Source: Geoglobus acetivorans
Lineage (GTDB): Archaea > Halobacteriota > Archaeoglobi > Archaeoglobales > Archaeoglobaceae
NCBI RefSeq assembly: GCF_039641995.1
Contig: NZ_CP087714.1
Span: forward strand, 1,116,001 to 1,180,000
DNA: 64,000 nucleotides
Direction of reading: 5' to 3'
The notes under the pieces were generated by a model, which was not told where the DNA came from, did not search any database, and saw nothing but the letters and a program-made list of their open reading frames with translations. This document shows positions 1-64,000 of this stretch, piece after piece. The translations under genes were made by a program, and so were the position numbers. Numbering within the stretch: the first letter of the stretch is position 1; the number at the start of each line of letters is the position of its first letter.

Positions 1-602
1 TCGGAAGGAGACTCGGTCTGAATGTTTCGTGCGCCATCACCAATGGTTCACAGCCTGTTGGGAGGACAGTTGGACCTGCTCTGGAGGCCTGGGAAGCACT
101 GAAAACGCTTGAAGAAAGAAAAGGTTCGTCAAGTCTGATCGAGAAATCCCTCGGAATTGCAGGTTTGCTTTTTGAGATTTCTGGATTTGCGCAGGACGGA
201 TATGATCGTGCAAAAATGATTTTCGAGAGTGGAAAGGCTCATCAGAAACTCCTGGAGATAATTCAGGCTCAGGGCAGTAAGGGAATACTCAAGTCTGACG
301 ACATTCCAATAGGCGAGGAAAAATATGTGATTGAGAGCAAGTTTGAGGGTGCGGTTGTCGACATTCTGAATCAGAGGGTTGTCCGGTTGGCAAGACTGGC
401 TGGGGCTCCGAAGGACAAGGGAGCGGGTGTTTACATTCACAGGAAGCGAGGGGAGGTCGTGAAAAAGGGTGACCCTTTGATTACGATTTATGCTGAAACG
501 GCCTGGAAACTGGAAAAGGCTATTGAGTATGCGATGGAAAATCCACCCATAGTCGTATCAGGGATGATACTGGAGAAGTACCCCTCTTTCAAGGTTGTTT
601 GA
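1..602 (+). CDS. deoA: AMP phosphorylase, C-terminal part
   Basis: Open frame running in from the left edge (frame begins at base 3) to TGA at 600-602, about 199 residues of a roughly 500-residue enzyme. The visible part carries the nucleoside phosphorylase family motif ITNGSQPVGRTVGPALEAWE and the C-terminal pyrimidine-nucleoside-phosphorylase-like domain. The archaeal enzyme splits AMP with phosphate into adenine and ribose 1,5-bisphosphate. With R15P isomerase and form III RuBisCO (encoded here at 19.7 kb) it forms the AMP degradation route; thymidine phosphorylase is the alternative name for this family, but in archaea AMP phosphorylase is the usual activity. The start lies outside the window. 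Citrate synthase follows after 10 nt. Confidence 0.85.
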   Translation, partial: GRRLGLNVSCAITNGSQPVGRTVGPALEAWEALKTLEERKGSSSLIEKSLGIAGLLFEISGFAQDGYDRAKMIFESGKAHQKLLEIIQAQGSKGILKSDDIPIGEEKYVIESKFEGAVVDILNQRVVRLARLAGAPKDKGAGVYIHRKRGEVVKKGDPLITIYAETAWKLEKAIEYAMENPPIVVSGMILEKYPSFKVV

Positions 603-612
603 GGTGATTATT

Positions 613-1740
613 ATGGGTGCAGTTAATGGCCTTAAGGATGTGGTTGCTGCTGAGTCGAGCATATCGCGGATTGCCATCGAGGACGGTAAGGCGGTACTGG
701 AATACCGAGGATACAACATTCATGATCTCGCAAGACATTCGACCTACGAAGAGGTGGCATATCTGCTGCTTTTCGGTGAACTTCCATCGAAGAGCGATCT
801 GGAATACTTCAGCGAGGATCTGAAGGAGAGGAGGGAGCTACCGCCCCAAATAGTTGGCCTGCTCACGAACCTCTCACCGTTCTGTCATCCCATGGTTGCT
901 CTGAGAACTGCGGTGAGTTTTCTGGGAACAATGGACAAACACATCTCATTTACAGGCCACGAAAAGAGCATTGAAAAGGCAAAAAACCTTATTGCCAAGT
1001 TTCCGACCATTGTCGCTTACTTCCACAGAATCAGGATGGGTGAAAAGCTGGTCCATCCCAGCGAAGACCTCGGACATGCGGCCAACTTTCTGTACATGCT
1101 CCATGGCGAAGAGCCTACAAAGACCATGGAAAAAGCCCTTGACCTGGATTTCATTCTTCATGCGGATCATGAACTGAACGCCTCTACCTTCGCGGCAAGG
1201 GTCGCAGCATCAACGCTCGCTGACATGTACGCCTGCGTTGTTGCCGCAACAGGAACCCTCATTGGGCCTCTGCATGGGGGTGCGGCTCAGAGGGTAATGG
1301 AAATGCTCAGAGAAGTGGCATTGCCAAAGAGGGCAGAGAGATATGTGCTTGAAAAGCTGGCAAAGGGAGAGAGAATCATGGGGTTTGGACACAGAGTGTA
1401 CAGAAATGTCATAGATCCAAGGACGGTTGAGCTGAAGAGGCTTGCAAGAATGCTTTCTAAGGAGAAGGGAACAAGATGGTTTGAGATCAGTGAGGCCATA
1501 GAAAAGGCAGTTTACCGGCATAAAGGGCTGTTACCCAACGTTGACTTTTACTCGGCCAGCGTGTATGCGAATCTTGGCATTCCGGATGACCTCTTCATAA
1601 ACATTTTTGCCATCGGAAGGGTTTCTGGCTGGACCGCACACATCATCGAACAGTATGAGAACAATGTTCTGATACGACCGAGAGCGGAATATATTGGGCC
1701 AGCGGGGAAAAAATTCCTCCCTCTGAGTGAGAGAGAATAA
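613..1740 (+). CDS. gltA: Citrate synthase
   Basis: 375-residue type II-like citrate synthase, which condenses oxaloacetate and acetyl-CoA. The three catalytic positions are visible: His of GPLHGGA near residue 221, His of GFGHRVYR near 260 and Asp of NVDFYSA near 311. The length matches archaeal citrate synthases; 2-methylcitrate synthase activity cannot be excluded from sequence. ATG at 613 is preferred because GAGGTGAT lies just before it (601-608). A TTG at 595 in frame would overlap the upstream gene and has no such site. Ends with TAA at 1738-1740. Confidence 0.93.
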   Translation: MGAVNGLKDVVAAESSISRIAIEDGKAVLEYRGYNIHDLARHSTYEEVAYLLLFGELPSKSDLEYFSEDLKERRELPPQIVGLLTNLSPFCHPMVALRTAVSFLGTMDKHISFTGHEKSIEKAKNLIAKFPTIVAYFHRIRMGEKLVHPSEDLGHAANFLYMLHGEEPTKTMEKALDLDFILHADHELNASTFAARVAASTLADMYACVVAATGTLIGPLHGGAAQRVMEMLREVALPKRAERYVLEKLAKGERIMGFGHRVYRNVIDPRTVELKRLARMLSKEKGTRWFEISEAIEKAVYRHKGLLPNVDFYSASVYANLGIPDDLFINIFAIGRVSGWTAHIIEQYENNVLIRPRAEYIGPAGKKFLPLSERE

Positions 1741-1784
1741 GTTTTTTATAATCTTTTTTCACCTCAGTTTCAGGAGGTGTTACT

Positions 1785-2939
1785 TTGTTTGAGTTAGCTG
1801 AGAGGCTAAGAAAATTACCGCCATATCTTTTTGCAGAGCTTGACGAAATGAAGGCGAAGAAGGAAAGTGAGGGAGTGAATGTCATAGACTTCGGAGTGGG
1901 TGATCCAGATCTTCCGACTCCCAAGCATGTTGTTGAAGCGATGAAAAAGGCTGTGGAGAAGGTTGAGAATCAGAAATACCCAAGCTATGCCGGGAAGTAT
2001 GAGTTTAGAGAAGCAGTTTCAAACTTCTACAGGCGGAGAAAGGGCGTGGAGGTGGAACCTGACAGTGTTATCGCTCTAATTGGGTCAAAGGAAGGTATTG
2101 CTCACCTTCCTCTGGCGTTCGTGGAAAGTGGAGACTATGTTATATATACCGAACCAGGGTATCCTGTTTATCACTCATCGGCCATCATGGCTGGAGGAAT
2201 ACCGTATGAACTGCCCTTGAAGGAAGAAAACGGATTTTTACCAGATCTGGATAGCATTCCTGATGAGGTCGCAAGAAAAGCGAAAATCATGTTTCTAAAC
2301 TATCCGAACAACCCCACAACCGCCGTTGCTGAAATGGATTTCATTAAGGAGGCCGTGGATTTCTGCATCGACAATAAAATCATTCTTGCCCACGATGCGG
2401 CCTACAGCGAAATAGGATTCGATTACAGACCCAGGAGTTTCCTTGAGTACGAGAATGCCTTCGAATGTGTGATTGAGTTTGGATCTCTCAGCAAAACCTA
2501 CAACATGACCGGTTGGAGGATAGCCTATGCTCTCGGAAACGAAGATGCTGTGAAGGGGTTGCTGAAGGTAAAGACCAACGTTGATAGCGGTGTTTTCAAT
2601 GCAGTCCAGGAAGCGGGTATGGCTGCACTGAATGGGAGCGATGATGTGATTGAAGAGAACAATGCCATTTACAGGGAAAGAAGGGACAGGCTTGTTGATG
2701 GGCTTAAAGAGCTTGGTTTCAAGGTTGAAAAACCAAAAGCAACGTTCTATGTCTGGCTCAGGGTGGACATGCCCAGCATGGAGTTTGCCAAGCAGCTTCT
2801 CGACAAGGCAGGCGTTCTTGTAACTCCTGGCGTTGGATTCGGGAAGAGCGGAGAAGGATATGTTAGATTTGCCCTGACAAGGGATGTTGCCGTGATTGAT
2901 GAAGCTCTGAGAAGAATGGAGGGAGTCGATATTGTTTAG
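1785..2939 (+). CDS. dapL: LL-diaminopimelate aminotransferase
   Basis: 384-residue class I/II aminotransferase. The N-terminal signature VIDFGVGDPDLPTP and the PLP-lysine motif SLSKTYNMTGWR (Lys237) match the DapL branch, which converts tetrahydrodipicolinate directly to LL-diaminopimelate in lysine synthesis. The assignment is strengthened by the next gene, lysA, which overlaps it by 8 nt and uses the downstream product. The start is TTG at 1785, placed by CAGGAGGTG at 1771-1779. Other aspartate-type aminotransferases share the fold, so substrate is inferred partly from context. Confidence 0.88.
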   Translation: MFELAERLRKLPPYLFAELDEMKAKKESEGVNVIDFGVGDPDLPTPKHVVEAMKKAVEKVENQKYPSYAGKYEFREAVSNFYRRRKGVEVEPDSVIALIGSKEGIAHLPLAFVESGDYVIYTEPGYPVYHSSAIMAGGIPYELPLKEENGFLPDLDSIPDEVARKAKIMFLNYPNNPTTAVAEMDFIKEAVDFCIDNKIILAHDAAYSEIGFDYRPRSFLEYENAFECVIEFGSLSKTYNMTGWRIAYALGNEDAVKGLLKVKTNVDSGVFNAVQEAGMAALNGSDDVIEENNAIYRERRDRLVDGLKELGFKVEKPKATFYVWLRVDMPSMEFAKQLLDKAGVLVTPGVGFGKSGEGYVRFALTRDVAVIDEALRRMEGVDIV

Positions 2940-4191
2940 CTCGAAAGATGGGAGACTTCTCATAGAAGAGGTTGATTTTGAAGAAATAGTGGAAAAAACC
3001 GGCACCCCTGTTTACATCACCTCAAGGAAAAAGCTTGAAGAAAATATCAGATTATTCCAGGAGAGCTTTGGATTTGCCAGAATGCTCTATGCAGTCAAGG
3101 CCAACAATAACCTGACCATCATGAAAATTTTTGCAAGAAATGGCTTTGGTGCCGATGTTTTCAGTCTGGGTGAGCTTTATCTCGCTCTTCTTGCTGGATT
3201 TGACCGAAATTTCATCCTGTTCAACGGAAACTCCAAAAGTGATGAGGAAATAGAGGCCGGTATTAAGGCTGGGGTGAAGTTCAGCGTTGATAGCCTTGAC
3301 GAGCTTTACACGATTTCCGAGATTGCCCAAAATTGCGGAAGAGAGGTAAAGATAGCGTTCAGGGTAAATCCGGATATAAGTGCAGAGACCCACCCCAAGA
3401 TCGCAACTGGTTTGAAAACATCTAAATTCGGGATTCCGGCTGAGCAGATTCTTGAGGCTTACGAGGCCGCAGTTCAGGCTGGTGCTGTGGTTCCGGTTGG
3501 AATTCACTGCCACATAGGAAGCCAGATTAGGGATGTAGAGCCTTTCGTGCATGAGCTTGAAAAGATGTTTGAAATTGCAGCAGAGCTTGAAAAACTTGGT
3601 GTGAGGCTTGAGTTTCTGGACATGGGCGGTGGATTTGGTATAGATTACGAAGGAGATGGTGAGTGCAGAGTGGAAAAATTCTCCCAGCCAATCAAAAAAA
3701 CGCTTGAGAATGGGCTCCAGATGTTGAAGTCCAAGCCGGAACTCTGGATTGAGCCGGGGAGAAGCCTTGTCGCCAATACGACAATTCTGCTTACCAGGGT
3801 AAATGCGGTGAAAAAAGCCTACAAAAACTTTGTCGCTGTGGATGCGGGCTTCAATCTGCTCATAAGACCGGCCATGTACGACTCATACCACAGGGTGGTG
3901 GTTGCGAACAAAATGGAGAAGCCAGCAGAAGAGCTGTATACAATTGCTGGCCCGATATGTGAGTCTGGCGACATTCTTGCAAAAGACAGAAAGCTTCCAA
4001 AAGTTAAGAGGGGTGATTACATTGCCGTTTTTGATGCGGGGGCATACGGGTTTGCAATGAGCAGCCAGTACAATGGCAGACCAAGATGCGCTGAGGTTCT
4101 TGTTGATGGGGGTCTGTTCCACATCACCCGGGAAAAGGAAACCGTTGGGGATCTCATTGCAAGACAGAGAATCCCAGAAGAACTCTTTTAA
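2932..4191 (+). CDS. lysA: Diaminopimelate decarboxylase
   Basis: 419-residue fold-III PLP enzyme making lysine from meso-diaminopimelate. Evidence: YAVKANNN with the PLP lysine (Lys56), HCHIGSQ, the glycine-rich phosphate-binding run DMGGGFGIDY, EPGRSLVA, and GPICESGD with the catalytic Cys. It starts at TTG 2932 inside the last codons of dapL, with GGAGGG at 2919-2924 as ribosome site. The pair looks co-transcribed. Diaminopimelate epimerase is not in the window. Confidence 0.92.
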   Translation: MFSSKDGRLLIEEVDFEEIVEKTGTPVYITSRKKLEENIRLFQESFGFARMLYAVKANNNLTIMKIFARNGFGADVFSLGELYLALLAGFDRNFILFNGNSKSDEEIEAGIKAGVKFSVDSLDELYTISEIAQNCGREVKIAFRVNPDISAETHPKIATGLKTSKFGIPAEQILEAYEAAVQAGAVVPVGIHCHIGSQIRDVEPFVHELEKMFEIAAELEKLGVRLEFLDMGGGFGIDYEGDGECRVEKFSQPIKKTLENGLQMLKSKPELWIEPGRSLVANTTILLTRVNAVKKAYKNFVAVDAGFNLLIRPAMYDSYHRVVVANKMEKPAEELYTIAGPICESGDILAKDRKLPKVKRGDYIAVFDAGAYGFAMSSQYNGRPRCAEVLVDGGLFHITREKETVGDLIARQRIPEELF

Positions 4192-4221
4192 TCTTTTAAC
4201 ACAATATAAAAAATTTGGAAA

Positions 4222-6081
4222 TCAGATCCCGAGGGATCTTCTTTTGTCAAGAATGACCTGCTCTATCTTTTCAGCGGCTTTGACCGGGTCTTCTTCTACG
4301 AGAACTCTTCCTCCGGTCAGCTTCTGAACGTCCTCTGTAAACAGCCTTACGGCCTTATCGCTGCCCGTTATTGGTGGCACAGGTGATACATGTGTCACAA
4401 CACCGTACGCCACGGCGAAGACAGCATCTATTGTGGCCTTCTGCTCCATGTACTCTGGAGCGGTCGCTGCGATGGGGAGGTCGGGTATGTCCACTCCAAG
4501 CTTTTCAGCAAGGATTCTGAGCAGATACGCAAGTCTGCCGGTGTCCGTGCAGGTTCCGAAACTCAGAACGGGCGGGATGTTGAGCGCCTCACAAACCTTC
4601 TTCAGGTTCTCTCCTGCAAGGTCCTTCGCATCCACTGAGGTCAGACCAGCTACCTGGAGTGCTGCGTTTCCACAGCCGAGCGAGAGAACAAGGATGTCTC
4701 TCTTGATCAGTTCCTTTGCTATGGTTACCGTGCTGCTGTCGTGTGGGCCGTTCTTGAGCGTGGTGCAGCTCACCAGGCCGACCACTCCCTTTATGGATCC
4801 ATTTTTGATAGCCTCAAGCAGATTGTCCACACCAACAAGCTTGTCTATTGCCTCAGGCGAAAATCCGACGACAATTTTTTGCTTTTTACCAACTCTTACT
4901 GCTTTTGTCTTGTCCCTCTGCTTGAAGTTCTCTATTGCGATTTGTATAAGCTCTTTTGCTATATCTTCAACTTTTTCAGGCTCGTAGTCCAGACCCTCGT
5001 CTATTCCCTTGAATCTCACCAGTTTGCTGACGGGAACTATTTTTACGCCATACTTTTCGTATTCTGGCAGTGATGGAAGAGAGCAGTTCATGTCTGCAGC
5101 AAAAACGTCAACAGCTCCGGTGGCGAGAGCGTATTCCTGCACGATCCAGTTTCCTACAATTCCTGCAAAGACAGGGCTGTCAACTCTTTGAATTATTTCC
5201 TGTCCAGTTTCAATGAATCCCACCACTCTCAGTCCCTTTGCTCCAGCTTTCCTTGCCATTTCCTGTACTTCTTCTTTTTCTGCCAGCTTTATCAGCGCCA
5301 TGCCAACAAAAGGCTCATGACCGTTGACTGCTATGTTAACATACTCGGGGTCGAGAATTCCGAGGTCTGCATAGGTTTCGTGAGGCATTGGGGTTCCGAA
5401 CAGAATGTCCTGTATGGTTTCGAGAGCAATCTGGGCTGCAAGGCATGTAGATATGCCCAGAGACATGGATTTTTTCGCGAGTGAGACATAATTGCTGTCA
5501 ACGTTGGTCATGGAGGATGATCCAACCGTCAAAAGCTCCAGGAATACCCCGCTGGGCATCAATCCGAGCTCCTTCCACAGTTCCTTCCTTTTTTCTGGAG
5601 CAAGTATTTCGACGAGCTTGCTTGTTTCTGTGGAACTCAGGTCGGATATCACAAAATCTGCGACCTTGATTGCAAGCTCCTTTATGTCTTCTCCTTCAAT
5701 TCCGAGCAGCCCGGCAAACCATTTGAGTTTCTCAGGTTCCTTTATCTCAAATGGTGTTTTCCCCTCAGCAGTGGCTCTCAATGTTTTTGCGGCCTCAATT
5801 GCGTGATATGTGTATGCTTCCGTTCCGAGCATGTTCTTGTGAACAAAATTCCTCACGACCATTCCTGCTGCGTCGATACCGCAGGCACCGTAGGGATTGG
5901 TCTGGGTTATTCTGCAGGGACCCATGCTGCACAGCTGGCAGCTCAAACCCTTTTCACAGAATGGACATCTTGTTTTCTCCTGTGCGTTAAATCTGTCCAC
6001 AATGTTTGTTGTTTCGTTTTTCACTTTGTTGTACATTTCATTTATTGTCTCGTGGTAACTAACAGTTTCTTCCAGTTTCAT
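4222..6081 (-). CDS. cooS: CooS-family protein with altered C-cluster site
   Basis: 619-residue homologue of the monofunctional nickel CO dehydrogenase. Seen: CPFC (Cys39, Cys42; CxxC D-cluster form), B-cluster cysteines 48, 51, 56 and 67, and most C-cluster ligands (His255 in NGHEP, Cys333 in DMNC, Cys439, Cys470, Cys511) plus the conserved Lys548. The canonical GICCTGNE segment instead reads GFIETGQE at residues 288-295, so the Cys ligand is replaced by Glu291. The proton-channel segment begins Tyr-Thr-Tyr-His (residues 90-93) where canonical enzymes have His at the first position. Known: CODH homologues lacking this cysteine exist, and CooS-V of Carboxydothermus carries an Fe-S-O hybrid cluster without CO activity. 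Inference: this gene may not encode a CO dehydrogenase. No CooF or maturation genes adjoin it. ATG 6081 is chosen over GTG 6093 because a TATA-like box at 6104-6115 sits about 28 nt upstream. Confidence 0.85.
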   Translation of the reverse strand: MKLEETVSYHETINEMYNKVKNETTNIVDRFNAQEKTRCPFCEKGLSCQLCSMGPCRITQTNPYGACGIDAAGMVVRNFVHKNMLGTEAYTYHAIEAAKTLRATAEGKTPFEIKEPEKLKWFAGLLGIEGEDIKELAIKVADFVISDLSSTETSKLVEILAPEKRKELWKELGLMPSGVFLELLTVGSSSMTNVDSNYVSLAKKSMSLGISTCLAAQIALETIQDILFGTPMPHETYADLGILDPEYVNIAVNGHEPFVGMALIKLAEKEEVQEMARKAGAKGLRVVGFIETGQEIIQRVDSPVFAGIVGNWIVQEYALATGAVDVFAADMNCSLPSLPEYEKYGVKIVPVSKLVRFKGIDEGLDYEPEKVEDIAKELIQIAIENFKQRDKTKAVRVGKKQKIVVGFSPEAIDKLVGVDNLLEAIKNGSIKGVVGLVSCTTLKNGPHDSSTVTIAKELIKRDILVLSLGCGNAALQVAGLTSVDAKDLAGENLKKVCEALNIPPVLSFGTCTDTGRLAYLLRILAEKLGVDIPDLPIAATAPEYMEQKATIDAVFAVAYGVVTHVSPVPPITGSDKAVRLFTEDVQKLTGGRVLVEEDPVKAAEKIEQVILDKRRSLGI

Positions 6082-6164
6082 GATCAATTTCACAAGAATA
6101 CTTCATATATTTTTTGACCCTAAGATTTTTGGCAGAAAAGAAAAATATGTGGGGCTATAAAAAT

Positions 6165-7928
6165 TTAGGATTTTTTGCTTTTAAGCTCCGGGAAGTCCTC
6201 GTAGAAGTATTCGTGTTCTCCTCTCTCTCCTTTCTTCTTTTTCTCCTCTTCAAGTTTTCTGAGTTCAACCCTTCTTATCTTACCGCTGATTGTCTTTGGA
6301 AGTTCCGGCACAAATTCTATTATTCTCGGAATCTTGAACCTTGCGAGGATGTTTCTGCAGTGCTGGAACAGTTCAAGTGCAAGCTCTCTGGACGGCTCGT
6401 GTCCAGGCTTGAGAATGACGAACGCCTTCACGAGCTGATATCTGACAGGATCAGGGCTGCCGACAACTGCAGCTTCAGCCACAGCGGGATGCTCGATCAA
6501 TGCGCTCTCAACTTCGAATGGTCCAACTCTGTAATCTGACGTCTTTATGACATCATCTGCCCTACCGACGAACCACCAGTATCCATCCTCGTCGAAGTAT
6601 GCCTTGTCTCCGGTGTAGTAGTATTTGCCGACAAACACCTTTGCAGTCTTCTCCGGATCACCCATGTATTCCTTGAACAGGCCAATTGGCCTCCATCTGT
6701 CAACCCTCACGACAATGTGCCCAACCTCTCCTGGCTTTGTTATCTCATTGCCTTCATCATCCACGAGAGTTACATCATGCATGAATGAGGGCCTTCCGAA
6801 TGAGCCTGGCTTTATCTTGCCCTTGAACCAGGGCGGGTTGCCGATCATGGCTGTACTCTCCGTCTGACCGTAGAAATCTCTGATTTCTGTGTTGGTGTAC
6901 TTCAGCCACTGTTCGTATATTTCAGGGTTGAGCGGTTCTCCTGCACTGACAACGTCTCTCAGCTTGTAGTCGTACTTTCCGATGTCTGAGAGCAGGAACA
7001 GTCTCCAGGCTGTTGGCGGGGCACAGAATGTTGTAACACCGTTCTCGTCAAGTGCCTGTAGATACTGATCTCCGTTCAGCCTTCCGGAATAGTAGAATCC
7101 TGTTGCAGTGGCACCGACGATCAGGGGAGCGAAGAATGAACTCCATGCATATTTGGCCCATCCTGGCTGGCTGAGATTGTTGTGGACGTCTCCGGGCTGG
7201 ATGTTGATAAAGCACGCAGTGCTCAGGTGTCCCAGAGGGTACGATGTTGCCGTATGGACAACCCTCTTTGGCAATCCCGTGGTTCCTGATGTGAAGAAGC
7301 AGAATATAACATCGTCATACCTTGTTTTTGCGCTTTCAGCGGTTCCGCTCTCTTTTCTTACTTCGTCATAGCTTGTCCATCCGTCCTTCTGCCCCAGAAC
7401 GATCTTCACCTTGGGTTCGACACCGGCCAATTCAAGAGCCTCATCAATGACTTTCGCTGAGGCCTCATCTGCTATAACTGAGTCTGGTGGATAGGTTTTG
7501 AATCTGTATTCGAGCTCCCTTGCCGTCATGGTTGTTGCTGTTGGGACTCCAACAAATCCTCCCTTGACTGTTGCAAGGGTGCTGAACCAGATCTCTGGCA
7601 CGAGCGGAATCATCATGTAGAAGTTATCTCCCTTGTCTATCCCGTGGCCTCTCAGGAAATTGACTATTCTGTTTCCCTCCTCTGCAAGCTCTTTGTAGCT
7701 GAATTTCTTTTTCTCCCCTGTCTCAATGTCTGTCCAGAGAAGCGCAGTTTTGTCGCCGTTTTCCTTTACGTGTATTCCCTCGAAGATTTCTTCTGCCCAG
7801 TTGAAGTACTCGGGCAGCTGCATCGTGTTTAGGTTTTTGAAGAATTCTTCCATCGCCTTTGCCTTGTTCTCGTCGTCAGGCAACTGCACAAGTTCAATAA
7901 ACTTCCTGTAAACTTCCTCCATTGCCAT
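6165..7928 (-). CDS. AMP-forming acyl-CoA synthetase (acetyl/medium-chain type)
   Basis: 587-residue member of the ANL superfamily. It activates a carboxylic acid to acyl-CoA through an acyl-adenylate. Motifs: P-loop FTSGTTGLPK, YGQTE, the YTGDKAYFDEDGYWWFVGR adenylation motif, and the C-terminal PKTISGKIRR with the catalytic lysine. The overall pattern resembles the medium-chain/acetate-like (MACS) group; substrate is not predictable. ATG at 7928 is chosen because AAGGTGG precedes it; a GTG 9 nt earlier is within that site. It lies 84 nt downstream of cooS-like on the same strand but is separated by the cooS promoter. Confidence 0.85.
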   Translation of the reverse strand: MAMEEVYRKFIELVQLPDDENKAKAMEEFFKNLNTMQLPEYFNWAEEIFEGIHVKENGDKTALLWTDIETGEKKKFSYKELAEEGNRIVNFLRGHGIDKGDNFYMMIPLVPEIWFSTLATVKGGFVGVPTATTMTARELEYRFKTYPPDSVIADEASAKVIDEALELAGVEPKVKIVLGQKDGWTSYDEVRKESGTAESAKTRYDDVIFCFFTSGTTGLPKRVVHTATSYPLGHLSTACFINIQPGDVHNNLSQPGWAKYAWSSFFAPLIVGATATGFYYSGRLNGDQYLQALDENGVTTFCAPPTAWRLFLLSDIGKYDYKLRDVVSAGEPLNPEIYEQWLKYTNTEIRDFYGQTESTAMIGNPPWFKGKIKPGSFGRPSFMHDVTLVDDEGNEITKPGEVGHIVVRVDRWRPIGLFKEYMGDPEKTAKVFVGKYYYTGDKAYFDEDGYWWFVGRADDVIKTSDYRVGPFEVESALIEHPAVAEAAVVGSPDPVRYQLVKAFVILKPGHEPSRELALELFQHCRNILARFKIPRIIEFVPELPKTISGKIRRVELRKLEEEKKKKGERGEHEYFYEDFPELKSKKS

Positions 7929-7937
7929 AAGTTCCAC

Positions 7938-8272
7938 CTTCCGTAAATTTTAATCGCAATGTTTTTTGATGATACTTAAGCTTTTCGAATTTAATTAAAT
8001 AATAATTTAAATCAGATTAGCCGTTATAATTTTATCTTCTAAAAAATACTTTACGATAAATGGGACTCACTTATCCGATCCCTGGCTCTGACGGGCGAGC
8101 TCAGAAATGGTAAAATTCCTGTTTTTGTTACCTGTGTTTTCCGGGGTAATTTCTCTATTGGTCCATTTGGGATAACAGGGAGGTTGCAATCCCCATCATC
8201 ACGGGTGATTTCTGTAGGCAAAACCGGGAAAATCTATTTTATTTTAAAATTAAAAAAGGTTCGGGTGATGAC
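7938..8272. other. 335-nt divergent intergenic region
   Basis: Space between the divergent acyl-CoA synthetase and flavoprotein genes. The left part (7970-8060) is very AT-rich and should hold the synthetase promoter. The AT-rich stretch at 8234-8258 precedes GGTGATG and the ATG at 8273 and should hold the flavoprotein promoter. The middle (about 8062-8235) is not AT-rich and contains no good open frame, tRNA fold or convincing box C/D pair. Its role is unexplained. Confidence 0.5.
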
Positions 8273-9586
8273 ATGAAGGTCGTTATAGTGGGTGCAGGAG
8301 CTGGCGGGATGACTGCGGCCTCAAGAATACGTGCGCTAAAACCTGAATGGGATGTGAAAGTTTTTGAGGCGACAGGCTTTGCAAGTCACGCTCCCTGCGG
8401 GATACCGTATTCCATTGAGTATGGCTTTCCGGGCGACGAGCTGATGTATTACAGACCAGAAGTATTCATAAAGGAAAGAGGAATAGATCTGCGCCTCCAT
8501 GCGAAGGTCACTGAGGTAAAGGATGGCAGCATAGTTGTTGATGAAAACGGGGTAAAGAATGAGTACGAATGGGATAAACTGCTAATAGCCACGGGCGCCT
8601 CGCCAAAAGTTCCACCGATTGAAGGAGTTGACCTTGAAAACATCTACACCGTCGATCTTCCCCCAGATGCAGAAATTCTGAAGAGCGCTCTGGCAGAGGC
8701 TAAGAACGTTGTCATAGCAGGTGCAGGATATGTGGGCCTCGAGATGGCTGAAGCGGTATCCTCCCTTGGAAAAAAGGTTACTGTTGTGGAAATGGCGGAA
8801 CATCCCTTACCGAATTTTGACAGTGAGATTGGAGAAATTCTGAAGAAAGACATGGAGCAGAAGGTTGACCTGAGGCTTAATGAAAAAATAGAGGCCTTCG
8901 AAGGCAGGGACAGTGTTGAGAGAGTCATTACTGATAGGGGGGAGTACAGAGCAGACCTTGTCATCCTTGCTCTGGGTGTAAAGCCCAATGTTGAGCTTGC
9001 GGAGCAGATAGGGGTTGAGCTTGGGGAAACTGGTGCCATCCGGGTCAATCAGAAAATGGAGACAAGTGTTGAGAACGTTTACGCTGCAGGAGATGTTGCC
9101 GAGACGAGGCATCTCATCACGGGCAAACCAGCATGGATTCCTCTGGCACCGGCTGGAAACAAGATGGGGTATGTTGCGGGAGTCAACATGTCTGGTGGGA
9201 ACATAGAATTTCCTGGCGTTGTAGGCACCCAGATCACAAAATTCTATGACCTGCAGATTGCAAAGACAGGGTTGAGCGAGAAAGAGGCGATAAAAGAAGG
9301 TTTTGAGGTTAAGAGTGCGTTCATAACTGCCAATACCAAGGTCCACTATTACCCCGGGGCGAAGAAAACATATCTCAAGGTTGTTAAGGATGCGGAGACC
9401 AACAGGATTCTCGGTGCACAGATTGCAGGGTATGAGATGGTCGCAATGAGGGTCAATGTTTTTGCAGTGGCGATCCAGGCTGGATTAACAACGAAGGACG
9501 TATTCTTCTCTGATCTGGCTTACGCCCCGCCATTCACACCGATCTGGGATCCCGTGATTGTGGCTGCAAGGGTGCTGAAGTTTTAG
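8273..9586 (+). CDS. CoA-disulfide reductase / NADH oxidase-like flavoprotein
   Basis: 437-residue FAD-dependent pyridine-nucleotide:disulfide oxidoreductase. The N-terminal FAD motif VGAGAGGMTAA, the single active-site cysteine in SHAPCGIPY (Cys42), the NAD(P) motif AGAGYVGLEMAE (near residue 145) and the FAD motif NVYAAGDVAE (near 265) are in the usual order. A single non-flavin cysteine is typical of CoA-disulfide reductases, NADH oxidases and polysulfide reductases, which cannot be separated by sequence alone. GGGTGATG just before ATG 8273 supports the start. It is transcribed away from the acyl-CoA synthetase. Confidence 0.85.
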   Translation: MKVVIVGAGAGGMTAASRIRALKPEWDVKVFEATGFASHAPCGIPYSIEYGFPGDELMYYRPEVFIKERGIDLRLHAKVTEVKDGSIVVDENGVKNEYEWDKLLIATGASPKVPPIEGVDLENIYTVDLPPDAEILKSALAEAKNVVIAGAGYVGLEMAEAVSSLGKKVTVVEMAEHPLPNFDSEIGEILKKDMEQKVDLRLNEKIEAFEGRDSVERVITDRGEYRADLVILALGVKPNVELAEQIGVELGETGAIRVNQKMETSVENVYAAGDVAETRHLITGKPAWIPLAPAGNKMGYVAGVNMSGGNIEFPGVVGTQITKFYDLQIAKTGLSEKEAIKEGFEVKSAFITANTKVHYYPGAKKTYLKVVKDAETNRILGAQIAGYEMVAMRVNVFAVAIQAGLTTKDVFFSDLAYAPPFTPIWDPVIVAARVLKF

Positions 9587-9622
9587 CAAAACCTTTTTTA
9601 TTGCTCTTTTTTATTTCTTCCA

Positions 9623-10234
9623 ATGAAGTCTGAGCTTGAAAGTCTCATAGATGAAATCAAATCCTGCAGAAAGTGCACTCTCCATCTGACAAAGAAAAAT
9701 TACGTCCCCGGAGAGGGAAATGAGAATGCACAGATAATGTTCATCGGCGAGGCACCTGGCAGGGAGGAGGACGAGCAGGGCAGGCCTTTTGTGGGAAATG
9801 CTGGCAAGCTTCTCACTGCTCTAATAGAACGAAAGCTGGGTCTTGCCAGGAAAGATGTTTACATTGCAAACATTCTGAAATGCAGACCACCCAACAACAG
9901 GGACCCCATGGAGCATGAGGTGGATGCGTGTTTTCCGTATCTCCTGAGGCAGATTGAAATAATTAAGCCTGATGTCATAGTCTGTCTCGGCAGACACTCT
10001 GCAAAAACCATTTTCGAGCATTTTGAGATACCCTTCAGGAATATTTCCAGAGACAGGGGGAAGGTGCACGTTAAGAATACAGATTTTGGGAAGATCAGCT
10101 TTGTGGCTACATATCATCCAGCGGCGGCGCTTTACAAACCGGCTTACAGGGAAATAATTGAGAGTGATTTTGAGAAGATAAGCGGTCTGATAAAAAGAAA
10201 AAATTTGACTCTTTCAGACTTCATATCTGATTAG
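9623..10234 (+). CDS. udg: Family 4 uracil-DNA glycosylase
   Basis: 203-residue iron-sulfur uracil-DNA glycosylase that removes uracil from DNA. Cluster cysteines are Cys15 and Cys18 (CRKC), Cys87 and Cys103. The uracil-site motif IGEAPGREEDEQGRPFVG (residues 41-58) and the later THP-like YHPAA motif match the archaeal type IV family, which suits a hyperthermophile with heat-driven cytosine deamination. ATG 9623 has a TATA-like CTTTTTTA about 25 nt upstream and no ribosome site, suggesting a leaderless mRNA. Its stop overlaps the convergent CARF gene by 4 bp (TTAG). Confidence 0.93.
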   Translation: MKSELESLIDEIKSCRKCTLHLTKKNYVPGEGNENAQIMFIGEAPGREEDEQGRPFVGNAGKLLTALIERKLGLARKDVYIANILKCRPPNNRDPMEHEVDACFPYLLRQIEIIKPDVIVCLGRHSAKTIFEHFEIPFRNISRDRGKVHVKNTDFGKISFVATYHPAAALYKPAYREIIESDFEKISGLIKRKNLTLSDFISD

Positions 10235-10911
10235 AATATTGTGCAGATTGCTTCACCGAGAGGTGTCAGCAGTATCTTTACGTTTTTACCCTCTCTTTTT
10301 GTTTCTATGTATCCATCTTTTTCAAGTCCTTTCAGATGGTAGCTCATTTTTGCTCTCTGAGCCATATACGCTTTATCCTTTTCGAGCTTTCCATCGACGA
10401 GTTTTATCAGCGTGTTTATTGAGTCAACTTCTTTTCCATTTTCGTATATTGCTTTCAGGATTGTTATTTTGTCCTGTCCGATCCTCTTGAGCGGAGGAAC
10501 AGGTATTTCTACAATTTTTTCGATTCCAGCTTCTTTGTCCTTTTCATACTTCGGCATTCCCACGTAAAGCCTGCCACCTGTCAGCTGGGCAACCAGGTAG
10601 AGCGAGATCATCAGCGTCCTTGGAGAATCTGTGGCGTTTATCAGGAGGTTATTGCCTTCAGCTATTTCTGGTTTTATCTGGTCCAGTATTTTTATGGCAG
10701 AATCATATACATCGGTCTCACTAACTCTGATTTTTTCGATCTCGACGAGAACGCTCAGCATTTTTTCAAGGTCTTCAGCGACTTCCATGTAACCCTCGCC
10801 GTCCGGAATTATCAGGTAGGCCTTCTGTATGGGGTACCCGCTCAGTTTCAAGCTTTCCATGATTCTCTCTTTGTTCCTTCCAACCGCAATAACATGGACT
10901 GCTTTTGCCAT
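10231..10911 (-). CDS. CARF-domain winged-helix regulator (DUF6293-like)
   Basis: 226-residue protein with a Rossmann-like sensor domain (residues 1-150; AVGRN near the start and LINATDSPRTL in the middle fit the CARF pattern) and a C-terminal winged helix (about 160-226: MSYHLKGLEKDGYIETKREG). CARF-HTH proteins such as Csa3 sense cyclic oligoadenylate and control CRISPR genes, but no cas gene or CRISPR array is in this window, so this one is an orphan; related HFX_2341/DUF6293 regulators also occur outside CRISPR loci. ATG 10911 is preferred over 10920 by the distance (about 26 nt) from TTTATTAAG near 10937. Confidence 0.7.
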   Translation of the reverse strand: MAKAVHVIAVGRNKERIMESLKLSGYPIQKAYLIIPDGEGYMEVAEDLEKMLSVLVEIEKIRVSETDVYDSAIKILDQIKPEIAEGNNLLINATDSPRTLMISLYLVAQLTGGRLYVGMPKYEKDKEAGIEKIVEIPVPPLKRIGQDKITILKAIYENGKEVDSINTLIKLVDGKLEKDKAYMAQRAKMSYHLKGLEKDGYIETKREGKNVKILLTPLGEAICTIF

Positions 10912-11097
10912 GCGTTCCATTTTGTGGAAAACTTAATAAATTTTTCTATAGGTGATGGCGTGTTGTTATTTGTCAAAGATGTGGTGAATAGTTAAACGCT
11001 GTAACAATCTAATTAAAAAGCCTGAATCGGTACCTGACAAATGCTATACGGTGGAAGAATTGAGGGTCGAGAGGGGTTATCACAATCATGAAAAGGA

Positions 11098-11106
11098 TTA
11101 TATAAT
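11098..11106 (+). promoter_or_regulatory. TATA-like box of the secretion ATPase gene
   Basis: TTATATAAT centred 25 nt before ATG 11127, with no Shine-Dalgarno site between. The arrangement predicts a leaderless transcript beginning at or next to the ATG, and decides against TTG 11124 as start. Confidence 0.55.
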
Positions 11107-11126
11107 CCGGTTTTCGAATTATCTTG

Positions 11127-12692
11127 ATGAGCAATCTGAAAGATTATGCTAAACTTCTGACAGAATTGCCCCCTCCTGAGGGATATGAAGAAATTGAGTC
11201 TTATCCTATTTACGGGGGAAGGGTTTTTTCTGCCATCAAAATCCTGCAGGAAGGCCTCGATGCTCTGTATTATGTTATTGAGCCGCCCCTTAATGAATAT
11301 GAAGAAGTTAAGAATGACATCCTGAGAAGACTCGAGTTCGTCCTGCCGTCAATCCATGAGAAAAAAGACAAGGAAAAGGCGATAGTTGAGACATTTGACA
11401 GGATTGTGGAATCTCTGAAGCTTAAATTGGAGGACGAATATTACTATCACGCTCTTCTTTATTATGTGCTGAGGGAGACACTGCTTTACGGCCCCATCAC
11501 CCCCCTCATGAATGACCGCTTGATAGAGGACATCTCCTGCAACGGCTACAACAAACCCCTCTACATCTACCACCGCAACTACCAGAACATCAGAACAAAC
11601 ATCACCTTCAGTGAAGATGAGCTGGACATGTTCGTCATAAAGCTTGCCCAGATGTCGGGCAAGCACATAAGCATAGCCGAACCCCTGCTCGACGCATCCC
11701 TTCCAGACGGATCCAGAATCCAGATGACCTTGGCTAAAGAGGTAACAGACCACGGCTCCACATTCACCATAAGAAAGTTCAGAGATGAACCTGTAACCCC
11801 TGTCGACCTCATCGCCTGGGGAACCTTCAGCATAGAGCAGATGGCCTACCTCTGGCTCTGCATAGAGAACAAGAGGTCCCTCATCTTCGCAGGAGGAACC
11901 GCAAGCGGAAAAACCACATCCATGAACGCCGTCTCAATCTTCATCCCGAGAAGCTCAAAGATAGTAACCATTGAGGACACAAGAGAGATAATGCTCCCCC
12001 ACGAGAACTGGATTCCCGCAGTCACAAGGGAAACGGGAAAGGTCGTGGACATGTATGATCTGCTCAGAGCAGCCTTGAGACAGAGACCCGAATACATAAT
12101 AGTCGGAGAAGTCAGGGGAAAGGAGGCATTAACCCTCTTCCAGGCAATGTCCACGGGCCACACCACCTACTCAACACTCCATGCTGACTCCGTCAATGGC
12201 GTCATCCACAGGCTTGAAAACCCGCCCATAAACGTCCCCAGAGCCATGATCGAAGCTTTGGACATAGTCAGCATCCAGGCCCAGGTCTTCATGGGCAAGA
12301 AGAGGGTGAGAAGAAACCTGGAGATAGCAGAGATCATAGGCGTTGACCCCCACACAAAGATCATGAGAACCACAACAGTCTTCACCTGGGACTCAAGCAA
12401 GGACGAGCACGTAATGGTCGGCAGCTCAAAAGCCCTCGAAGAACTCAGAATCATGAGGAACTGGTCGAGAAAGGAACTCGAACAGGAGCTGAAGAGAAGG
12501 GAAGCAGTCCTCAAATACATGCTCGACAAAAACATAAGAGACTTTAAGGAAGTTGCCAGAATAATCCAGCTCTATCAGGTAGATCCGGATAAGGTGATGG
12601 AGCTTGTCGAGTCTTGGGATGATGAGAAGAGAGCTGCAAAGGCTGGCGGAAAAGTCTCCGGAAACGCTGAAGTTCTGCAGGAAGGTCCTTGA
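11127..12692 (+). CDS. Type II/IV secretion or archaeal pilus ATPase (GspE/VirB11 family)
   Basis: 521-residue secretion/pilus motor ATPase. Visible: Walker A GGTASGKTTS (about residues 255-264), Walker B-region IVTIEDTRE, the His-box STGHTTYSTLHADS and the Arg-rich N2 domain before the P-loop. It would power assembly of a pilus or secretion filament at the membrane. Normally a GspF/TadC membrane platform gene follows; here none does, so it is an orphan. The middle of the gene (about 11490-12540) uses strongly C-ending codons unlike both ends and its neighbours, suggesting a mosaic by gene conversion. Confidence 0.88.
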   Translation: MSNLKDYAKLLTELPPPEGYEEIESYPIYGGRVFSAIKILQEGLDALYYVIEPPLNEYEEVKNDILRRLEFVLPSIHEKKDKEKAIVETFDRIVESLKLKLEDEYYYHALLYYVLRETLLYGPITPLMNDRLIEDISCNGYNKPLYIYHRNYQNIRTNITFSEDELDMFVIKLAQMSGKHISIAEPLLDASLPDGSRIQMTLAKEVTDHGSTFTIRKFRDEPVTPVDLIAWGTFSIEQMAYLWLCIENKRSLIFAGGTASGKTTSMNAVSIFIPRSSKIVTIEDTREIMLPHENWIPAVTRETGKVVDMYDLLRAALRQRPEYIIVGEVRGKEALTLFQAMSTGHTTYSTLHADSVNGVIHRLENPPINVPRAMIEALDIVSIQAQVFMGKKRVRRNLEIAEIIGVDPHTKIMRTTTVFTWDSSKDEHVMVGSSKALEELRIMRNWSRKELEQELKRREAVLKYMLDKNIRDFKEVARIIQLYQVDPDKVMELVESWDDEKRAAKAGGKVSGNAEVLQEGP

Positions 12693-13272
12693 TTCGGAGA
12701 GGTACGGGGGTAACGTTATACTGATGGTGGTGGATGCAGCCATAACATCCGTTGGGGTCAATTATTTTTCTGTGGTAGTTCCGAGAGTCCTTGAATTTAA
12801 AAGGAGATTTATTGATTCCGGGAGAATTGCAGGCTTTGGCGATCTGATTTCATGTGATGATGCTGAACTTTATTCATTGTGGAAGAATAAAAGGAGCTGG
12901 CAGGTTGCAAAAGGAGTGTGCAGCATAATTTCAGAGTACGGTGAGGGTGCCACAGCCCTGAGGGGGTGGGCTAAAGAGGCGGAGGTTGAAAGCTGGAGGG
13001 AGTGGCTTGACGTGAAAGGGGCAGGAATAAACACCTTCCAGTACCTCAGGATGATGGGAGGGGTTGACACCGTTATGCCTGACCGTATCGTGAGGAGATT
13101 CGTTGGAAGGTTTATTGATCATCCGAACGAACCTGTTGAGTTCATCAGATTTGTGGAATCTTTGTCCAGAGAAGTGGGATTTGGAAGTACCGAAATATGC
13201 TGGCTTTCCTGGCTTTCAAGTTACGATGATGAAAAAATAAGAAGGTATTCCCGAATTCTGGCCAAAATTTAA
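12604..13272 (+). CDS. HhH-GPD-fold-like protein of unknown role
   Basis: 222-residue soluble protein overlapping the ATPase by 89 nt. Residues about 138-170 (KGAGINTFQYLRMMGG then MPDRIVRRFVGRF) look like the helix-hairpin-helix plus the Asp-bearing segment of HhH-GPD DNA glycosylases, but the catalytic lysine position of endonuclease III is not kept. The Asp in PDRIVRR corresponds to the usual catalytic Asp. Function is not established; a DNA-binding or glycosylase-derived role is inferred. Start is uncertain: TTG 12604 has GGTGATG upstream, with ATGs at 12619 and 12622 as alternatives. Confidence 0.6.
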   Translation: MSSLGMMRRELQRLAEKSPETLKFCRKVLDSERYGGNVILMVVDAAITSVGVNYFSVVVPRVLEFKRRFIDSGRIAGFGDLISCDDAELYSLWKNKRSWQVAKGVCSIISEYGEGATALRGWAKEAEVESWREWLDVKGAGINTFQYLRMMGGVDTVMPDRIVRRFVGRFIDHPNEPVEFIRFVESLSREVGFGSTEICWLSWLSSYDDEKIRRYSRILAKI

Positions 13273-13297
13273 ATATTGACGGAACAGTATTAAAGCG

Positions 13298-14101
13298 GTG
13301 AAATGTGATATATGCGGAAAGGATGAGCTTCTTCCGTACAAATGCAGTTATTGTGGAGGTACGTTCTGCTCTGATCACAGGTTGCCCGAAAAGCACAGCT
13401 GCGAGGGGCTGTATGATATTCCTGTTAAGGTTAAGCGGGACAGAGATATAGGGCGGAGACAAAGGAGCAGAATTGCTGAATTGCAGAAGTATGATCCCGA
13501 ATTGAAGGTCAGAAAAAACCCGTTTGAGATTTATGGCTACAACAACATGATTCTTGCAATAATCACTGTCCTGTTTGCTCTGACGCTCATATTCAGACCT
13601 CTCTTCAATCTGCTTGCTCTTTATCCTTACGACGTCTATCTGCGACCCTGGCAGCTTATTACCAGCATCTTCCTTCATGGTTCGTTTGAGCATTATTTTG
13701 TAAATGCTCTCGTGCTTTTCTTCTTTGGAACAGAGCTTGAAAGAAGAGTAGGCGGGAAGAAGTATCTCGAGATATTTCTGCTTTCAGGCATTTTTGGGAA
13801 CGTGATGTATGTCCTTTTTTCATACGCAAGTGGGACATTTACGCCGGCTGTAGGAGCTTCAGGGGCGATTTACGGTGTAATGGGGGCTCTCGCCATCATG
13901 GCTCCGGAGATCAGAGTGCTGCTGTTCTTCTTTATCCCGATGAATATCCGAATGGCAGTACTCCTGTTTGCGCTCTACAATCTGCTGATGACTCCGTTTT
14001 CGCTTTTCACCGGTGTGGCTTACATAGCACACCTCGGAGGGCTTGTGGTGGGACTTTACTATGGTGATAGACTGAGAATGAGAAGGAGGCTGCGTCTTTG
14101 A
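13298..14101 (+). CDS. Rhomboid intramembrane serine protease with N-terminal AN1-type zinc finger
   Basis: 267 residues. The N-terminal 35 residues hold a zinc-binding set (Cys3, Cys6, Cys16, Cys19, Cys24, His27, His33, Cys35) with AN1-finger spacing. Six or so membrane helices follow from residue 82, with the rhomboid dyad Ser188 in GASGAIYG and His245 in AHLGG. Rhomboids cleave transmembrane helices inside the bilayer; the finger probably faces the cytoplasm. Start is GTG 13298, as the finger begins at once (MKCDIC). The next gene overlaps by 4 nt, so co-transcription with the radical SAM gene is likely. Confidence 0.88.
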   Translation: MKCDICGKDELLPYKCSYCGGTFCSDHRLPEKHSCEGLYDIPVKVKRDRDIGRRQRSRIAELQKYDPELKVRKNPFEIYGYNNMILAIITVLFALTLIFRPLFNLLALYPYDVYLRPWQLITSIFLHGSFEHYFVNALVLFFFGTELERRVGGKKYLEIFLLSGIFGNVMYVLFSYASGTFTPAVGASGAIYGVMGALAIMAPEIRVLLFFFIPMNIRMAVLLFALYNLLMTPFSLFTGVAYIAHLGGLVVGLYYGDRLRMRRRLRL

Positions 14102-15012
14102 AGGCTTGGATTGAAAGAGAAAGGCTTGACGGAGAGGTGGTGGACTGTCTCACGGTGATACTCCCCACGAGGGGGTGTGGATGGGATAAATGCTACATGT
14201 GTAGCTACACCCTCGACTCAGACAGAAACGCAACCCAGGAGACGGTTTACAGGGCGTTTGAAAAAGCTGCAGGAAAAAAACAGGTGGAAGTGCTGAAAAT
14301 ATTTACCTCAGGCAGTTTTTTCGATGAGGGTGAGGTTGAGAGGGAAACAAGGGAGAAAATCTACCGCAGGGCAGTGGAGCTGGGATTCAGAAAGCTTGTT
14401 GTTGAAAGCAGACCTGAGTTTCTGACTGAAGCGGTGGTTGAGGAAATCTCTCAGGCCGACATAGAGATTGAGATCGGTATAGGTCTCGAAACTTCCAACG
14501 ATTTCTACAGAGAACACCTGATTAACAAAGGCTTCAGCTTCGAGGAATACAGAAACGCAGTCGAACGTGTAGGTAGTGTGGCGAGGATCAAGACCTATCT
14601 GCTGCTCAAACCCCCTCTGCTCACGGAGAAAGAGGCGATGGAGGACATGAAGAAGTCCATTGAAGACGTAAAGCCTTACACGGATGTGGTCTCGCTCAAC
14701 CTCATGACAATCCATTCAGGGACGTATGTTGAAAAGCTGTGGAGAGAAGGCGTTTACAGGCCTCCGTGGCTGTGGAGTGCTGTGGAAATCCTGAAATGGG
14801 CGGATCTGGACATACTGTGTGATCCGGTTGCGGGAGGGAAACGGAGAGGTCCCCACAACTGCTTCAAATGTGACAGCTCTGTTGTGGACGAGATAAGGAG
14901 ATTTTCACTTACAGGAGATAAAGGGGTTTTCGAGACTGATTGTGAGTGCAAGGAGAAGTGGAAACTCGCTCTTGAGGCTGAAGACCTTATAGAAAAGCCT
15001 CTTTTTCCATAG
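14098..15012 (+). CDS. Radical SAM protein, archaeosine synthase partner type (RaSEA-like)
   Basis: 304 residues. The radical SAM iron-sulfur motif is C-GWDK-C-YM-C (near residue 27) preceded by LPTRG, followed by KIFTSGSFFDEGE and ETSND, a pattern of the archaeosine biosynthesis radical SAM protein RaSEA. RaSEA acts with ArcS to convert the lysine adduct of preQ0 at tRNA position 15 into archaeosine. A C-terminal cysteine group (HNCFKCDSS, CECKEKW) may bind zinc or another cluster. ArcS is not visible here, but a YhhQ-type queuosine-precursor transporter is encoded at 32.4 kb. Start is TTG 14098, overlapping the rhomboid stop. Confidence 0.78.
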   Translation: MKAWIERERLDGEVVDCLTVILPTRGCGWDKCYMCSYTLDSDRNATQETVYRAFEKAAGKKQVEVLKIFTSGSFFDEGEVERETREKIYRRAVELGFRKLVVESRPEFLTEAVVEEISQADIEIEIGIGLETSNDFYREHLINKGFSFEEYRNAVERVGSVARIKTYLLLKPPLLTEKEAMEDMKKSIEDVKPYTDVVSLNLMTIHSGTYVEKLWREGVYRPPWLWSAVEILKWADLDILCDPVAGGKRRGPHNCFKCDSSVVDEIRRFSLTGDKGVFETDCECKEKWKLALEAEDLIEKPLFP

Positions 15013-15018
15013 AGGTAA

Positions 15019-15027
15019 GTTTTAAAT
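15019..15027 (+). promoter_or_regulatory. TATA-like box of pdaD
   Basis: AAGTTTTAAATACT contains a TATA-like core about 27 nt before GTG 15050. The spacing predicts transcription starting at or near that GTG. Confidence 0.5.
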
Positions 15028-15049
15028 ACTCTCCTCCCTACTCTGACAC

Positions 15050-15592
15050 GTGAGATTTGAAAGCAGAGCAGATGGGTTTTCAGGGGCTGAAAGCGTAACT
15101 GTGGATGTTAACAGAATGCTCGTCCCGAAAAAGGTATTCTTCACAGCGGGAGCGGGCAGTCATGAGGATGAGCTGGTCAGCTTTGAGCTTGCATTGAGGG
15201 ATGCTGGCATAGAAAGGTTCAACCTCGTCCCTGTGAGCAGTATATTTCCACCTCAGTGTGAAATAATCGGCATTGACGACGGTCTGAGGGAGCTTTACCC
15301 CGGTCAGGTTGTTTTCTGCGTGATGTCGAGGGAGACGAGCAACGAAGAGGGTAAGAAAATTTATGCGAGCGTTGGAGCGGCAATCCCTGAAGATTCCTCT
15401 CTTCACGGGTATCTTACAGAATATCACGGGGAGTACACCGGAGAGGATGTTGGGAGGAAGGCTGAGGAGAGCGCGGCGTTCATGCTCGAAACAGCCTTCG
15501 GCATAAAGCCTGCAAAGACCTTCAATGTAACGAAGGTGGCAGAGGTAAAGGATTATACGACGGTTGTTGCTGCTGCGGTTTTTGTTTTCTAA
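15050..15592 (+). CDS. pdaD: Pyruvoyl-dependent arginine decarboxylase
   Basis: Up to 180 residues. The enzyme decarboxylates arginine to agmatine, first step of archaeal polyamine (and agmatidine) synthesis. The proenzyme self-cleaves at a serine pair to form the pyruvoyl group: here VPVSSIFPP. GAGSHEDELVSFELALRDAG and the conserved Glu region YHGEYTGED agree with the family. Homologues usually begin close to VPKK(V/F)F, matching ATG 15116; the 22-residue extension from GTG 15050 is supported only by the TATA spacing. The stop overlaps the convergent gene by 4 bp (CTAA). Confidence 0.9.
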   Translation: MRFESRADGFSGAESVTVDVNRMLVPKKVFFTAGAGSHEDELVSFELALRDAGIERFNLVPVSSIFPPQCEIIGIDDGLRELYPGQVVFCVMSRETSNEEGKKIYASVGAAIPEDSSLHGYLTEYHGEYTGEDVGRKAEESAAFMLETAFGIKPAKTFNVTKVAEVKDYTTVVAAAVFVF

Positions 15593-17019
15593 TCAATCTT
15601 TCCGTAAATTCCGAAATCTAAGGGCATGTCCTGCACGTAATTCTTTCCAAGTTTTAATGCCATTTCTGCTTTTTTCAGCTCTCTCCCAAGGTACGCTGCG
15701 TGGTCCAGTCTGGTTACCAGCTTGAGTCTCAGGATGGTGTCAATTATGCTCTTTGCATCCCTCCCTGCAATAATTGCCTTTTCGTGGCTGCAGACTATTT
15801 TATTTCCTGAAATCCATATTCTGAAATCGCCGGCAGGATCTCTAACGAATCTTTCGCTTTTTTCGGCTTCAATATACTCTCTAAGATCTTGTGCTTCTGC
15901 AACTTTTCGTTTCTCCTTCAGTACAAGCAGAGAAATGCCCAGATCTTTTGGTGGAGACTCTTTTATTTTAGCTCCCCTGACCATGATGCTTGCGGTTCTA
16001 AGCTCCTTAATGCACCCCCTCGTTTTAACGCTCGCCTCGGTAGTGAAAAGCAGGTCAGCTTTAAGCTCCTCCGCAATGTATGCGAGAATCCCGTTCATAC
16101 CCACACTGTCTGCATCGAAAAGTTCGGTGATGTTTCCTGAACCGAAAAGCATGGGGGTTGTGACATCGATTTCCCTGTATTTTCTGTATCTTGCCAGGGA
16201 ATCGAAAAATCCGTTTATGTCCAGCACCGGATCTGCTATAACTCTGTCTGTTTTTGTTTTTATAAAGTCAACCAGCCACTTCAGCCTCACCGGGTTTCTT
16301 TCGACGGCGACAACTGCCTGATCTTTAATATAATTCAGTGCCTTCAGATTCGAGAGTGAGATGCTCATGACCATGTCGGCACCGCTTTCGACTCCCGCCC
16401 TTATTGCTCTTGGGGAGAATGTATCTATGCTGACCGCATTGCAGCAATCTTTTGCTATCTTAACTGCTTTTTTGACATCTTCTGTGGAAAAACTTATTGG
16501 AATGCCGAGGTCTATTATGTCAGCGCCACTTTCGAGATAGTGTTCTATTCTCTCCACAAGCTCATATCTTTCAAGCTCGGTGGCATCGACGATCTCGGCA
16601 ACAACCTTTAATCTGCTCTCACCTCCGATAACGATGCCGTTTATGTCAAATACGCCCTTTTCGAGCGTCTCAATCTCTTTCAGAATTTCATTTCGTCTGT
16701 CAATCTCAACAAGTCTGTCCGCAGGGATCTCGTGAGAAAGTTCGATTTCGTCAAGTCTTTTCAGTATTGAGGGAATGTCGTATGCGTGAATAGGTCCGAG
16801 GCGAATTTTAACGCCACTCTCTTTTTCCAGTTCTCTCCACCTTCCTTTGGCAAGTCCCGGAACAAGCACGAGATCGTAATCGGAAAGGTCAAGATTCTCA
16901 AGGTCTTTTTCCGATACAAAAGCAGCGACGTCAACATCCGCCACATGAACGTCATTTCCCATGGCGTTTTCCCTTACCATTTTTTCGGCCAGTCTTCCTG
17001 TGACGAGAAGGACCTTCAC
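15589..17019 (-). CDS. Dihydropteroate synthase-like protein (DUF6513 type)
   Basis: 476 residues. The C-terminal two thirds is a DHPS-like TIM barrel (VVAEIVDATE, GADIIDLGIP, VSIDTFSPRAIRAGVESGADMVMSIS). An archaeal-specific N-terminal domain of about 120 residues precedes it. Members of this archaeal family are found in organisms making methanopterin-type cofactors, but the reaction is not firmly established. Start is GTG 17019; the region between it and the divergent PHP gene is only 35 nt, so the promoters overlap. Confidence 0.78.
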   Translation of the reverse strand: MKVLLVTGRLAEKMVRENAMGNDVHVADVDVAAFVSEKDLENLDLSDYDLVLVPGLAKGRWRELEKESGVKIRLGPIHAYDIPSILKRLDEIELSHEIPADRLVEIDRRNEILKEIETLEKGVFDINGIVIGGESRLKVVAEIVDATELERYELVERIEHYLESGADIIDLGIPISFSTEDVKKAVKIAKDCCNAVSIDTFSPRAIRAGVESGADMVMSISLSNLKALNYIKDQAVVAVERNPVRLKWLVDFIKTKTDRVIADPVLDINGFFDSLARYRKYREIDVTTPMLFGSGNITELFDADSVGMNGILAYIAEELKADLLFTTEASVKTRGCIKELRTASIMVRGAKIKESPPKDLGISLLVLKEKRKVAEAQDLREYIEAEKSERFVRDPAGDFRIWISGNKIVCSHEKAIIAGRDAKSIIDTILRLKLVTRLDHAAYLGRELKKAEMALKLGKNYVQDMPLDFGIYGKID

Positions 17020-17054
17020 AAATCTTATTTTACCTTAAAGTCAAAAAGTCTTCG

Positions 17055-17693
17055 ATGAAAAGGGCTGAACTGCATGTCCACTCCACGTACAGTGACGGCC
17101 TTGACAGGGTTGAGCGAATTGTTGATGAAGCCGTGAGACTCGGAATCGATGCGATCTCAATAACGGATCATGACACTGTGGAGGGGAGCATGGCGGCACT
17201 TGATTACGTCAGGGATGAGCATCTGGACATTGAGATAATACCGGGTGCTGAAGTTTCAACTTCTGATGGACATCTTCTCGTTTATTATATCGAGAGGGAC
17301 ATCGATAGGGGTATGTCTCTGATGGAAACGATCGGCGAGGTGAGAAAGCAGAACGGAATCTGTGCTGTGTCGCATCCCTTCCAGATAGAGAGGAGTGGTG
17401 CTTTCAGGATCGAGCTTATAAAGCACGCAGACGCTTTGGAGGTTTTCAATGCAAAGTATGTCGTAGGTATTTTCAACAGGATTTCCGAAAGAATTGCGGA
17501 TAAATACAGAATGGCTAAAATAGCGGGTAGCGATGCCCATACGGCAAACGAGGTGGGATACGGGTTGACTCTATATACGGGAAATCTGAAAGAAGCTATT
17601 GCGGAGAGAAAAACCGAATATTCCGGCCGCAAAATGCCGCTTTCGAGGCAGATAGGTTATTCGCTGAAAAAGAAGTTCATCCGCCAATTTTGA
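17055..17693 (+). CDS. PHP-domain metal-dependent phosphoesterase
   Basis: 212-residue PHP protein. Metal-ligand motifs: HVHSTYSDG (residues 6-14), ITDHDTV, GAEVST, SHPF and GSDAHTANEVG, in family order. The fold hydrolyses phosphoesters such as histidinol phosphate or nucleoside phosphates; substrate here is unknown. ATG at 17055 follows a 35-nt divergent spacer. Confidence 0.85.
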   Translation: MKRAELHVHSTYSDGLDRVERIVDEAVRLGIDAISITDHDTVEGSMAALDYVRDEHLDIEIIPGAEVSTSDGHLLVYYIERDIDRGMSLMETIGEVRKQNGICAVSHPFQIERSGAFRIELIKHADALEVFNAKYVVGIFNRISERIADKYRMAKIAGSDAHTANEVGYGLTLYTGNLKEAIAERKTEYSGRKMPLSRQIGYSLKKKFIRQF

Positions 17694-17781
17694 TGTGCTT
17701 GAACTATGGTGGTTTTTCCCCGACCATGCTTTAAGCGATTTATTAGAATGATTTAAATTATCAGACTCTCACCTTTACCAC

Positions 17782-18069
17782 GTGAAGATATCCGAGTTTC
17801 AGAGACTGATAAAAGACCTTTACTACGAGAAGGACATCGAAAGGGGTGTGGGAAAGACCTTTTTCTGGTTTATTGAGGAAGTTGGGGAACTTTCAGAGGC
17901 GCTGAGAAAAAACAAAAATCTCGGGGAAGAATTTGCAGATGTCTTCGCCTGGCTCGTGAGTCTGGCAAATCTTTGCGGGATTGAACTTGAGGAAGAGGTG
18001 AGGAAGAAATATCCGGATTACTGCATAAAATGTGGTTCCCGGCCATGTAAGTGTGAGGAGGGATTGTGA
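17782..18069 (+). CDS. MazG-like nucleotide pyrophosphohydrolase
   Basis: 95 residues with the all-alpha NTP pyrophosphatase metal motif FIEEVGELSEAL (residues 33-44) and the second acidic motif EEFADVFAWL. It would hydrolyse (deoxy)nucleoside triphosphates to the monophosphate, for housecleaning. A short C-terminal Cys cluster (CIKCGSRPCKC) is an unusual addition that may bind zinc. Start GTG 17782 lies about 25 nt after ATTTAAATTA, suggesting leaderless transcription. The next gene begins 1 nt after its stop. Confidence 0.85.
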   Translation: MKISEFQRLIKDLYYEKDIERGVGKTFFWFIEEVGELSEALRKNKNLGEEFADVFAWLVSLANLCGIELEEEVRKKYPDYCIKCGSRPCKCEEGL

Positions 18070-18070
18070 T

Positions 18071-19213
18071 ATGTTTCTGATTGCAAGAGATGAGGATATA
18101 CGGAACGGGATTGTGACTGATAAATACTTTGTGTGGACTGAAAAAGTTTTGAGAGAGAAAAAGGTCAATCCGTACGTTGTGGCAGAATTCACGGCATCCA
18201 GCTGGGGTATTTTTTCGGGACTGCGTGATGTGCTTGAGCTGATGGAGGGCATAAATGTTGACATTTATGCGATGAAGGAAGGAACGCTTTTCTTTCCTCA
18301 TGAACCTGTAATGGTCATTGCTGGCCACTATCTGGATTTTGCCAGGTTTGAGACTGCGATACTCGGTTTCATCTGCCACTCTTCCGGTGTTTCCACCAAG
18401 GCGTTCAGAACCAAGCTCGCCGCGGGCGACAGAAAGGTTCTGTCATTCGGGACGAGAAGACAGCATCCTGCTATAGCTCCAGTTATTGAACGGGCAGCGT
18501 GGATAGGGGGAGTGGATGGTGTGAGCAACGTTTCAGCAGAGAAGTATCTCGGCATTGAGAGCGTCGGAACGATGCCCCACGCCCTGATAATCTCATTTGG
18601 GGACCAGATCTCAGCATGGAGAGCGTTTGATGAGGTTGTTGATGAAAATATTCCCCGGACGCTTCTTGCGGACACATATTTTGATGAGAAAACCGAAGCC
18701 ATACTTGCGATCGAGAATGTGGAGAGGGTTGATGGGCTCAGATTTGATACTCCCGGCACGAGAAGAGGTAACATGCGGAAGATAATCGAGGAAATTAAGT
18801 GGGAGCTCAGAATAAGGGGCAGGGGCGATGTGAAGATTGTTGTGAGCGGTGGGCTCGACATAGATGACATTGTGGCTTTGAGGGACATCGTTGACATCTT
18901 TGGCGTGGGAACGAGCATAGCAGGAGCAAACCCTGTTGATTTCTCCATGGATATTGTGGAAAGGAATGGCGAGTTCTGCGCCAAAAGAGGGAAGAGAGGG
19001 GGAATGAAGCAGGTTTACAGAGACTGGGATAGCTTGAGGGATGAAATCAGGCTGTTCATCGAGGATAAGCCCGAGGGCATGGAGCCGCTGCTTGAGAAGG
19101 TCATGGAAGGCGGAAAAGTCTTGATGAAGAGCGATATGGGTGAGGCGAGAGAACTCGCACTCAGGCAGATGGAAATCATAAGGGCGCTTGGCAGAGAGAA
19201 TGAGTTTGTCTAA
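18071..19213 (+). CDS. pncB: Nicotinate phosphoribosyltransferase
   Basis: 380-residue NAPRTase, which joins nicotinate and PRPP to nicotinate mononucleotide in NAD salvage. Motifs include SFGTRRQHP, VGTMPHALI, RFDTPGTRRGN and the phosphate-binding VSGGLDIDDI with FGVGTSIAGA. ATG 18071 is chosen because GAGGAGGGA lies just upstream (18056-18064); an earlier in-frame GTG at 18032 lies inside mazG. It is probably co-transcribed with mazG. Confidence 0.93.
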   Translation: MFLIARDEDIRNGIVTDKYFVWTEKVLREKKVNPYVVAEFTASSWGIFSGLRDVLELMEGINVDIYAMKEGTLFFPHEPVMVIAGHYLDFARFETAILGFICHSSGVSTKAFRTKLAAGDRKVLSFGTRRQHPAIAPVIERAAWIGGVDGVSNVSAEKYLGIESVGTMPHALIISFGDQISAWRAFDEVVDENIPRTLLADTYFDEKTEAILAIENVERVDGLRFDTPGTRRGNMRKIIEEIKWELRIRGRGDVKIVVSGGLDIDDIVALRDIVDIFGVGTSIAGANPVDFSMDIVERNGEFCAKRGKRGGMKQVYRDWDSLRDEIRLFIEDKPEGMEPLLEKVMEGGKVLMKSDMGEARELALRQMEIIRALGRENEFV

Positions 19214-19222
19214 CATTCTGAC

Positions 19223-19636
19223 CTAACTTTTCTCCCTTTTCTCGAGCATTTCTTCGACCCTCTTTAGCTTGAGTATGATGTATGTTAATGCTGTGGAGAA
19301 TGTGGCGAGTCTGTAGTCTCCAAAACCTGTAATCATTCCTATTGCAGCTGTCATCCAGAGACTCGCTGCCGTGGTGATTCCGACAACTTTTGTTCTTTCT
19401 TTCCTCTGCTCGGCAAGTATCGTGCCGGCTCCGATGAAACCTATTCCGGAAACAACTCCTGCAGCTATCCTGGCAGGGTCGTTAAAGAATCTGGCCGAGA
19501 CTATCATGAACAGACACGACCCTGCAGATACGAGCATGTGGGTTCTGAGTCCGGCAGGTTTGTGGACTTTTGATCGTTCGAGTCCCACAACCGCTCCGAA
19601 AACTGATGCAAGAATGAGGGAAATGTATTCTTCCAT
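19223..19636 (-). CDS. MgtC/SapB-family membrane protein
   Basis: 137 residues with four predicted membrane helices and the family core FGAVVGLERS, LRTHMLVSAGSCLF and GIGFIGAGTI. MgtC proteins are linked to magnesium limitation and regulation of ATP synthase or transport rather than being proven transporters. ATG 19636 is preferred to a 33-residue longer frame because the family begins near this residue. It diverges from RuBisCO, sharing a spacer of about 100 nt. Confidence 0.83.
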   Translation of the reverse strand: MEEYISLILASVFGAVVGLERSKVHKPAGLRTHMLVSAGSCLFMIVSARFFNDPARIAAGVVSGIGFIGAGTILAEQRKERTKVVGITTAASLWMTAAIGMITGFGDYRLATFSTALTYIILKLKRVEEMLEKREKS

Positions 19637-19691
19637 AAACTGAACTTTGCGTTTCAATACAAAATTTTTTTCGCCAGCATTCTGGACGAAT

Positions 19692-19730
19692 AAATTAATA
19701 TTTGGGTTTGACAAACTCTGGGAGGGGTGG
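19692..19730 (+). promoter_or_regulatory. RuBisCO promoter and ribosome site
   Basis: AAATTAATATTT (19692-19703) is a TATA-like box and GGGAGGGGTGG (19720-19730) is a strong Shine-Dalgarno site ending 4 nt before ATG 19735. Unlike many genes in the window, this transcript should have a short leader. Confidence 0.55.
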
Positions 19731-19734
19731 AACA

Positions 19735-21069
19735 ATGACAGAGAGGTTTGACAAGATATATGATTACTATGTGGATAAGGGTTACGAACCGAATTACAAG
19801 AGGGATGTGGTTGCAGTTTTCAGGATTACGCCTGCTGAAGGCTACACAATCGAGCAGGCTGCTGGTGGCGTGGCTGCTGAAAGCTCAACAGGCACCTGGA
19901 CGACCCTTTACCCGTGGTATGAGAGGGAGAGATGGGAGGACCTGTCTGCAAAAGCATATGATTTCCACGACATGGGCGATGGAAGCTGGATTGTGAAAAT
20001 TGCCTATCCGTCTCATGCTTTTGAGGAGAACAACCTGCCGGCACTTCTTGCATCAATAGCAGGAAACGTGTTTGGAATGAGAAGGGTGAAGGGACTCAGG
20101 CTTGAGGACCTGTATTTCCCTGAAAAAGTAGTCAGGGAATTTAACGGACCTGCGTTTGGTATTGAGGGCGTTAGAAAAATGCTTGATATAAAGAAAAGGC
20201 CGATCTACGGTGTTGTGCCGAAACCTAAGGTTGGCTATTCTCCTGAGGAGCTGTACGCTCTCTCTGAGGAGCTCCTTCTATCCGGGGCAGATTATGTGAA
20301 AGATGACGAAAACCTGGCATCGCCCTGGTACAACAGGTTTGAGGAACGGGCAGAGGTGATGGCAAATATCATTGAGAGGGTTGAGAACGAGACTGGGGAG
20401 AAAAAGACCTGGTTTGCAAACATTACCGGGGACGTGAGGGATATGGAGTACAGGCTCGAACTTCTGGCGGAGCTTTCACTGAAACATGCGATGGTCGATG
20501 TCGTCATAAGCGGATGGGCAGTGCTTGAGTACATAAGGGACCTTGCGGAGGATTACGACATTGCGATACACGGACACAGGGCGATGCATGCGGCGATGAC
20601 GAGAAATCCCCAGCACGGTATTTCCATGTTCGTTCTTGCGAAGCTTTACAGGCTTGTTGGAATTGACCAGCTTCATGTCGGTACTGCCGGTGCAGGAAAG
20701 CTTGAAGGGAAGAAATGGGATGTGCTGCAGAACGCAAAGGTCCTGAGGGAGAATCACTATGTTCCTGAAGACGGTGACGTTTTCCACTTAGAACAGAAGT
20801 TTTATGGTATAAAACCTGCTTTCCCCACAAGCTCTGGAGGGCTCCATCCGGGCATACTGCCAAAAGTCATCGAGGCGCTTGGCACCGACATAGTTCTTCA
20901 GCTTGGCGGTGGAACCATAGGACATCCAGACGGACCAGGTGCCGGAGCTAAGGCGGTGAGACAGGCTTTGGAGGCGATTGTTCAGAACACTCCTCTCGAA
21001 GAATATGCAAAATCGCATAATGAGCTTGCAAGGGCGCTTGAAAAGTGGGGAACAGAAACCCCAATCTAA
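19735..21069 (+). CDS. rbcL: Form III ribulose-1,5-bisphosphate carboxylase/oxygenase
   Basis: 444 residues, a form III archaeal large subunit. The carbamylated lysine motif GADYVKDDE (Lys189), the HGHRAMHAA motif and the loop 6 lysine in GTAGAGKLEG (Lys322) are all present, so it should be active. It fixes CO2 onto RuBP, giving two 3-phosphoglycerates. In archaea RuBP is supplied from AMP through AMP phosphorylase (start of window) and R15P isomerase, not by a full Calvin cycle. Its TAA overlaps the convergent permease stop by 4 bp. Confidence 0.95.
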   Translation: MTERFDKIYDYYVDKGYEPNYKRDVVAVFRITPAEGYTIEQAAGGVAAESSTGTWTTLYPWYERERWEDLSAKAYDFHDMGDGSWIVKIAYPSHAFEENNLPALLASIAGNVFGMRRVKGLRLEDLYFPEKVVREFNGPAFGIEGVRKMLDIKKRPIYGVVPKPKVGYSPEELYALSEELLLSGADYVKDDENLASPWYNRFEERAEVMANIIERVENETGEKKTWFANITGDVRDMEYRLELLAELSLKHAMVDVVISGWAVLEYIRDLAEDYDIAIHGHRAMHAAMTRNPQHGISMFVLAKLYRLVGIDQLHVGTAGAGKLEGKKWDVLQNAKVLRENHYVPEDGDVFHLEQKFYGIKPAFPTSSGGLHPGILPKVIEALGTDIVLQLGGGTIGHPDGPGAGAKAVRQALEAIVQNTPLEEYAKSHNELARALEKWGTETPI

Positions 21070-22091
21070 CTTTTTATCAATTTTTCAGAGAACTTAATTG
21101 ATATGAGCATCAGAACTGATCCGAGAACCGGGTAGATCAGAAATTCCCATGGTTGCATGTAACTTCCGGCGGAGATTCTGGCTGAAACTCCTGAAATCAT
21201 TGATGGGTGTGTGAATGATACAGTAACGATTGAAACAGAAAGTATGGAGAATATGAGCTGACTTCTTTCTCTGTCCTTCAGGCCTGAGGATATGATGGCT
21301 CCTATGGACGCGAAAATCATCGAAAATGATACTGACAGAATGAGAAGAAGTACTGGGCGGAAAATGCCCGTGTTTATGTGGAGAAGGAACACCCATACGG
21401 CAGACAGAACAGCAGACACAATAAGGGCTGAAAAAACCTTGGCAGATATGAAATCCGTTACCGACATTGGTGTTGATAGCACGACATCCAGGGTCTTGGT
21501 CTCGTACTCTTCACTTATCAGGTCTATTACAAGTCCCCCTGCAATTATTGCTGTTGTGATTAAAAGCAGCGGGATGAGTATGGCATAAATGAACCGGAAG
21601 GTCATGGAGGATCCATCCCGGAGTTCAGTTTTTTCACCATTGAGACTGTAAACTCTGAAGCCATCGTCTCCCGGGATTCCCCGTTTTTCCCTCATTGCTT
21701 TCTGGTATTCCTTTAGAATCTCCTTGACCTGTGTGCCTGCCAGTATTCCGGTGATCTCGTTCTTCGGGAGAAATACTGTGACGAAATTAGCAGAGGTGTA
21801 ATTCTCTTCCGGCAAATAAAGCACGGCATCTATCTTGCCAGCATAGAAATCGTTTAACGCATCTTCAAGTTCTGAATATCTCTCGTCAGCAAATGATTTC
21901 AGGACCGGACAATTTCCCGCAACCCCAATCTTGACGCTGCCTGTGGCAACCGAATCCGGTTTGTAAAGGACAAGAAGCCCGAACGTTATTACGGATGTGA
22001 ATGAGGCGATGAAAATCAGTATGGCTATGGCAGACATGATGGTTCTTTCCCTTACTATGAGTCTGAGGTCTTTTCTGATCATCGCTTTCAT
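21066..22091 (-). CDS. ABC-2 type export permease
   Basis: 341 residues: one N-terminal helix, a long extracytoplasmic domain (about 40-165), then five or six helices, as in ABC-2 (NatB-like) permeases. LISEEYETKTLDVVLSTP is the characteristic coupling segment. It overlaps the other permease gene by 4 nt (ATGA) and belongs with the divergent ATPase at 23.8 kb. Cargo unknown; NatAB-type sodium or drug export are the usual guesses. Confidence 0.83.
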   Translation of the reverse strand: MKAMIRKDLRLIVRERTIMSAIAILIFIASFTSVITFGLLVLYKPDSVATGSVKIGVAGNCPVLKSFADERYSELEDALNDFYAGKIDAVLYLPEENYTSANFVTVFLPKNEITGILAGTQVKEILKEYQKAMREKRGIPGDDGFRVYSLNGEKTELRDGSSMTFRFIYAILIPLLLITTAIIAGGLVIDLISEEYETKTLDVVLSTPMSVTDFISAKVFSALIVSAVLSAVWVFLLHINTGIFRPVLLLILSVSFSMIFASIGAIISSGLKDRERSQLIFSILSVSIVTVSFTHPSMISGVSARISAGSYMQPWEFLIYPVLGSVLMLISIKFSEKLIKS

Positions 22092-23746
22092 CTACCCACC
22101 ACCATGTAATAGTTGTAGGCGAAGTGGATCGCCACTGCCAGAACGTATCCCGCTTTCCAGCTTCTCTTGGAAACGACAGCAAATGACGAGGATGCGGTTA
22201 TGTGTAAGAGCAGCGGGAAAATGAGAAGTTCACCGGGCAGCACCATGCTGTAGTCCTTGAACGCCTCGAGGAACAGAATGCCTTTTTCGGCGATGAAGAA
22301 TCCTGAAGCCACAATCACGGCTCTCTTCAGGCTCGGCGATGGAAGTATCAGTATCGATTTTAATGCTTCCTCGATAACCGCTACGCCGAGCATTATAAGG
22401 GCAAATGATGTTATTATGGGGACTGAAAGACCAAAAAACAGCAGAAAGAATTCCAGAAAAAGGGCGAGAAATACTGACAGGAATGCAAGGAAAAAGGCGT
22501 TTAGATCACTCGCTGCAGAATTCTTAAGCACATCTGCAAGTCTGCCAAAGGGCGATCTGGGACTGTAAAGAGTCTCGATATTCAGAGAGCTGGCCGACAG
22601 GACGAACCCCATGATTGTAAAGCCAGCAAGAATCAGATTCGAGAATATGAAATCCTGAAATTCAATCTTCTCTCCGGAGAGGTCCCTGAGGAGGAATGTT
22701 ATCGGGGAAAGGTCAGATAACGCAATTCCCGAGAAAACCGACGGAAGTATCAGATATATGATCAGAAACAGGTTGAAGACGAGGATCAGAAAAGTAAGCT
22801 CTCTGTATGATCTCGAATTGAGCGCTATGAACGTCTGAAATGAGAGAAAGGCGAGAATGGGTATGAGCATGAAGAGCAGCCCGTTCACTCTGAAGACGAT
22901 CGATGTTGCTGCTATCATCGCCACTGAGATGATGAAGTACGGGAGCAGCTTCTGGAAGATCAGCGAGTACGGGGAAAACGGTGCCGACAGCAGAACCTCC
23001 ATCCGCCTCATTCTGACATCCTCGGCAAGGGAGGAGGTGTACAGCTGCATTGAAAAAAGAGATGGAATGATGAAGATGAAAGCGATCACCATCTTTGAAA
23101 TCAGGGATGGCGGGCTGAACGTGTCTGGAGTCTCATATCCGGTTTCCTGCTTTTCAGGCAGTATGACCGATTTTCTTTCATCTTCAGTTAGACTCTGCTG
23201 GATTTTTCTCTCTATCTGGGCTTTCTGTTCCTCTTCAGTTACCTGATTCTTCTGTACGGAACGCTTCTCCAGCTGTTTCAGTGTTTCCTGGGGGATTGGT
23301 TTGGGGGAAAGTGCCTGAGGTTGCTTTCTTTCAAGGTATTCAGCCCTTACAAATACTGGAAAGGCTCTGGTGCCATAATTTTCGTACAGCCATTTTGTGA
23401 ACTCGTTTTTGATGTAGTTTTTCATTTCTTCTCCCGCAGACTGGGATTTGAACGAATCTGTGATGAATATTCTGTTTCCTGTTATAAAAACGTCTGATTC
23501 ACCATTTTTCAGCAAATCCATACCGTCCTGGAAATTATCAACGAGAATGTGGGTGAACAGTCTGTTCTCTATTTCGTAAACGTCACTAGCGGATGAGTAT
23601 ATCCAGGAATCTGAGAGAAATCCGTAGTTATATGATACAATGGATGCCACCAGCGATAATAGTGCAGTTACTGCAATGAGGAGCCTGAATTTATTTGTGA
23701 ACTTCTTCCTGCCTTTCCTGAACTCAGCTTTTATGAGTGGCAGCAC
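22088..23746 (-). CDS. ABC-2 permease fused to a PrsW-like membrane protease domain
   Basis: 552 residues from GTG 23746. Residues 1-370 form an ABC-2 permease (helix, extracytoplasmic domain, helices; DVRMRRMEVLLSAPFSP is the coupling segment). The C-terminal 150 residues are another polytopic domain with EEALKSIL (EExxK, about 457-461), FFIAEKG (about 482), LLHITAS and IHFAYNYY (about 540), the spacing of PrsW/CPBP-like glutamic intramembrane proteases. A longer frame reaches 24013 but crosses the divergent ATPase, so it is rejected. The protease activity is inferred from motifs. Confidence 0.75.
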   Translation of the reverse strand: MLPLIKAEFRKGRKKFTNKFRLLIAVTALLSLVASIVSYNYGFLSDSWIYSSASDVYEIENRLFTHILVDNFQDGMDLLKNGESDVFITGNRIFITDSFKSQSAGEEMKNYIKNEFTKWLYENYGTRAFPVFVRAEYLERKQPQALSPKPIPQETLKQLEKRSVQKNQVTEEEQKAQIERKIQQSLTEDERKSVILPEKQETGYETPDTFSPPSLISKMVIAFIFIIPSLFSMQLYTSSLAEDVRMRRMEVLLSAPFSPYSLIFQKLLPYFIISVAMIAATSIVFRVNGLLFMLIPILAFLSFQTFIALNSRSYRELTFLILVFNLFLIIYLILPSVFSGIALSDLSPITFLLRDLSGEKIEFQDFIFSNLILAGFTIMGFVLSASSLNIETLYSPRSPFGRLADVLKNSAASDLNAFFLAFLSVFLALFLEFFLLFFGLSVPIITSFALIMLGVAVIEEALKSILILPSPSLKRAVIVASGFFIAEKGILFLEAFKDYSMVLPGELLIFPLLLHITASSSFAVVSKRSWKAGYVLAVAIHFAYNYYMVVGR

Positions 23747-23762
23747 AGGAAAACTCAAACAA

Positions 23763-23772
23763 AGTTTAATAA
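23763..23772 (+). promoter_or_regulatory. TATA-like box of the ABC ATPase gene
   Basis: AGTTTAATAA lies about 27 nt before ATG 23796 in the 49-nt spacer shared with the divergent permease. No ribosome site follows, which suggests a leaderless mRNA. Confidence 0.5.
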
Positions 23773-23795
23773 ATTCTTTTCCCAGTAATTGTCTG

Positions 23796-24650
23796 ATGCT
23801 CAGAGCGATCGATCTCACAAAAAAGTACGGTGAATTCCTGGCTGTGAATGGAATAAGCTTTGAGGTTGGAAAAGGGGAAGTTCTTGGAGTTATTGGGGAG
23901 AATGGTGCCGGGAAATCCACGACACTCAAAATGCTTGTCGGGCTTCTCACACCAACTTCTGGCGAAATACAATACGATGGCAGAAATCTGTTCGAAAATC
24001 TGAATGCTATCAAAAGGAAAATCGGATATCTCCCAGAATTTGACGCCCTTTACGACAATCTCAATGCTAAGGAGTATCTCAGGGTTTTTGCAGAAATTTA
24101 TGGCGTGGATGCGGATACAGCCGAAAAAAGGATTTACGAACTTCTGGAAACCCTCAACCTTCCTGTTGATAAACCCGTGGGCGAGTTCTCCAAGGGCATG
24201 AAACGGAAGCTCTCAATAGCAAGAACTCTGGTACATGATCCTGAGTACCTCATCTATGATGAGCCAACGAGCGGTCTCGACCCATCAACATCCATGTTTG
24301 TTACAGAGTATGTCAGAGATTTGGGCAAACAGGGAAAGACTGTGGTTTTTTCTGCCCACAACATGTTCTACGTCGAATCTGCCTGCGACCTGCTTCTCAT
24401 AATAAAGAAAGGGAGGGTGCTGTATTTCGGTGAGCTTGACGCTCTCAGGGACAGAATGAAAAAGTACATTGTGAGCTACAGGATCGGAGAAAGGGAATTT
24501 GAAGACGTTTTTGAAGATGTCAGGGATGTTAACAGGCTTCTTGCCGAGATTACTGAAAATGGTGGTGAAATAATATCCATTGAAACAAGGGTTCCAAGAC
24601 TGGAAGAAATATACTTCACGCTCACAGATGGAAAAAGTATTATGGACTGA
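23796..24650 (+). CDS. ABC transporter ATP-binding protein
   Basis: 284 residues. Walker A GENGAGKSTT (near residue 38), signature FSKGMKRKLSIA (a common LSGGQ variant in ABC-2 exporters), Walker B YLIYDEPTSGLDP and switch His (SAHNM). It energises the two permeases encoded divergently at 21.1-23.7 kb. The next two genes overlap or touch it, forming an operon with a zinc-ribbon protein and a DtxR regulator. Confidence 0.92.
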   Translation: MLRAIDLTKKYGEFLAVNGISFEVGKGEVLGVIGENGAGKSTTLKMLVGLLTPTSGEIQYDGRNLFENLNAIKRKIGYLPEFDALYDNLNAKEYLRVFAEIYGVDADTAEKRIYELLETLNLPVDKPVGEFSKGMKRKLSIARTLVHDPEYLIYDEPTSGLDPSTSMFVTEYVRDLGKQGKTVVFSAHNMFYVESACDLLLIIKKGRVLYFGELDALRDRMKKYIVSYRIGEREFEDVFEDVRDVNRLLAEITENGGEIISIETRVPRLEEIYFTLTDGKSIMD

Positions 24651-24837
24651 TGAAGAATTCTGGATAATGAGAGAACTCAACGAGCTTTACTGTTCGAGGT
24701 GCGGTAGCGAGTTTGACATTAAGATAAGGAAGACAACAGGGTACAGCGGCCCACTTCACATCCCCAACCTGTTCTGTCCTTTCTGCGGCAGCCGGAGAGT
24801 GGTGAAAAGAAAAGGGATCTTTTTCGGTGAACTGTAA
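24628..24837 (+). CDS. Small zinc-ribbon protein
   Basis: 69 residues overlapping the ATPase end by 23 nt. Two CxxC knuckles (CSRCGSEF and CPFCGSRR) form a zinc ribbon. Function not recognised; its position between an ABC ATPase and a metal-dependent regulator suggests a part in the same response. ATG 24628 or 24667 could be the start. Its TAA overlaps the next ATG (TAATG). Confidence 0.7.
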   Translation: MEKVLWTDEEFWIMRELNELYCSRCGSEFDIKIRKTTGYSGPLHIPNLFCPFCGSRRVVKRKGIFFGEL

Positions 24838-25409
24838 TGGAAAGGATTGAGGAGTACCTCGAGACGATTTACGACATTCAGAAATCCGGCAGGGTGGCAA
24901 AGACGAAGGAAATTGCGGAGCGGCTCAACATAAAGCCTTCGAGTGTTACTGAAATGCTCAACAAGCTGAGTGAGATGGGTTATGTGGATTACCAGCCGTA
25001 TAAGGGGGCTACGCTTACGAGGAAGGGCCTGGATGTGGCAGAGCGAATCAAGAAAAACTACATGGTGTTCAAGAAATTCTTCACTGATTTTTTTGGTCTG
25101 GATGACGAAACTGCCCACGGCTTAAGCTGCACGCTCGAGCATATTGCGAGTGAGGATGTAATCGACAGGATATGCAGGGTGATATCCGGATACTGTGACG
25201 TTTGCGACATCTGCATTGAAAGTACATGCACGCTTGAGGAGGCCGGGAATGGTAGATACGTTGTCATTGTTGCTCCACTCTTCATGGAAAAGGCGGGGAT
25301 TTATCCGGGGAAAGAAGTGGAGGTGAAAAATGGCTTGCTTGTGGTGGATACCGATGAACTGATGGTCGACGATGGAGTGAAAAAGCTGATCCTCCTCAGA
25401 CCTCTATAG
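24837..25409 (+). CDS. DtxR/MntR-family metal-dependent transcriptional regulator
   Basis: 190 residues: N-terminal winged helix (IEEYLETIYDI, IAERLNIKPSSVTEMLNKL), dimerisation/metal domain with HGLSCTLEHIASED, a cysteine-rich section (CDVCDICIESTC, unusual) and a C-terminal FeoA/SH3-like domain. Such proteins repress metal-transport genes when bound to Fe(II) or Mn(II). It is the last gene of the ABC operon, so it may control that exporter. Its 3' end overlaps fdhD convergently by 14 nt. Confidence 0.88.
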   Translation: MERIEEYLETIYDIQKSGRVAKTKEIAERLNIKPSSVTEMLNKLSEMGYVDYQPYKGATLTRKGLDVAERIKKNYMVFKKFFTDFFGLDDETAHGLSCTLEHIASEDVIDRICRVISGYCDVCDICIESTCTLEEAGNGRYVVIVAPLFMEKAGIYPGKEVEVKNGLLVVDTDELMVDDGVKKLILLRPL

Positions 25410-26064
25410 CTCCGCTGTTTAACGCAAGTCCCGTGGCAAATGAAATTGCCGATAAACCATATTTTTTGCAGTAATCCACCGCAAGATCAAGTATCGCAGC
25501 TTTTGAAACCACGAGAGGTATCCCCGCACGAATGCATTTTTTCACTATCCCTGCCGTTATCCTCCCTGAAAGCAGAAGGAATGAACTTGAGAAATCAAAT
25601 CTGTTCCTGTATGCCAGTCCTATTGCCTTGTCCACCGCATTGTGCCGTCCGACATCAAAAGCTCTGACAAAGTCACCATTCTTGCTGACGATGAGGGCGG
25701 TGTGGTATGCTCGCGTTCTCCTGTAATAATCTCCTTCAAGCTTTTCAATGAAATCCTCTATGAAGCTCATGCTGAACCTGAAGCCGGGTTTGACGGGGTT
25801 CAGCTTTTCATCAACGTAGACTCCTGCACATCCGGAGGAGTTTATCGCAGTGTCGAAGTTCCTGTCAACCTTCGCAACCGCAACATCACCCTCGACAATA
25901 ACCTCTGGGCTGGAGGACAACCCCTCCGTAATCAGAAAACCCATGACAAGTTCTTCCAGATTAACGGGTGTGCAGAATAGCCTGATAACTCTGTTTCCGA
26001 CTATTATCTTGAATTCGAATTCTTTTCCGATTTCGAGTCTCTTTCCCACCTCGAAAACTTCCAT
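25396..26064 (-). CDS. fdhD: Formate dehydrogenase accessory protein FdhD
   Basis: 222 residues. Family motifs EELVMGFLITEG and AFDVGRHNAVDK are clear. FdhD is a sulfurtransferase that sulfurates the molybdenum/tungsten-bis-MGD cofactor of formate dehydrogenase. The cysteine loop reads SSGCAG, keeping only one of the two cysteines of the E. coli CxxC. No formate dehydrogenase gene is in the window. Confidence 0.88.
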   Translation of the reverse strand: MEVFEVGKRLEIGKEFEFKIIVGNRVIRLFCTPVNLEELVMGFLITEGLSSSPEVIVEGDVAVAKVDRNFDTAINSSGCAGVYVDEKLNPVKPGFRFSMSFIEDFIEKLEGDYYRRTRAYHTALIVSKNGDFVRAFDVGRHNAVDKAIGLAYRNRFDFSSSFLLLSGRITAGIVKKCIRAGIPLVVSKAAILDLAVDYCKKYGLSAISFATGLALNSGAIEV

Positions 26065-26102
26065 CCAGAACTTTTTATTTACTGGTGAATTAAAGAGTTG
26101 CG

Positions 26103-26954
26103 ATGAAGGTTGTTAACCTCAGACTCGATGAAAACATCGTTGACAGGCTTGACGAAATCTCTTCAAAACTGCTGATTTCGAGAAGTGAGCTTATAAGACA
26201 GGCAATAACGATTTACCTTTCCCTGATAGAGAACATCGGCTTTTACTTCAAGCCTTCACTGCTGGCCCCGAAGCTGGATGTGTATGCTGAGAGAAACGCC
26301 ATATCTGTTGATCTCGGTAACAATGTCTCTCTTGCCGTTTTCAGCGTTGCTTATGGCGGTATAGGCAGGAAAGAAGGGGACTGGTTGAAAGTGGATGTTG
26401 AGAAGGTTGCAGAGATAATGGCATACCAGATTGAGGTGGAAAGTCTGTGCAGGTTCAGCAAACCCCTCGCCATCCTTCTTTTCTCCGGGAATGAGCTTGA
26501 ATATGCTCTTGAGTTTTACAGAAGCTTCAGGAAAAAGTTCAGGGAAAGGGTCGTTCTTACCGATTCGGAGGATTTTGCAGAGACCGTTCAGAGTTTCTTT
26601 GGCGCCGCAGTAATTGCTCTCAGGGACATGAGCGTTAAAAACGTCCCTGAAAGGGGTGACAAGATATTCCTCTACGGAGAAATCATGAGTGGTGAAGAAC
26701 TTGTCGATGGAGAGCTTCCCGACACTGCTCTGTTCAAAAAGCTTGCAGAACTGGTCTCAGAGGGCAGGGCAAACTCAATTTTTCCTGTTAAGGGAGATGG
26801 TGTGAGAGAGGCATGTCTGTATGCTGCGTCAATTGCAGGGGGGAAGCTGAGCATTGATGATGTGGCGGATAGAGGGTGTCCAGCAACAGCCGTCATCGTT
26901 ACGGCAAAACAGATGCCCTTAAATGGAGGACTGGAGATCGGAGAGATACTCTGA
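26103..26954 (+). CDS. Ribbon-helix-helix protein with AIR-synthase-like C-terminal region
   Basis: 283 residues. Residues 1-45 (VNLRLDENIVDRLDEISSK, ISRSELIRQAI) are a CopG/NikR-type ribbon-helix-helix DNA-binding domain. The rest resembles a PurM/AIR-synthase-like domain: SVAYGGIGRKEGDWLKVD, VESLCRFSKPLAILL, then FPVKGDGVREACLYAA. Inference: a regulator whose sensor is built from a nucleotide-binding ATP-dependent fold. No named function is recognised. It diverges from fdhD by a 38-nt spacer and its end overlaps endonuclease V by 36 nt. Confidence 0.65.
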   Translation: MKVVNLRLDENIVDRLDEISSKLLISRSELIRQAITIYLSLIENIGFYFKPSLLAPKLDVYAERNAISVDLGNNVSLAVFSVAYGGIGRKEGDWLKVDVEKVAEIMAYQIEVESLCRFSKPLAILLFSGNELEYALEFYRSFRKKFRERVVLTDSEDFAETVQSFFGAAVIALRDMSVKNVPERGDKIFLYGEIMSGEELVDGELPDTALFKKLAELVSEGRANSIFPVKGDGVREACLYAASIAGGKLSIDDVADRGCPATAVIVTAKQMPLNGGLEIGEIL

Positions 26955-27578
26955 TTTGACTTTCTTTGAGTACTTATCTGCCATTCTTACTGGCTCCGGG
27001 AGTTTGTAGCCTCGCAGACAGTTCATCACAACCTCCAGAGCTTTATCGGGTGTAATCATATTTCCAGCAGAGACGTAAATCGGTTTGCATCTCCTGCAGG
27101 TAAGAATCTCGTATCCGACATGTTCTCCATCTACAATGAGTTTTTTGACATCTCCCTCCCCAGCGACCTCTCCACAGAGCCTCTTCTTTGTAATTCCTAT
27201 TGCTGGCAGGGAAAGTTCAACTCCGATGTATGTTGCTATCCCACACCTTCTGGGATGGGCAAGACCGCTTCCGTCCACCATTACTACTGTTTTCTCTCTC
27301 AAAACCTTTTTCAGGGCTTTTATTGCGGTCCTGCTCTCTCTGAACATGAGGTACGTTGGAATGTAAGGGAAGTCAACGGTATCGACCACGCTTTCGACCT
27401 TCAGCAGTTCAAGTCCGGGGTAGCTCATGAGCACTGCTGAGGAGACTGCGTATTCTGTCCCTGAATATCTGAAAAATGCAGTATCAATTCCCGCGACATA
27501 CTCTATTTCTCCTGGTTCGGAAATTGTTACTCTGTTTGCGATCTCGTCCTGTATTTCTCTGAGCCTTTCGAGGTTCAT
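26919..27578 (-). CDS. nfi: Endonuclease V
   Basis: 219 residues. It nicks DNA one nucleotide 3' to deoxyinosine, starting repair of deaminated adenine. Motifs: VAGIDTAF with the catalytic Asp, FPYIPTYLMFRES, and VMVDGSGLAHPRRCGIATYIGV. Its ATG overlaps the sepS TGA (ATGA), making it the last gene of gatC-gatA-sepS-nfi. Confidence 0.93.
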   Translation of the reverse strand: MNLERLREIQDEIANRVTISEPGEIEYVAGIDTAFFRYSGTEYAVSSAVLMSYPGLELLKVESVVDTVDFPYIPTYLMFRESRTAIKALKKVLREKTVVMVDGSGLAHPRRCGIATYIGVELSLPAIGITKKRLCGEVAGEGDVKKLIVDGEHVGYEILTCRRCKPIYVSAGNMITPDKALEVVMNCLRGYKLPEPVRMADKYSKKVKSEYLSDLQSSI

Positions 27579-29167
27579 AGCAATCTGAACCCAACGCCAA
27601 GGAAAAGAGGTCCTCTCACGTCCACGCTCTTTCCTCTTGATATCAGGTAATTCATCAGGCCCTCTTCGAGCTTCAGATTGATGTCTGACAGGTTTTCAAC
27701 GACTCTCGATCTGACCTCTCCGCTTTCTCTGCCCTCTGCTACCATTTCTTCTATCCTCCTTACAGCGCAGTAAGCGAACGAATCGACATATCTTATTCCC
27801 GTGCTGACTCCCTCATCAAACAGGTTCCTGAACTTCTCGTTTTTCGGGATGCCATATATGTTTCCGTCGTGCACGACTATCTCGTTTGCATAGGCGGGTC
27901 CGCAGAGCTTTGCATTCTCTCTCTCAAAAACGAAGATCTCAACATCCTTTTCAAACAGTTTCCCCCTGTATGCTGTGAACTCACAGGGCCCCTGGGCGGT
28001 TGCGTTCTCCTCGAAGGTTTGTATAATCCTGCTCGCAATTTCAATACCTTTTGGTGTTAATGGTATGTCCTTCAGCTTTATTTTCCTTGCTATATCCAGA
28101 TCGCTGAGTTCGATGTGTTTGAATCCGTAGACCATTTCTCTGACGTCCGAATAGTCGTGCAGAACCATTGCAAGCCTCTCAACTCCGAGTCCGAGATTCA
28201 TTACCGGATACTCTATATCATACTCGGCAAGTGCTGTCGGAGAGTATATTCCGAAGGTAGCAATCTCTATCCAGCCATCTGCATATTTCCTGTTGTTTTC
28301 GAGATGTGGGTGGTAAGCGAACACCTCTGTTTGAGTTCCAGGTATGTAATACTTGCTCCTCTTGTCGTCTTTCCTGAACCTGAATTTTTCAAAGCCGAAG
28401 TGTCTCAGCAGAGCCTCGGCCACAGCCTTCCCGTCATCAACACTCACATCTTCGGCCATTATGACACAGCTTGCCGAGAAGTATGTGTACAGACGAGTGG
28501 GATCCTCACTCTGTTCCCTTCTGAAACACCTGTCAATTGAGAATAGCTTCACAGGGAGTGGATATTTTCCGGAAAGCTTCGACAGGGTGATGAACCAGCC
28601 TGTGGTCATGTGGCTCCTGAGCGTGAGTGTGGTTGGTTCGGGCATGAGGGTTTTGAATTCAGGAAACACCTCATCTATAACCTTGAGGGCAATCTGGTCC
28701 TCCACTCCGAGAACACGGGCTATTTCTGCGGAGAGGTCATCTCCATCAATTTTTCCCTTCTTGTAGATGTGGAGAATCTTTCTGAGTTCGTCCGGATCGA
28801 AGTTCTTTTCTGTTATCTTCTCAATTTTCCTGATCCTCTCCTCAGAAATCCCGACGTTCGGTCTTGGAAGACCTGCGAGGTAATAACATCTGTCCAGAAC
28901 CGCCAGAGCCTCCTTGGAAAACTGCTTTCTCACGTGAACCTCATCAACAATGAGCGGGTTGATGACCTCGCTGAATCCGAGCCTCAGATATGCCTCCCTC
29001 AGTTTCTGTATCGTGTCGAAGACGGGGTGAGCCTTACCCTCCTCGTAGCCCCTGAGCGGGTATCTTTCACTGAGCGGGCGCTCACTCAGAATTATCTCAC
29101 TGTCCAGCCATGCACTTTCGAAATCCTTTCTTGCCCTTTCCAGCCACTCTTCGGCATTAAACTTCAT
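27575..29167 (-). CDS. sepS: O-phosphoserine--tRNA(Cys) ligase (SepRS)
   Basis: 530-residue class II aminoacyl-tRNA synthetase, charging tRNA(Cys) with O-phosphoserine, which SepCysS later converts to Cys-tRNA. Core motifs: motif 2 region FSIDRCFRREQSEDPTRLYTY and motif 3 NLGLGVERLAM. ATG 29167 (MKFNAEEW) is the usual family start; upstream residues lie inside gatA. SepCysS and a CysRS are not in the window. This enzyme is confined to methanogens, Archaeoglobales and few others, which helps identify the organism. Confidence 0.95.
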   Translation of the reverse strand: MKFNAEEWLERARKDFESAWLDSEIILSERPLSERYPLRGYEEGKAHPVFDTIQKLREAYLRLGFSEVINPLIVDEVHVRKQFSKEALAVLDRCYYLAGLPRPNVGISEERIRKIEKITEKNFDPDELRKILHIYKKGKIDGDDLSAEIARVLGVEDQIALKVIDEVFPEFKTLMPEPTTLTLRSHMTTGWFITLSKLSGKYPLPVKLFSIDRCFRREQSEDPTRLYTYFSASCVIMAEDVSVDDGKAVAEALLRHFGFEKFRFRKDDKRSKYYIPGTQTEVFAYHPHLENNRKYADGWIEIATFGIYSPTALAEYDIEYPVMNLGLGVERLAMVLHDYSDVREMVYGFKHIELSDLDIARKIKLKDIPLTPKGIEIASRIIQTFEENATAQGPCEFTAYRGKLFEKDVEIFVFERENAKLCGPAYANEIVVHDGNIYGIPKNEKFRNLFDEGVSTGIRYVDSFAYCAVRRIEEMVAEGRESGEVRSRVVENLSDINLKLEEGLMNYLISRGKSVDVRGPLFLGVGFRLL

Positions 29168-30524
29168 TTTTCTCAACCGCCTTGGCAAAACCGAGAACAC
29201 TATTTTCTTCAAAGTAATTTCCTATAACCTGCAATCCCACGGGAAGCCCACTGCTCTCGCCAATTGGCATTGACAGTGCGGGCAGTCCTGCAAGGTTTAT
29301 CGGTGTTGTGTTCACGTCCGCCATGTACATTGTTACCGGATCAGCAATCTCGCCAATTCTGAATGCTGTGGATGGCATTGTTGGCGAAATGAGGACATCG
29401 AATTTTTCAAAGGCTCTTCTGAAATCCTCGATGACGAGTGTCCTGACCTTCAGAGCCTTGAGGTAATACTTTCCATAGTACCCTGCCGAGAGTGCGTAGC
29501 TTCCCATCATTATTCTTCTCTTCACCTCTGTTCCAAAGCCCTCTGCTCTGACTTTCGAGAAGTATCTGCTCCAGCTATCCAGATTCTCGAGGGAAAATCC
29601 GTATCTCACGCCATCATACCTTGCAAGGTTGGATGAGGCTTCGCTCATCGCAATTATGTAGTATGCAGGCAAGGCGTACTTCAGCGATGGGAGGCTTACA
29701 AACTCGACATCTGCAAATTTCCTCAGAGTTTCGACAAACGAATCAAAATGCTCCTTAACCTCAGCATTTGCCTGCATTTCCTCTATTACACCAACTCTGA
29801 ATTTCTTGCTGACAGGAGAGTATGTAAACTCCCTTCCAGCGTTGGTGGAGTCCCTGTCATCTCTACCAGCTATAACTTCGAGAAGAAGTCCGAGATCGTC
29901 TATGCTGCCAGCCATTGGGCCTATCTGTTCAAGGCTGTTGGCGTAAGCTATCAGCCCGTATCTTGAAACGAGTCCGTAGGTTGGTTTTAGCCCGTAAACG
30001 CCTGTAAAGCTTGCGGGGCATCTTATACTTCCTCCCGTATCGGTACCAAGTGCCAGAACTGTCTCGTTCCCGGCTATTGCAGCAGCACTTCCTCCGCTGC
30101 TACCTCCGGCGACCCTCTTAGTATCGTGCGGATTTCTGACAACTCCAAAATAGGAGTTTTCTGTTGTTGTTCCCATTCCAAATTCGTCCATGTTCGTCTT
30201 GCCGATTATTATGGCGCCCTCTTTTTTCAGCCTCTCCACAACGTGGGCGTCGAAGGGAGGGGTGTAGTTTTCAAGCATTCTTGATGCGCATGTCGTTCTT
30301 ACGCCTTCTGTGGATATGTTGTCCTTGATGGCGATCGGGATTCCGGCAAGCTTCCCTTCCTTTTTTCCGTTATCGAAGTTTTCAGCCAGCTTAAGGGCGT
30401 AATCTTCTGTTACCGTGATGTATGCATTCAGCTTGCTTTTCCTTATCCTGTCAATCAGTTCGGAAACGAGGTCGTATGCTTTTTCGTTTTCAAGCCTTTC
30501 CTTCCACTCTCCAACCGTTATCAT
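29157..30524 (-). CDS. gatA: Asp/Glu-tRNA amidotransferase subunit A
   Basis: 455 residues of the amidase-signature family. The catalytic Ser-cisSer-Lys triad is in GIPIAIKDNIS (Lys), GGSSGGSAAA and GTDTGGSIRCPA (Ser). GatCAB amidates misacylated Asp-tRNA(Asn) or Glu-tRNA(Gln). It overlaps gatC by 4 nt and sepS by 11 nt. GatB is not in the window. Confidence 0.95.
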   Translation of the reverse strand: MITVGEWKERLENEKAYDLVSELIDRIRKSKLNAYITVTEDYALKLAENFDNGKKEGKLAGIPIAIKDNISTEGVRTTCASRMLENYTPPFDAHVVERLKKEGAIIIGKTNMDEFGMGTTTENSYFGVVRNPHDTKRVAGGSSGGSAAAIAGNETVLALGTDTGGSIRCPASFTGVYGLKPTYGLVSRYGLIAYANSLEQIGPMAGSIDDLGLLLEVIAGRDDRDSTNAGREFTYSPVSKKFRVGVIEEMQANAEVKEHFDSFVETLRKFADVEFVSLPSLKYALPAYYIIAMSEASSNLARYDGVRYGFSLENLDSWSRYFSKVRAEGFGTEVKRRIMMGSYALSAGYYGKYYLKALKVRTLVIEDFRRAFEKFDVLISPTMPSTAFRIGEIADPVTMYMADVNTTPINLAGLPALSMPIGESSGLPVGLQVIGNYFEENSVLGFAKAVEKNEV

Positions 30525-30802
30525 TCCACAACCCTCGGACCTTTAAAGTATCCCTCTTCCTTATGCCTTGCATTCTTGAGTGCTTCATCTCTGTCAAGGC
30601 TCTTTCCTGGCACATCCTTTCTGAAAACATTTTTGAGGGGGATAACGTGATAGGTGGGTTCGACGTCAGGATCAATCTCATCGAGCTGGTCGAAAAACTC
30701 GAGAATCTTTCCGAACTCATTTTTGTAGTTTTCCACTTCATCATCTTTCAGTTCTATTTTTGCAAGATTGGAAACATACCTCACGGTTTCTTCGTCAATC
30801 AT
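30521..30802 (-). CDS. gatC: Asp/Glu-tRNA amidotransferase subunit C
   Basis: 93 residues matching GatC (VRYVSNLAKIELKDDEVE, FFDQLDEIDPDVEPTYHV, GKSLDRDEALKNA). GatC wraps around GatA and tethers it to GatB. A TATA-like AATTTATTAAT at about 30822-30833 lies some 25 nt before ATG 30802; this should be the operon promoter. Confidence 0.92.
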   Translation of the reverse strand: MIDEETVRYVSNLAKIELKDDEVENYKNEFGKILEFFDQLDEIDPDVEPTYHVIPLKNVFRKDVPGKSLDRDEALKNARHKEEGYFKGPRVVE

Positions 30803-30868
30803 CCTTCAGTCCTAAAAGGGATGAATTAATAAATTTTCTTCAAATTCCGAAAAGCTGAGGGAATCGTA

Positions 30869-31000
30869 TTACTGATCTCTCAGCCTGCCCCTGCACTCCA
30901 CGCAAAGCCCATGGTGAAAGTGGCATTTCTTGCAAATTGCCCTTCCACACCTCCTGCATTTCTGCCGTGCTATCCTCGTTTTGCAGATCTCGCACCTCAT
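30869..31000 (-). CDS. 43-residue cysteine-rich zinc-binding protein
   Basis: Small gene whose ATG overlaps the thi4 TGA as ATGA. The protein has four CxxC-type knuckles: MRCEIC, CRRC, CKKC and CVEC, i.e. eight cysteines in 43 residues, plus HFHH, enough for two zinc sites. It is basic (many Arg/Lys), suggesting nucleic-acid or protein contact. Function not recognised. The tight coupling to thi4 suggests co-expression. Confidence 0.7.
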
Positions 31001-31770
31001 TTTTTGAGATCAAACATAATCTGTTCCGCAACCTTTCTTCCACTCATCAGCATTCCACCAAATATCGGACCCATCCTGGGCAGACCGTGTACAGCAGCGA
31101 CTGCCATTCCTGCAGCGTAAAGTCCCTCGGCAACCTTTCCTGTTTTCTCTACGACCAGCTTCTCACTCATTTCACTGTATGCCGATTTCTCGCCGTGGAT
31201 GAATATCTCGAGTTCGGGCAATTTTCTTGCGGCAATGCTTATAATTTCCGCATCGTGACCTGTTGCATCGACAACAGCCTTGCTCTCTATCATCAGCGGA
31301 TCAACATGAAGTCCGGAAATCTGAACAGCGCTCCACTGAACAAGAACACCCGAAATCCTCAGGGGGTCTGGTCTGAAAACGACGTCATCAACAGTAACTC
31401 CCAGAATGACCTTGGCTCCACTCTCAACTGCAGAATATGACAGTTTTGCCAGGAAATCTGACGAATCTACGGAGTAAAGTCCGCTTTCGACTTCCTTCAG
31501 CTTCATTCCGAATCCTTCTGCGATCTCTTTCGCTTCTTCCTCTATAACTATTTTGTGAAAGAGCATTCCTCCTCCGCCTATTCCTCCACCAAAACTGAGC
31601 CTTCTTTCGAAAACAACCACATCAAATCCAAATTCTCTGAGGTAATATGCAGCAGTCAGCCCGGCCGGACCTGCTCCGACAATAACAATATCGGTATCGC
31701 TAATTTCCTCCCAGTCTTTTGCAGCTTCCCTTACGATTACTCTGGTTATGTTCCTCTCACTGTATGACAT
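30997..31770 (-). CDS. thi4: Archaeal thiamine thiazole synthase (Thi4)
   Basis: 257 residues. FAD/NAD-binding motif [34 protein letters not shown] and [12 protein letters not shown] are typical. In the yeast suicide enzyme a cysteine donates sulfur; here the corresponding segment is SGLHVDPLM with His155, as in methanogen Thi4 enzymes that use free sulfide catalytically. It makes the thiazole of thiamine from NAD and glycine. Ribulose-bisphosphate synthase is an older name for this family. Confidence 0.9.
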
Positions 31771-31784
31771 AATTCAGGGTTTTT

Positions 31785-32387
31785 TCATCTGAAATATAAA
31801 TGTAATGCCCTTATTGAAGACACAATGAAATACAGCCCGAAGACAGCGAGAATTGATGCTGAGATAATGCTCAGAATCCTGTTAATGTTCTTCATTCCGG
31901 AAATTCTGTTTGCAAAAATAGATACGCTGCCATACCATCCAAAATCGCATGCGAGGTGAGCGATTGCAAATGCGGCAATTCCTGCGGGGCCGAAGTTCAT
32001 GGAAATCAGAATGAGGGTGAAGCCAATGGTGAGCCACCAGATTATGAAGTAAGGGTTCAGTGCGCTGACAGCAATCCCTGAGAGAATTCCCCTTATTCTG
32101 ATTTCTGAGTTTTTTCCTTTAAGCTCTCTGAATGCGAGGTAGAGCATTAGAATCCCTCCAGACAGAGCAAGAATCTCTTTGAAAATGCCGATTTCGAAGG
32201 ACTTTCCTGCCATGAAAAGCACTGCGATAATCGGGAGTTCGACAATCGCGTGACCTGCGGAGATTTCAACTCCGGCCAGTCTGTTCACCTTCCCTTCTGT
32301 GAGCGTCAATGCGAGCATTGGTCCCGGGGCGAGAACGCCACTCAGTGAGATGAAGACAGTTGTGAGGATGAATGTGATGAAGTCCAT
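31785..32387 (-). CDS. LysE-family amino-acid exporter
   Basis: 200 residues, about six membrane helices, with the family N-terminal motif SGVLAPGPMLAL and the helix-4 motif ALNPYFIIWW. LysE proteins export amino acids or similar small metabolites. Substrate unknown. It ends 15 nt before thi4 begins on the same strand and diverges from the YhhQ-type transporter. Confidence 0.82.
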   Translation of the reverse strand: MDFITFILTTVFISLSGVLAPGPMLALTLTEGKVNRLAGVEISAGHAIVELPIIAVLFMAGKSFEIGIFKEILALSGGILMLYLAFRELKGKNSEIRIRGILSGIAVSALNPYFIIWWLTIGFTLILISMNFGPAGIAAFAIAHLACDFGWYGSVSIFANRISGMKNINRILSIISASILAVFGLYFIVSSIRALHLYFR

Positions 32388-32432
32388 GAATCCGGGAAAA
32401 CTTTTAAATTAAATAAGTATTTGGGTTACCCC

Positions 32433-33134
32433 ATGCTGTCCAACGAAGTTCTGTGGTTCATTCTGCTGATGGTCAGCTTTGCTCTGATAACTCTGGTTTA
32501 CAGGCTGTTTGGCAGGGCAGGGCTTTATGTATGGATAGGCATGGCGATAATTCTGGCGAACATTCAGGTAGCCAAGCTGATAGAATTCTTCGGACTGATG
32601 ACCGCGATGGGTAACATCATCTATGGCTCCACCTTCCTTGCCACCGATATCCTGGCTGAGAAGTACGGCAAGAAATATGCAAGGAAAGGAGTGTTCATAG
32701 GCTTTTTCGTGCTGATCGCAACGACGATCATAATGCAGATAACTCTCGCATTCACTCCGGCACCTGAAGACGCTTTAGATCCAGCATTGCAGCAGATATT
32801 TGGATTCATGCCTGACGTTACCATTGCAAGCCTCACAGCATACCTGATTTCCCAGCTTCACGATGTCTGGGCTTTCCACTTCTGGAAGGAAAAGACCAAG
32901 GGCAGGTTCCTCTGGCTGAGAAACAACGCATCAACGCTCGTCTCACAGCTGATAGACAATGCGACGTTTACTCTGCTTTTCTTCGTGGTGTTCAACCCAG
33001 AACTGTTTGCAGAGCTTGGCTGGCAGGGCATCTGGGAGATCTTCATAACTTCATACATCATGAAGTTCGTTGTTGCGCTGATGGACACGCCGTTCATCTA
33101 TCTGGCGACAAGGATAAAACCGGAAGAGGATTAG
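32433..33134 (+). CDS. Queuosine-precursor transporter family (YhhQ/VUT)
   Basis: 233 residues, six to seven membrane helices. YGSTFLATDILAEKYGKKYARKGVFIG and FLWLRNNASTLVSQLIDNATFTLLFF are typical of YhhQ-type importers of 7-deazaguanine precursors such as preQ0. In an archaeon this would feed archaeosine, for which a RaSEA-like gene lies at 14.1 kb. ATG 32433 is chosen over TTG 32421; TTAAATTAAATAAG at 32404-32418 lies about 25 nt upstream and suggests a leaderless mRNA. Confidence 0.85.
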   Translation: MLSNEVLWFILLMVSFALITLVYRLFGRAGLYVWIGMAIILANIQVAKLIEFFGLMTAMGNIIYGSTFLATDILAEKYGKKYARKGVFIGFFVLIATTIIMQITLAFTPAPEDALDPALQQIFGFMPDVTIASLTAYLISQLHDVWAFHFWKEKTKGRFLWLRNNASTLVSQLIDNATFTLLFFVVFNPELFAELGWQGIWEIFITSYIMKFVVALMDTPFIYLATRIKPEED

Positions 33135-33164
33135 TTTTTTAAACCTGTTTTCCAAATTTATTTC

Positions 33165-33464
33165 ATGAATCTGACGTTTCTTGTGTTCCTGATAGGTTTT
33201 GTCTATGGGTTTGTAAATCCCGGCAGGGAAAACAAGCTCAGGCTCCTGAGGAATTCACTTGCTGTTGGATTCGTTTTCGGAGTGTTGATAGCTCTGCTGT
33301 TCTTTGTGTTTACGCTTCCCGCTGGGTTGTTTGTGCCTTTCATACCCCTCCTTGGAGGGCTGGCGGGTATTGTGGCAGGAGTTTTTATTGCGCTTTACTT
33401 TGGACTGGTATTCATCATCGGCACTTTCATTGGAGATGTTCTCGAATCTCTTTTAAAACGCTAA
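33165..33464 (+). CDS. Small hydrophobic membrane protein
   Basis: 99 residues with three likely membrane helices (4-20, 32-51, 55-90) and glycine-rich GLAGIVAGVF. No family recognised. It lies between the transporter and iorA on the same strand, with 30 nt on either side. Confidence 0.6.
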   Translation: MNLTFLVFLIGFVYGFVNPGRENKLRLLRNSLAVGFVFGVLIALLFFVFTLPAGLFVPFIPLLGGLAGIVAGVFIALYFGLVFIIGTFIGDVLESLLKR

Positions 33465-33495
33465 TTTTTTAAAGCAAATTTTTTGGCTTAAGGGT

Positions 33496-35367
33496 ATGTT
33501 AAAAGATGTCATACTGGATGCACCAGGGAAGAAAGTGTTCCTTCTGGGGAATGAAGCCATTGCAAGAGGGGCAATTGAGGCCGGGATTGACGTTTTTTCT
33601 GCCTATCCTGGCACTCCCTCTTCCGAGATAACTGACACCCTGAACGCTGCCTGCAGTTATCTGAGGGACAGAATGGAATACAGGATGGAGTATGCGGTAA
33701 ATGAGAAGGTAGCTTTCGAGGTTGCGATAGGGGCATCGCTCGCTGGTAAAAGGGGTATGACCGCGATGAAGCATGTCGGATTGAATGTTGCTGCTGATCC
33801 TCTTTTCAGCTTCGCTTATGTTGGAGCGAGGGGTGGCTTCGTATGTGTTTCTGCGGATGATCCCTCAATGCACTCCAGTCAGAATGAGCAGGACAACAGG
33901 TGGTACGGGATAGCCGCGAAGGTGCCGGTGGTTGAGCCTTCCAGCGTGAACGAGGCAAAGGAGATCACAAAGGATGCGTTTGAGCTTTCAGAGAAATTCT
34001 CGTTGCCGTTCATATTGAGGAGCTACACGAGACTGAGTCATTCAAGTGGTGTCGTCGAACTTGGCGAAATTCCGTACAAAAAAATCGAGAAGGTTGAATG
34101 GGAGAGACATCCAGAGACTGATGTTGTTTTGCCAGCTCACGCAAGAAGACTCAAGCCCAAGCTTCAGGAGAAAATGAAAAAGCTTGAAGATTACTTTAAT
34201 GGCTGGAAATATAACTGGGTTGATGAAGGGGACGGCAAAAAGGGTCTGATTGCCTGCGGAATGAGCTACAATTATGCGAAAGAAGCAATGGAATATCTTG
34301 GTTTGGAGTATCCCGTTCTTAAGCTCTCCTCGATGAACCCTCTTCCGAGGAAACTCATCACTGACTTCCTTGCGAACCTCGATGAGGTGCTGGTGGTTGA
34401 GGAGGTTGACCCGGTCGTTGAGATGCAGGTAAGGGTGATGGCTGCAGAGTTTGGTGTCAGGGTTCACGGGAAGATGGATGGCTATCTGCCTGAAAACTAC
34501 GAATACAACGTTTCAGTTGTTCAGGAAGGGATTGCAAGACTTGCAGGAAAGGATTTTGATTATTCCCGTTATCTGTCCGCTGCAACTGAGCTTGTTAAGA
34601 TCGCCCCGCCAAGACCTCCGGTTTTGTGTCCGGGTTGCCCCCATACTGCAGTCTTCTACGCAATACGGAAGGTTGTGAACGAAACTGGCAGGGCTGCCCT
34701 TCCGAGTGATATCGGCTGTTATACTCTCGGTATAAACAAGCCTCTTGAGGGTGTGGACATCACAATCTGTATGGGAGCAAGCGCTGGATCATCCAACGGA
34801 TTGAGTTATGTGCTTTCTAACCCGATAATCGCAACCATAGGCGATTCCACCTTCTTCCACACTGGCATTCCACCCCTGATAAATGCTGTGTACAACGGAA
34901 ATAAATTCGTGCTTGTTGTTCTTGACAACTCGACGACAGGGATGACTGGCCACCAGCCCCATCCGGGGGTTGATGTTAAGGGTTGTGGTGAGAAAGCAGA
35001 TTCCATCAGGATTGAGGACGTTTGCAGAGCTTTGGGAGTTAAGTTTGTTGAGGTGGTGCATTCATATAACCTGAGGGCAGTTGAAGATTCCCTGAAACGG
35101 GCGCTGAATCATGACGGTGTTGCAGTTATTGTTGCAAAACAGCCGTGCGCAATTTTATGGACGAGAGAGAGGAAAAGAAAGGGAATCAAAATAAGATCGT
35201 TTGAGATAACCGATGATTGCAGGGAATGCATGAAATGCGTTAATGAATTCACCTGCCCGGCAATATACATCCAGGAAGGAAAGCCGGAAATTGATCCTGC
35301 ACTGTGTGTGGGTTGTGGAGTCTGTGCGTCGGTCTGTCCGTACAGGGCGGTAAGGGCAGCGAGGTGA
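33496..35367 (+). CDS. iorA: Indolepyruvate:ferredoxin oxidoreductase subunit alpha
   Basis: 623 residues. N-terminal pyruvate-oxidoreductase-like domain (GNEAIARGAIEAGIDVFSAYPGTPSSE), a TPP-binding domain (GDSTFFHTGIPPLINAVYNG, VLDNSTTGMTGHQPHPG) and two C-terminal 4Fe-4S motifs (CRECMKC...CP and CVGCGVCASVCP). It oxidatively decarboxylates aryl-pyruvates from aromatic amino acids to acyl-CoA, reducing ferredoxin. The acyl-CoA can feed ADP-forming synthetases like the one at 43.2 kb. iorB follows at once. Confidence 0.93.
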   Translation: MLKDVILDAPGKKVFLLGNEAIARGAIEAGIDVFSAYPGTPSSEITDTLNAACSYLRDRMEYRMEYAVNEKVAFEVAIGASLAGKRGMTAMKHVGLNVAADPLFSFAYVGARGGFVCVSADDPSMHSSQNEQDNRWYGIAAKVPVVEPSSVNEAKEITKDAFELSEKFSLPFILRSYTRLSHSSGVVELGEIPYKKIEKVEWERHPETDVVLPAHARRLKPKLQEKMKKLEDYFNGWKYNWVDEGDGKKGLIACGMSYNYAKEAMEYLGLEYPVLKLSSMNPLPRKLITDFLANLDEVLVVEEVDPVVEMQVRVMAAEFGVRVHGKMDGYLPENYEYNVSVVQEGIARLAGKDFDYSRYLSAATELVKIAPPRPPVLCPGCPHTAVFYAIRKVVNETGRAALPSDIGCYTLGINKPLEGVDITICMGASAGSSNGLSYVLSNPIIATIGDSTFFHTGIPPLINAVYNGNKFVLVVLDNSTTGMTGHQPHPGVDVKGCGEKADSIRIEDVCRALGVKFVEVVHSYNLRAVEDSLKRALNHDGVAVIVAKQPCAILWTRERKRKGIKIRSFEITDDCRECMKCVNEFTCPAIYIQEGKPEIDPALCVGCGVCASVCPYRAVRAAR

Positions 35368-35368
35368 G

Positions 35369-35968
35369 ATGATGAGGGTAAACATTCTCATAGTCGGGGT
35401 TGGCGGTCAGGGCGTTCTGACGACATCCGGTATTCTGGCAAGAGCTGCGATGGAAGAAGGATTGAATGTAGTTTCTGCAGAGACGCATGGAATGGCTCAG
35501 AGAGGAGGGAGTGTGGAGGTACATCTCAGGATAGGGGATGTGAAGGCACCCCTGATACCTTACGGCGGGGCAGATTACATAGCTGCGCTTGAGCCGGTTG
35601 AAATACTGAGGTACGGGCATTACATGGGTGAAAATACTGTTGCCGTTGTCAACACCCGACCAATCTCTCCACCGAGCGTCTCCACTGGCGTTGCGAGATA
35701 TCCTGAGCTTGAAGAGATAACTGAGAGAGTCAGACTCTATCTCGGTGAGCTGCATACAGTAAACGCATCCGAAATTGCTGAAAGGCTTGCGGGAACCATT
35801 CAGGCAACGAATGTTGTTATGGCCGGAATTCTAATCGGACTGGGTATGCCTGTGAAACTAAATTCGGTTGAAAAAGCACTGGGAGAGGTGCTGCCAGAAA
35901 AAATGGTTGAGGCAAATATCAAAGCTTTGAGGGAAGGGTTTCAGCTTGGTGAAAAACTCAGGAAATGA
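35369..35968 (+). CDS. iorB: Indolepyruvate:ferredoxin oxidoreductase subunit beta
   Basis: 199 residues, the gamma-type domain of 2-oxoacid oxidoreductases: VGVGGQGVLTTSGILARAA and AETHGMAQRGGSVEVHLRIG. It partners IorA. ATG 35369 or 35372; GAGGTGA lies just before, overlapping the iorA stop. Its 3' end overlaps the convergent deaminase gene by 11 nt. Confidence 0.92.
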   Translation: MMRVNILIVGVGGQGVLTTSGILARAAMEEGLNVVSAETHGMAQRGGSVEVHLRIGDVKAPLIPYGGADYIAALEPVEILRYGHYMGENTVAVVNTRPISPPSVSTGVARYPELEEITERVRLYLGELHTVNASEIAERLAGTIQATNVVMAGILIGLGMPVKLNSVEKALGEVLPEKMVEANIKALREGFQLGEKLRK

Positions 35969-37229
35969 ATTTTTCCTTCAGTTTTTCCACCTTGTCATAG
36001 ATTTTTTCCTCGTCCACGGTCAGTATCACCCTGTCCTCCATAACGATTTCGCCGTCGACGATCAGGTGCTGGACCTCCTCGCCGCTCGCAGAGTAAACCA
36101 GGCCGTAGGTGGGACTGTACAGCGGATACAGGTGCTGGGACTTCGAAAGGATGGCGATGTCGGCAAGGTACCCCTCTTCAAGCCTTCCTCCCAAAATTCC
36201 ATAGGCCCGGTAACCGTTTTCGGTGGCCATTTTGAGAACGTCCTCTGCCCTGACCGCATCTGCCCTCATGTACTTTATTTTCTGGGAGAGGGATGCGAAC
36301 TTCATCTCCTGAAAGAAGTTGTAGGAGTTGTTGCTCGCTGCCCCATCCGTGCCGAGGGCAACGGTGATACCCATTTTGAGCATGTCCCTCACCCTCGCAA
36401 TTCCCGAGGATAACTTCATGTTGCTTACCGGGCTGTGAACCACACTCACACCCCTATTTTTCAGAATCTCAAGCTCCTCATCATCGAGCCACACTCCGTG
36501 GGCTATGACCACGTTACTGTCCAGAAATCCAATTTCGTCGAGCAATCTGACCGGAGTAGTCCCGTACTGCTTCTTTATCTCCTCAACCTCCCACTGTGTC
36601 TCTGAAACGTGTATGTGTATCATGGTTTCCAGCGTGTCTGCCCTTTCCTTCACCGTTTTCAGAAATTCGGGCGTGCATGTGTAGGGTGCGTGGGGACCGT
36701 AAATCGCCTTGATCCTGCCATCGAACGCTCCGTCCCAGTCTGATATGAACCTCTCACCAATGTCGAGTTCTCTTTTCGCCTTCTCCTCATCTCCCCTGTC
36801 TGCCATTCCGTAACAAAGCACCGCCCTGACGCCCGCCTCTCCAGCCGCTTTTGCAACCTCGTCCATGTGGATGTAGAGGTCGCTGAATCCAGCTATTCCG
36901 CTTTTTATCATCTCAACTATCGCAAGCATCGTACCCCAGTAGATGTCTTCTGGAGTGAGAAGCCGCTCAAGCCTCCAGACATTTTTCAGCCAGACGTTAA
37001 GCTCCATGTCCTCTGCTATTCCCCTCAGCAGGGTCATGGCCGCATGAGTGTGGGCGTTGAAAAATGCAGGAATGATTATGTTCTCTCTCGCATCAAATTC
37101 AATTTCTCCTTTCAGCACTTCCTTAGCTATTCTCGCTATTTTATTCTCTTCTATCCCTATTGAGGCTCTGGTGAATTCCCCATTGATGAAGCAGAGTCCG
37201 TTGTTTATCGCGATAGAGTACATGCACAT
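35958..37229 (-). CDS. Amidohydrolase: 5'-deoxyadenosine/MTA/SAH deaminase type
   Basis: 423 residues of the TRZ/ATZ amidohydrolase group. Metal motifs: FFNAHTHAAM, HIHVSET, VVIAHGVW and GTDGAASNNSYN. In archaea this branch deaminates S-adenosylhomocysteine, methylthioadenosine or 5'-deoxyadenosine; a radical SAM-rich organism produces the last. Start ATG 37229 is placed by TAATTTTTGG (about 37251-37260, TATA on the minus strand) 25 nt upstream; ATG 37223 is an alternative. Confidence 0.85.
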   Translation of the reverse strand: MCMYSIAINNGLCFINGEFTRASIGIEENKIARIAKEVLKGEIEFDARENIIIPAFFNAHTHAAMTLLRGIAEDMELNVWLKNVWRLERLLTPEDIYWGTMLAIVEMIKSGIAGFSDLYIHMDEVAKAAGEAGVRAVLCYGMADRGDEEKAKRELDIGERFISDWDGAFDGRIKAIYGPHAPYTCTPEFLKTVKERADTLETMIHIHVSETQWEVEEIKKQYGTTPVRLLDEIGFLDSNVVIAHGVWLDDEELEILKNRGVSVVHSPVSNMKLSSGIARVRDMLKMGITVALGTDGAASNNSYNFFQEMKFASLSQKIKYMRADAVRAEDVLKMATENGYRAYGILGGRLEEGYLADIAILSKSQHLYPLYSPTYGLVYSASGEEVQHLIVDGEIVMEDRVILTVDEEKIYDKVEKLKEKFIS

Positions 37230-37347
37230 TTCTGGCACTCGAGGATACATTAATTTTTGGAATTGTAAAAGCTCAGTGAATGCTCGCATTTGCAGCAGAT
37301 TTCAGAAACAAGAAAGGTTAATTAACTTTGTAAAACCTCCTCAATTC

Positions 37348-37770
37348 ATGAGAAAAACCAAGTATATCCTGGCAGCGATCCTTGTCCTCTTTGCTCTCGC
37401 CGTATCAGTTGTTCCAGGATGCGTTCAGAAGGATGATAGAGTTCTTAAAAGGGTCTCTGTGGATGAGGCTTACAGATTGATTCAGGAGAACAGAGACAAT
37501 CCTGAATTCATAATTATAGATGTTCGAACCCCGCAGGAGTATTCTCAGATGCACATAGATGGGGCGATCAACATCGATTTTTACTCTCCCAAGTTCAGGG
37601 ACGAACTCAACGGACTTGATAAATCAAAAACATATCTGATTTACTGCAGAACCGGGCACAGATCAGGTGAGGCGCTGAAAATAATGGATGAGCTGGGTTT
37701 TGAGCACGTCTACGAAATGGAGGGCGGGATTATGCAGTGGATGGCCAAGGGATATCCTGTGATAAAATAA
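37348..37770 (+). CDS. Rhodanese-like lipoprotein
   Basis: 140 residues. A basic then hydrophobic N-terminus ending in VVPGC looks like a lipoprotein signal, so the protein is probably anchored outside the membrane. The rhodanese domain (residues 35-140) has DVRTPQEYSQMHIDGAINI and the active-site loop YCRTGHRSG with the catalytic Cys. It may transfer sulfane sulfur in the cell envelope. The palindrome AAAGGTTAATTAACTTT (37313-37329) upstream is a TATA box or operator. Confidence 0.87.
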   Translation: MRKTKYILAAILVLFALAVSVVPGCVQKDDRVLKRVSVDEAYRLIQENRDNPEFIIIDVRTPQEYSQMHIDGAINIDFYSPKFRDELNGLDKSKTYLIYCRTGHRSGEALKIMDELGFEHVYEMEGGIMQWMAKGYPVIK

Positions 37771-37791
37771 AAAATTGAGTTGTTTCTTACC

Positions 37792-39444
37792 TTATTTTGT
37801 GTAAAACTCTCTGTATTTTTCTCTGAGAGTCCTTTTACTCGCTTTACCCACACTGGTTTTCGGTATTTCATCCACAAACAGTATCTCGTCTGGCAGCTGC
37901 CATTTTGCAAACCTCTGGCTTAAATGCTCCAGCAGCTCTTCCCTGCTGACCTTTCCCCTGTATTCCTCTTTCAGGACGACAAATGCAAGCGGCCTTTCCT
38001 CCCATCTTGGATGCGGTATGCCCACAACACACGCCTCAAAAACGGCTGGATGGGCAACAAGGAAGTTTTCGAGGTCCACACTGCTTATCCACTCTCCACC
38101 GCTTTTGATCAGGTCCTTAAATCTGTCCACTATCTTTATGTATCCATATTCATCTATCGTGGCGGCATCTCCGCTCTTCCACCACTTCAGAAAGCCATCC
38201 TCTGCGAACGAATCGAACGTTCTCGGGTCTTTGTAGTACTCGCCCGTTATCCAGTGTCCCCTGATGTACAGCTCCCCTATGCTTTTTCCATCCCACGGGA
38301 GGAAGTTTCCGTTTTCGTCTGCTATGGCCACCTCGACACCGAAAACGGGGATACCCTGTTTCCTCTTCATGTCCCAGAGTTCGTCCTCGCTCATCTCTTC
38401 CAGACCAGGCTTTATGAAATTGTAGCATACGAGAGGTGATGTCTCCGTTGCACCGTATGCGTGAATGACTTCTATTCCGTATTTGAGCAGACCCTTCATC
38501 ATGGCCAGTGGCGGCTCTGTTGCGCCGCTCCAGGCTCTCAGGTTGAATCTGGGAGGGTCCTCGAGGCTGTCCAGGTATTTCAGCATTGGCAGAAAGATGG
38601 CGGGTGCTCCGGCCGTGACCGTTACCCCTTCATTCTGCATGAGTTCCAGAACCGGGCCGAGAGCGTCCACCGCATATCTCCCCGGGAAAACGAGCTTTGC
38701 TCCCGCTATTGTGGCAGGATAGAACAGCCCCCACCCGTTTGCATGGAACATGGGCACGAGCTGCATGTAAACGTCATCCGGTCTCAGACCGAGAGCGTGT
38801 ATTTCTGCGAGGGAGTGCAGAATCATTGCTCTGTTGGAATAATAAACTCCCTTCGGATTTCCAGTCGTTCCGGATGTGTAGCAGGCTGTCGCTGCAGAAT
38901 GCTCATCCACAACCGGAAACTCATAATTTTCGTCTCCATTTTTCACAAGCTCCTCATAGCTGTAAACGTTCTCGAGTTTCGTCTCAGGCAGATCACCGTC
39001 AGCCATTATGATGTACTTCTCGGCTTTGATGTGGGGAGCTATGCCCTCGGCAAGCTTGATCAGGGTTTCATCCACGAAAATTACCTTTGCTCCGCTGTGG
39101 TTTGCAACATAAACTATCTCTTTTGGATGGAGCCTGAGGTTCATCTCCAGCAAAACAGCCCCCATTCCGGGAATTGCAAAGAACAGCTCGTAGAATCTGT
39201 GGGTGTTCCAGCTCAGCACACCCACTCTATCTCCCGGATTTATTCCAAGTTTTTCGAGAGAATCTGCAAGCTTTCTGACCCTTCTGTAAGCCTCACCGTA
39301 GCTGTATCTGAACACTTCTCCGTTGTGGAGCCTTGACGCTATCTCTCGGTCTCCAAAATACTTTGCCGCATGCTTCAGCACGTTTATCACGTTCAGCTGG
39401 TATTCTTCCATTGTTGTTGCGGGAAATCCCTTAACGAATCTCAT
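37792..39444 (-). CDS. Long-chain acyl-CoA synthetase
   Basis: 550 residues, ANL superfamily: CYTSGTTGNPKGVYYSNRA P-loop, AYGATETSPL, SGDAATIDEYGYIKIVDR and KTSVGKASKR at the C-terminal catalytic lysine. It activates fatty acids for beta-oxidation. It sits beside acyl-CoA dehydrogenase and the hydratase/dehydrogenase fusion on the same strand, though 79 nt separate it from the former. Confidence 0.88.
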   Translation of the reverse strand: MRFVKGFPATTMEEYQLNVINVLKHAAKYFGDREIASRLHNGEVFRYSYGEAYRRVRKLADSLEKLGINPGDRVGVLSWNTHRFYELFFAIPGMGAVLLEMNLRLHPKEIVYVANHSGAKVIFVDETLIKLAEGIAPHIKAEKYIIMADGDLPETKLENVYSYEELVKNGDENYEFPVVDEHSAATACYTSGTTGNPKGVYYSNRAMILHSLAEIHALGLRPDDVYMQLVPMFHANGWGLFYPATIAGAKLVFPGRYAVDALGPVLELMQNEGVTVTAGAPAIFLPMLKYLDSLEDPPRFNLRAWSGATEPPLAMMKGLLKYGIEVIHAYGATETSPLVCYNFIKPGLEEMSEDELWDMKRKQGIPVFGVEVAIADENGNFLPWDGKSIGELYIRGHWITGEYYKDPRTFDSFAEDGFLKWWKSGDAATIDEYGYIKIVDRFKDLIKSGGEWISSVDLENFLVAHPAVFEACVVGIPHPRWEERPLAFVVLKEEYRGKVSREELLEHLSQRFAKWQLPDEILFVDEIPKTSVGKASKRTLREKYREFYTK

Positions 39445-39523
39445 CTGCGCACCTCCATTTTTAACAATTAATCTTGAAAAATAGGTGGGATAAATATGTT
39501 ACCATTCTGGTTCGCCATTTTCA

Positions 39524-40660
39524 TTACAGCTTTCCTGCCAGGGATCTCGATATTATCAGCCTCTGGATTTCGCTCGTCCCCTCATAAATCGTCCCAACCC
39601 TCGCGTCTCTGTAATAGCGTTCCACATCATACTCCTTGCTGAAACCGTATCCTCCAAAGATCTGCACAGCCTCGTAGGTGACCTTTATCGCAACCTCACT
39701 TGCAAATAACTTCGCTGCAGAGCTTAAAGCCGGATCAGCCTTGCCGTTATCAACAAGCCATGCCGCTTTGAAGACGAGAAGCTTTGCAGCCTCTATGTCC
39801 TTGTACATATCCGCAAGCTTGAATGCTATTGCCTGATGCTCTATCAGGGGTTTTCCAAAGCTCTTCCTTTCCTTCGCATACTGCAATGCTCTTTCGTATG
39901 CTCCGATTGCCATTCCGAGGTGTATTGCTCCGACCATTATCCTGCTTTCGTTAAAGAACCTCATAAGCTGGTAGAATCCGTAGTTTTCCATGCCAACCAG
40001 ATTTTTTTCAGGTATGAATACGTTTTTCAGGCTTATTTCAGCAGTATCGTGGCAGCTAAGTCCCATCTTTTTTATGGGTCTCGTCTCGTATCCTTCCGCT
40101 GAAGTTTCGACAACAAATGCCGATATTCCTCTGTAACCCTCTCCAGAGGTTCTTGCAAGCAGGATTATCCAGTCAGAGATGCTTCCGTTTGTTATGAACA
40201 CCTTGTTACCGTTTATTGTCCATCCACCCTCTGTTCTCTCCGCCCTTGTTTTAATCTTGGCCGCATCACTTCCAGCATCAGGTTCAGTTATGGCTATCCC
40301 TGACGTGCTCTTCCCTTTCGGGACCTTCGTGAGATAGTTCTCCTTCTGTTCCTCACTCCCGAAATACTTGAGCATCGGACATCCAAGGGTTGATGAGGCT
40401 ATGGCACTGCCCGCATTGCTGTCAGCTCTTGCAAGCTCTATGCAGATGATCACGTTTGAGGTGTAGTCAAGCCCCTGTCCGCCGTACTCCTCTGGCAGGT
40501 CAATACCGATGAACCCGAGTTTTGCAGCTTTCCTGAAAAGATGGAATGGGTATTTGCCTTTCTCGTCCAGTTCTCTTCCGTAGGGCATAATTTCCTTTTC
40601 AGCAAACTCTCTCACCGCCTGCTGAATCATTCTGTGGTCTTCGCTCAATTCAAAGTTCAT
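39524..40660 (-). CDS. Acyl-CoA dehydrogenase
   Basis: 378 residues. FAD-linked alpha,beta-dehydrogenation of acyl-CoA. Motifs: [36 protein letters not shown]-type segment near the C-terminus and the catalytic Glu in [13 protein letters not shown] 40660 overlaps the TGA of the preceding fusion gene (TGATG), so the two are translationally coupled. Electron transfer flavoprotein genes are not in the window. Confidence 0.93.
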
Positions 40661-42597
40661 CACTTCCCCCTCCATACGGGTTTCCTCTTCTCTGCGAAAG
40701 ATTTCATCCCTTCTTTGAAGTCTTCTGTTGCTGAGAGTACTATCAGCTCTCTGACAGCGCTCTCGAGTGAATTCCTGCAGATCTGGAAAACAGCGTTCTT
40801 TATTTTCTTTACAGCCTTGAGCGACAGCGGTGCAACCTCGGAGATACTCTCTGCCAGCTCGATTCCTGCAATCTCAAGCTGGTCGTCATCAACAACAATG
40901 TCCACCAGACCGAGCCTGAAAGCCTCCTCAGCATCAAATTCTTCACCGGTGATGCAGTACCTGGTAATTCCCCTGTTCATGAAGAACCCCACTGAGGATG
41001 CTATTGGGGGGAAGGCACCTATGAGGCCTTCAGGAAGGGCAAACCTTGCTTTCCTGCCGGAGATAACGACGTCCATGAGGAGGTTCAGCTCCATCCCCCC
41101 TCCAAAGGCGAGACCGTTGACAAGAGATATCACCGGCTTCTCGTATTCCACGAGGGTGTAAATGAGCGGTCCAGCAACTTTTTCAAAAAACTCCTGGCCA
41201 TCGACGATGCCCTCCCAGGATTTCATCACTGCAATATCGTCTCCAGCTGAGAAAGCTCTCCCCTCTCCGGTGATCAGGACGGCTTTAACTTCTCTGTCTC
41301 TCTCAGCGTGAATCAGGGCGTCCCTGATTCCGGTCCACATTTCCTCATTCAGAGCGTTGAGCTTCTCAACCCTCTTCATTCTGATGATTGCGTACGTGTC
41401 TCTCTTCTCGTATTCAACAGGGCCGAAAGTCTTTCTCTCATGGCTCCACCTGAAGAACCCTTCTCCCGATTTCTTTCCTGTTTTGTTCTCTGCAATCATC
41501 TCCTCGAGCAGCGGATCCGGGGTAATTGAAAACTTCTTCAGAACCTCGGCAACTCTGTCTATCCCGTATATGTCTGCTATTTCGAGTATCCCCTTTCTGT
41601 ACCCCATTCCAAGCTTCATGGCCTTCTCGACATCTTCTTTACTCGCAACCCCGTTTCTTATAATCCAGCAGGCCTCGTTTACTGCTGGAGCTATAATCAT
41701 GAGAGGATTCACGTCGTATGCCCTGCTCTTTGGTATCTCAGCCCTTCCATAGAACCCTGAATATTTGTAGAATCCCTCTCCGGTTTTCATTCCGAGTCTG
41801 TTCTCCGAGACCATTTTTTCGAGAATACCAGGAATCGTGGTGTCAAATCCTCTGTTTGAAAGCTCTCTCAAAACGTTGTAAAGCACGTCCACACCGCTGA
41901 AATCAATCACCTCAAATATGCCCATCGGCATGCCTAGCCTGTATTTGACACACGCATCTATCTGTTCGGCAGTATATCCGGACTCAAGGAGCCTTACGGC
42001 CTGAGTGAACACTCTTGCGTTTATTCTGTTAACCAGGAACCCGGGGACATCTTTCACAACAACAAAGTCCATTCCTATAGATTTGGAGAATTTTCTGGCG
42101 AATTCAACGGTTTCATCGGAGCTTTCATCACCCCTTACTATTTCAATCAACCTTATGAGCGTTGGTGGGTTGAAGAAGTGAAGGCCAATAACCCTATCGG
42201 GCCTTTTCGTTGCTGAGGCTATCTCTCCGATCGGGATTGTGGACGTGTTTGTTGCAAGAATTACCTCATCCCTGCAGTTTTCATCGAGGGTGCTGAATAT
42301 CTTCTTCTTTATGTCTGTCCTCTCAACAACCGCCTCTATGGCCAGGTCTGCTTCTTTTGCAGATTCTGCAAGATTGGTAGAGGTCTGTATCCTGCTCATA
42401 ACATCATTTGCATTGATTTTTGCCTTCTTTTCCAGTTTCTTCAGGCTCCATTCTATTTTTTCAGTTGCCTTCTGAAGTGCTTTCTCGCTCACATCTACAA
42501 GAATGACCCTGTAGCCTGAAATCGCACACACCTCTGCTATTCCGTGCCCCATCGTCCCCGCTCCAACCACAAGAACGGTTTTAACACCATCTATCAT
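40660..42597 (-). CDS. 3-Hydroxyacyl-CoA dehydrogenase / enoyl-CoA hydratase fusion
   Basis: 645 residues. N-terminal NAD-binding [14 protein letters not shown] and HFFNPP (dehydrogenase, about 1-285), a second C-terminal dehydrogenase domain (about 290-385), then an enoyl-CoA hydratase/crotonase domain (about 395-645: [34 protein letters not shown]). It catalyses two steps of beta-oxidation. The order, dehydrogenase first, is the reverse of bacterial FadB and usual in archaea. A TATA-like box lies about 28 nt upstream. Confidence 0.93.
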
Positions 42598-42620
42598 GAT
42601 GTAATGTTTGCCTGCAGAAC

Positions 42621-42660
42621 TATTTAATCGTTTCGGGTATCATGCAAAAATATAAAATAT
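42621..42660. promoter_or_regulatory. Divergent promoters of the beta-oxidation gene and Lrp-type regulator
   Basis: TATTTAATCG (42621-42630) read on the minus strand is a TATA-like box about 28 nt before ATG 42597, and TATAAAATAT (42651-42660) lies about 29 nt before ATG 42684 on the plus strand. The 86-nt spacer lets one bound regulator affect both directions. Confidence 0.5.
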
Positions 42661-42683
42661 TAGTTCTGATAAACTGAATTATA

Positions 42684-43181
42684 ATGGAGAATGAAATCTG
42701 CAAATCGGAAATTGAGGATCCTATCAACAGAAGAATTCTTGAAGGTTTGCTGAGGAACCAGACGCTGGATGAAATCGCTGAAGAGCTTAATGTGGCTGTG
42801 AGAACAGTTCAGAACAGGATCAAACAGCTTGAAAAGAGGGGCTGCATAGTCGAGAAGAAAAAGGGCGTGTGGGAGGTGAATTACAGAAAGATTGGGCTTG
42901 ACACAATTGCTGTGGTTCTTCTCTCTGTTAAAAATTCAAGGGAGGACCTGGTCAAGCTGATTGAGCATCTGAAGCGCCTGGATTATGTGGAGAATGTGTT
43001 CGAGATCATTGGCGGAGAGTTCGACCTGTGTGTGATCGTCAGATTCAGGGGACTTGAGGAAGCGATGAAAGAAAACGATCTGTTTATAAGGTGGATGAAC
43101 AGAAATGGAATTCTCGTTGATGACTTTAAAGCATACATCAGCGGTAAAACTCACAAGGATCACAGGAGAAGTATTATCTGA
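42684..43181 (+). CDS. Lrp/AsnC-like transcriptional regulator
   Basis: 165 residues: N-terminal helix-turn-helix (ILEGLLRNQTLDEIAEELNVAVRTVQNRIKQLEKRG) and a C-terminal RAM-like alpha/beta domain (about 70-145: VENVFEIIGGEFDLCVIVRF). Located between a divergent beta-oxidation operon and the ADP-forming synthetase, 12 nt upstream of the latter, so it may control both in response to acyl-CoA or amino-acid metabolites. Inference only. Confidence 0.8.
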   Translation: MENEICKSEIEDPINRRILEGLLRNQTLDEIAEELNVAVRTVQNRIKQLEKRGCIVEKKKGVWEVNYRKIGLDTIAVVLLSVKNSREDLVKLIEHLKRLDYVENVFEIIGGEFDLCVIVRFRGLEEAMKENDLFIRWMNRNGILVDDFKAYISGKTHKDHRRSII

Positions 43182-43193
43182 GGAGGTGATTGT

Positions 43194-45224
43194 GTGAAAT
43201 ACATTCCTGAGCACGAAGCAAAGGAAATTCTGGAAAATTATGGTATTAAAAGCTCGAAAACGGTTTTTTGTGTGAGTGAGGATGAGGCGGTCAGGGCAGC
43301 AAGGCAAATTGGATTTCCCGTCGTGATGAAGGTCGCCTCCAGAAAAATCGTTCACAAAAGCGATGCTGGAGGGGTCATTCTTGGAATTGATAGCGAGGAG
43401 GCAGTGAGGGAGGCGTTCAGAAAGCTTATGTCCATTGACGGAGCGGAGGGAGTAACAGTCCAGGAGACTCTGAGTGGGATCGAGTTTATTGTTGGTGGCG
43501 GGGAGAATGAGCATTTTGGAAGTTATGTGATGTTCGGACTTGGAGGGATTTTTGCAGAGGTTTTGAGGGATGTCTCCTACCGGCTTGCACCACTGAGCAG
43601 AAAAGATGCGGAGGAGATGATCAGGGAGATAAGAGGATACAGGGTGCTTGAGGGATACAGGGGTTTCAGGGCGGATGTGGACTCAATTGCCGAGCTTCTT
43701 GTGAACGTGAGCAGACTCGTGGAGGATGAAGAAATCCTTGAGCTTGACCTGAATCCGGTCTTTGCCAGTGAAAGTGGTTGTTATGTGGCAGATGCGAGAA
43801 TGGTCGTCGGGAAGAGGGGAGACTTTTCATACTCTCTTGAGGACATAGGCTTCCTTTTCAATCCGGAAAGCGTAGCAGTTATCGGCGCATCGAGGCACGT
43901 GGGAAAGCCGGGATACAACATTTTGTGGAACATGAAACAGCACGGATTCCGCGGAAAGATCTATCCCGTGAACCCAAACGCAAAGGAGATTCTTGGCTTT
44001 AAGTGCTACCCCTCGGTGCTTGATATCCCCGATAATGTGGATGTTGCCATAATCGGTGTTCCCGCGAGAATAGTTCCCAGGATAATGCGGGAATGCGCTG
44101 AAAAGGGAATTAAGGGTGTGGTGATCGTAAGCTCGGGATTCAGCGAGGAGAGTGAGGAGGGAAGGGAGCTTGAGAGAGAAGTCCTCGAGATTGCGAGAAG
44201 TGCCGGAATAAGAATCTTCGGTCCAAACACAACCGGAGTCCTCAACACGGACAACGGGTTCATAACGACGTTTGCTCTTCTTCCCGTGGTCAGAGCTGGA
44301 AGGATTGGAGTTATTGCCCAGACAGGACTTTTCCTCGGGGTAATGATGGAAATGGTCGTCTCCAACCATCCCAGCATAGGCTTCAGCAAGGTCATCGGCA
44401 TGGGGAACAAGGCAGACGTTGAGGACTACGAGGTTCTGAATTACCTTCTCTCCGATGAGAAAACGGACGTTGTCGGAATGTACATAGAGGGTTTGAGGAA
44501 CGGAAGGGCTTTTTTTGATGTTGCAAGGAATGCAGACAAGCCGGTGGTGGTTTTCAAGAGCGGAAGGACTGAGTACGGGAAAAAAGCCGCTCTCAGCCAT
44601 ACAGCATCCATGACAGGAGATGATGATATCTTCAATGCCGCTGTAAAGCAGGCAAATATGGTTAGAGTATACAGCTTCGACGAACTATTCAACGTTTCTA
44701 AAGCACTGTCCCTGCAGCCCCTGCCGAAGGGTAAAAACGTGGCTGTCGTACATTACACCGGCTCTGGATGCGTCCAGGCTGCTGATACCGTGTATCTGAA
44801 CAACCTGAATCTCGCAAAGCTTGGGGAGAAGACTGTCAGAAAGATAAGGCGGGTAACCCCTGAGTGGCATCAGGTGAACAACCCTGTCGACATCTGGCCC
44901 ATGGTCGAGTACCATGGCTCTCACAACGCATACAATACTGTGATTGAGGCTCTGATGACTGATCAGAATGTCGACTCGCTGATCGTTGCAATATTTGCCA
45001 GCGGGTTTGGCGGTCTTGGAGAGAACTACAGGCCCGACTTCAAGTGGATAAAGTCCTACGGGAAGCCGGTTTACTTTGTTATCGAAGGCAGAAGAGACAT
45101 AGTGTTTGAGCTGAAAAACGAATACGAGATCAACGGAATTCCCGTGTATCCAAACGCCATCACTGCTGTAGAAGTTCTCGGGAAGGTTACACAGTATGCT
45201 CTTAGGAGATCATCCCTCCAGTGA
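43194..45224 (+). CDS. ADP-forming acyl-CoA synthetase (fused beta-alpha subunits)
   Basis: 676 residues. The N-terminal about 220 residues are the ATP-grasp (beta) domain (VVMKVASRKIVHKSDAGGV). The rest is the CoA-binding/ligase (alpha) part (SVAVIGASRHVGKPGYNIL, GPNTTGVLN, ALSHTASMTGDD with the phosphorylated His region). It makes ATP from acyl-CoA at the substrate level, releasing the acid. The beta-before-alpha order differs from the commoner alpha-beta fusion. GTG 43194 is placed by AGGAGGTGAT at 43181-43190. Confidence 0.87.
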   Translation: MKYIPEHEAKEILENYGIKSSKTVFCVSEDEAVRAARQIGFPVVMKVASRKIVHKSDAGGVILGIDSEEAVREAFRKLMSIDGAEGVTVQETLSGIEFIVGGGENEHFGSYVMFGLGGIFAEVLRDVSYRLAPLSRKDAEEMIREIRGYRVLEGYRGFRADVDSIAELLVNVSRLVEDEEILELDLNPVFASESGCYVADARMVVGKRGDFSYSLEDIGFLFNPESVAVIGASRHVGKPGYNILWNMKQHGFRGKIYPVNPNAKEILGFKCYPSVLDIPDNVDVAIIGVPARIVPRIMRECAEKGIKGVVIVSSGFSEESEEGRELEREVLEIARSAGIRIFGPNTTGVLNTDNGFITTFALLPVVRAGRIGVIAQTGLFLGVMMEMVVSNHPSIGFSKVIGMGNKADVEDYEVLNYLLSDEKTDVVGMYIEGLRNGRAFFDVARNADKPVVVFKSGRTEYGKKAALSHTASMTGDDDIFNAAVKQANMVRVYSFDELFNVSKALSLQPLPKGKNVAVVHYTGSGCVQAADTVYLNNLNLAKLGEKTVRKIRRVTPEWHQVNNPVDIWPMVEYHGSHNAYNTVIEALMTDQNVDSLIVAIFASGFGGLGENYRPDFKWIKSYGKPVYFVIEGRRDIVFELKNEYEINGIPVYPNAITAVEVLGKVTQYALRRSSLQ

Positions 45225-45521
45225 TTTCTTCATTTCTTTGACATTTTTTATTAATTCAGAGATGGCTTTTGCCAGGTCTCCGTTAAACAGAATCCTGACT
45301 GAGCTTTCTTTACTTGTCACTGCAAATTCAACAAGCTCATCGCCCGCTTCACCCCTCACCGAGCTGATCTCAAGCCTGTCCATCTCGCTGCACCACGTAA
45401 AGTAGGTTTCAGGGCTGCTGGACTTCAGTTCTATTGATATGAATGGTATGTTCCAGTCATCTCCCCTTTCAAGCTCTTTTGCATAGCTGTGCAGCCTCTC
45501 CCTGACTATCAGACATTTCAC
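45210..45521 (-). CDS. Hypothetical protein, 103 residues
   Basis: Not recognised. A mixed, charged soluble protein with a C-terminal helix rich in Lys (AISELIKNVKEMKKSLEG). It overlaps the end of the convergent synthetase by 15 nt and lies 13 nt from the divergent DMT transporter frame. Codon use looks like neighbouring genes; no family motif is seen. Confidence 0.5.
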   Translation of the reverse strand: MKCLIVRERLHSYAKELERGDDWNIPFISIELKSSSPETYFTWCSEMDRLEISSVRGEAGDELVEFAVTSKESSVRILFNGDLAKAISELIKNVKEMKKSLEG

Positions 45522-45624
45522 AGCTTTTCAAGGAATGGGTTTTAAAAAAGGCTTACTGGGTTTTGTGACGGTTTTCATTCCAGGGGTGAGAAAACTTTTA
45601 TTCTGGACAATTCAACACCTCCAG

Positions 45625-46437
45625 ATGCTGCACTACGTCCTGCTTTTTGCGGGTGTCCTTGCAGTCTCAACAGCCTCCATATTTGCAGTCCTCGCAAATG
45701 CTCCCGGAATAGCTGCGAGTTTCTGGAGGTTTCTGATCTCGGGAATTGTGATGGGAACATATTACAGAACGTTTGGCTTCAGAAAAGATGTGCTCAGGTA
45801 TTCTGCCATTGCCGGGCTTGCTCTTGCTCTCCACATGGTTTCATGGATAGAATCGCTTTTTCGTGCATCTGTTGCTCTCAGCACAGCTATCGTGTGCACA
45901 CACTCCATATTTTCAGGGATTTTTGCATCGTTTGCGGGAGAGAAGTTCAGATTGCGTGAAGTTGCCGGCATTTTTGTGGCACTGGTGGGAATCTTCCTTC
46001 TCAGCGGGGCGGACACGTATGCAGAACCTGCTGGCATAGTTCTTGCCTTCATTGGAGCAATATCCGGCGGACTGTATTTTTCCCTTGCACGATTCTCTCA
46101 GTCCGTCAGCTTCCACGATTATGTCGTCTCCACGTACATCATGGCGGCCGTCTTCTCAGGCCTGGCGGCCTTTATTTTAGGAGTAAGTCTAACTGATTAT
46201 TCGACAGAAACGTTTTCCTATTTTGTTCTCCTGGCGATAATCCCCATGAGTTTCGGACACACGATTCTGAACTACCTCATAAGACGGATGAAGGTTGTCG
46301 TTGTAACGGGGAGCGTGCTGGGAGAAGTGGCGGGATCGGCACTGCTGGCGGCTGTTTTTCTTGGCCAGGTGCTAACACCTCTGGCCTATCTGTATCTGCT
46401 GATAATACTGGTGGGAATTTACCTCACAATGGGGTAG
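45625..46437 (+). CDS. EamA/DMT-family transporter
   Basis: 270 residues with ten predicted membrane helices in two EamA repeats (first about 1-130, second about 140-270, LAFIGAISGGLYF and LGEVAGSALLAAVFLGQVLTPLAYLYLL). Drug/metabolite transporter superfamily; substrate unknown. ATG 45625 is preferred to 45535 because TTTTATTCTGG (about 45596-45606) precedes it by about 25 nt and the family starts at the first helix. Confidence 0.82.
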   Translation: MLHYVLLFAGVLAVSTASIFAVLANAPGIAASFWRFLISGIVMGTYYRTFGFRKDVLRYSAIAGLALALHMVSWIESLFRASVALSTAIVCTHSIFSGIFASFAGEKFRLREVAGIFVALVGIFLLSGADTYAEPAGIVLAFIGAISGGLYFSLARFSQSVSFHDYVVSTYIMAAVFSGLAAFILGVSLTDYSTETFSYFVLLAIIPMSFGHTILNYLIRRMKVVVVTGSVLGEVAGSALLAAVFLGQVLTPLAYLYLLIILVGIYLTMG

Positions 46438-46440
46438 AAG

Positions 46441-46641
46441 TTAAAAAATTACATTTCCGGTCCTTTTTATCTGTTCCTGGTTTCTGAGCCATTCGCTTCT
46501 CCACTTCATGAAACACTGCTTGCTGCAGAAATTTCTGGGCTTGTTCACGCAGCAGGTTTTGAATGACAGCGGTTTTCCTGTTATCAGTTTCCCGCAGTTA
46601 TCGCACCGCAATGCCTTTGAGCCCTCAATTTCCATTGGCAT
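46441..46641 (-). CDS. Small zinc-finger protein
   Basis: 66 residues. Cysteine pattern CDNC, TCC and CSKQCFMKWR resembles treble-clef/TRASH or MYM-like zinc fingers seen in small archaeal proteins. Likely metal-binding or nucleic-acid-binding; function not known. ATG 46641 or 46635. It runs convergent to the DMT transporter with 3 nt between. Confidence 0.65.
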   Translation of the reverse strand: MPMEIEGSKALRCDNCGKLITGKPLSFKTCCVNKPRNFCSKQCFMKWRSEWLRNQEQIKRTGNVIF

Positions 46642-46661
46642 GATTGATCTTTTAACAGAGT

Positions 46662-47159
46662 TTAATTTAAATATCTTTCCAGACCATTTTTCAGGATCAG
46701 GGACTCGATTACCTGCATGTGGTAGCCCTTATCGGGATTTTCGAACTGAATCCATATCACCATGTCTTCGTAGCTGAAGAAGTAATGGGTTTCACTACCC
46801 TTGTACGTTCTGTATGCCTTTATATCTCCGATTTTAACTATTTCTGGTTCTGAAAAGTACAGGTGGACCTTCTCGGCCATTTTTTCTGTCAGATTTCTGG
46901 CTTCTTCTTTGCTGTTAGTCCATGCCACCCAGACCCTTATCTGTCCCTTGCCTTCGAGATCAAGAATTGCAGCGTTTACAATGCTGAAATTGCCGAGATG
47001 GATTGATTTTGTCATTCTGATTGCGTCCTCGCCTTTCACGATGTTGACAACCCTGAAATCATTCTGGCTTTGAAGCCCCAAGTACCCATGGGCTGCGATA
47101 AAAATGCCGATTATTATAAGCAGCACTCCCAACAGGTATGTTCTGCGCAGTTCGACCAT
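46662..47159 (-). CDS. Membrane-anchored hypothetical protein
   Basis: 165 residues: one N-terminal helix (about 6-27: TYLLGVLLIIIGIFIAAHGYLG), then an extracytoplasmic alpha/beta domain with many aromatic and charged residues. No family recognised. ATG 47159 is preferred over a frame starting at 47213 because the first residues of the longer frame are unlike a signal segment. Confidence 0.6.
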   Translation of the reverse strand: MVELRRTYLLGVLLIIIGIFIAAHGYLGLQSQNDFRVVNIVKGEDAIRMTKSIHLGNFSIVNAAILDLEGKGQIRVWVAWTNSKEEARNLTEKMAEKVHLYFSEPEIVKIGDIKAYRTYKGSETHYFFSYEDMVIWIQFENPDKGYHMQVIESLILKNGLERYLN

Positions 47160-47305
47160 GCGAGGGGTTTGCTTGAATGGCTTAAAAATTCTCCCATGGA
47201 TTCTGGAATTCAAACTTGACTTTCAGGCATTTTTCTGTTCAGTTTACGGGCTCAATTCTGGATGGCGATGCGAAAGATTTACAAGGTGCGGCGCATAGTA
47301 TCGGT

Positions 47306-47620
47306 ATGGTTAGCTGGGTCATTGAGGCCGTTGCTCTAGCCGTGACTTTCACAGTAAACCTCCCGTTCGGTTACTGGAGAAGGGTCACGAGAAAGCTCTC
47401 TAAGGAGTGGTTTCTGGCTGTCCATTCTCCCGTGCCACTTGTTTTCCTGACAAGACTCTTCGCAGGCGTATCGCTCACCCACGTACCACTTTTTGTTGCG
47501 TCCTTTTTCCTCGGGCAGTTTACTGGAGGAAGGCTGAGAGGCGTGCTTGAGCAGAAATACGAAAGGCTGAGCAGGTGTCTGGTGGTCGATCTGGGCAGGA
47601 TAATGAGGGGTACTTTTTGA
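47306..47620 (+). CDS. Small membrane protein, 104 residues
   Basis: Begins MVSWVIEAVALAVTFTVNL (a helix), has a second hydrophobic stretch (LTHVPLFVASFFLGQF) and a basic C-terminal tail. No family recognised. ATG 47306 is chosen as the first residue of the hydrophobic segment; the frame is open from 47216. Confidence 0.5.
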   Translation: MVSWVIEAVALAVTFTVNLPFGYWRRVTRKLSKEWFLAVHSPVPLVFLTRLFAGVSLTHVPLFVASFFLGQFTGGRLRGVLEQKYERLSRCLVVDLGRIMRGTF

Positions 47621-47703
47621 CTTTTCACCATCTACTAACATCGATGCCGTCCTGTCTATTCTGGCCAAAACTTAATATATCATTAAAAATAATAACCGAT
47701 TGA

Positions 47704-48402
47704 ATGTATGTCCTGACAATAGATATGCTGCAGTACGACTGTCCGTTCGTAAACACGTCCGATGACCTGGACGTTTTTTACTTCGGGACCTACTGGGATT
47801 TTTCACCCTCATCCTTCATCATTCGTGGATACATAATTTCAAAAGATTCTGATGAGCTTCAAAATGCCATTCAGGCACTTCAGACTCAGCCAAAGTTTCA
47901 CAGACTCGATTTTCTCTCGAAGGAAAGAAACAAAGCCTCTGTGAGAGTTGAAATAGATTACACCGATGCAATGAAGGCCATAAGAAAAAACCGGGGGTAC
48001 ATAGTTGGACCGTTCCACGTAAGAAATGGTAGTGAACTCTGGCAGGTTGGCTTTGACACAAAGGATGATGTTGAAAACGCTTTGAGAGACCTCGAGGAGA
48101 ACAATCAGTTTGTTATCCGGAATCAGAATCGGATAACTGTTGAGGACTTTTCGAGGATCATAAGCTATTCGTCGGTTCTGGCGGACCTCATGAGGGCGAT
48201 CGATGAACTGACTCTGACGGAGAAGTCAATCCTCAAAGCTGCAATTCGCCACGGGTTTTACGAAGACCCCCGAAAAATCAACATAACGAAACTTGCCAGG
48301 GAATTCGGAATATCCAAGGCAGGAATCTCCAAGAACATAAGGCGGGCCGAAAAGAAGGTTCTATCTCACATAGAAAGGATTATCTCCATCAGGCATGAGT
48401 GA
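47704..48402 (+). CDS. HTH_10 (bacterio-opsin-activator-type) transcriptional regulator
   Basis: 232 residues. The C-terminal 55 residues (LTEKSILKAAIRHGFYEDPRKINITKLAREFGISKAGISKNIRRAEKKV) are the HTH_10 domain common in archaeal Bat-like regulators. The N-terminal part is a two-repeat alpha/beta sensor-like domain. It is the likely regulator of the symporter genes just downstream, given the inverted repeats between them. Confidence 0.83.
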   Translation: MYVLTIDMLQYDCPFVNTSDDLDVFYFGTYWDFSPSSFIIRGYIISKDSDELQNAIQALQTQPKFHRLDFLSKERNKASVRVEIDYTDAMKAIRKNRGYIVGPFHVRNGSELWQVGFDTKDDVENALRDLEENNQFVIRNQNRITVEDFSRIISYSSVLADLMRAIDELTLTEKSILKAAIRHGFYEDPRKINITKLAREFGISKAGISKNIRRAEKKVLSHIERIISIRHE

Positions 48403-48420
48403 AGCGATTTAGCCGGTTTT

Positions 48421-48526
48421 GTGAACTGTATGGCCAGTTTGCCGGGATTTCAAAGCCCGGTATTCTGTGAACATGTTAACTTCACATTTTAAATCATGTC
48501 AATTTTAACTGAACCCTGGAGGTGGT
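48421..48526. promoter_or_regulatory. Symporter promoter with inverted repeats and hairpin
   Basis: Three features lie in the spacer before the symporter operon: AACTG-N6-CAGTT (48424-48439), a hairpin CCGGG-N9-CCCGG (48442-48460) that may end the regulator transcript, and GTGAA-N9-TTCAC (48467-48485) touching the TATA-like CATTTTAAAT (48484-48493). GGAGGTGG (48519-48526) is the ribosome site. The last repeat is placed as an operator. Confidence 0.5.
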
Positions 48527-48536
48527 AGAAATCGCT

Positions 48537-48968
48537 TTGAGGGGTAGGCTTATGGTTTTTAATGGAGCAGTGATGCTGCTGATTCTGGTAGCTGCGTTTG
48601 CAAACTCATGGCAGCTCCTTGGATATCTCGTCGGATTGAGTCTGTCACTGTGGCTTGTGATAGGTGCGATGAGGGAGAATGAATTCGGGCCAGCACTGCC
48701 ACTTGGAATAACGCTGTTCATCTTCTGGGGAATTTGCATTACCCTGATATTCAAATACTGGGCCGAATTCAGAGGTAAGTTTCCGGAGTTCACCATTGCA
48801 GGGATGCATCCCGGGTTCTTCGTGCTGTTCCCGCTGATGTGGTTGCTGCTGTTCATTCCGGGAACGCTCAGCTATGCTCTGCTGTTTGACAGGTGGATTC
48901 TCAGTGAGGAAACCTGGAACGAGTTTAAGATGAAGGTTAAAGGTTCAGGAGGCGAGGGAAATGAGTGA
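48537..48968 (+). CDS. Small membrane subunit next to symporter
   Basis: 143 residues with four predicted membrane helices (about 6-24, 30-45, 55-75, 92-113), no recognised family. It overlaps the symporter by 8 nt and may be its partner. TTG 48537 is proposed because GGAGGTGG lies 10 nt before it; GTG 48522 is inside that site. Confidence 0.62.
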   Translation: MRGRLMVFNGAVMLLILVAAFANSWQLLGYLVGLSLSLWLVIGAMRENEFGPALPLGITLFIFWGICITLIFKYWAEFRGKFPEFTIAGMHPGFFVLFPLMWLLLFIPGTLSYALLFDRWILSEETWNEFKMKVKGSGGEGNE

Positions 48969-50433
48969 TCCGGTTACAGTTGCCGTTGTTATTGGTTACT
49001 TTGTGCTGACATTCGCTATAGGGGTTTATGCTGTTAAGCGGGTGAAGACAGCGGAACACTACTTCGGTGCGAGCAAACTGTTCGGAGCTTTCGTAACGTC
49101 CATAGCTGCCTTCGCGTCCATAATGAGTGGTTTTGGTTTCGTTGGCGGGCCGGGGCTTGTTTACGCTCTTGGAGCCACATCTCTCTGGATAACTCTCGCC
49201 GCCCCGGTGAGCTTTGGACTCGGGTGGTTCATTATAGGCAAGAGAGTGAGGCTGATAGCTGAAACTCGAACGATTGCAACACTGCCCGACCTTGCAGCGG
49301 CAAGGTTCAAGAGCGATGCGGTCAGGGGTTTGCTGGCAATCGGTCTGGTTCTCGGAGTTATAGCATACCTCGGGACACAGGTCATGGCAGGAGGTTATGT
49401 TGTTTCCGGCCTCCTTGGCGTTAACCTCGAAACGGCCATCATAATCATCTTCGGAATAACCATGGTCTACACGGCAGTGGCGGGGATGGCAGCCAGCATT
49501 CTCACAGACTTCTTCCAGGGATTGATAATGGTCGTTGCGGCCATCGGTGTGCTGATATTTGCCCTGACGATGACCGGCGGGACTGAAGGTCTTTTCACGA
49601 CGATCGGTCAGAAGGATCCCACCCTGATCGACCCCCTCGGAAGGGGAACCTGGGTCCTCGTTTTGATGTGGTTCTTTGTCTTTGCACTCGGCGGACTTGG
49701 CCAGCCGCATCTTGCAACCAAGTTTTATGCCCTGAAAAGTCACAGGGACCTGAAATGGGGGGCGCTGATCAGCGGTGGCAGCTACATGCTCTCCAGCCTT
49801 CTCTGGATATTTGTCGGCTATGCTGCTCTCTGGCTTGTGATCGGCGGACAAATTCCGGCTCTTCAGAAACCGGATCAGGCTGCCATAGCATTTCTCGGAC
49901 AGCTACCAACGTGGATGAGTGCGCTGGTTTACGCCGGTCTTCTTGCAGCGATAATGTCCACGGCAAGCGGCTTCATTGCAATCGGCACGGCAGCAATCGT
50001 CCGAGACCTTCCCATGGCTTTTGGAAAGGAGCTTGATATTTCAAAGCAGATGTGGTGGGGAAGGGTTGTAACCGTGCTTCTCTCGGTATTTGCGGTTGTC
50101 CTGGGGTATTACGGAAAGTACCTGGTGGCCATACTTGGCGCTTTAGGCTGGGGATACTTCGCCTCTGCAACACTGCCACTTCTGGCAGTTGGCCTGAACT
50201 GGAAGAGGGCAACGAGAGAAGGAGCGATAGCGAGTCTTTCGGTGGCGCTTCTGCTGAACATAGGCTTCCTGTTCTACGAGAAGGTCCTCGGAATGAAGCT
50301 TCCGTATGCCATGCCAAGCTACGGTGTGAGCATAATTGTGGCACTGCTGGTCATGATTGCTGTGTCTCTCTTCACGAAGGGTGCTGCTGAGGATGACCTC
50401 GATCCGGACATCAGGGCCGCAATTGAGGCCTAA
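48961..50433 (+). CDS. Sodium:solute symporter
   Basis: 490 residues, about 13 membrane helices, SSS family (AAFASIMSGFGFVGGPGLVYALG, GGLGQPHLATKFYA, AAIMSTASGFIAIGTAAIVRD). These sodium-driven importers take up acetate, proline, pantothenate or similar; substrate unpredictable here, though a carboxylate would fit the acyl-CoA synthetases nearby. GGAGGCGAGGG precedes ATG 48961. Its stop overlaps the convergent rhomboid by 4 bp (CTAA). Confidence 0.9.
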   Translation: MSDPVTVAVVIGYFVLTFAIGVYAVKRVKTAEHYFGASKLFGAFVTSIAAFASIMSGFGFVGGPGLVYALGATSLWITLAAPVSFGLGWFIIGKRVRLIAETRTIATLPDLAAARFKSDAVRGLLAIGLVLGVIAYLGTQVMAGGYVVSGLLGVNLETAIIIIFGITMVYTAVAGMAASILTDFFQGLIMVVAAIGVLIFALTMTGGTEGLFTTIGQKDPTLIDPLGRGTWVLVLMWFFVFALGGLGQPHLATKFYALKSHRDLKWGALISGGSYMLSSLLWIFVGYAALWLVIGGQIPALQKPDQAAIAFLGQLPTWMSALVYAGLLAAIMSTASGFIAIGTAAIVRDLPMAFGKELDISKQMWWGRVVTVLLSVFAVVLGYYGKYLVAILGALGWGYFASATLPLLAVGLNWKRATREGAIASLSVALLLNIGFLFYEKVLGMKLPYAMPSYGVSIIVALLVMIAVSLFTKGAAEDDLDPDIRAAIEA

Positions 50434-51248
50434 TTTCTATTTTTTTTCAGGATGGCTGAGCGACCACGCATCCCGGCAAATCTATCTGATGCTGTTACAA
50501 GCAGGAACGGAATCATGATGCCGAGAACCACGCCCATCAAATGGCCCAGAATATTCACGACCTTTCCATTTGATGCCAAATTTTCGGGGAACATGGAGCT
50601 GAGGAAGAAGAGATAAACCATTGCCAGTCCGAATCCTGCTGCAATTCTCTTTTTCCCCTCTCTGTTTCCAGCATGCCTGGCTGCAATCACGTAAAATGGC
50701 AGCATGGCAATGAGCAACAGTCCCGCGGAGAATGCGTTCAGCAGCCCCAGGTATGTTGAGACAAAGTAATACAGTGTGACCAGCATGAGGAACAGGTAAG
50801 AATAGGGGATATCAGTCTTATCGATGGAAATCAACAGAGCGCCACCGTATCCGAACATACCAATCACAGCCCCAGCAACATCAGAAAACCCGTAAATGCT
50901 TCCACTACCGCCATAACTCTTTACAGCCCACAGAGAATAGACTGAAGAGATGACGGGAACCAGCACGAGAATCAGGGGCAGCGAGAATCTGAAAACCCTT
51001 CCGTAACCGAGGTGGCTGTAGAGCAGCAGTGAGGTGAACCCAAATGCCAAATAGTGGGCAAGATTTCCGGCGAGATGTTCCCACTCGTAGTGAACGAAAT
51101 TCGTGGTGTAAATTGATAAAATGGAGTAATTCTCCGTGTTTAGTGTCAGTACGACTTTGACTCCGTCGGGCAGGTAAAATACTGCCAGACACGCAAGAGC
51201 TGGAAGCAGAAGTATAAAAGCGTCAGGAATGATCTCCCTGTACCTCAT
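50430..51248 (-). CDS. Rhomboid-family intramembrane serine protease
   Basis: 272 residues, six to eight helices. NFVHYEWEHLAGNLAHYLAFG matches the rhomboid HxxxN loop, GGSGSIYGF gives the nucleophile Ser115 and NILGHLMG gives His236. It lacks the N-terminal zinc finger of the first rhomboid (13.3 kb), so the two are distinct types. DUF365 follows after 6 nt upstream on the same strand. Confidence 0.83.
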   Translation of the reverse strand: MRYREIIPDAFILLLPALACLAVFYLPDGVKVVLTLNTENYSILSIYTTNFVHYEWEHLAGNLAHYLAFGFTSLLLYSHLGYGRVFRFSLPLILVLVPVISSVYSLWAVKSYGGSGSIYGFSDVAGAVIGMFGYGGALLISIDKTDIPYSYLFLMLVTLYYFVSTYLGLLNAFSAGLLLIAMLPFYVIAARHAGNREGKKRIAAGFGLAMVYLFFLSSMFPENLASNGKVVNILGHLMGVVLGIMIPFLLVTASDRFAGMRGRSAILKKNRN

Positions 51249-51254
51249 GGCGAT

Positions 51255-51683
51255 TCATTCTCTCAGATACTGCCCCCCAACAGGCACAAACCTCTTCGGC
51301 TTTACCGGCTTATCGTATTTCTTAATGTCTTCAAGCTCTATAGCCATCCAGAGCTTTTTCTTTTCTTTACCTCTGCTTTTCCATCCGGATCTCCACCTTT
51401 CCTGGGACTTCAGATACTCTTTGAGCTCCTTCCTCGTCAGAAAAATTCTATCCCCATAAATCTCGAAGAACTTCATCGGATCTTCCTGCAGGAGAATCAT
51501 TTTGATTTTAGCCTCACCAACAAACCCCGTATCCTCGTGGGATTGATAAAAAACGAACTTCATTCCCGGTTTGAGCTGCTTCCACACGGTTGCAGGTTTA
51601 ACAAACACGTCCTTACCATCCCTGAAAAAGCGGTCCATGAACCGCTTAGGAATTGGGTAGGTTACGCCCACAATTTTCTCCAT
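51255..51683 (-). CDS. DUF365 family protein (PUA-like)
   Basis: 142 residues resembling archaeal DUF365 (MEKIVGVTYPIPKRFMDRFF, FVFYQSHEDTGFVGEAKI, GDRIFLTRKELKEY), which has a PUA/EVE-like fold. RNA or modified-base binding is inferred. GGGGTGAG lies just before ATG 51683. A 56-residue gene ends 16 nt upstream on the same strand. Confidence 0.72.
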   Translation of the reverse strand: MEKIVGVTYPIPKRFMDRFFRDGKDVFVKPATVWKQLKPGMKFVFYQSHEDTGFVGEAKIKMILLQEDPMKFFEIYGDRIFLTRKELKEYLKSQERWRSGWKSRGKEKKKLWMAIELEDIKKYDKPVKPKRFVPVGGQYLRE

Positions 51684-51698
51684 GCTCTCACCCCATTT

Positions 51699-51869
51699 TT
51701 ATTCCTCAAGGTCTTTATTAAATTTCTCTCTGAAGATGGCTTTGGCCATGTCCGAAAACTCCGGGAATTCGTGGATGAAGATGTGGAAGAGTTCCCTCGC
51801 ACAGAACTCGCAGCCACCGTCCGCTCTGGCAAGAATTTCGAGAACCTTTTTTGCTTCACCTGTGTTCAT
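51699..51869 (-). CDS. 56-residue hypothetical protein with a CxxC pair
   Basis: Open frame from ATG 51869 to TAA. Reads MNTGEAKKVLEILARADGG, then CEFCARELFHIFIHEFPE and a helical acidic/basic tail. Helical prediction throughout, one CxxC. Codon use looks real and it is followed at 16 nt by DUF365. No family recognised. Confidence 0.6.
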   Translation of the reverse strand: MNTGEAKKVLEILARADGGCEFCARELFHIFIHEFPEFSDMAKAIFREKFNKDLEE

Positions 51870-51881
51870 GTATTATCCATA

Positions 51882-51983
51882 TCAAGTCAATCTTTCATAA
51901 CTTTTGGCATAGAGCGTTATTCCTTCTTTCAAACATTCTTTATGAATCCCGTTTTTTTCAGCCTTTAGCAGCTCCTTACTCAT
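51882..51983 (-). pseudogene. Out-of-frame tail of the HicB-like gene
   Basis: From about 51994 the minus strand continues in a shifted frame as MPKP, then MSKELLKAEKNGIHKECLKE and a short remainder to TGA at 51882. MPKP fits the usual HicB ending. One base lost near 51994-52003 would join the two. It could instead be a separate 33-residue peptide starting at ATG 51983. Confidence 0.45.
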
Positions 51984-52174
51984 AGGCTTTGGCATCTCCT
52001 GCCTTCCTTCTTTGCAGCTTCGATCCATAACTCAATGGCAGTCTTGATCTCCCTCAAAGCCTCCTCCTCAGTCTCGCCAAAGGCAGAGCAGCCCGGCAGC
52101 TCGGGAACTACAGCGATGTAACCCTCATCCTCCTCGCTGTAGAATATCCCAATCGTATATTCGTGCGTGCTCAT
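51980..52174 (-). CDS. HicB-like antitoxin, probably truncated by frameshift
   Basis: 64 residues with the HicB fold signature: YTIGIFYSEEDEGYIAVVPELPGCSAFGETEEEALREIKTAIE. HicB proteins neutralise the HicA RNase; no hicA is seen. The last residues (GRRCQSL) depart from the family, which commonly continues EEGR-x-(I/M)P-x-P; that continuation is present in another frame. It overlaps the upstream DUF2283 gene by 4 nt. Confidence 0.72.
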   Translation of the reverse strand: MSTHEYTIGIFYSEEDEGYIAVVPELPGCSAFGETEEEALREIKTAIELWIEAAKKEGRRCQSL

Positions 52175-52407
52175 ACCTTCACTTTGAACCTGCTCGCATT
52201 GAGGATGGTTATGCCCACGAGCTTATCATCTCTGAATCTCAGCAGAATACCTTCATCAGTAACTTCAGTATCTGTGGCTTTCTGAAGTCTTTCAAAACTG
52301 ATATACAGAACATCGGCTTCTCTATCATAATCCACATGGAATCTTCCTGTAGGAAATTCCAGAAGCACTGGTATTGCGTCAACAATCTTTTTCACTTCTT
52401 CTGCCAT
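52171..52407 (-). CDS. DUF2283 family protein
   Basis: 78 residues: FHVDYDREADVLYISFERL, then DDKLVGITILNASRF, the signature of DUF2283, small proteins often paired with toxin-antitoxin-type partners. Overlap with the HicB-like gene (ATGA) suggests a two-gene unit. Function unknown. Confidence 0.78.
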   Translation of the reverse strand: MAEEVKKIVDAIPVLLEFPTGRFHVDYDREADVLYISFERLQKATDTEVTDEGILLRFRDDKLVGITILNASRFKVKV

Positions 52408-52459
52408 ACTGCACCTCTCCTCATCAATTTATCCACTTTCTTAGTTATGAAAGCCGTAA

Positions 52460-52582
52460 TTATATGTACATCGCTTTTCGCGATGGCACGCCGTGCTTCG
52501 CACGAGCGAAACCATCGTTCTCAAGTTCCCTGTAATCTGTAACCAGATACTTGCCGTTTTGGATAACTGCTATTCCTATCAT
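52460..52582 (-). CDS. Possible 40-residue ORF after EVE gene
   Basis: [20 protein letters not shown] onward; ATG overlaps the EVE stop (ATGA). The 3' half runs through a GC-rich inverted-repeat area (about 52470-52515), so it may be a remnant rather than a gene. No family recognised. Confidence 0.35.
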
Positions 52583-53022
52583 TTTGCCACACTCACGATT
52601 AGCTCGTAATCCTCCCCTGGAATCTCCCTCATCGCCTTGCCCATCAGGTGCCCGCTCCACTTTTTCTTGTTGGTGATGAACCTCAGCTTTGGAATCAGGG
52701 GTTTGAATTCAACAGGCTTATCGAAGATTTTTACCGGTTTGAGCTTGATTCTCAGAGGGAAAGTTTCATTTCCCATGCCTTTTGGAGACTTGAAAATCCT
52801 GTTCGAATCTTTGAAAACTTCGGAAACAGCTTCATAAACAGCTACAATTCTCGGTTCTTTGATTTCGTCTTTATTTTTCTCCTGTTTCAGGTAGATGAGC
52901 AGCTTATCTCCCGGTTTTACCTTGGCTATGGTGTTTTTGTGCCTCTCAGGAACGCCCCAGATGTTTTTCTGCCTGATAACTTTCCAGTTATCTTCGTTGG
53001 TTATGCAGAGCCAGCAGGTCAT
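52579..53022 (-). CDS. EVE-domain protein
   Basis: 147 residues of the EVE/PUA-like fold ([48 protein letters not shown]). EVE domains bind modified bases in DNA or RNA and are frequent in restriction and toxin-antitoxin loci. It lies in the accessory island, upstream of HicB/DUF2283. GGTGATAAC precedes ATG 53022. Confidence 0.8.
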
Positions 53023-53049
53023 GTTATCACCATCATATTATTTTCGAGA

Positions 53050-53232
53050 TTAATAGATAAACCTTGCCTGAGATTCATTCAGGAGTTTCTCCATTCTTTC
53101 AACAAACTCAAATGCTATGCTGAGAGCAGATTTTGCTTCTTCCCTGGTTGCGAAGTAAGATACATCGTACTGATCTACATGCCTCGTTTCCCTCAGTCTG
53201 TCAAACAGATCAATCCACTCCCTTTCAAGTAA
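53050..53232 (-). pseudogene. C-terminal fragment of a HEPN-domain protein
   Basis: Open frame of 60 residues without start: WIDLFDRLRETRHVDQYDV, then ATREEAKSALSIAFEFVERM and a tail ending at TAA. It matches the last two helices of UPF0332-type HEPN proteins. It directly abuts a DUF1156 fragment in another frame. The missing N-terminal half resembles the broken HEPN gene at 55.3-55.5 kb. Confidence 0.6.
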
Positions 53233-53327
53233 TGGAGTTCAAAGGTAGGAGCCCTTCCGGACTTCCCCTTTATTGCCTCCTCGCTAATCTCCTCTACCGG
53301 GATGAATTCTTCAATCAGCAGTCTCAT
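53193..53327 (-). pseudogene. N-terminal fragment of a DUF1156 methyltransferase
   Basis: ATG 53327 starts MRLLIEEFIPVEEISEEAIK, then GKSGRAPTFELHY, which corresponds to the conserved beginning of DUF1156 DNA methyltransferases (RLIE..P...IS..A......LH.WWARRP). Homology stops at about residue 33 (53229), where HEPN-coding sequence begins, and the frame ends at 53193. About 900 residues are missing. The remnant implies an earlier defence cassette here. Confidence 0.6.
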
Positions 53328-53335
53328 CGGATCAC

Positions 53336-53653
53336 CTATCTCAGATTTTCAACATCTGAGATGAATGTAATGCCCTCATTCCTGCAGGCTTCTTCGTAAT
53401 CAGTATCGAGACTCGCCAGTGCATCCAGTTCGTAGTGCTTGCAGGCTGCCAAAATTAGAGCATCATTTGGGAGCAACCCGTATTTTTGGACGAAATCATT
53501 TGAAATGCTCACGACCTCTCTATTGATCTCCAAAAAGTTCAAAGCTTTAAAGCTGGGTATATCAGCTCTACAAACTTCTTTCCAGCAGGCTGCTTGCCTT
53601 CTTGTTTCCTTCAAAATGCTCTATGAAGATGTTACTGTCCAAAAATACCTTCA
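53336..53653 (-). pseudogene. vapC: VapC-type PIN toxin, frameshifted and shortened
   Basis: ATG 53653 begins [16 protein letters not shown], a PIN N-terminus with the first Asp, but hits TAG after 28 residues. A second frame continues as ALNFLEINREVV and LPNDALILAACKHYELDALASLDTDY with later PIN acidic residues to 53336. The total span (about 105 codons) is shorter than a usual 130-residue PIN, so there is both a frameshift and a small deletion. Presumed inactive RNase. Confidence 0.72.
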
Positions 53654-53832
53654 TATATTTCAGCCTCAAGCTCATGCCAAGATTTTTCTGTTTTGAGCAC
53701 ACCTTTGGTTTTTTTCAGAGTTTCAAGTCTTTTTATCGTATCTTCTACCTTCCTTCTCAGAATTTTCTCGATTTCTTTTTCAGAGCCTTCAAGCTCCCTT
53801 GGTATCCTCGCCTTAATTGTTATCTCACCCAT
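53632..53832 (-). CDS. vapB: VapB-type antitoxin
   Basis: 66 residues: short beta-strand start ([11 protein letters not shown]), a long charged helix, and C-terminal [16 protein letters not shown] that would embrace the toxin. It overlaps the PIN pseudogene start by 22 nt in classic VapBC order. With the toxin broken it should be under no selection, yet it is intact. Confidence 0.7.
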
Positions 53833-53953
53833 TTCCAGCGCCTGTTTAACATAAGCTTTTAACCTTAAAAATTATTTGACTTAAAATCTGAATCGAAGCA
53901 AATTTTCATCTTCCTAAGGCTGAGTGAATACAGGTGGAATTATAAACAAAGCA

Positions 53954-54114
53954 CTCCTGCAAGAGATCTACAGCGAAATATGGAAGATACGGGAAAAAAC
54001 TCAAAGAGCTTATGATATCCGTGGAAAAAAGTTTCTGAGGAAGAACTTCAGGAAATCAGGAAGCTGAAAAAAAGAATCACTGAAAGGAGTATAATATTAA
54101 TTGAGAGTAGATAA
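53954..54114 (+). pseudogene. Broken antitoxin-like reading frame
   Basis: Plus-strand coding-like text in two frames: LLQEIYSEIWKIREKTQRAY then, after an A-run at 54025-54030, VSEEELQEIRKLKKRI to TAA at 54112. The charged helical pattern resembles small antitoxins. No start codon in the first frame. The surrounding 53833-54160 holds no other gene. Confidence 0.4.
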
Positions 54115-54160
54115 AGTAAGCAAATATTAAAAGCTTAAGAATTCCTTAAAATTTAAAAAT

Positions 54161-55189
54161 TTAAGATAAAAGTATATTGTATATTGAGTTCAGACTATCT
54201 ACAACCTTTTTTAGCTCCTGCCCACCAATTAATTTTATTCCATTTGCTCTGGCAAGCTCAATTGCGGGTTTAGTGTAATTGCTGGTTGTAATGATCATCC
54301 CTTTATCGGTACCATAATATTTTATTGCAGCAACAATCTCCTGAACTGCCTTGTTACCGACTTTTCTTTTTTCACTATATCTTTTCACTTGAACAGCTAT
54401 TTTCAAACCGCCTTTGGAAATTATTAAATCAGCTCCCTGATCTCCTGTATGTTTTGTTTTTTCAACGTCAAATCCCAAACTCGCAAATATGCTTCCAATC
54501 AGCGTTTCGAAGTCGTGCCCACTCATTTTGGTTAGTTCTACCCAACATATTGGCAGAGCATTTTTTGACGCATCATTCTCGCTTATTTTGTTCATTGAAT
54601 TGGACTCAAGCTCGCTCTCATACCTTTGTAATCGCATGTTTTCAATAATTTCTACAATCTTGGCATATATCTGTCTTTCTTCCAATTGGATATTGTATTC
54701 CTGTAGAACTCTTGTGAGATACTTCAGACTTTCTCCAATAATCTCTTTCAAATACTGTGCATTTATTTGTGTATCAACATCAGAAATGGCAAAATCAATC
54801 TCATCTGCAATATTTTCATCATATTGGAGAAATAACCTAATTATTTCGTTTTCATCTCTCGGATTTTTGAGTTTTATCCACTCCTTGAATTTTTCATATC
54901 CTATCTTTTCCAATTCCTGCACTAAGTATTCTTCAAGATCTTCACCAGAAAGTTTGTATCCGTATCTGTTGTTGAGAATGTAGCTCACTTTTTCGATGTC
55001 ATCATAGTCTATGTAATCATCTAATATATCGAAAGTTGGAAATTGCCGATATTTGTTTACCCATTTTTCAGCCTCTTTTATCAAGTTAGATATGTATTTG
55101 TATGCTCTATCGTCTTTTAGCAATTTCTGGATTTCATCACTACCTTTTTCAGAGTTGTCATCTCCCCAAAAAAACAATTTAAACCCCAT
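54161..55189 (-). CDS. Mrr-type restriction endonuclease-like protein
   Basis: 342 residues. C-terminal third is an Mrr_cat PD-(D/E)xK nuclease: HDFETLIGSIFASLGFDVEKT, GDQGADLIISKGGLKIAVQVKRY with catalytic D and QxK, and GMIITTSNYTKPAIELA. The N-terminal 220 residues are helical and charged, with no recognised domain; they may sense or bind DNA. AT-rich unlike the 0-51 kb genes, a sign of recent transfer. Type IV-like restriction of modified DNA is the inferred role. Confidence 0.82.
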   Translation of the reverse strand: MGFKLFFWGDDNSEKGSDEIQKLLKDDRAYKYISNLIKEAEKWVNKYRQFPTFDILDDYIDYDDIEKVSYILNNRYGYKLSGEDLEEYLVQELEKIGYEKFKEWIKLKNPRDENEIIRLFLQYDENIADEIDFAISDVDTQINAQYLKEIIGESLKYLTRVLQEYNIQLEERQIYAKIVEIIENMRLQRYESELESNSMNKISENDASKNALPICWVELTKMSGHDFETLIGSIFASLGFDVEKTKHTGDQGADLIISKGGLKIAVQVKRYSEKRKVGNKAVQEIVAAIKYYGTDKGMIITTSNYTKPAIELARANGIKLIGGQELKKVVDSLNSIYNILLS

Positions 55190-55271
55190 AGGAAGTCTAT
55201 AAAATATTCTATTTTTAAAATTTTATTTGGTTTGTTTTTAACAGAACTTAAAATTCATAGAAATCGGCCAG

Positions 55272-55523
55272 TTATGTGCGATGTTTACTATACCAACCCA
55301 TAAAGCACTCTAAAATCATAAGCCCCATTCTTCGTGGATGAGAGTTTCCATGCCCAGAAAAGACTTCTTCAGGTGGAAGATTTAGAACGGTATCCACCAA
55401 TTTGCATCTCTGCTCAGCTCTCTTCATGCTCTGTCTGGCCTTATCGGCAGATGGAGTTACTCTCCTCAACAATCTTTTTCTCACACAATCCTCAAAGTCC
55501 AACTCCTTCACCCCATATAACAA
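55272..55523 (-). pseudogene. HEPN-domain toxin partner, N-terminal half only
   Basis: Starts ATG 55523, overlapping the nucleotidyltransferase end by 16 nt. [20 protein letters not shown] and [11 protein letters not shown] are the first helix of UPF0332-like HEPN proteins. After about residue 55 the text no longer follows the family, while another frame gives [14 protein letters not shown], so a frameshift and truncation are likely. No RX4-6H motif remains. Confidence 0.6.
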
Positions 55524-56038
55524 AGGGAATTCACAAGCTCACAGTAAAAGATTGGATCATTCTCTTTAATTCTGGCAATTTTTTCAGGAGTCAGTATGAG
55601 TAAATGAACGGGTTTTCCAATCTCTTTCGCAAGGTCTTTTTCAACCCTTGCAATCTCCTTCTCTCCCGGATGCTTCTCCACTCGAATCCAGATATCAATG
55701 TCGCTATCCTCCCTGTTTGTTCCCTTTGAATAACTTCCGTAAACTCCAAGGCTTACCATCCATTCTCTTCGGTGTTTGACAAGTGATGTTTGCAGTTTTG
55801 TTATGTTGAGCATAATTTTGATCGCCCTTACTTCAGGAGCTTCATGAAGAACCACGTATTTCCTCTTCTGCCTTTTCAGGACTCCTTCCATTTCAAGCAA
55901 CCTGAGAAACTGTGAAACAAAACCCTTGCTTCTTTTCAGAGACGTTGCAACCTCCTCAACCCCAACCACTTCTCTTTCCAGAATGAATTCTAGGGTTTCC
56001 ACCCTCTCTTTGCTGGAGAGAATTTTCCATATGTTCAT
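55508..56038 (-). CDS. HTH-nucleotidyltransferase (MNT antitoxin type)
   Basis: 176 residues. N-terminal winged helix ([36 protein letters not shown]) then a minimal nucleotidyltransferase domain with [16 protein letters not shown] (GSX10DXD) at about residues 98-113. MNT proteins neutralise HEPN toxins, in MntA by AMPylation. The added HTH suits autoregulation through the palindromes over its start. ATG 56038 lies inside the first palindrome. Confidence 0.83.
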
Positions 56039-56071
56039 GATATGTGAACTTGTAGTTCATGGTTTGTGAAC
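56033..56071 (-). promoter_or_regulatory. Tandem palindromic operator over the MNT start
   Basis: Two copies of GTTCA-N7-TGAAC, at 56033-56049 and 56055-56071, 22 bp apart (two helical turns). Between them TGAAC-TTGTA-GTTCA makes a third palindrome. A TATA-like ATATTTTA (56075-56082, read on the minus strand) lies just upstream, so the sites cover the expected transcription start and the ATG. Autorepression by the HTH of the encoded protein is inferred. Confidence 0.65.
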
Positions 56072-56085
56072 TGAATATTTTATCC

Positions 56086-56478
56086 GGATTTCATGCAGGG
56101 AGTTGTCTGGAGAAAAACAACTTCAAAAAAATGCCCTCATGGAGCCTCAAAAAATTAGAGAAGTTCTGATTATGTCTGACTACAACCGGGAATAGATGTG
56201 TTGGCCTGAAGACGTCATTCAAACGCTCTAAGAAAATGAAAGGATAACAGAATGAGGGTTTATAAATCAGGAGCACAGGCATTTCGGCTTCCCTGTAAGT
56301 GAAAAAGCTCGCGATATTGGGGTTGTTGGAGTCAGCAAGCCAGCAGGGCGGAAAAAGATCGAGAGAGATACAGTGAAATCAATTGAATGCCTTTAAAGCT
56401 CCAGGGGAGAAGATGTAATTGATGCATTCATGATGTGGGGAAGCAAAGAATTTTAACTTTCATCACAATCAAAACAAC
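56086..56478. other. Intergenic region with coding debris
   Basis: About 390 nt between the divergent MNT genes. No intact gene. Short plus-strand stretches look like broken coding sequence (for example VGVSKPAGRKKIERDTVKS at about 56323-56380). GAATTTTAACT at 56448-56458 is a TATA-like box for the plus-strand MNT gene at 56479. Confidence 0.4.
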
Positions 56479-56851
56479 ATGGAACTGAATCGAATACTCC
56501 CGGAAATCATTGAGACCATTAAAACTCATCCCGATGTAATCGCAATCTACCTATTCGGTTCTCAGGCAAAGGGGGATCAGACCCCACTATCAGATGTTGA
56601 CATTGCAGTAAATCCTCGAAAATCCAACTCCAGAAAGTGAAGCAGACATAGGCAGCATGGCAACTCAGGAAATTGACATCGTCCTGTTTCACCGCCTGCC
56701 GTTACACATCAAATTCGAGGTCTTCAGACACGGGAGAGAGCTTTTTGTCAGGGACGAGGAGAAGCTCGCAGAAATAAGATTCAGGGTTATGAGGGAATAT
56801 CTCGACACACTGCCCATGTACAGGCGAATATCCTCAGAGGTGCTTGGATGA
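56479..56851 (+). pseudogene. mntA: MntA-type nucleotidyltransferase antitoxin, single frameshift
   Basis: ATG 56479 opens with MELNRILPEIIETIKTHPDV and FGSQAKGDQTPLSDVDIAV, containing the GSX10DXD catalytic motif, then stops early. Dropping one A from the run at 56610-56612 restores AVILENPTPESEADIGS and joins the rest (QEIDIVLFHRLPLHIKFEV...) to TGA 56849-56851, giving about 123 residues. The end overlaps hepT as ATGA. Either a real mutation, a sequencing error or recoding. Confidence 0.75.
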
Positions 56852-57243
56852 GGCTTGCAGAATACATACTGCGTTTTGAGAGACACCTCAAAGGTGCGGT
56901 AAACCTCAAGTCAAAGGACGTGAAGGATTACTTCATTTACAACACTCTAGCGATGGAATGCTTTCAGGCCGCAAACACCCTTATGGATTTAGCACAGTAC
57001 ATAGTTGCAAAGAAGAAACTGGGATTTCCCTCAACCTACAGAGAGCTTTTCGAAATTCTTGAAAAGGAAGGATACATAAGCGAGGATGAACTAAGAACCT
57101 TCAAACGGCTGATATTTCTTCGAAACCTCATAGCTCACGAGTACTACAGGATTTCAGAAAGCGAACTGCTCGAGATGGTGAATCTGCTTGAGAAATGTTC
57201 TGGCTTTGTCAGTAGAATAAAGACAGAGGCCAGCTGGGAGTGA
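56848..57243 (+). CDS. hepT: HepT-type HEPN toxin
   Basis: 131 residues, all helical, DUF86/HepT family. The RNase motif RNLIAHEY (Arg92, His97, Tyr99) fits RX4HXY exactly; the Tyr is the residue AMPylated by MntA in characterised pairs. It appears intact, whereas its antitoxin gene has a frameshift. Confidence 0.87.
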   Translation: MRLAEYILRFERHLKGAVNLKSKDVKDYFIYNTLAMECFQAANTLMDLAQYIVAKKKLGFPSTYRELFEILEKEGYISEDELRTFKRLIFLRNLIAHEYYRISESELLEMVNLLEKCSGFVSRIKTEASWE

Positions 57244-57324
57244 ATGCATTTGGAATTCACGTATGTTTTGCTGTCATCAGCCACCGGGTTACTGAGAACC
57301 ACTTCGATGCAGTCTTCACTGACC

Positions 57325-57561
57325 TTATTGAAACCATGTCCCGCATTCCAGCTTTTCAGATTTCTTTTCTGTCTGACTTGAAAAAACAGTCGAGCTCATT
57401 AAATCGGAATCGCCGTATCCACAGAATATCGGAATAAACTCTCTCAAACTGAGCTTTATTCCCCCAATTTCAGCCTTGTCGAGGAGTTCTTCCACTTTGT
57501 CTGCACCTTTTTCAGTCACTAAGGTGTGTAAAACTGCAAAGGCATCGAGAATATAATTCAT
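57325..57561 (-). pseudogene. vapC: VapC-type PIN toxin, truncated
   Basis: Starts MNYILDAFAVLHTLVTEKGADK, a PIN beginning with the first Asp, and follows the family for about 50 residues (VEELLDKAEIGGIKLSL). After that the text (SDLMSSTVFSSQTEKK) lacks the remaining PIN acidic motifs and stops at 78 residues. ATG overlaps the upstream antitoxin stop by 4 nt. Likely inactive. Confidence 0.65.
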
Positions 57562-57833
57562 CTTTCCATCTCCCTTTTCTTCTCCTCTTCTTTGTATTCG
57601 GCAAGTATCTCGTCAGGCCTTCTCCTGAACTTCACGAGACCTCTTCCTCTTGTTTCCGGAACGGGCACGATAACTATTTCACCTCCGAAGTCCAGTATCT
57701 CAACCTCTTTTCCAGCCTCAATATTGTACTTTTTTCTGATTTTAGCTGGAAGCACCACCTGCCCTTTTGTGGATATTTTTATAGGCAAACCATCACCCTC
57801 CTGAATTACGTCAACCTTAGCAATTCTATTCAT
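57558..57833 (-). CDS. vapB: AbrB-type antitoxin (VapB)
   Basis: 91 residues. SpoVT/AbrB swapped-hairpin domain IKISTKGQVVLPAKIRKKYNIEAGKEVEIL followed by a charged C-terminal tail to hold the toxin. ATG 57833 is preferred; a longer frame to ATG 57923 exists with a weaker fit. Paired with the truncated PIN gene downstream. Confidence 0.75.
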   Translation of the reverse strand: MNRIAKVDVIQEGDGLPIKISTKGQVVLPAKIRKKYNIEAGKEVEILDFGGEIVIVPVPETRGRGLVKFRRRPDEILAEYKEEEKKREMER

Positions 57834-57952
57834 GTTGCTGCACAGTTCATTTTCGAGTTTAAGCTTGATTGCTCTAGTTTTTGAATAGATAATAATTTTG
57901 TTACCTTCATAGCGCCTAGCCATGTTGGAGCGTGGGGATTTTTGACAGAGTG

Positions 57953-58642
57953 TTACAGTCTGAGCAGATGACCATTTTTCTTAAGCCATTCCTTGTGTTT
58001 TTCATAATTCGGCATTAACATTTTTACTTTATTCCAGAAGGTTTTGCTATGATTTTTCTCTTCTAGGTGTACCAACTCATGAACAACGACATAGTCTATG
58101 ACAGGCAACGGTGCCATGATTAGCCTCCAAGAAAAGTTCAAATTCCGTTTGTGGGAACATGATGCCCATCTTTTTTGTGCATTGGTTATATTTACCTTGT
58201 TGTAATCAAAGCCTCGAATTTTTGCGTACCATTCCACTCTTTCTGTTATTTTTTCGTATGCTTTCTCTCTATACCAGTTAACAAACACTTCCTTTGCGAT
58301 TGGAAGGTATTCCTTTGAAAGCAAAAACTCGTTATCGAGTTTAAGGGGTTCTTTTTGTCCTTCAACGATTCTCAATTTGTAGTACTTCCCCAAATAGAGG
58401 AACCCCTCCCCATTTACGAACTCTTTTTTTGATGCTTTCGGATCTCTTGAAAGAATCTCTTTTCTTTTTCTTTCAATCCAATCTCTGTGTTTCAATATGG
58501 TATTCCATATAGCCTCATCGCTCGCGTTAACCGGTGCCCTCACTATTAACTTACCTTCATCAGTTATCTGTAAGGAAATGGTCTTTCTTCTCGTTTTAAT
58601 CAGTTCATCAATTAAAATGTCTGCTTTATTCTCCGTATACAT
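57953..58642 (-). CDS. YgjP-like (DUF45/M48-type) zinc metallopeptidase
   Basis: 229 residues. The zinc motif VVHELVHLEEKNHSKTFW (HExxH plus downstream His) and WASCSHKRNLNFSWRLIM are typical of DUF45/WLM-SprT-like peptidases, which often adjoin type I restriction genes. ATG 58642 overlaps the hsdR end by 17 nt, so it is the last gene of the restriction operon. Substrate unknown; a role in turning over the restriction subunit or DNA-protein crosslinks is speculation. Confidence 0.82.
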   Translation of the reverse strand: MYTENKADILIDELIKTRRKTISLQITDEGKLIVRAPVNASDEAIWNTILKHRDWIERKRKEILSRDPKASKKEFVNGEGFLYLGKYYKLRIVEGQKEPLKLDNEFLLSKEYLPIAKEVFVNWYREKAYEKITERVEWYAKIRGFDYNKVNITNAQKRWASCSHKRNLNFSWRLIMAPLPVIDYVVVHELVHLEEKNHSKTFWNKVKMLMPNYEKHKEWLKKNGHLLRL

Positions 58643-61600
58643 GATATGCCAGCTCCAGGAGCTTTTGAGCAATCTTGTTCCTTTTTTTGAATAGCAGTCT
58701 TATCTCCTTTGATTTTGGAAGTAGCAGATGTGAGATTATGTATGATTTTAATGTCTTCTGCTTCGTATAATTTTCCCAGAAATCCACTGATTTTGTCTCT
58801 TTCCGGATTATTTCAACTATATCTCTTGTCATTTCAACGAGAAATTCTATTTTTTCTTTTTCGAGACTCTCGATGGGTACTTTTCCAAATATCTCCTGTT
58901 TCAGAAGTCCAAAGAAGGGCATCTCCTTTTTGGGATCAAATCCGAAAGTCTCTTCACCCTCCCTGCCTTTCTTCATTTTCTCTCTGAGTTTTTCAAGTTC
59001 GATGGCGAGCAATTCCCAGTTTTCTTTGTATTCTTCGAGTATTCTTTTCAATCTATCTGAAAATCTCTCGTAAAATTCGGGATCTTCTTCGTAGTGTTTT
59101 TCGATATGTTCTATAATTGCATATCTGAGCTCTTCTGCTCTCGCCTTCGGCGACTTGTTCTTCTTGACTTTTCGGATAAAATCTTCTGAGAAAAGAGGTG
59201 TAGGGGGAATTTTTGGATCAACACCTCTGGAAATAAGATACTCTTCAACAATTTCTCTTATTTTCCGACTTGCATCCCTTATGCTAAGTTTATCGTCCCT
59301 ATATCTGTTTCTGGCGGATTCTTTAATGAAATTTACAATTTTCAGGTCTGTAACGTATTTTAGAGCTTCCGGATCAGGCAGTACTTTGTCTACCGCTCTG
59401 TTAAATCTCCTCACAAGCGTTATAAATTCGTCTCTGACCTCTTCATCCACGAGGATGTCTATGCACTCGTCAATATTTTCTCTCCAGTTGTTCACACCGA
59501 ATTTTTTAAAGAAATTGTTGAGCTGGGTATGCCAGAATTTTAGCTCATCAATGCTTTTGGCTTTATTAACGACAACTTGGCTTATTTCTTCTATGTCTTC
59601 ATCAGCGTAAACTGCGAGCGCCTCTCTCAGATGCTTAAGCACTCCAACATAATCGACAACATAACCACAGCTCTTATTTTTGTAGACTCTGTTAACTCTC
59701 GCAATCGCCTGCAAAAGGTTGTGTTCTTTGATTACATTGTCAAGATACATTACCTGCTCAAGCGGAGCATCAAATCCGGTTATGAGCATGTTATTGACGA
59801 CGATTATGCCGACATTTCCACTGATTCCGCTATCGTCAGTCTGGTCAAATGGGAGTTTAAAGCTCTTAATAACTCTCTCATGTTCCTTTGAGTCAGTATA
59901 CTTGCGATATTCAGGGGGATCATTTTGAGCTGGAGATATGACTGCAGCAACTTCCAGTTTTTTGAGCAGCTCCAAATCTTCTTCAGGATATCCATTTTTT
60001 TCGAGTTCTTCTATTTTCGCCTTCAATGCATCTTCAAGGGCTTTTTTATACCTTATAGCTGCGAGTCTTGAAACCGCAACAACCTGGGCCTTGAATCTGT
60101 TTGGAAAAACGTGCTTCACATAGTGTTCGATCATGTCCTTTGCCTTGTCCCTGATGACATTCTCATCCTCAAGATAGGCTCGCCAGGTGTATCTGCCCAT
60201 AATCTTTTGCTTCTGCTCGGCATCCAGCATCGAGAAGACATCCTCGAATTTAGCGTTCGCTGCCTCCTCATCAGAAAGTTCCGCACTGTGAACCCTGCCC
60301 TCGTAAACGATCTCCACAGTTACTCCATCCTCAACCGCCTGTCTTATGCTGTATCTGTCAATGTAATCCCCGAAGGTTTTCTCGGTCTTCTCTATCGGAG
60401 TGCCAGTAAAGGCTATTTTCGTAGCATTTGGTAAAGCTCTTCTTAAATTGGCACCAAGAAGCTTGTATTGAGTTCGGTGTGCTTCGTCAATCATCACAAG
60501 AATGTTTGGTGAAGTGTTGAGAACAGGAAATTCTTTTTTCAACTCTCTTTCCTGGAACTTGTGGATCATTGCCATAATGAGGTCTGGCGTGTCCGTTCTC
60601 AGCAGTTCTTTTAGTTTGTTTATGCTATCCGCAAGATTTACGGTGTAGCCAACGCTTTTTGAAGTCTCTCTCAGCTGTTTCTCCAAATCTTTTCTGTCGG
60701 TGACAAAAACTATTTTGAATTTGCTCAGCTCGGGATCGTGGTACATTGCCCTTACAGTGTAGATCATCGTTAGGGATTTGCCGGACCCCTGAGTGTGCCA
60801 GACAATTCCTCCTCTCTCTTCCGGAGTTTTTCCTTCTTTGATTCTCTTTACAATCTTCTTTACCGCCCTGAACTGCTGATATCTCGGGACTATCTTTATA
60901 ATTCCACCCTTTGAGTCCCCCTTGAATAGGGTGAAGTTATGAAGGATCTCGAGCAAATTCTCCCTTGAAAGCATTCCCTGGATCAGCACCTGCTGGCTCG
61001 TCACTATCTCGCTTCCTATGTCTGACAGGCTGTAGGGGTATGGGTCTTTCCACTCGACGAAGTGTTCATAATCTGATGTAATTGTCCCGTATTTTGCCAC
61101 CTGATTCGAGGTTGCCACCATGAAAAGGTTGTACCAGAAGAGCTTTTCATTACCCTCTTTTACTCCTCTTCTGTTGGAATACCTCATAAGCTGGGTTATT
61201 GCCTCGTTTACTGGATCCGCTACTGTTGGGGATTTGCATTCGACAACAACCAGGGGCAGACCGTTTACAAACAGGACAATATCGGGTATGATGTGCTTTT
61301 CAGTTCCCGGGACGTTTACCTTGAACTGAGACACGGCAATAAATGAGTTGTTTTCAGGGTTCTTGAAGTCTATGAACCTCACAGTGGGGCTTCTCTCTCC
61401 CGTTTTTCTGTTCTCAGATACTGAAGTGTTTTCGAGTAGGAGATCGTGGATTTCCCTGTTGGCATCCAGAAGTGAGCTGGCAGATGGTGTCGTTATCCTC
61501 CTCACCACTTCGCTTATCTGATCTTCCTCAATCCAGGGGTTTATTCTCTTTATTGAGTCTTTTAAGACTCCTTCAAGGATCACCTCTCTAAAACTCTCCC

Positions 61601-61772
61601 TGAATTTTACGCTTTTACCGTATTCAGGCTCGTAGCCTGACTTAAATCTGACAATCTCTTTTACGTCCTCTGGATCGTCTTTATTCTGTCTGTAAATTTC
61701 CCAGCCCAGCCGCTGGAGCTGGGCGAGGAAGGGATTTTCAACATAGTGTTCCTCGTCAAGCTTGCGGAACAT
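58626..61772 (-). CDS. hsdR: Type I restriction enzyme subunit R
   Basis: 1048 residues. N-terminal PD-(D/E)xK nuclease (IIPDIVLFVNGLPLVVVECKS), helicase motor with Walker A WHTQGSGKSLTMIY, DEAH box MIDEAHRTQY, TGTPIEKTEKTFGDYID and MLITGFDAPLEQVMYLD, then a helical C-terminal region. It translocates and cuts unmodified DNA with HsdM/HsdS. ATG 61772 is preferred to GTG 61781 because GGGTG lies at a good distance. HsdM is not in the window and probably lies beyond 64000. Confidence 0.93.
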   Translation of the reverse strand: MFRKLDEEHYVENPFLAQLQRLGWEIYRQNKDDPEDVKEIVRFKSGYEPEYGKSVKFRESFREVILEGVLKDSIKRINPWIEEDQISEVVRRITTPSASSLLDANREIHDLLLENTSVSENRKTGERSPTVRFIDFKNPENNSFIAVSQFKVNVPGTEKHIIPDIVLFVNGLPLVVVECKSPTVADPVNEAITQLMRYSNRRGVKEGNEKLFWYNLFMVATSNQVAKYGTITSDYEHFVEWKDPYPYSLSDIGSEIVTSQQVLIQGMLSRENLLEILHNFTLFKGDSKGGIIKIVPRYQQFRAVKKIVKRIKEGKTPEERGGIVWHTQGSGKSLTMIYTVRAMYHDPELSKFKIVFVTDRKDLEKQLRETSKSVGYTVNLADSINKLKELLRTDTPDLIMAMIHKFQERELKKEFPVLNTSPNILVMIDEAHRTQYKLLGANLRRALPNATKIAFTGTPIEKTEKTFGDYIDRYSIRQAVEDGVTVEIVYEGRVHSAELSDEEAANAKFEDVFSMLDAEQKQKIMGRYTWRAYLEDENVIRDKAKDMIEHYVKHVFPNRFKAQVVAVSRLAAIRYKKALEDALKAKIEELEKNGYPEEDLELLKKLEVAAVISPAQNDPPEYRKYTDSKEHERVIKSFKLPFDQTDDSGISGNVGIIVVNNMLITGFDAPLEQVMYLDNVIKEHNLLQAIARVNRVYKNKSCGYVVDYVGVLKHLREALAVYADEDIEEISQVVVNKAKSIDELKFWHTQLNNFFKKFGVNNWRENIDECIDILVDEEVRDEFITLVRRFNRAVDKVLPDPEALKYVTDLKIVNFIKESARNRYRDDKLSIRDASRKIREIVEEYLISRGVDPKIPPTPLFSEDFIRKVKKNKSPKARAEELRYAIIEHIEKHYEEDPEFYERFSDRLKRILEEYKENWELLAIELEKLREKMKKGREGEETFGFDPKKEMPFFGLLKQEIFGKVPIESLEKEKIEFLVEMTRDIVEIIRKETKSVDFWENYTKQKTLKSYIISHLLLPKSKEIRLLFKKRNKIAQKLLELAYHVYGE

Positions 61773-61785
61773 CTTTGACACCCAG

Positions 61786-63525
61786 CTATAGCTTATTAAA
61801 GTAGTCTCTTATTTTTAATGACATTAGTTTTCTTCTTTCTTCAAGGAATTCATAGTAGTTCATTTCCCAAAAGTTTTCTGGAAGGTCATACTTAGATAAA
61901 AAGATTCTTATCTCATCTTCTGACAACTCCTTTAGAAGTTCAGTCCAGTATTCTCTTGGAGATTTGTCTCCAATTTTTATATTGTCCTTGTATTCAAGAT
62001 ATGCAAGGTTTGCGACTTGGTTTATAACTTTTCGTGAGGTGATCCCTTCTCTTTTTAGAAAGGCTTTAGGGAAGATGTGGTGTAAATCAATTACTTTCTT
62101 CTTTTGTTTTATTAATGGGTTTAAGTAATCCTTAAGTTTGATATTTGAAAACATGACATTTACATCGGAGAATACTAAGGCCGCAGTGTATACTGAGAAA
62201 GCATAATTCACCGTTGAAGAGGTCTCCAATCTTCGAGGCAATAAAATATTCCAGAAATCATCCGTCAGATAAGTGTTGATTGTTTGATTTACAAAACTTT
62301 CGAAATTGGAGGAGGATAATCTGCTCAAGTCATCCTCAATTACCGATTCCGGCGTTCCTGTGTATCTCTGTGTTATTTGCGAGAACACAAACCATTTCCT
62401 GATAAGCGATTCAAGATCTCTGAAATCAATGTTAAATTCATATTTGCCCAGGAGGTAGAACGCATATGTTACGTAAAAAGCAACTTTAGAGCTTATTAGC
62501 TTTTCATTAACAAACCCTATACTGTGAATGATTTTGATATAATCGTGCCAGTTTGTTAAATCTAAAGCCTTCTCCTGACCTTCCTTGAATTTTTGGAAAT
62601 TCTTTTCTCTTATCTCCTCCAAGGTTACTTTGTTCTCTAAATCTCTTCCTTTTAATATTAAATAGGCATACTTCAATTTTCCTCTCAAGAAAGAGTATGC
62701 CACTATGGTTCTTATCAGATTCTCCGGGGTTGGAGTTATTCTTATCAGGTTGTAAGGGCTTGGTTTTCCATCAGAAGATTCTTTATGGGAAGCCTTGCAA
62801 AAGTTCTCAAGTAGTTCTCGTCCTTCAGACCAATAGACTGACATTAATGTGAGGATAAAATCAGATTGAGTCAGTGATTCTCCCTTACTGTTTATTCTTA
62901 CAAATATCTCGGAAACTTCTTCAGGGTCCAGGTCAGTTGATAGCTCCAAGACAGAAAACGGATAATTTATAATATTTCTAACTTTTTCAATTCTGCTGGC
63001 TATTTCATTTTCATTTATTTCGTGTACTTCATCCTCTCCTGAAAACTTTTCCAGATATCCCCGAATAAACGAATATGTGGATTCTGTTTTAAAGATGTGG
63101 CTTATATCCGGTATCCACCTATGATCTTTCTCTATTGCCACATTCCAGACCTCAAACTTCTCTTCAATAGGATTAAAAGCTATCTTCAGCTTAACTTCTT
63201 TCACATTCTTGGATATAATTTTTTTATCTTTTATGATAGAATAAAGAGACGTTAGCCTTTGTTGCCCATCAATTACAAGAAACCTTGGCTCCCTTTTATT
63301 GTTGAGGTTTATTTTCCTGTATTTATTTGGTTCTAAAATTTCCCATAGTATGATTAAACCAACAGGCAGTCCTTTATAAAGTGAGTCTATCAGGTCCCTT
63401 ACTTTTGTAGTATTCCATACAAAAGGTCTTTGAAGATCGGGGAGTGCTATTTCCCCTGTCTCTATATCATTTATTAAATTGACAAGATGATAAGTTTTAG
63501 GATTAAAAACGATGTTAGTTTCCAT
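61786..63525 (-). CDS. DUF262 protein with C-terminal HNH-like (DUF1524-type) region
   Basis: 579 residues. N-terminal DUF262/ParB-like domain: LPDLQRPFVWN, DSLYKGLPVGLIILWE and the hallmark VIDGQQRLTSLYSI; later IFVRINSKGESLTQSDFIL. C-terminal VIDLHHIFPKAFLK and NLAYLEYKDNIKIGDKSP fit the HNH-type DUF1524 nuclease motif. The domain order is that of GmrSD-family type IV restriction. It sits between hsdS and hsdR in the same direction, with GAGGAGGT before ATG 63525. AT-rich. Confidence 0.83.
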   Translation of the reverse strand: METNIVFNPKTYHLVNLINDIETGEIALPDLQRPFVWNTTKVRDLIDSLYKGLPVGLIILWEILEPNKYRKINLNNKREPRFLVIDGQQRLTSLYSIIKDKKIISKNVKEVKLKIAFNPIEEKFEVWNVAIEKDHRWIPDISHIFKTESTYSFIRGYLEKFSGEDEVHEINENEIASRIEKVRNIINYPFSVLELSTDLDPEEVSEIFVRINSKGESLTQSDFILTLMSVYWSEGRELLENFCKASHKESSDGKPSPYNLIRITPTPENLIRTIVAYSFLRGKLKYAYLILKGRDLENKVTLEEIREKNFQKFKEGQEKALDLTNWHDYIKIIHSIGFVNEKLISSKVAFYVTYAFYLLGKYEFNIDFRDLESLIRKWFVFSQITQRYTGTPESVIEDDLSRLSSSNFESFVNQTINTYLTDDFWNILLPRRLETSSTVNYAFSVYTAALVFSDVNVMFSNIKLKDYLNPLIKQKKKVIDLHHIFPKAFLKREGITSRKVINQVANLAYLEYKDNIKIGDKSPREYWTELLKELSEDEIRIFLSKYDLPENFWEMNYYEFLEERRKLMSLKIRDYFNKL

Positions 63526-64000
63526 TTTGTCCAACCTCCTCAATCAAATGATTGACTCTAACCTTCCCGGTAAGCAAATCCTCCATCAATCCCCTTTTTA
63601 TTCTTTCAAGTTTTTCTTTATAAGCCTGTTCCTTTTCTATAGCTTTATCTATCTGTGAGAGAATGGAGGCGATGCGTTGTTGTTCTGGGAGTGGGGGAAG
63701 GGGGATTAAATGTCTTGATGCTTTTGGTACTGTTAACTGCGGAATCCCTGTTTCCTCTACATAAAATTTTACAAATCCGTTTATATATTCTGAAATAAAC
63801 CTCACATCCACCTCATACTTTGGCACAAGAACTAACAACCTGATAATAGCATTGAATTTTTCAAATCTTGGTATAGCTACTCCTAAAGCCCCTCTTGCGG
63901 TAATCGTAATAGAATTTTCTGGATATGTATAAGTATCACTATATCCATATAATCCTTTATTTTCTAAAGTGTTAGAAAATATTGGATATTTAAAAATATT
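63515..64000 (-). CDS. hsdS: Type I restriction specificity subunit, C-terminal part
   Basis: Open to the right edge, 161 residues seen. One target-recognition half (YPIFSNTLENKGLYGYSDTY, ITITARGALG, VPKASRHLIPLPPLPEQQRIA) and the following coiled spacer (ILSQIDKAIEKEQAYKEKLERIKRGLMEDLLTGKVRV). HsdS selects the DNA sequence. Its stop overlaps the start of the DUF262 gene by 11 nt. Confidence 0.9.
   Translation of the reverse strand, partial: NIFKYPIFSNTLENKGLYGYSDTYTYPENSITITARGALGVAIPRFEKFNAIIRLLVLVPKYEVDVRFISEYINGFVKFYVEETGIPQLTVPKASRHLIPLPPLPEQQRIASILSQIDKAIEKEQAYKEKLERIKRGLMEDLLTGKVRVNHLIEEVGQNGN

Follow-up and report, generated by a model that had tools for sequence, protein, structure and literature searches.

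We asked what a CooS-family gene of Geoglobus acetivorans encodes, given that a glutamate stands where CODH-II, a true nickel carbon monoxide dehydrogenase (Ni-CODH), has Cys295, the Fe1 ligand of its C-cluster. In the window, by which we mean the whole 64,000-nucleotide stretch analysed, the gene forms an intact frame that yields 623 residues from a GTG at 6093 or 619 residues from an ATG at 6081 (Table 1). A first-pass annotation had read residues 288-295 as GFIETGQE with the exchange at Glu291, a numbering that is right for the ATG; counted from the GTG, the glutamate is residue 295, which coincides with its number in CooS-V.

Table 1. Features of the window gene and its product (positions in the window).
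Feature	Position	Strand	Basis or remark
CooS-V-type (clade D, structural group D-1) CODH-like hybrid-cluster protein (assignment very probable)	4222..6093	(-)	frame, profile, alignment, tree
GFIETGQE motif; Glu (GAA, 5209-5211) at the Fe1 ligand Cys295 position of CODH-II	5197..5220	(-)	
C43 and C46 (CX2C type III D-cluster); C52, C55, C60 and C71 (B-cluster)	5881..5967	(-)	counted from GTG 6093
Tyr94 (Tyr90 from the ATG) at the acid-base/proton-channel His position	5812..5814	(-)	
Glu550, equivalent to CooS-V Glu556	4444..4446	(-)	alignment; Fe3-ligand role from PMC9311411

Loss of the Ni-CODH ligand set in a selected gene

The statement that the other C-cluster ligands and the B- and D-cluster cysteines remain was confirmed by alignment, with two refinements. 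The cysteine just ahead of the glutamate position (the '..CC..' of CODHs) is also gone, being replaced by isoleucine, and the D-cluster motif is of the CX2C type III, [2Fe-2S] type. His259, Cys337, Cys443, Cys474 and Cys515 (GTG numbering) are present, so that five of six C-cluster ligands are kept, along with the catalytic lysine; the full set of an active Ni-CODH, five cysteines and one histidine, is incomplete in the alignment through the glutamate at Cys295. The GAA codon is three changes away from a cysteine codon, and no single sequencing error therefore explains the motif. Compared with its nearest congener, the gene is 98% identical and carries the same motif (dN 0.010, dS 0.364, dN/dS about 0.03), and it is under purifying selection.

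Placement in the CooS-V subclade

The protein scored 871 bits against the NCBIfam model for the anaerobic CODH catalytic subunit (cut-off 478) and only 42 bits against the hybrid-cluster protein (HCP) model TIGR01703, below the cut-off of 360.8. Its best solved match was CooS-V of Carboxydothermus hydrogenoformans (CooS-V Ch; 7b7q, E 9.8e-208, 695 bits), and the next was a true CODH at 434 bits. In an alignment of 98 distinct family proteins and four solved references, it matched CooS-V at Cys41, Ile294-Glu295, Asn337, Glu556 and all other ligands, with a tyrosine at CooS-V position 91 (the acid-base histidine) and the lysine kept at position 558. Cys41 also occurs in the Desulfovibrio reference CODH, and Asn337 and Glu556 were rejected as CooS-V-specific markers because Cys295 proteins of clade C/D type share them (L078_2, L107-L110). 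The tyrosine that the first-pass annotation had taken to fit a non-CODH function is indeed present, but it is not diagnostic, as it is found likewise in clade C and D groups with a complete cysteine set (PMC6344411; L078_2).

At the Cys295 position, every other row at least 53% identical to the window protein has glutamate, and rows below 45% identity have cysteine. An alignment with CODH-II and CooS-V and a CooS tree had been proposed as checks; in a maximum-likelihood tree from a quick search, the window protein grouped with CooS-V, apart from the Cys295 CODHs and inside an Archaeoglobi group, and all 88 other distinct close relatives, archaeal and bacterial, carried glutamate. The exchange mapped to one branch with support 100 and glutamate in 90 of 90 rows on one side, in a tree whose sequences were chosen for their similarity to the window protein, which holds only one Cys-type clade-D-like row and in which long branches meet near the Glu/Cys split. 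Resequencing to CC at this position had been named as a refutation; the motif recurs in the 98%-identical congener, and every close relative fetched has the glutamate. At the level of sequence, these results establish that the protein belongs to CooS-V and has lost the CODH ligand set.

Two loci in this sample stand out. An Alkanophagales CooS-V-type protein (L016, 7001-8866) combines Glu295 with Gly41 and a type II D-cluster motif resembling CX7C, and departs from the coupling of Cys41 with Glu295 described in the literature. In Methanosarcinales METP1 (L078), a Glu295 CooS-V-type gene at 7001-8866 on the plus strand has, at a distance of about 3.7 kb, a Cys295 clade-D-like CooS of 44% identity (1461-3329, minus strand), in which Asn337 and Glu556 are already present.

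Distribution and surroundings in Archaeoglobales

Among 57 Archaeoglobales genomes, 23 had a long close-type match and three more had fragments; others had more distant, Cys-type CooS proteins, 35-38% identical to the window protein. The CooS of genome G001 at 1.658 Mb is presumably A. fulgidus AF1849. The window genome encodes one full CdhA, no other CooS and no HCP. No HCP above the family cut-off was found in the 57 genomes, with or without CooS-V, or in 20 other genomes that have a CooS-V-type gene and whose completeness was not established.

The window gene is flanked by lysA on one side and by an acyl-CoA ligase gene on the other, with an aminotransferase gene and a CoA-disulfide-reductase-like gene also in the neighbourhood. 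The first-pass annotation had pointed to the lack of adjoining CooF and CooC genes, which are typical of Ni-CODH loci without being strictly required. This is true of the window copy, but in Archaeoglobales the genes around cooS are not kept at all: we found no conserved cooS neighbourhood in the order, and the nearest congener shares the lysA side only. None of 16 window genes tested adjoins cooS in relatives outside the sister species, except a radical-SAM homologue, which lies near cooS in two Hydrothermarchaeota-group loci and is non-adjacent in the window. The pairing of CooF with NoxA in A. fulgidus made the acyl-CoA ligase gene and the CoA-disulfide-reductase/NOX-like gene (8273-9586) candidate partners; both were rejected, since neither stands beside cooS in any relative. 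A family of proteins of about 129 residues is encoded just upstream of cooS in eight Archaeoglobi/Alkanophagales loci (L003, L004, L005, L006, L007, L013, L014, L016); Pfam gives no clear match for it (PilN at 0.0019, short of the PilN cut-off), and in the window genome it sits away from cooS (G000:C1:145295-145663).

Elsewhere in the window, G+C drops from about 0.47 to 0.39 over 52000-64000, a region that is likely a defence island and that holds genes for an Mrr-type nuclease (54161-55189), an HTH-nucleotidyltransferase (55508-56038), the type I restriction protein HsdR (58626-61781) and a GmrSD-N/HEC-05-like protein (61786-63543). A gene at 10231-10920 (minus strand) encodes a CARF/HTH protein that resembles Csa3 and HFX_2341 (DUF6293) and scores below the Csa3 cut-off.

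Recurring neighbours across the family

A 2026 eLife survey placed the A. fulgidus CooS in clade D, described as a clade without a clear gene neighbourhood pattern (PMC13056359). In our survey of 80 family loci, one ferredoxin family occurred near the CooS-V-type gene in 17, always within 2.5 kb and never in the 2.5-7 kb bins, though those bins span more sequence. These ferredoxins have 240-280 residues, two [4Fe-4S] sites and a conserved C-terminal region, and their loci belong to Nitrospirota, Armatimonadota and WS1, Bacillota, Desulfobacterales, Methanoperedens and Thermoplasmata; the ferredoxin gene is upstream of cooS in L032, L034, L043, L054, L057, L030 and L077, and nearby in L051, L060-L062 and others. 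Regulators of the CRP/FNR family lie within 1.25 kb of the gene in eight bacterial loci, with none farther out in the 80 loci. In ANME-2 and related loci, the gene is accompanied by those for a rubrerythrin-like protein, an FTR-like protein and a flavodiiron protein whose best named match is the anaerobic NO reductase flavorubredoxin, with a score under the cut-off of that model, and in Thermoplasmata loci by one for a divergent HTH-V4R regulator; the sets in ANME-2 and in Thermoplasmata are each shared by descent and not independent. In a separate sample of 158 genomes of the phylum, 12 had both the same ferredoxin family and a genuine HCP, and in three of these (G095, G097, G114) the two genes were 1-1.4 kb apart; the ferredoxin family was not found in the window genome at E 1e-30.

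The recurring neighbours, namely the ferredoxin, the CRP/FNR regulators and the flavodiiron/rubrerythrin/FTR set, are modestly new. They suggest a redox or nitrosative stress role for the CooS-V family, and we infer that the CooS-V-type protein is a ferredoxin-fed reductase acting under such stress.

A probable nickel-free hybrid-cluster reductase

The crystal structure of CooS-V Ch revealed a [4Fe-3S-nO] hybrid cluster devoid of Ni, with Glu556 as a ligand of Fe3, and the enzyme neither oxidised CO nor reduced CO2, and no reduction of NO was detected (Jeoung et al., 2022; PMC9311411). The Cys295-to-Glu exchange was recognised there as a shared derived character of the CooS-V subclade, correlated with Gly41 to Cys (PMC9311411), and the same features had earlier served to define structural group D-1 (Inoue et al., 2019; PMC6344411). 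The first-pass reading of the window protein as a CooS-V-type protein with a hybrid cluster, and not a Ni-CODH, is well supported by the 7b7q match and the ligand set and is very probably correct, although it amounts to established knowledge. Its view of the gene as a special case, to be likened to CooS-V, did not hold up: CooS-V has the identical exchange, a published subclade character (PMC9311411, PMC6344411) that extends to archaeal AF1849.

We therefore regard the window gene as, in all likelihood, an ordinary archaeal representative of the CooS-V family (clade D, group D-1), whose product would contain a Ni-free hybrid cluster, would not oxidise CO and would serve as a stress-linked reductase. 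By analogy with the solved homologue, the homodimer would be built on the CODH scaffold, its subunits bridged by a [2Fe-2S] D-cluster and two [4Fe-4S] B-clusters being present; because glutamate replaces the Fe1-binding cysteine, the Ni-Fe C-cluster would give way to a [4Fe-3S-nO] hybrid cluster that is free of nickel, low in potential and redox-morphing, and CO oxidation should be lacking. The family-wide neighbours, together with the homologue, point to a physiological reductase in which electrons would enter from a ferredoxin via the D- and then the B-clusters, and the hybrid cluster, once reduced, would become accessible to a small oxidant and pass electrons on to it, the likeliest purpose being protection against oxidative or nitrosative stress.

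The very slow hydroxylamine turnover of CooS-V Ch (PMC9311411), the regulator genes adjoining family members and the regulatory role suggested for clade D (PMC13056359) would also accord with a redox or gas sensor, whose morphing cluster signals instead of turning over substrate. We consider a sensor unlikely: the window protein has no output domain, the conserved electron-transfer clusters and the recurring adjacent ferredoxin fit an oxidoreductase, and the substrate channel of CooS-V Ch is open only in the reduced state (PMC9311411). The first-pass annotation had instead proposed hydroxylamine as substrate, and hydroxylamine does oxidise the cluster in CooS-V Ch crystals in two steps; nevertheless, a physiological hydroxylamine reductase is very improbable, as CooS-V Ch has a kcat of 0.13 per s and a kcat/KM of 20 per M per s, the latter about 20-fold below that of a true CODH and two orders below those of HCPs (PMC9311411).

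Very improbable too is a functional Ni-CODH that tolerates glutamate as Fe1 ligand and continues to oxidise CO. The entire CODH scaffold, the five other C-cluster ligands and the catalytic lysine are retained, and the NCBIfam name is that of a CODH catalytic subunit, but CooS-V Ch shares these residues and has neither CO activity nor Ni, the C295A and C295E variants of CODH-II are Ni-deficient and CO-inactive (PMC9311411), and CO does not induce the A. fulgidus orthologue AF1849 (PMC4543118). A sequencing error or a decaying pseudogene, for which we found no evidence, is practically out of the question given the codon, the intact frame and the dN/dS, and is refuted by the glutamate in all close relatives.

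A tentative and rather doubtful extension of the reductase reading is that in Archaeoglobales, and perhaps in other HCP-less lineages, the CooS-V-type protein is the only hybrid-cluster oxidoreductase and stands in for HCP in nitrosative/oxidative defence, using elsewhere the ferredoxin family that it shares with HCP. HCP is missing also from Archaeoglobales without CooS-V, so that a replacement of HCP by CooS-V is not demonstrated. With the annotation corrected, which would otherwise suggest CO metabolism, the window gene and the A. fulgidus cooS should not count as evidence of carboxydotrophy, and the family-wide neighbours (ferredoxin, CRP/FNR, flavodiiron) offer concrete leads on the job of CooS-V enzymes.

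Comparison with known systems

AF1849 of A. fulgidus is an orthologue of the window protein with 81% identity and carries IIGFIETGQEIL, although its flanking genes differ; the archaeal glutamate state was therefore previously on record, both in databases and, effectively, in published work. True Ni-CODHs (CODH-IV, the Thermococcus and Desulfovibrio CooS proteins and CODH-II) have the same scaffold, with CC where the window protein has Ile-Glu. HCP (TIGR01703) belongs with it to the prismane/CODH superfamily and has a glutamate cluster ligand and an Fe-S-O hybrid cluster, of the kind predicted for the window protein, but is a separate family, as the 42-bit score indicates. A comparison for the CRP/FNR regulators and ferredoxins of our family loci is offered by the HcpR regulon of sulfate reducers, which unites a CRP/FNR regulator, HCP and the ferredoxin FrdX (PMC5701242). 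With structural group D-1, the window protein shares glutamate for the first C-cluster cysteine, the type III D-cluster, tyrosine for the acid-base histidine and the retained lysine (PMC6344411), and we found no differences from the features of that group. Closest of the solved proteins is CooS-V Ch (7b7q, 7b7t, 7b95, 7b97, 7b9a), with full-length homology and identical Glu295, Cys41, Asn337 and Glu556; around the glutamate it reads G-S-I-E-S where the window protein, which is archaeal and known here from sequence, reads G-F-I-E-T.

Follow-up and report, generated by a model that had tools for sequence, protein, structure and literature searches.

An earlier note on this DNA had described an ABC-2 permease to which EExxK, FxxxE and two His-bearing helices are added at the C-terminus, and had suggested surveying archaeal genomes for such a fusion. 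The fusion is real, the nine residues at its motif sites being invariant in 39 of 39 homologues, and its family was matched in 147 of the 294 genomes sampled from the phylum of the window, i.e. of the whole stretch of 64,000 nucleotides that was analyzed (profile search, E <= 1e-10). On balance, we incline to the view that the protein is one permease subunit of a heteromeric ABC-2 exporter and that its C-terminal domain is an intramembrane protease of the PrsW type, in which case the complex would cut its substrate and then export it.

The fusion gene and its conserved motifs

The reading frame runs on the minus strand from a GTG at position 23746 to a stop at 22088 (552 amino acids), with a start that agrees with the aligned homologues; the plus strand of 22088–23746 reads full of stops. 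Residues 1–395 (22562–23746, minus strand) look like one half of an ABC-2 exporter, in which a soluble region follows the first transmembrane helix, as judged from the structural model and its VIA matches. The following 157 residues (396–552; 22091–22561, minus strand) constitute a PrsW/APH-1-type membrane domain, recognized from alignments, profiles and the model. This domain carries four motifs, all on the minus strand and conserved in 39/39 homologues: E459-E460-x-x-K463 (motif 1, 22358–22372), F483-x-x-x-E487-K488 (motif 2, 22283–22300), H515 (motif 3, 22202–22204) and H541-x-x-Y544-N545 (motif 4, 22112–22126), the last position being N in 29 sequences and D in 10.

Conservation of these motifs was established on two partly overlapping sets. 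A search of 40 genomes near that of the window retrieved the fusion protein from 23, and E459, E460, K463, F483, E487, K488, H515, H541 and Y544 were invariant in all 23 aligned sequences. The wider set of 39, in which identity falls to about 21% and the same nine residues do not vary, consists of the window protein together with those of 38 loci, out of 44 that named genomes provided. These loci were collected by scanning for a sequence pattern ([SA]RSY[RK]E...), which matched 47 stretches, 44 of which were confirmed using the whole protein; because the pattern lies in the ABC-2 half, the initial collection did not depend on the motifs of the C-terminus. When the C-terminal domain was aligned alone, the nine motif residues were its sole invariant columns, which argues that the motif pattern is not a matter of chance. 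Six loci were left out of the 39-sequence alignment, owing to ambiguous residues (L037 and L055), a truncated 5' end (L048, L061 and L066) or a truncated 3' end (L071). FxxxEK-H-H could nevertheless be recognized by eye in the tails of all 43 loci that reach the C-terminus, the first five of these omitted loci included; L071 is cut before that point.

The C-terminal domain is related to PrsW

To place the domain, we compared it by hhalign with 12 stand-alone PrsW proteins (one of them from the window's own genome), chosen among 20 non-fusion loci from relatives after omission of long multi-domain, partial, near-duplicate and motif-poor loci. The two profiles matched with a probability of 96.4 and an E value of 1.4e-9, and all four motifs were aligned with one another, whereas 12 decoys (one reversed sequence, ten block-shuffled ones and the ABC-2 half) gave E values of 0.054 or worse. 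The PrsW model of Pfam (PF13367) matched 9 of the 39 C-terminal domains at E <= 1, with a best value of 5.3e-8, and the Rce1-like model (PF02517) matched two at the same threshold, with a best value of 2.5e-6. The window's own C-terminal domain scored 17.6 bits against PF13367 (E 0.0029), where the cut-off is set at 23.5 bits; this cut-off was passed in the C-terminus by 3 of the 23 fusions, those of genomes G030, G035 and G008, the last with neighbours in frame. When the window protein was scanned at full length, no Pfam PrsW match was obtained at E <= 1, and searches of solved structures with sequence profiles of the full-length protein and of the C-terminal domain found no relative.

In a passage on the superfamily, PrsW proteins are defined by EExxK, HxxxD and an additional His, and CPBP proteins by EExxxR and HxxxN with no additional His (PMC4602095). 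EExxK, FxxxE, H and HxxxD/N, of which FxxxE and the separate H were drawn from our alignment of stand-alone PrsW, occur on successive helices (as placed by the model) in 39/39 fusions. The CPBP form does not fit, since K463 of EExxK and the additional H515 are invariant in 39/39, although 29 of these sequences do have HxxxN. On the motif form, together with the Pfam counts given above, we rejected assignment to CPBP rather than PrsW.

The fusion domain thus shares with PrsW (PF13367; MEROPS M82) its motifs, in the same order, and, as shown below, the alternation of positively charged loops of the stand-alone proteins. It differs from them in lying behind an ABC-2 permease and in lacking both their first and their last helix. 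In the 12 stand-alone relatives, the first helix bears the signature YxYxKDxxxxEP and motif 2 reads an invariant E-N; the fusions have neither feature, the profile alignment beginning only beyond that helix and motif 2 being EK in all of them. For this reason we call the domain PrsW-related and not canonical PrsW. The pattern that the earlier note had ascribed to proteases of the PrsW/CPBP type stands, in its PrsW form, on the strength of the profile comparison and of the fold considered next.

Predicted fold and membrane orientation

The AlphaFold model of the C-terminal domain (pLDDT 91.7, pTM 0.87) begins with a short helix, after which come five long ones. Among 388 Foldseek candidates re-aligned by VIA, the top match was APH-1 of gamma-secretase (5a63_C; Z 12.2, with 141 residues superposed at 3.2 A and 14% identity), followed by 7tm3 chain 6 (Z 12.0), from a rabbit multipass translocon entry, which we take to be TMEM147, and by two further APH-1 entries (Z 11.5 and 11.3); ABCA1 and the other matches that came after them stood at Z 7.4 and below. 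Helical bundles may reach Z of about 13 by chance, a range that covers a Z of 12, and we therefore put weight on the gap down to 7.4 and on the independent profile match. Read with this caution, the APH-1 scores (Z 11.3–12.2) are those of a domain sharing the core helix bundle of the PrsW/CPBP/APH-1 superfamily, and the structure prediction proposed in the earlier note has yielded a model that resembles the APH-1 fold. Foldseek alone returned no PDB match at E <= 0.001 for either the C-terminal or the full-length model. Solved Rce1 is not among the VIA matches listed, which excludes nothing. A passage of the study cited above assigns APH-1 and PrsW to one superfamily (PMC4602095).

In the model, E459/E460, E487, H515 and H541 are set back by some 7 to 14 residues from the ends of their helices on the cytosolic side, as bounded in the model, and are thus predicted to be at a similar membrane depth. 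Support for a clustering of the Glu residues, on which the refuting condition of the earlier note turned, is indirect. Orientation was examined by counting K and R per loop. The means for successive loops were 3.36, 0.18, 1.82, 0.49, 2.54 and 0.21 in the fusion domain, and 3.25, 0.33, 1.92, 1.08, 2.67 and 0.08 in the matching loops of stand-alone PrsW, whose borders were placed by eye and from hydropathy. The two alternations are in the same phase so that, by the positive-inside rule, the fusion domain and stand-alone PrsW are predicted to sit the same way up in the membrane. What the first helix provides in PrsW may here be supplied by the final helix of the ABC-2 half.

The resemblance to APH-1 has to be weighed in another light, since APH-1 serves gamma-secretase as a scaffold and is not itself the protease of that complex. 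The PrsW-like domain could likewise be a non-catalytic scaffold or a receptor for membrane peptides, which would hand a hydrophobic peptide uncut to the transport path. We know of neither APH-1 nor 7tm3 chain 6, its best structural matches, as a protease, and the EK of motif 2 where stand-alone PrsW has EN would also suit such a role. However, some loss would be expected among the motif residues of a scaffold, whereas E459, E460, K463, E487, H515 and H541 are each invariant in 39/39 sequences; moreover, APH-1 lacks the EE pair. We consequently regard a purely structural role as unlikely and retain an active PrsW-type protease as the preferred reading of the domain.

The ABC-2 half and its partners

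In the full-length model (pLDDT 80.6, pTM 0.68), residues 1 to about 396 were matched by VIA to ABCG2 (Z 14.8), ABCH-9C (14.7), NosDFY (14.6) and the CcmB chain of CcmABCD (14.2). Against Pfam ABC2_membrane_3, the window protein scored 14 bits, below the cut-off of 31.6 bits; 11 of the 23 fusion members matched this model at E <= 0.1, with a best value of 3.3e-11. An exporter fold with Z up to 14.8 and a partner ATPase gene adjoining 35 of the 44 loci identify this half as an ABC-2 permease.

A second ABC-2 permease (21066–22091, minus strand; ABC2_membrane_3, E 5.3e-19) is encoded on the same strand as the fusion, which it overlaps by 4 bases (22088–22091). Its homologue adjoins the fusion at 43 of the 44 loci, the remaining one, L071, being cut by the contig end. 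On the other side, a gap of 49 bp (23747–23795) separates the fusion gene from a divergent gene for an ABC ATPase (23796–24650, plus strand; ABC_tran, E 3.5e-33). At the 35 loci with an adjacent ATPase, the gene is divergent in 31 cases and co-directional in four (L065, L067, L069 and L072). Three of the other nine loci are cut on the ATPase side (L048, L061 and L066), and no ATPase homologue was found in the available stretch at the other six (L037, L038, L039, L043, L054 and L057). All six are titled Archaeoglobus or Archaeoglobi. Eight genomes were searched for an ATPase elsewhere, and in six of them, from two genera of this kind (G009, G020, G045, G139, G176 and G012), a homologue 53–55% identical was located away from the fusion, the next matches being at 41% or less. 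Clustering of the neighbouring open reading frames showed that only three families, those of the fusion, the second permease and the ATPase, occur at more than 8 of the 44 loci, and it revealed no recurrent gene for a substrate.

Beyond the ATPase of the window lie genes for a small Zn-ribbon protein (24667–24837, plus strand; weak Zn-ribbon matches) and for a DtxR/MntR-type regulator (24837–25409, plus strand; Fe_dep_repress, E 1.4e-28). Each has a homologue at only 2 of the 44 loci, L031 and L034, both Geoglobus, where the two genes occur as a pair; a further Geoglobus locus, L033, has neither in the approximately 1.9 kb available on that side. The pair was accordingly rejected as part of a conserved system, and the two genes probably stand outside the conserved module. 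Another Geoglobus locus, L032, ends inside the ATPase gene. The operon of the earlier note, to which it had assigned the Zn-ribbon protein and the DtxR regulator, is borne out only in part: the two permease genes overlap on one strand, and the ATPase, Zn-ribbon and DtxR genes are divergent on the opposite strand.

The neighbourhood also informs the question of what an active protease might be for. Cleavage could serve regulation instead of export, the domain clipping a membrane regulator, or the exporter, according to transport state. A regulator gene does lie close to the module in the window. Yet no regulator recurs across the 44 loci beyond DtxR, at two, and DtxR proteins act as regulators in soluble form by binding DNA and do not belong to the anti-sigma factors of the membrane. 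There is a precedent in Bacillus subtilis, where PrsW is described, in a passage of the study already cited, as clipping RsiW (PMC4602095). All in all, we find a regulatory protease rather improbable here, and keep to cleavage in the service of export.

The DtxR/MntR-type and Zn-ribbon genes, adjoining the ATPase both in the window and at the two Geoglobus loci, might alternatively hint that the Glu/His cluster binds metal for export or sensing, the domain being part of a metal exporter. This link is weak because the neighbourhood is found at 2 of 44 loci while the fusion itself occurs in half of the sampled genomes of the phylum, and because the motifs and fold point to PrsW; a metal transporter is therefore highly improbable. 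Finally, although the full-length protein lacks a Pfam PrsW match and Foldseek alone gives no significant fold match, we attach almost no credence to the idea that the C-terminus is merely a set of extra transport helices with a coincidental motif, an outcome akin to the one that the earlier note had named as fatal to its proposal; the motif invariance, the profile match with its decoys and the APH-1-like fold contradict it.

Distribution and evolution of the fusion

Among the best profile matches listed, all but four reach position 553 or beyond of the 557 positions of the profile. The exceptions end at 532 (G242) or 264 (G275), or are split, the two pieces extending to 555 between them (G102 and G128). 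The named loci belong to Archaeoglobi, Methanophagales, Methanomicrobiales, Methanospirillum, Halobacteriales, Salinarchaeum and unclassified Euryarchaeota, with two from Altiarchaeales/Altiarchaeota and one from a Woesearchaeote as more distant members; the scan, made with the single pattern in the ABC-2 half, retrieved no bacterial locus. A partial copy of 169 residues in G258 was considered as a possible stand-alone domain and rejected, since G258 also carries a full-length copy at another site, and we treat it as a remnant. The host of the fusion in the window is a heat-loving archaeon.

Protein distances computed on the two halves are correlated (Mantel r 0.92, with none of 999 permutations as high; Spearman 0.77). 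For one genome pair, the window and L002, dN/dS was 0.049 in the N-terminal half and 0.066 in the C-terminal half; in this single pair, both halves appear to be under purifying selection. An old fusion inherited as one unit would be the simplest reading of the family's history.

Fusions of this kind are already known, since NCBIfam catalogues NF041647, by name a fusion of an ABC permease subunit and a CPBP intramembrane protease, the latter from the wider CPBP/PrsW superfamily. Its members are presumably bacterial. The proteins described here do not belong to it: none of the 39 matched NF041647 at E <= 1, and none of 60 genomes contained a match above the curated cut-off of 435 bits. The model weakly matched the unfused neighbouring permease (E 7.3e-8). 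Judged by this comparison with the NF041647 model, the two fusions probably arose separately, from permease halves that differ and from distinct branches of the proteases.

A possible coupling of cleavage and export

We infer an assembly of subunits in which ATP hydrolysis would be coupled to the handling of a peptide substrate. The ATPase, presumably as a dimer, would power two unlike permease halves, one belonging to the fusion protein and the other being the second permease. The five-helix domain of the fusion, with its conserved Glu/Glu/Glu/His/His set at mid-helix, would have proteolytic activity and would most likely cut a membrane-embedded peptide or protein segment, candidate substrates being a signal-peptide remnant, a propeptide or a regulatory single-span protein; the exporter half would then remove or secrete the cleavage product. 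The attached intramembrane protease probably processes or clears membrane peptides. A more ambitious version, which we put forward tentatively and regard as possible but somewhat doubtful, is a single ATP-driven machine that extracts a membrane peptide, cuts it at a built-in PrsW-type site and exports it, for membrane cleaning or for maturation of a peptide signal, that is spread across much of a single archaeal phylum and that was built independently of the catalogued ABC permease/CPBP fusions.

Two systems of Firmicutes, EcsAB with RasP and PptAB with Eep, likewise link an ABC transporter functionally to an intramembrane protease, and make it plausible that an exporter should carry an intramembrane protease of its own. 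Unlike the fusion, they consist of separate polypeptides, and their proteases, RasP and Eep, are metalloproteases of the site-2 type and not of the PrsW type. Loss of EcsAB is reported to inhibit intramembrane proteolysis by RasP, and the authors suggest that Ecs clears peptides from the membrane (PMC2996298). The peptides that PptAB exports mature with the involvement of Eep, a membrane protease, and the authors of that study offer an interplay of the two as one hypothesis (PMC7564271). In these published excerpts, the functionally linked protease and transporter are separate proteins, and physical contact between them is left open. Work on polymorphic toxins has also proposed that PrsW itself could act as a conduit by which cargo is both processed and extruded (PMC3482391).

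The recurrence of the fusion in many related archaea suggests a possible physical coupling of cleavage and export. Such a natural fusion, which occurs in roughly half of the sampled genomes of a phylum, would argue that both activities can share one machine, and it provides one polypeptide, probably heat-stable, with which the unity of protease and exporter could be tested. Our literature search found no description of an ABC-2/PrsW fusion in the portions of text it covered, although Pei et al. 2011, which deals with the superfamily, may mention one; the relevant passages of two reviews on archaeal membrane proteases name PrsW and not ABC fusions (PMC9263693, PMC4343526). The protease-like half can go unnoticed, as illustrated by one haloarchaeal plasmid copy (the one record matched), whose annotation reads simply 'ABC transporter permease subunit'.

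The fusion gene (window 22088-23746, minus strand) and the gene of the ABC ATPase (window 23796-24650, plus strand) diverge from a gap of 49 bp (window 23747-23795), whose AT-rich part, tttaataaat, may hold overlapping archaeal promoters.

At the Archaeoglobus-type loci L037, L038, L039, L043, L054 and L057, the fusion is found without an adjoining ATPase, and an ATPase that is 53-55% identical is located elsewhere in six genomes of this kind. At the one such distant locus inspected (L138), no permease-like ORF adjoining the ATPase was recognized by eye.

The genome of the window also encodes a stand-alone PrsW protein, which scores above the Pfam cut-off (L089, G000:C1:1818066-1818527); fused and stand-alone forms therefore coexist there. 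Genome G258 carries, besides a full-length fusion, a partial second copy of the C-terminal domain (L137:3278-3787, minus strand), which is adjoined by a permease-like ORF and is probably a decayed duplicate.

Finally, the ORF at window 19702-21069 (plus strand) looks like an archaeal RuBisCO of the form III type, as judged by eye from its translation.
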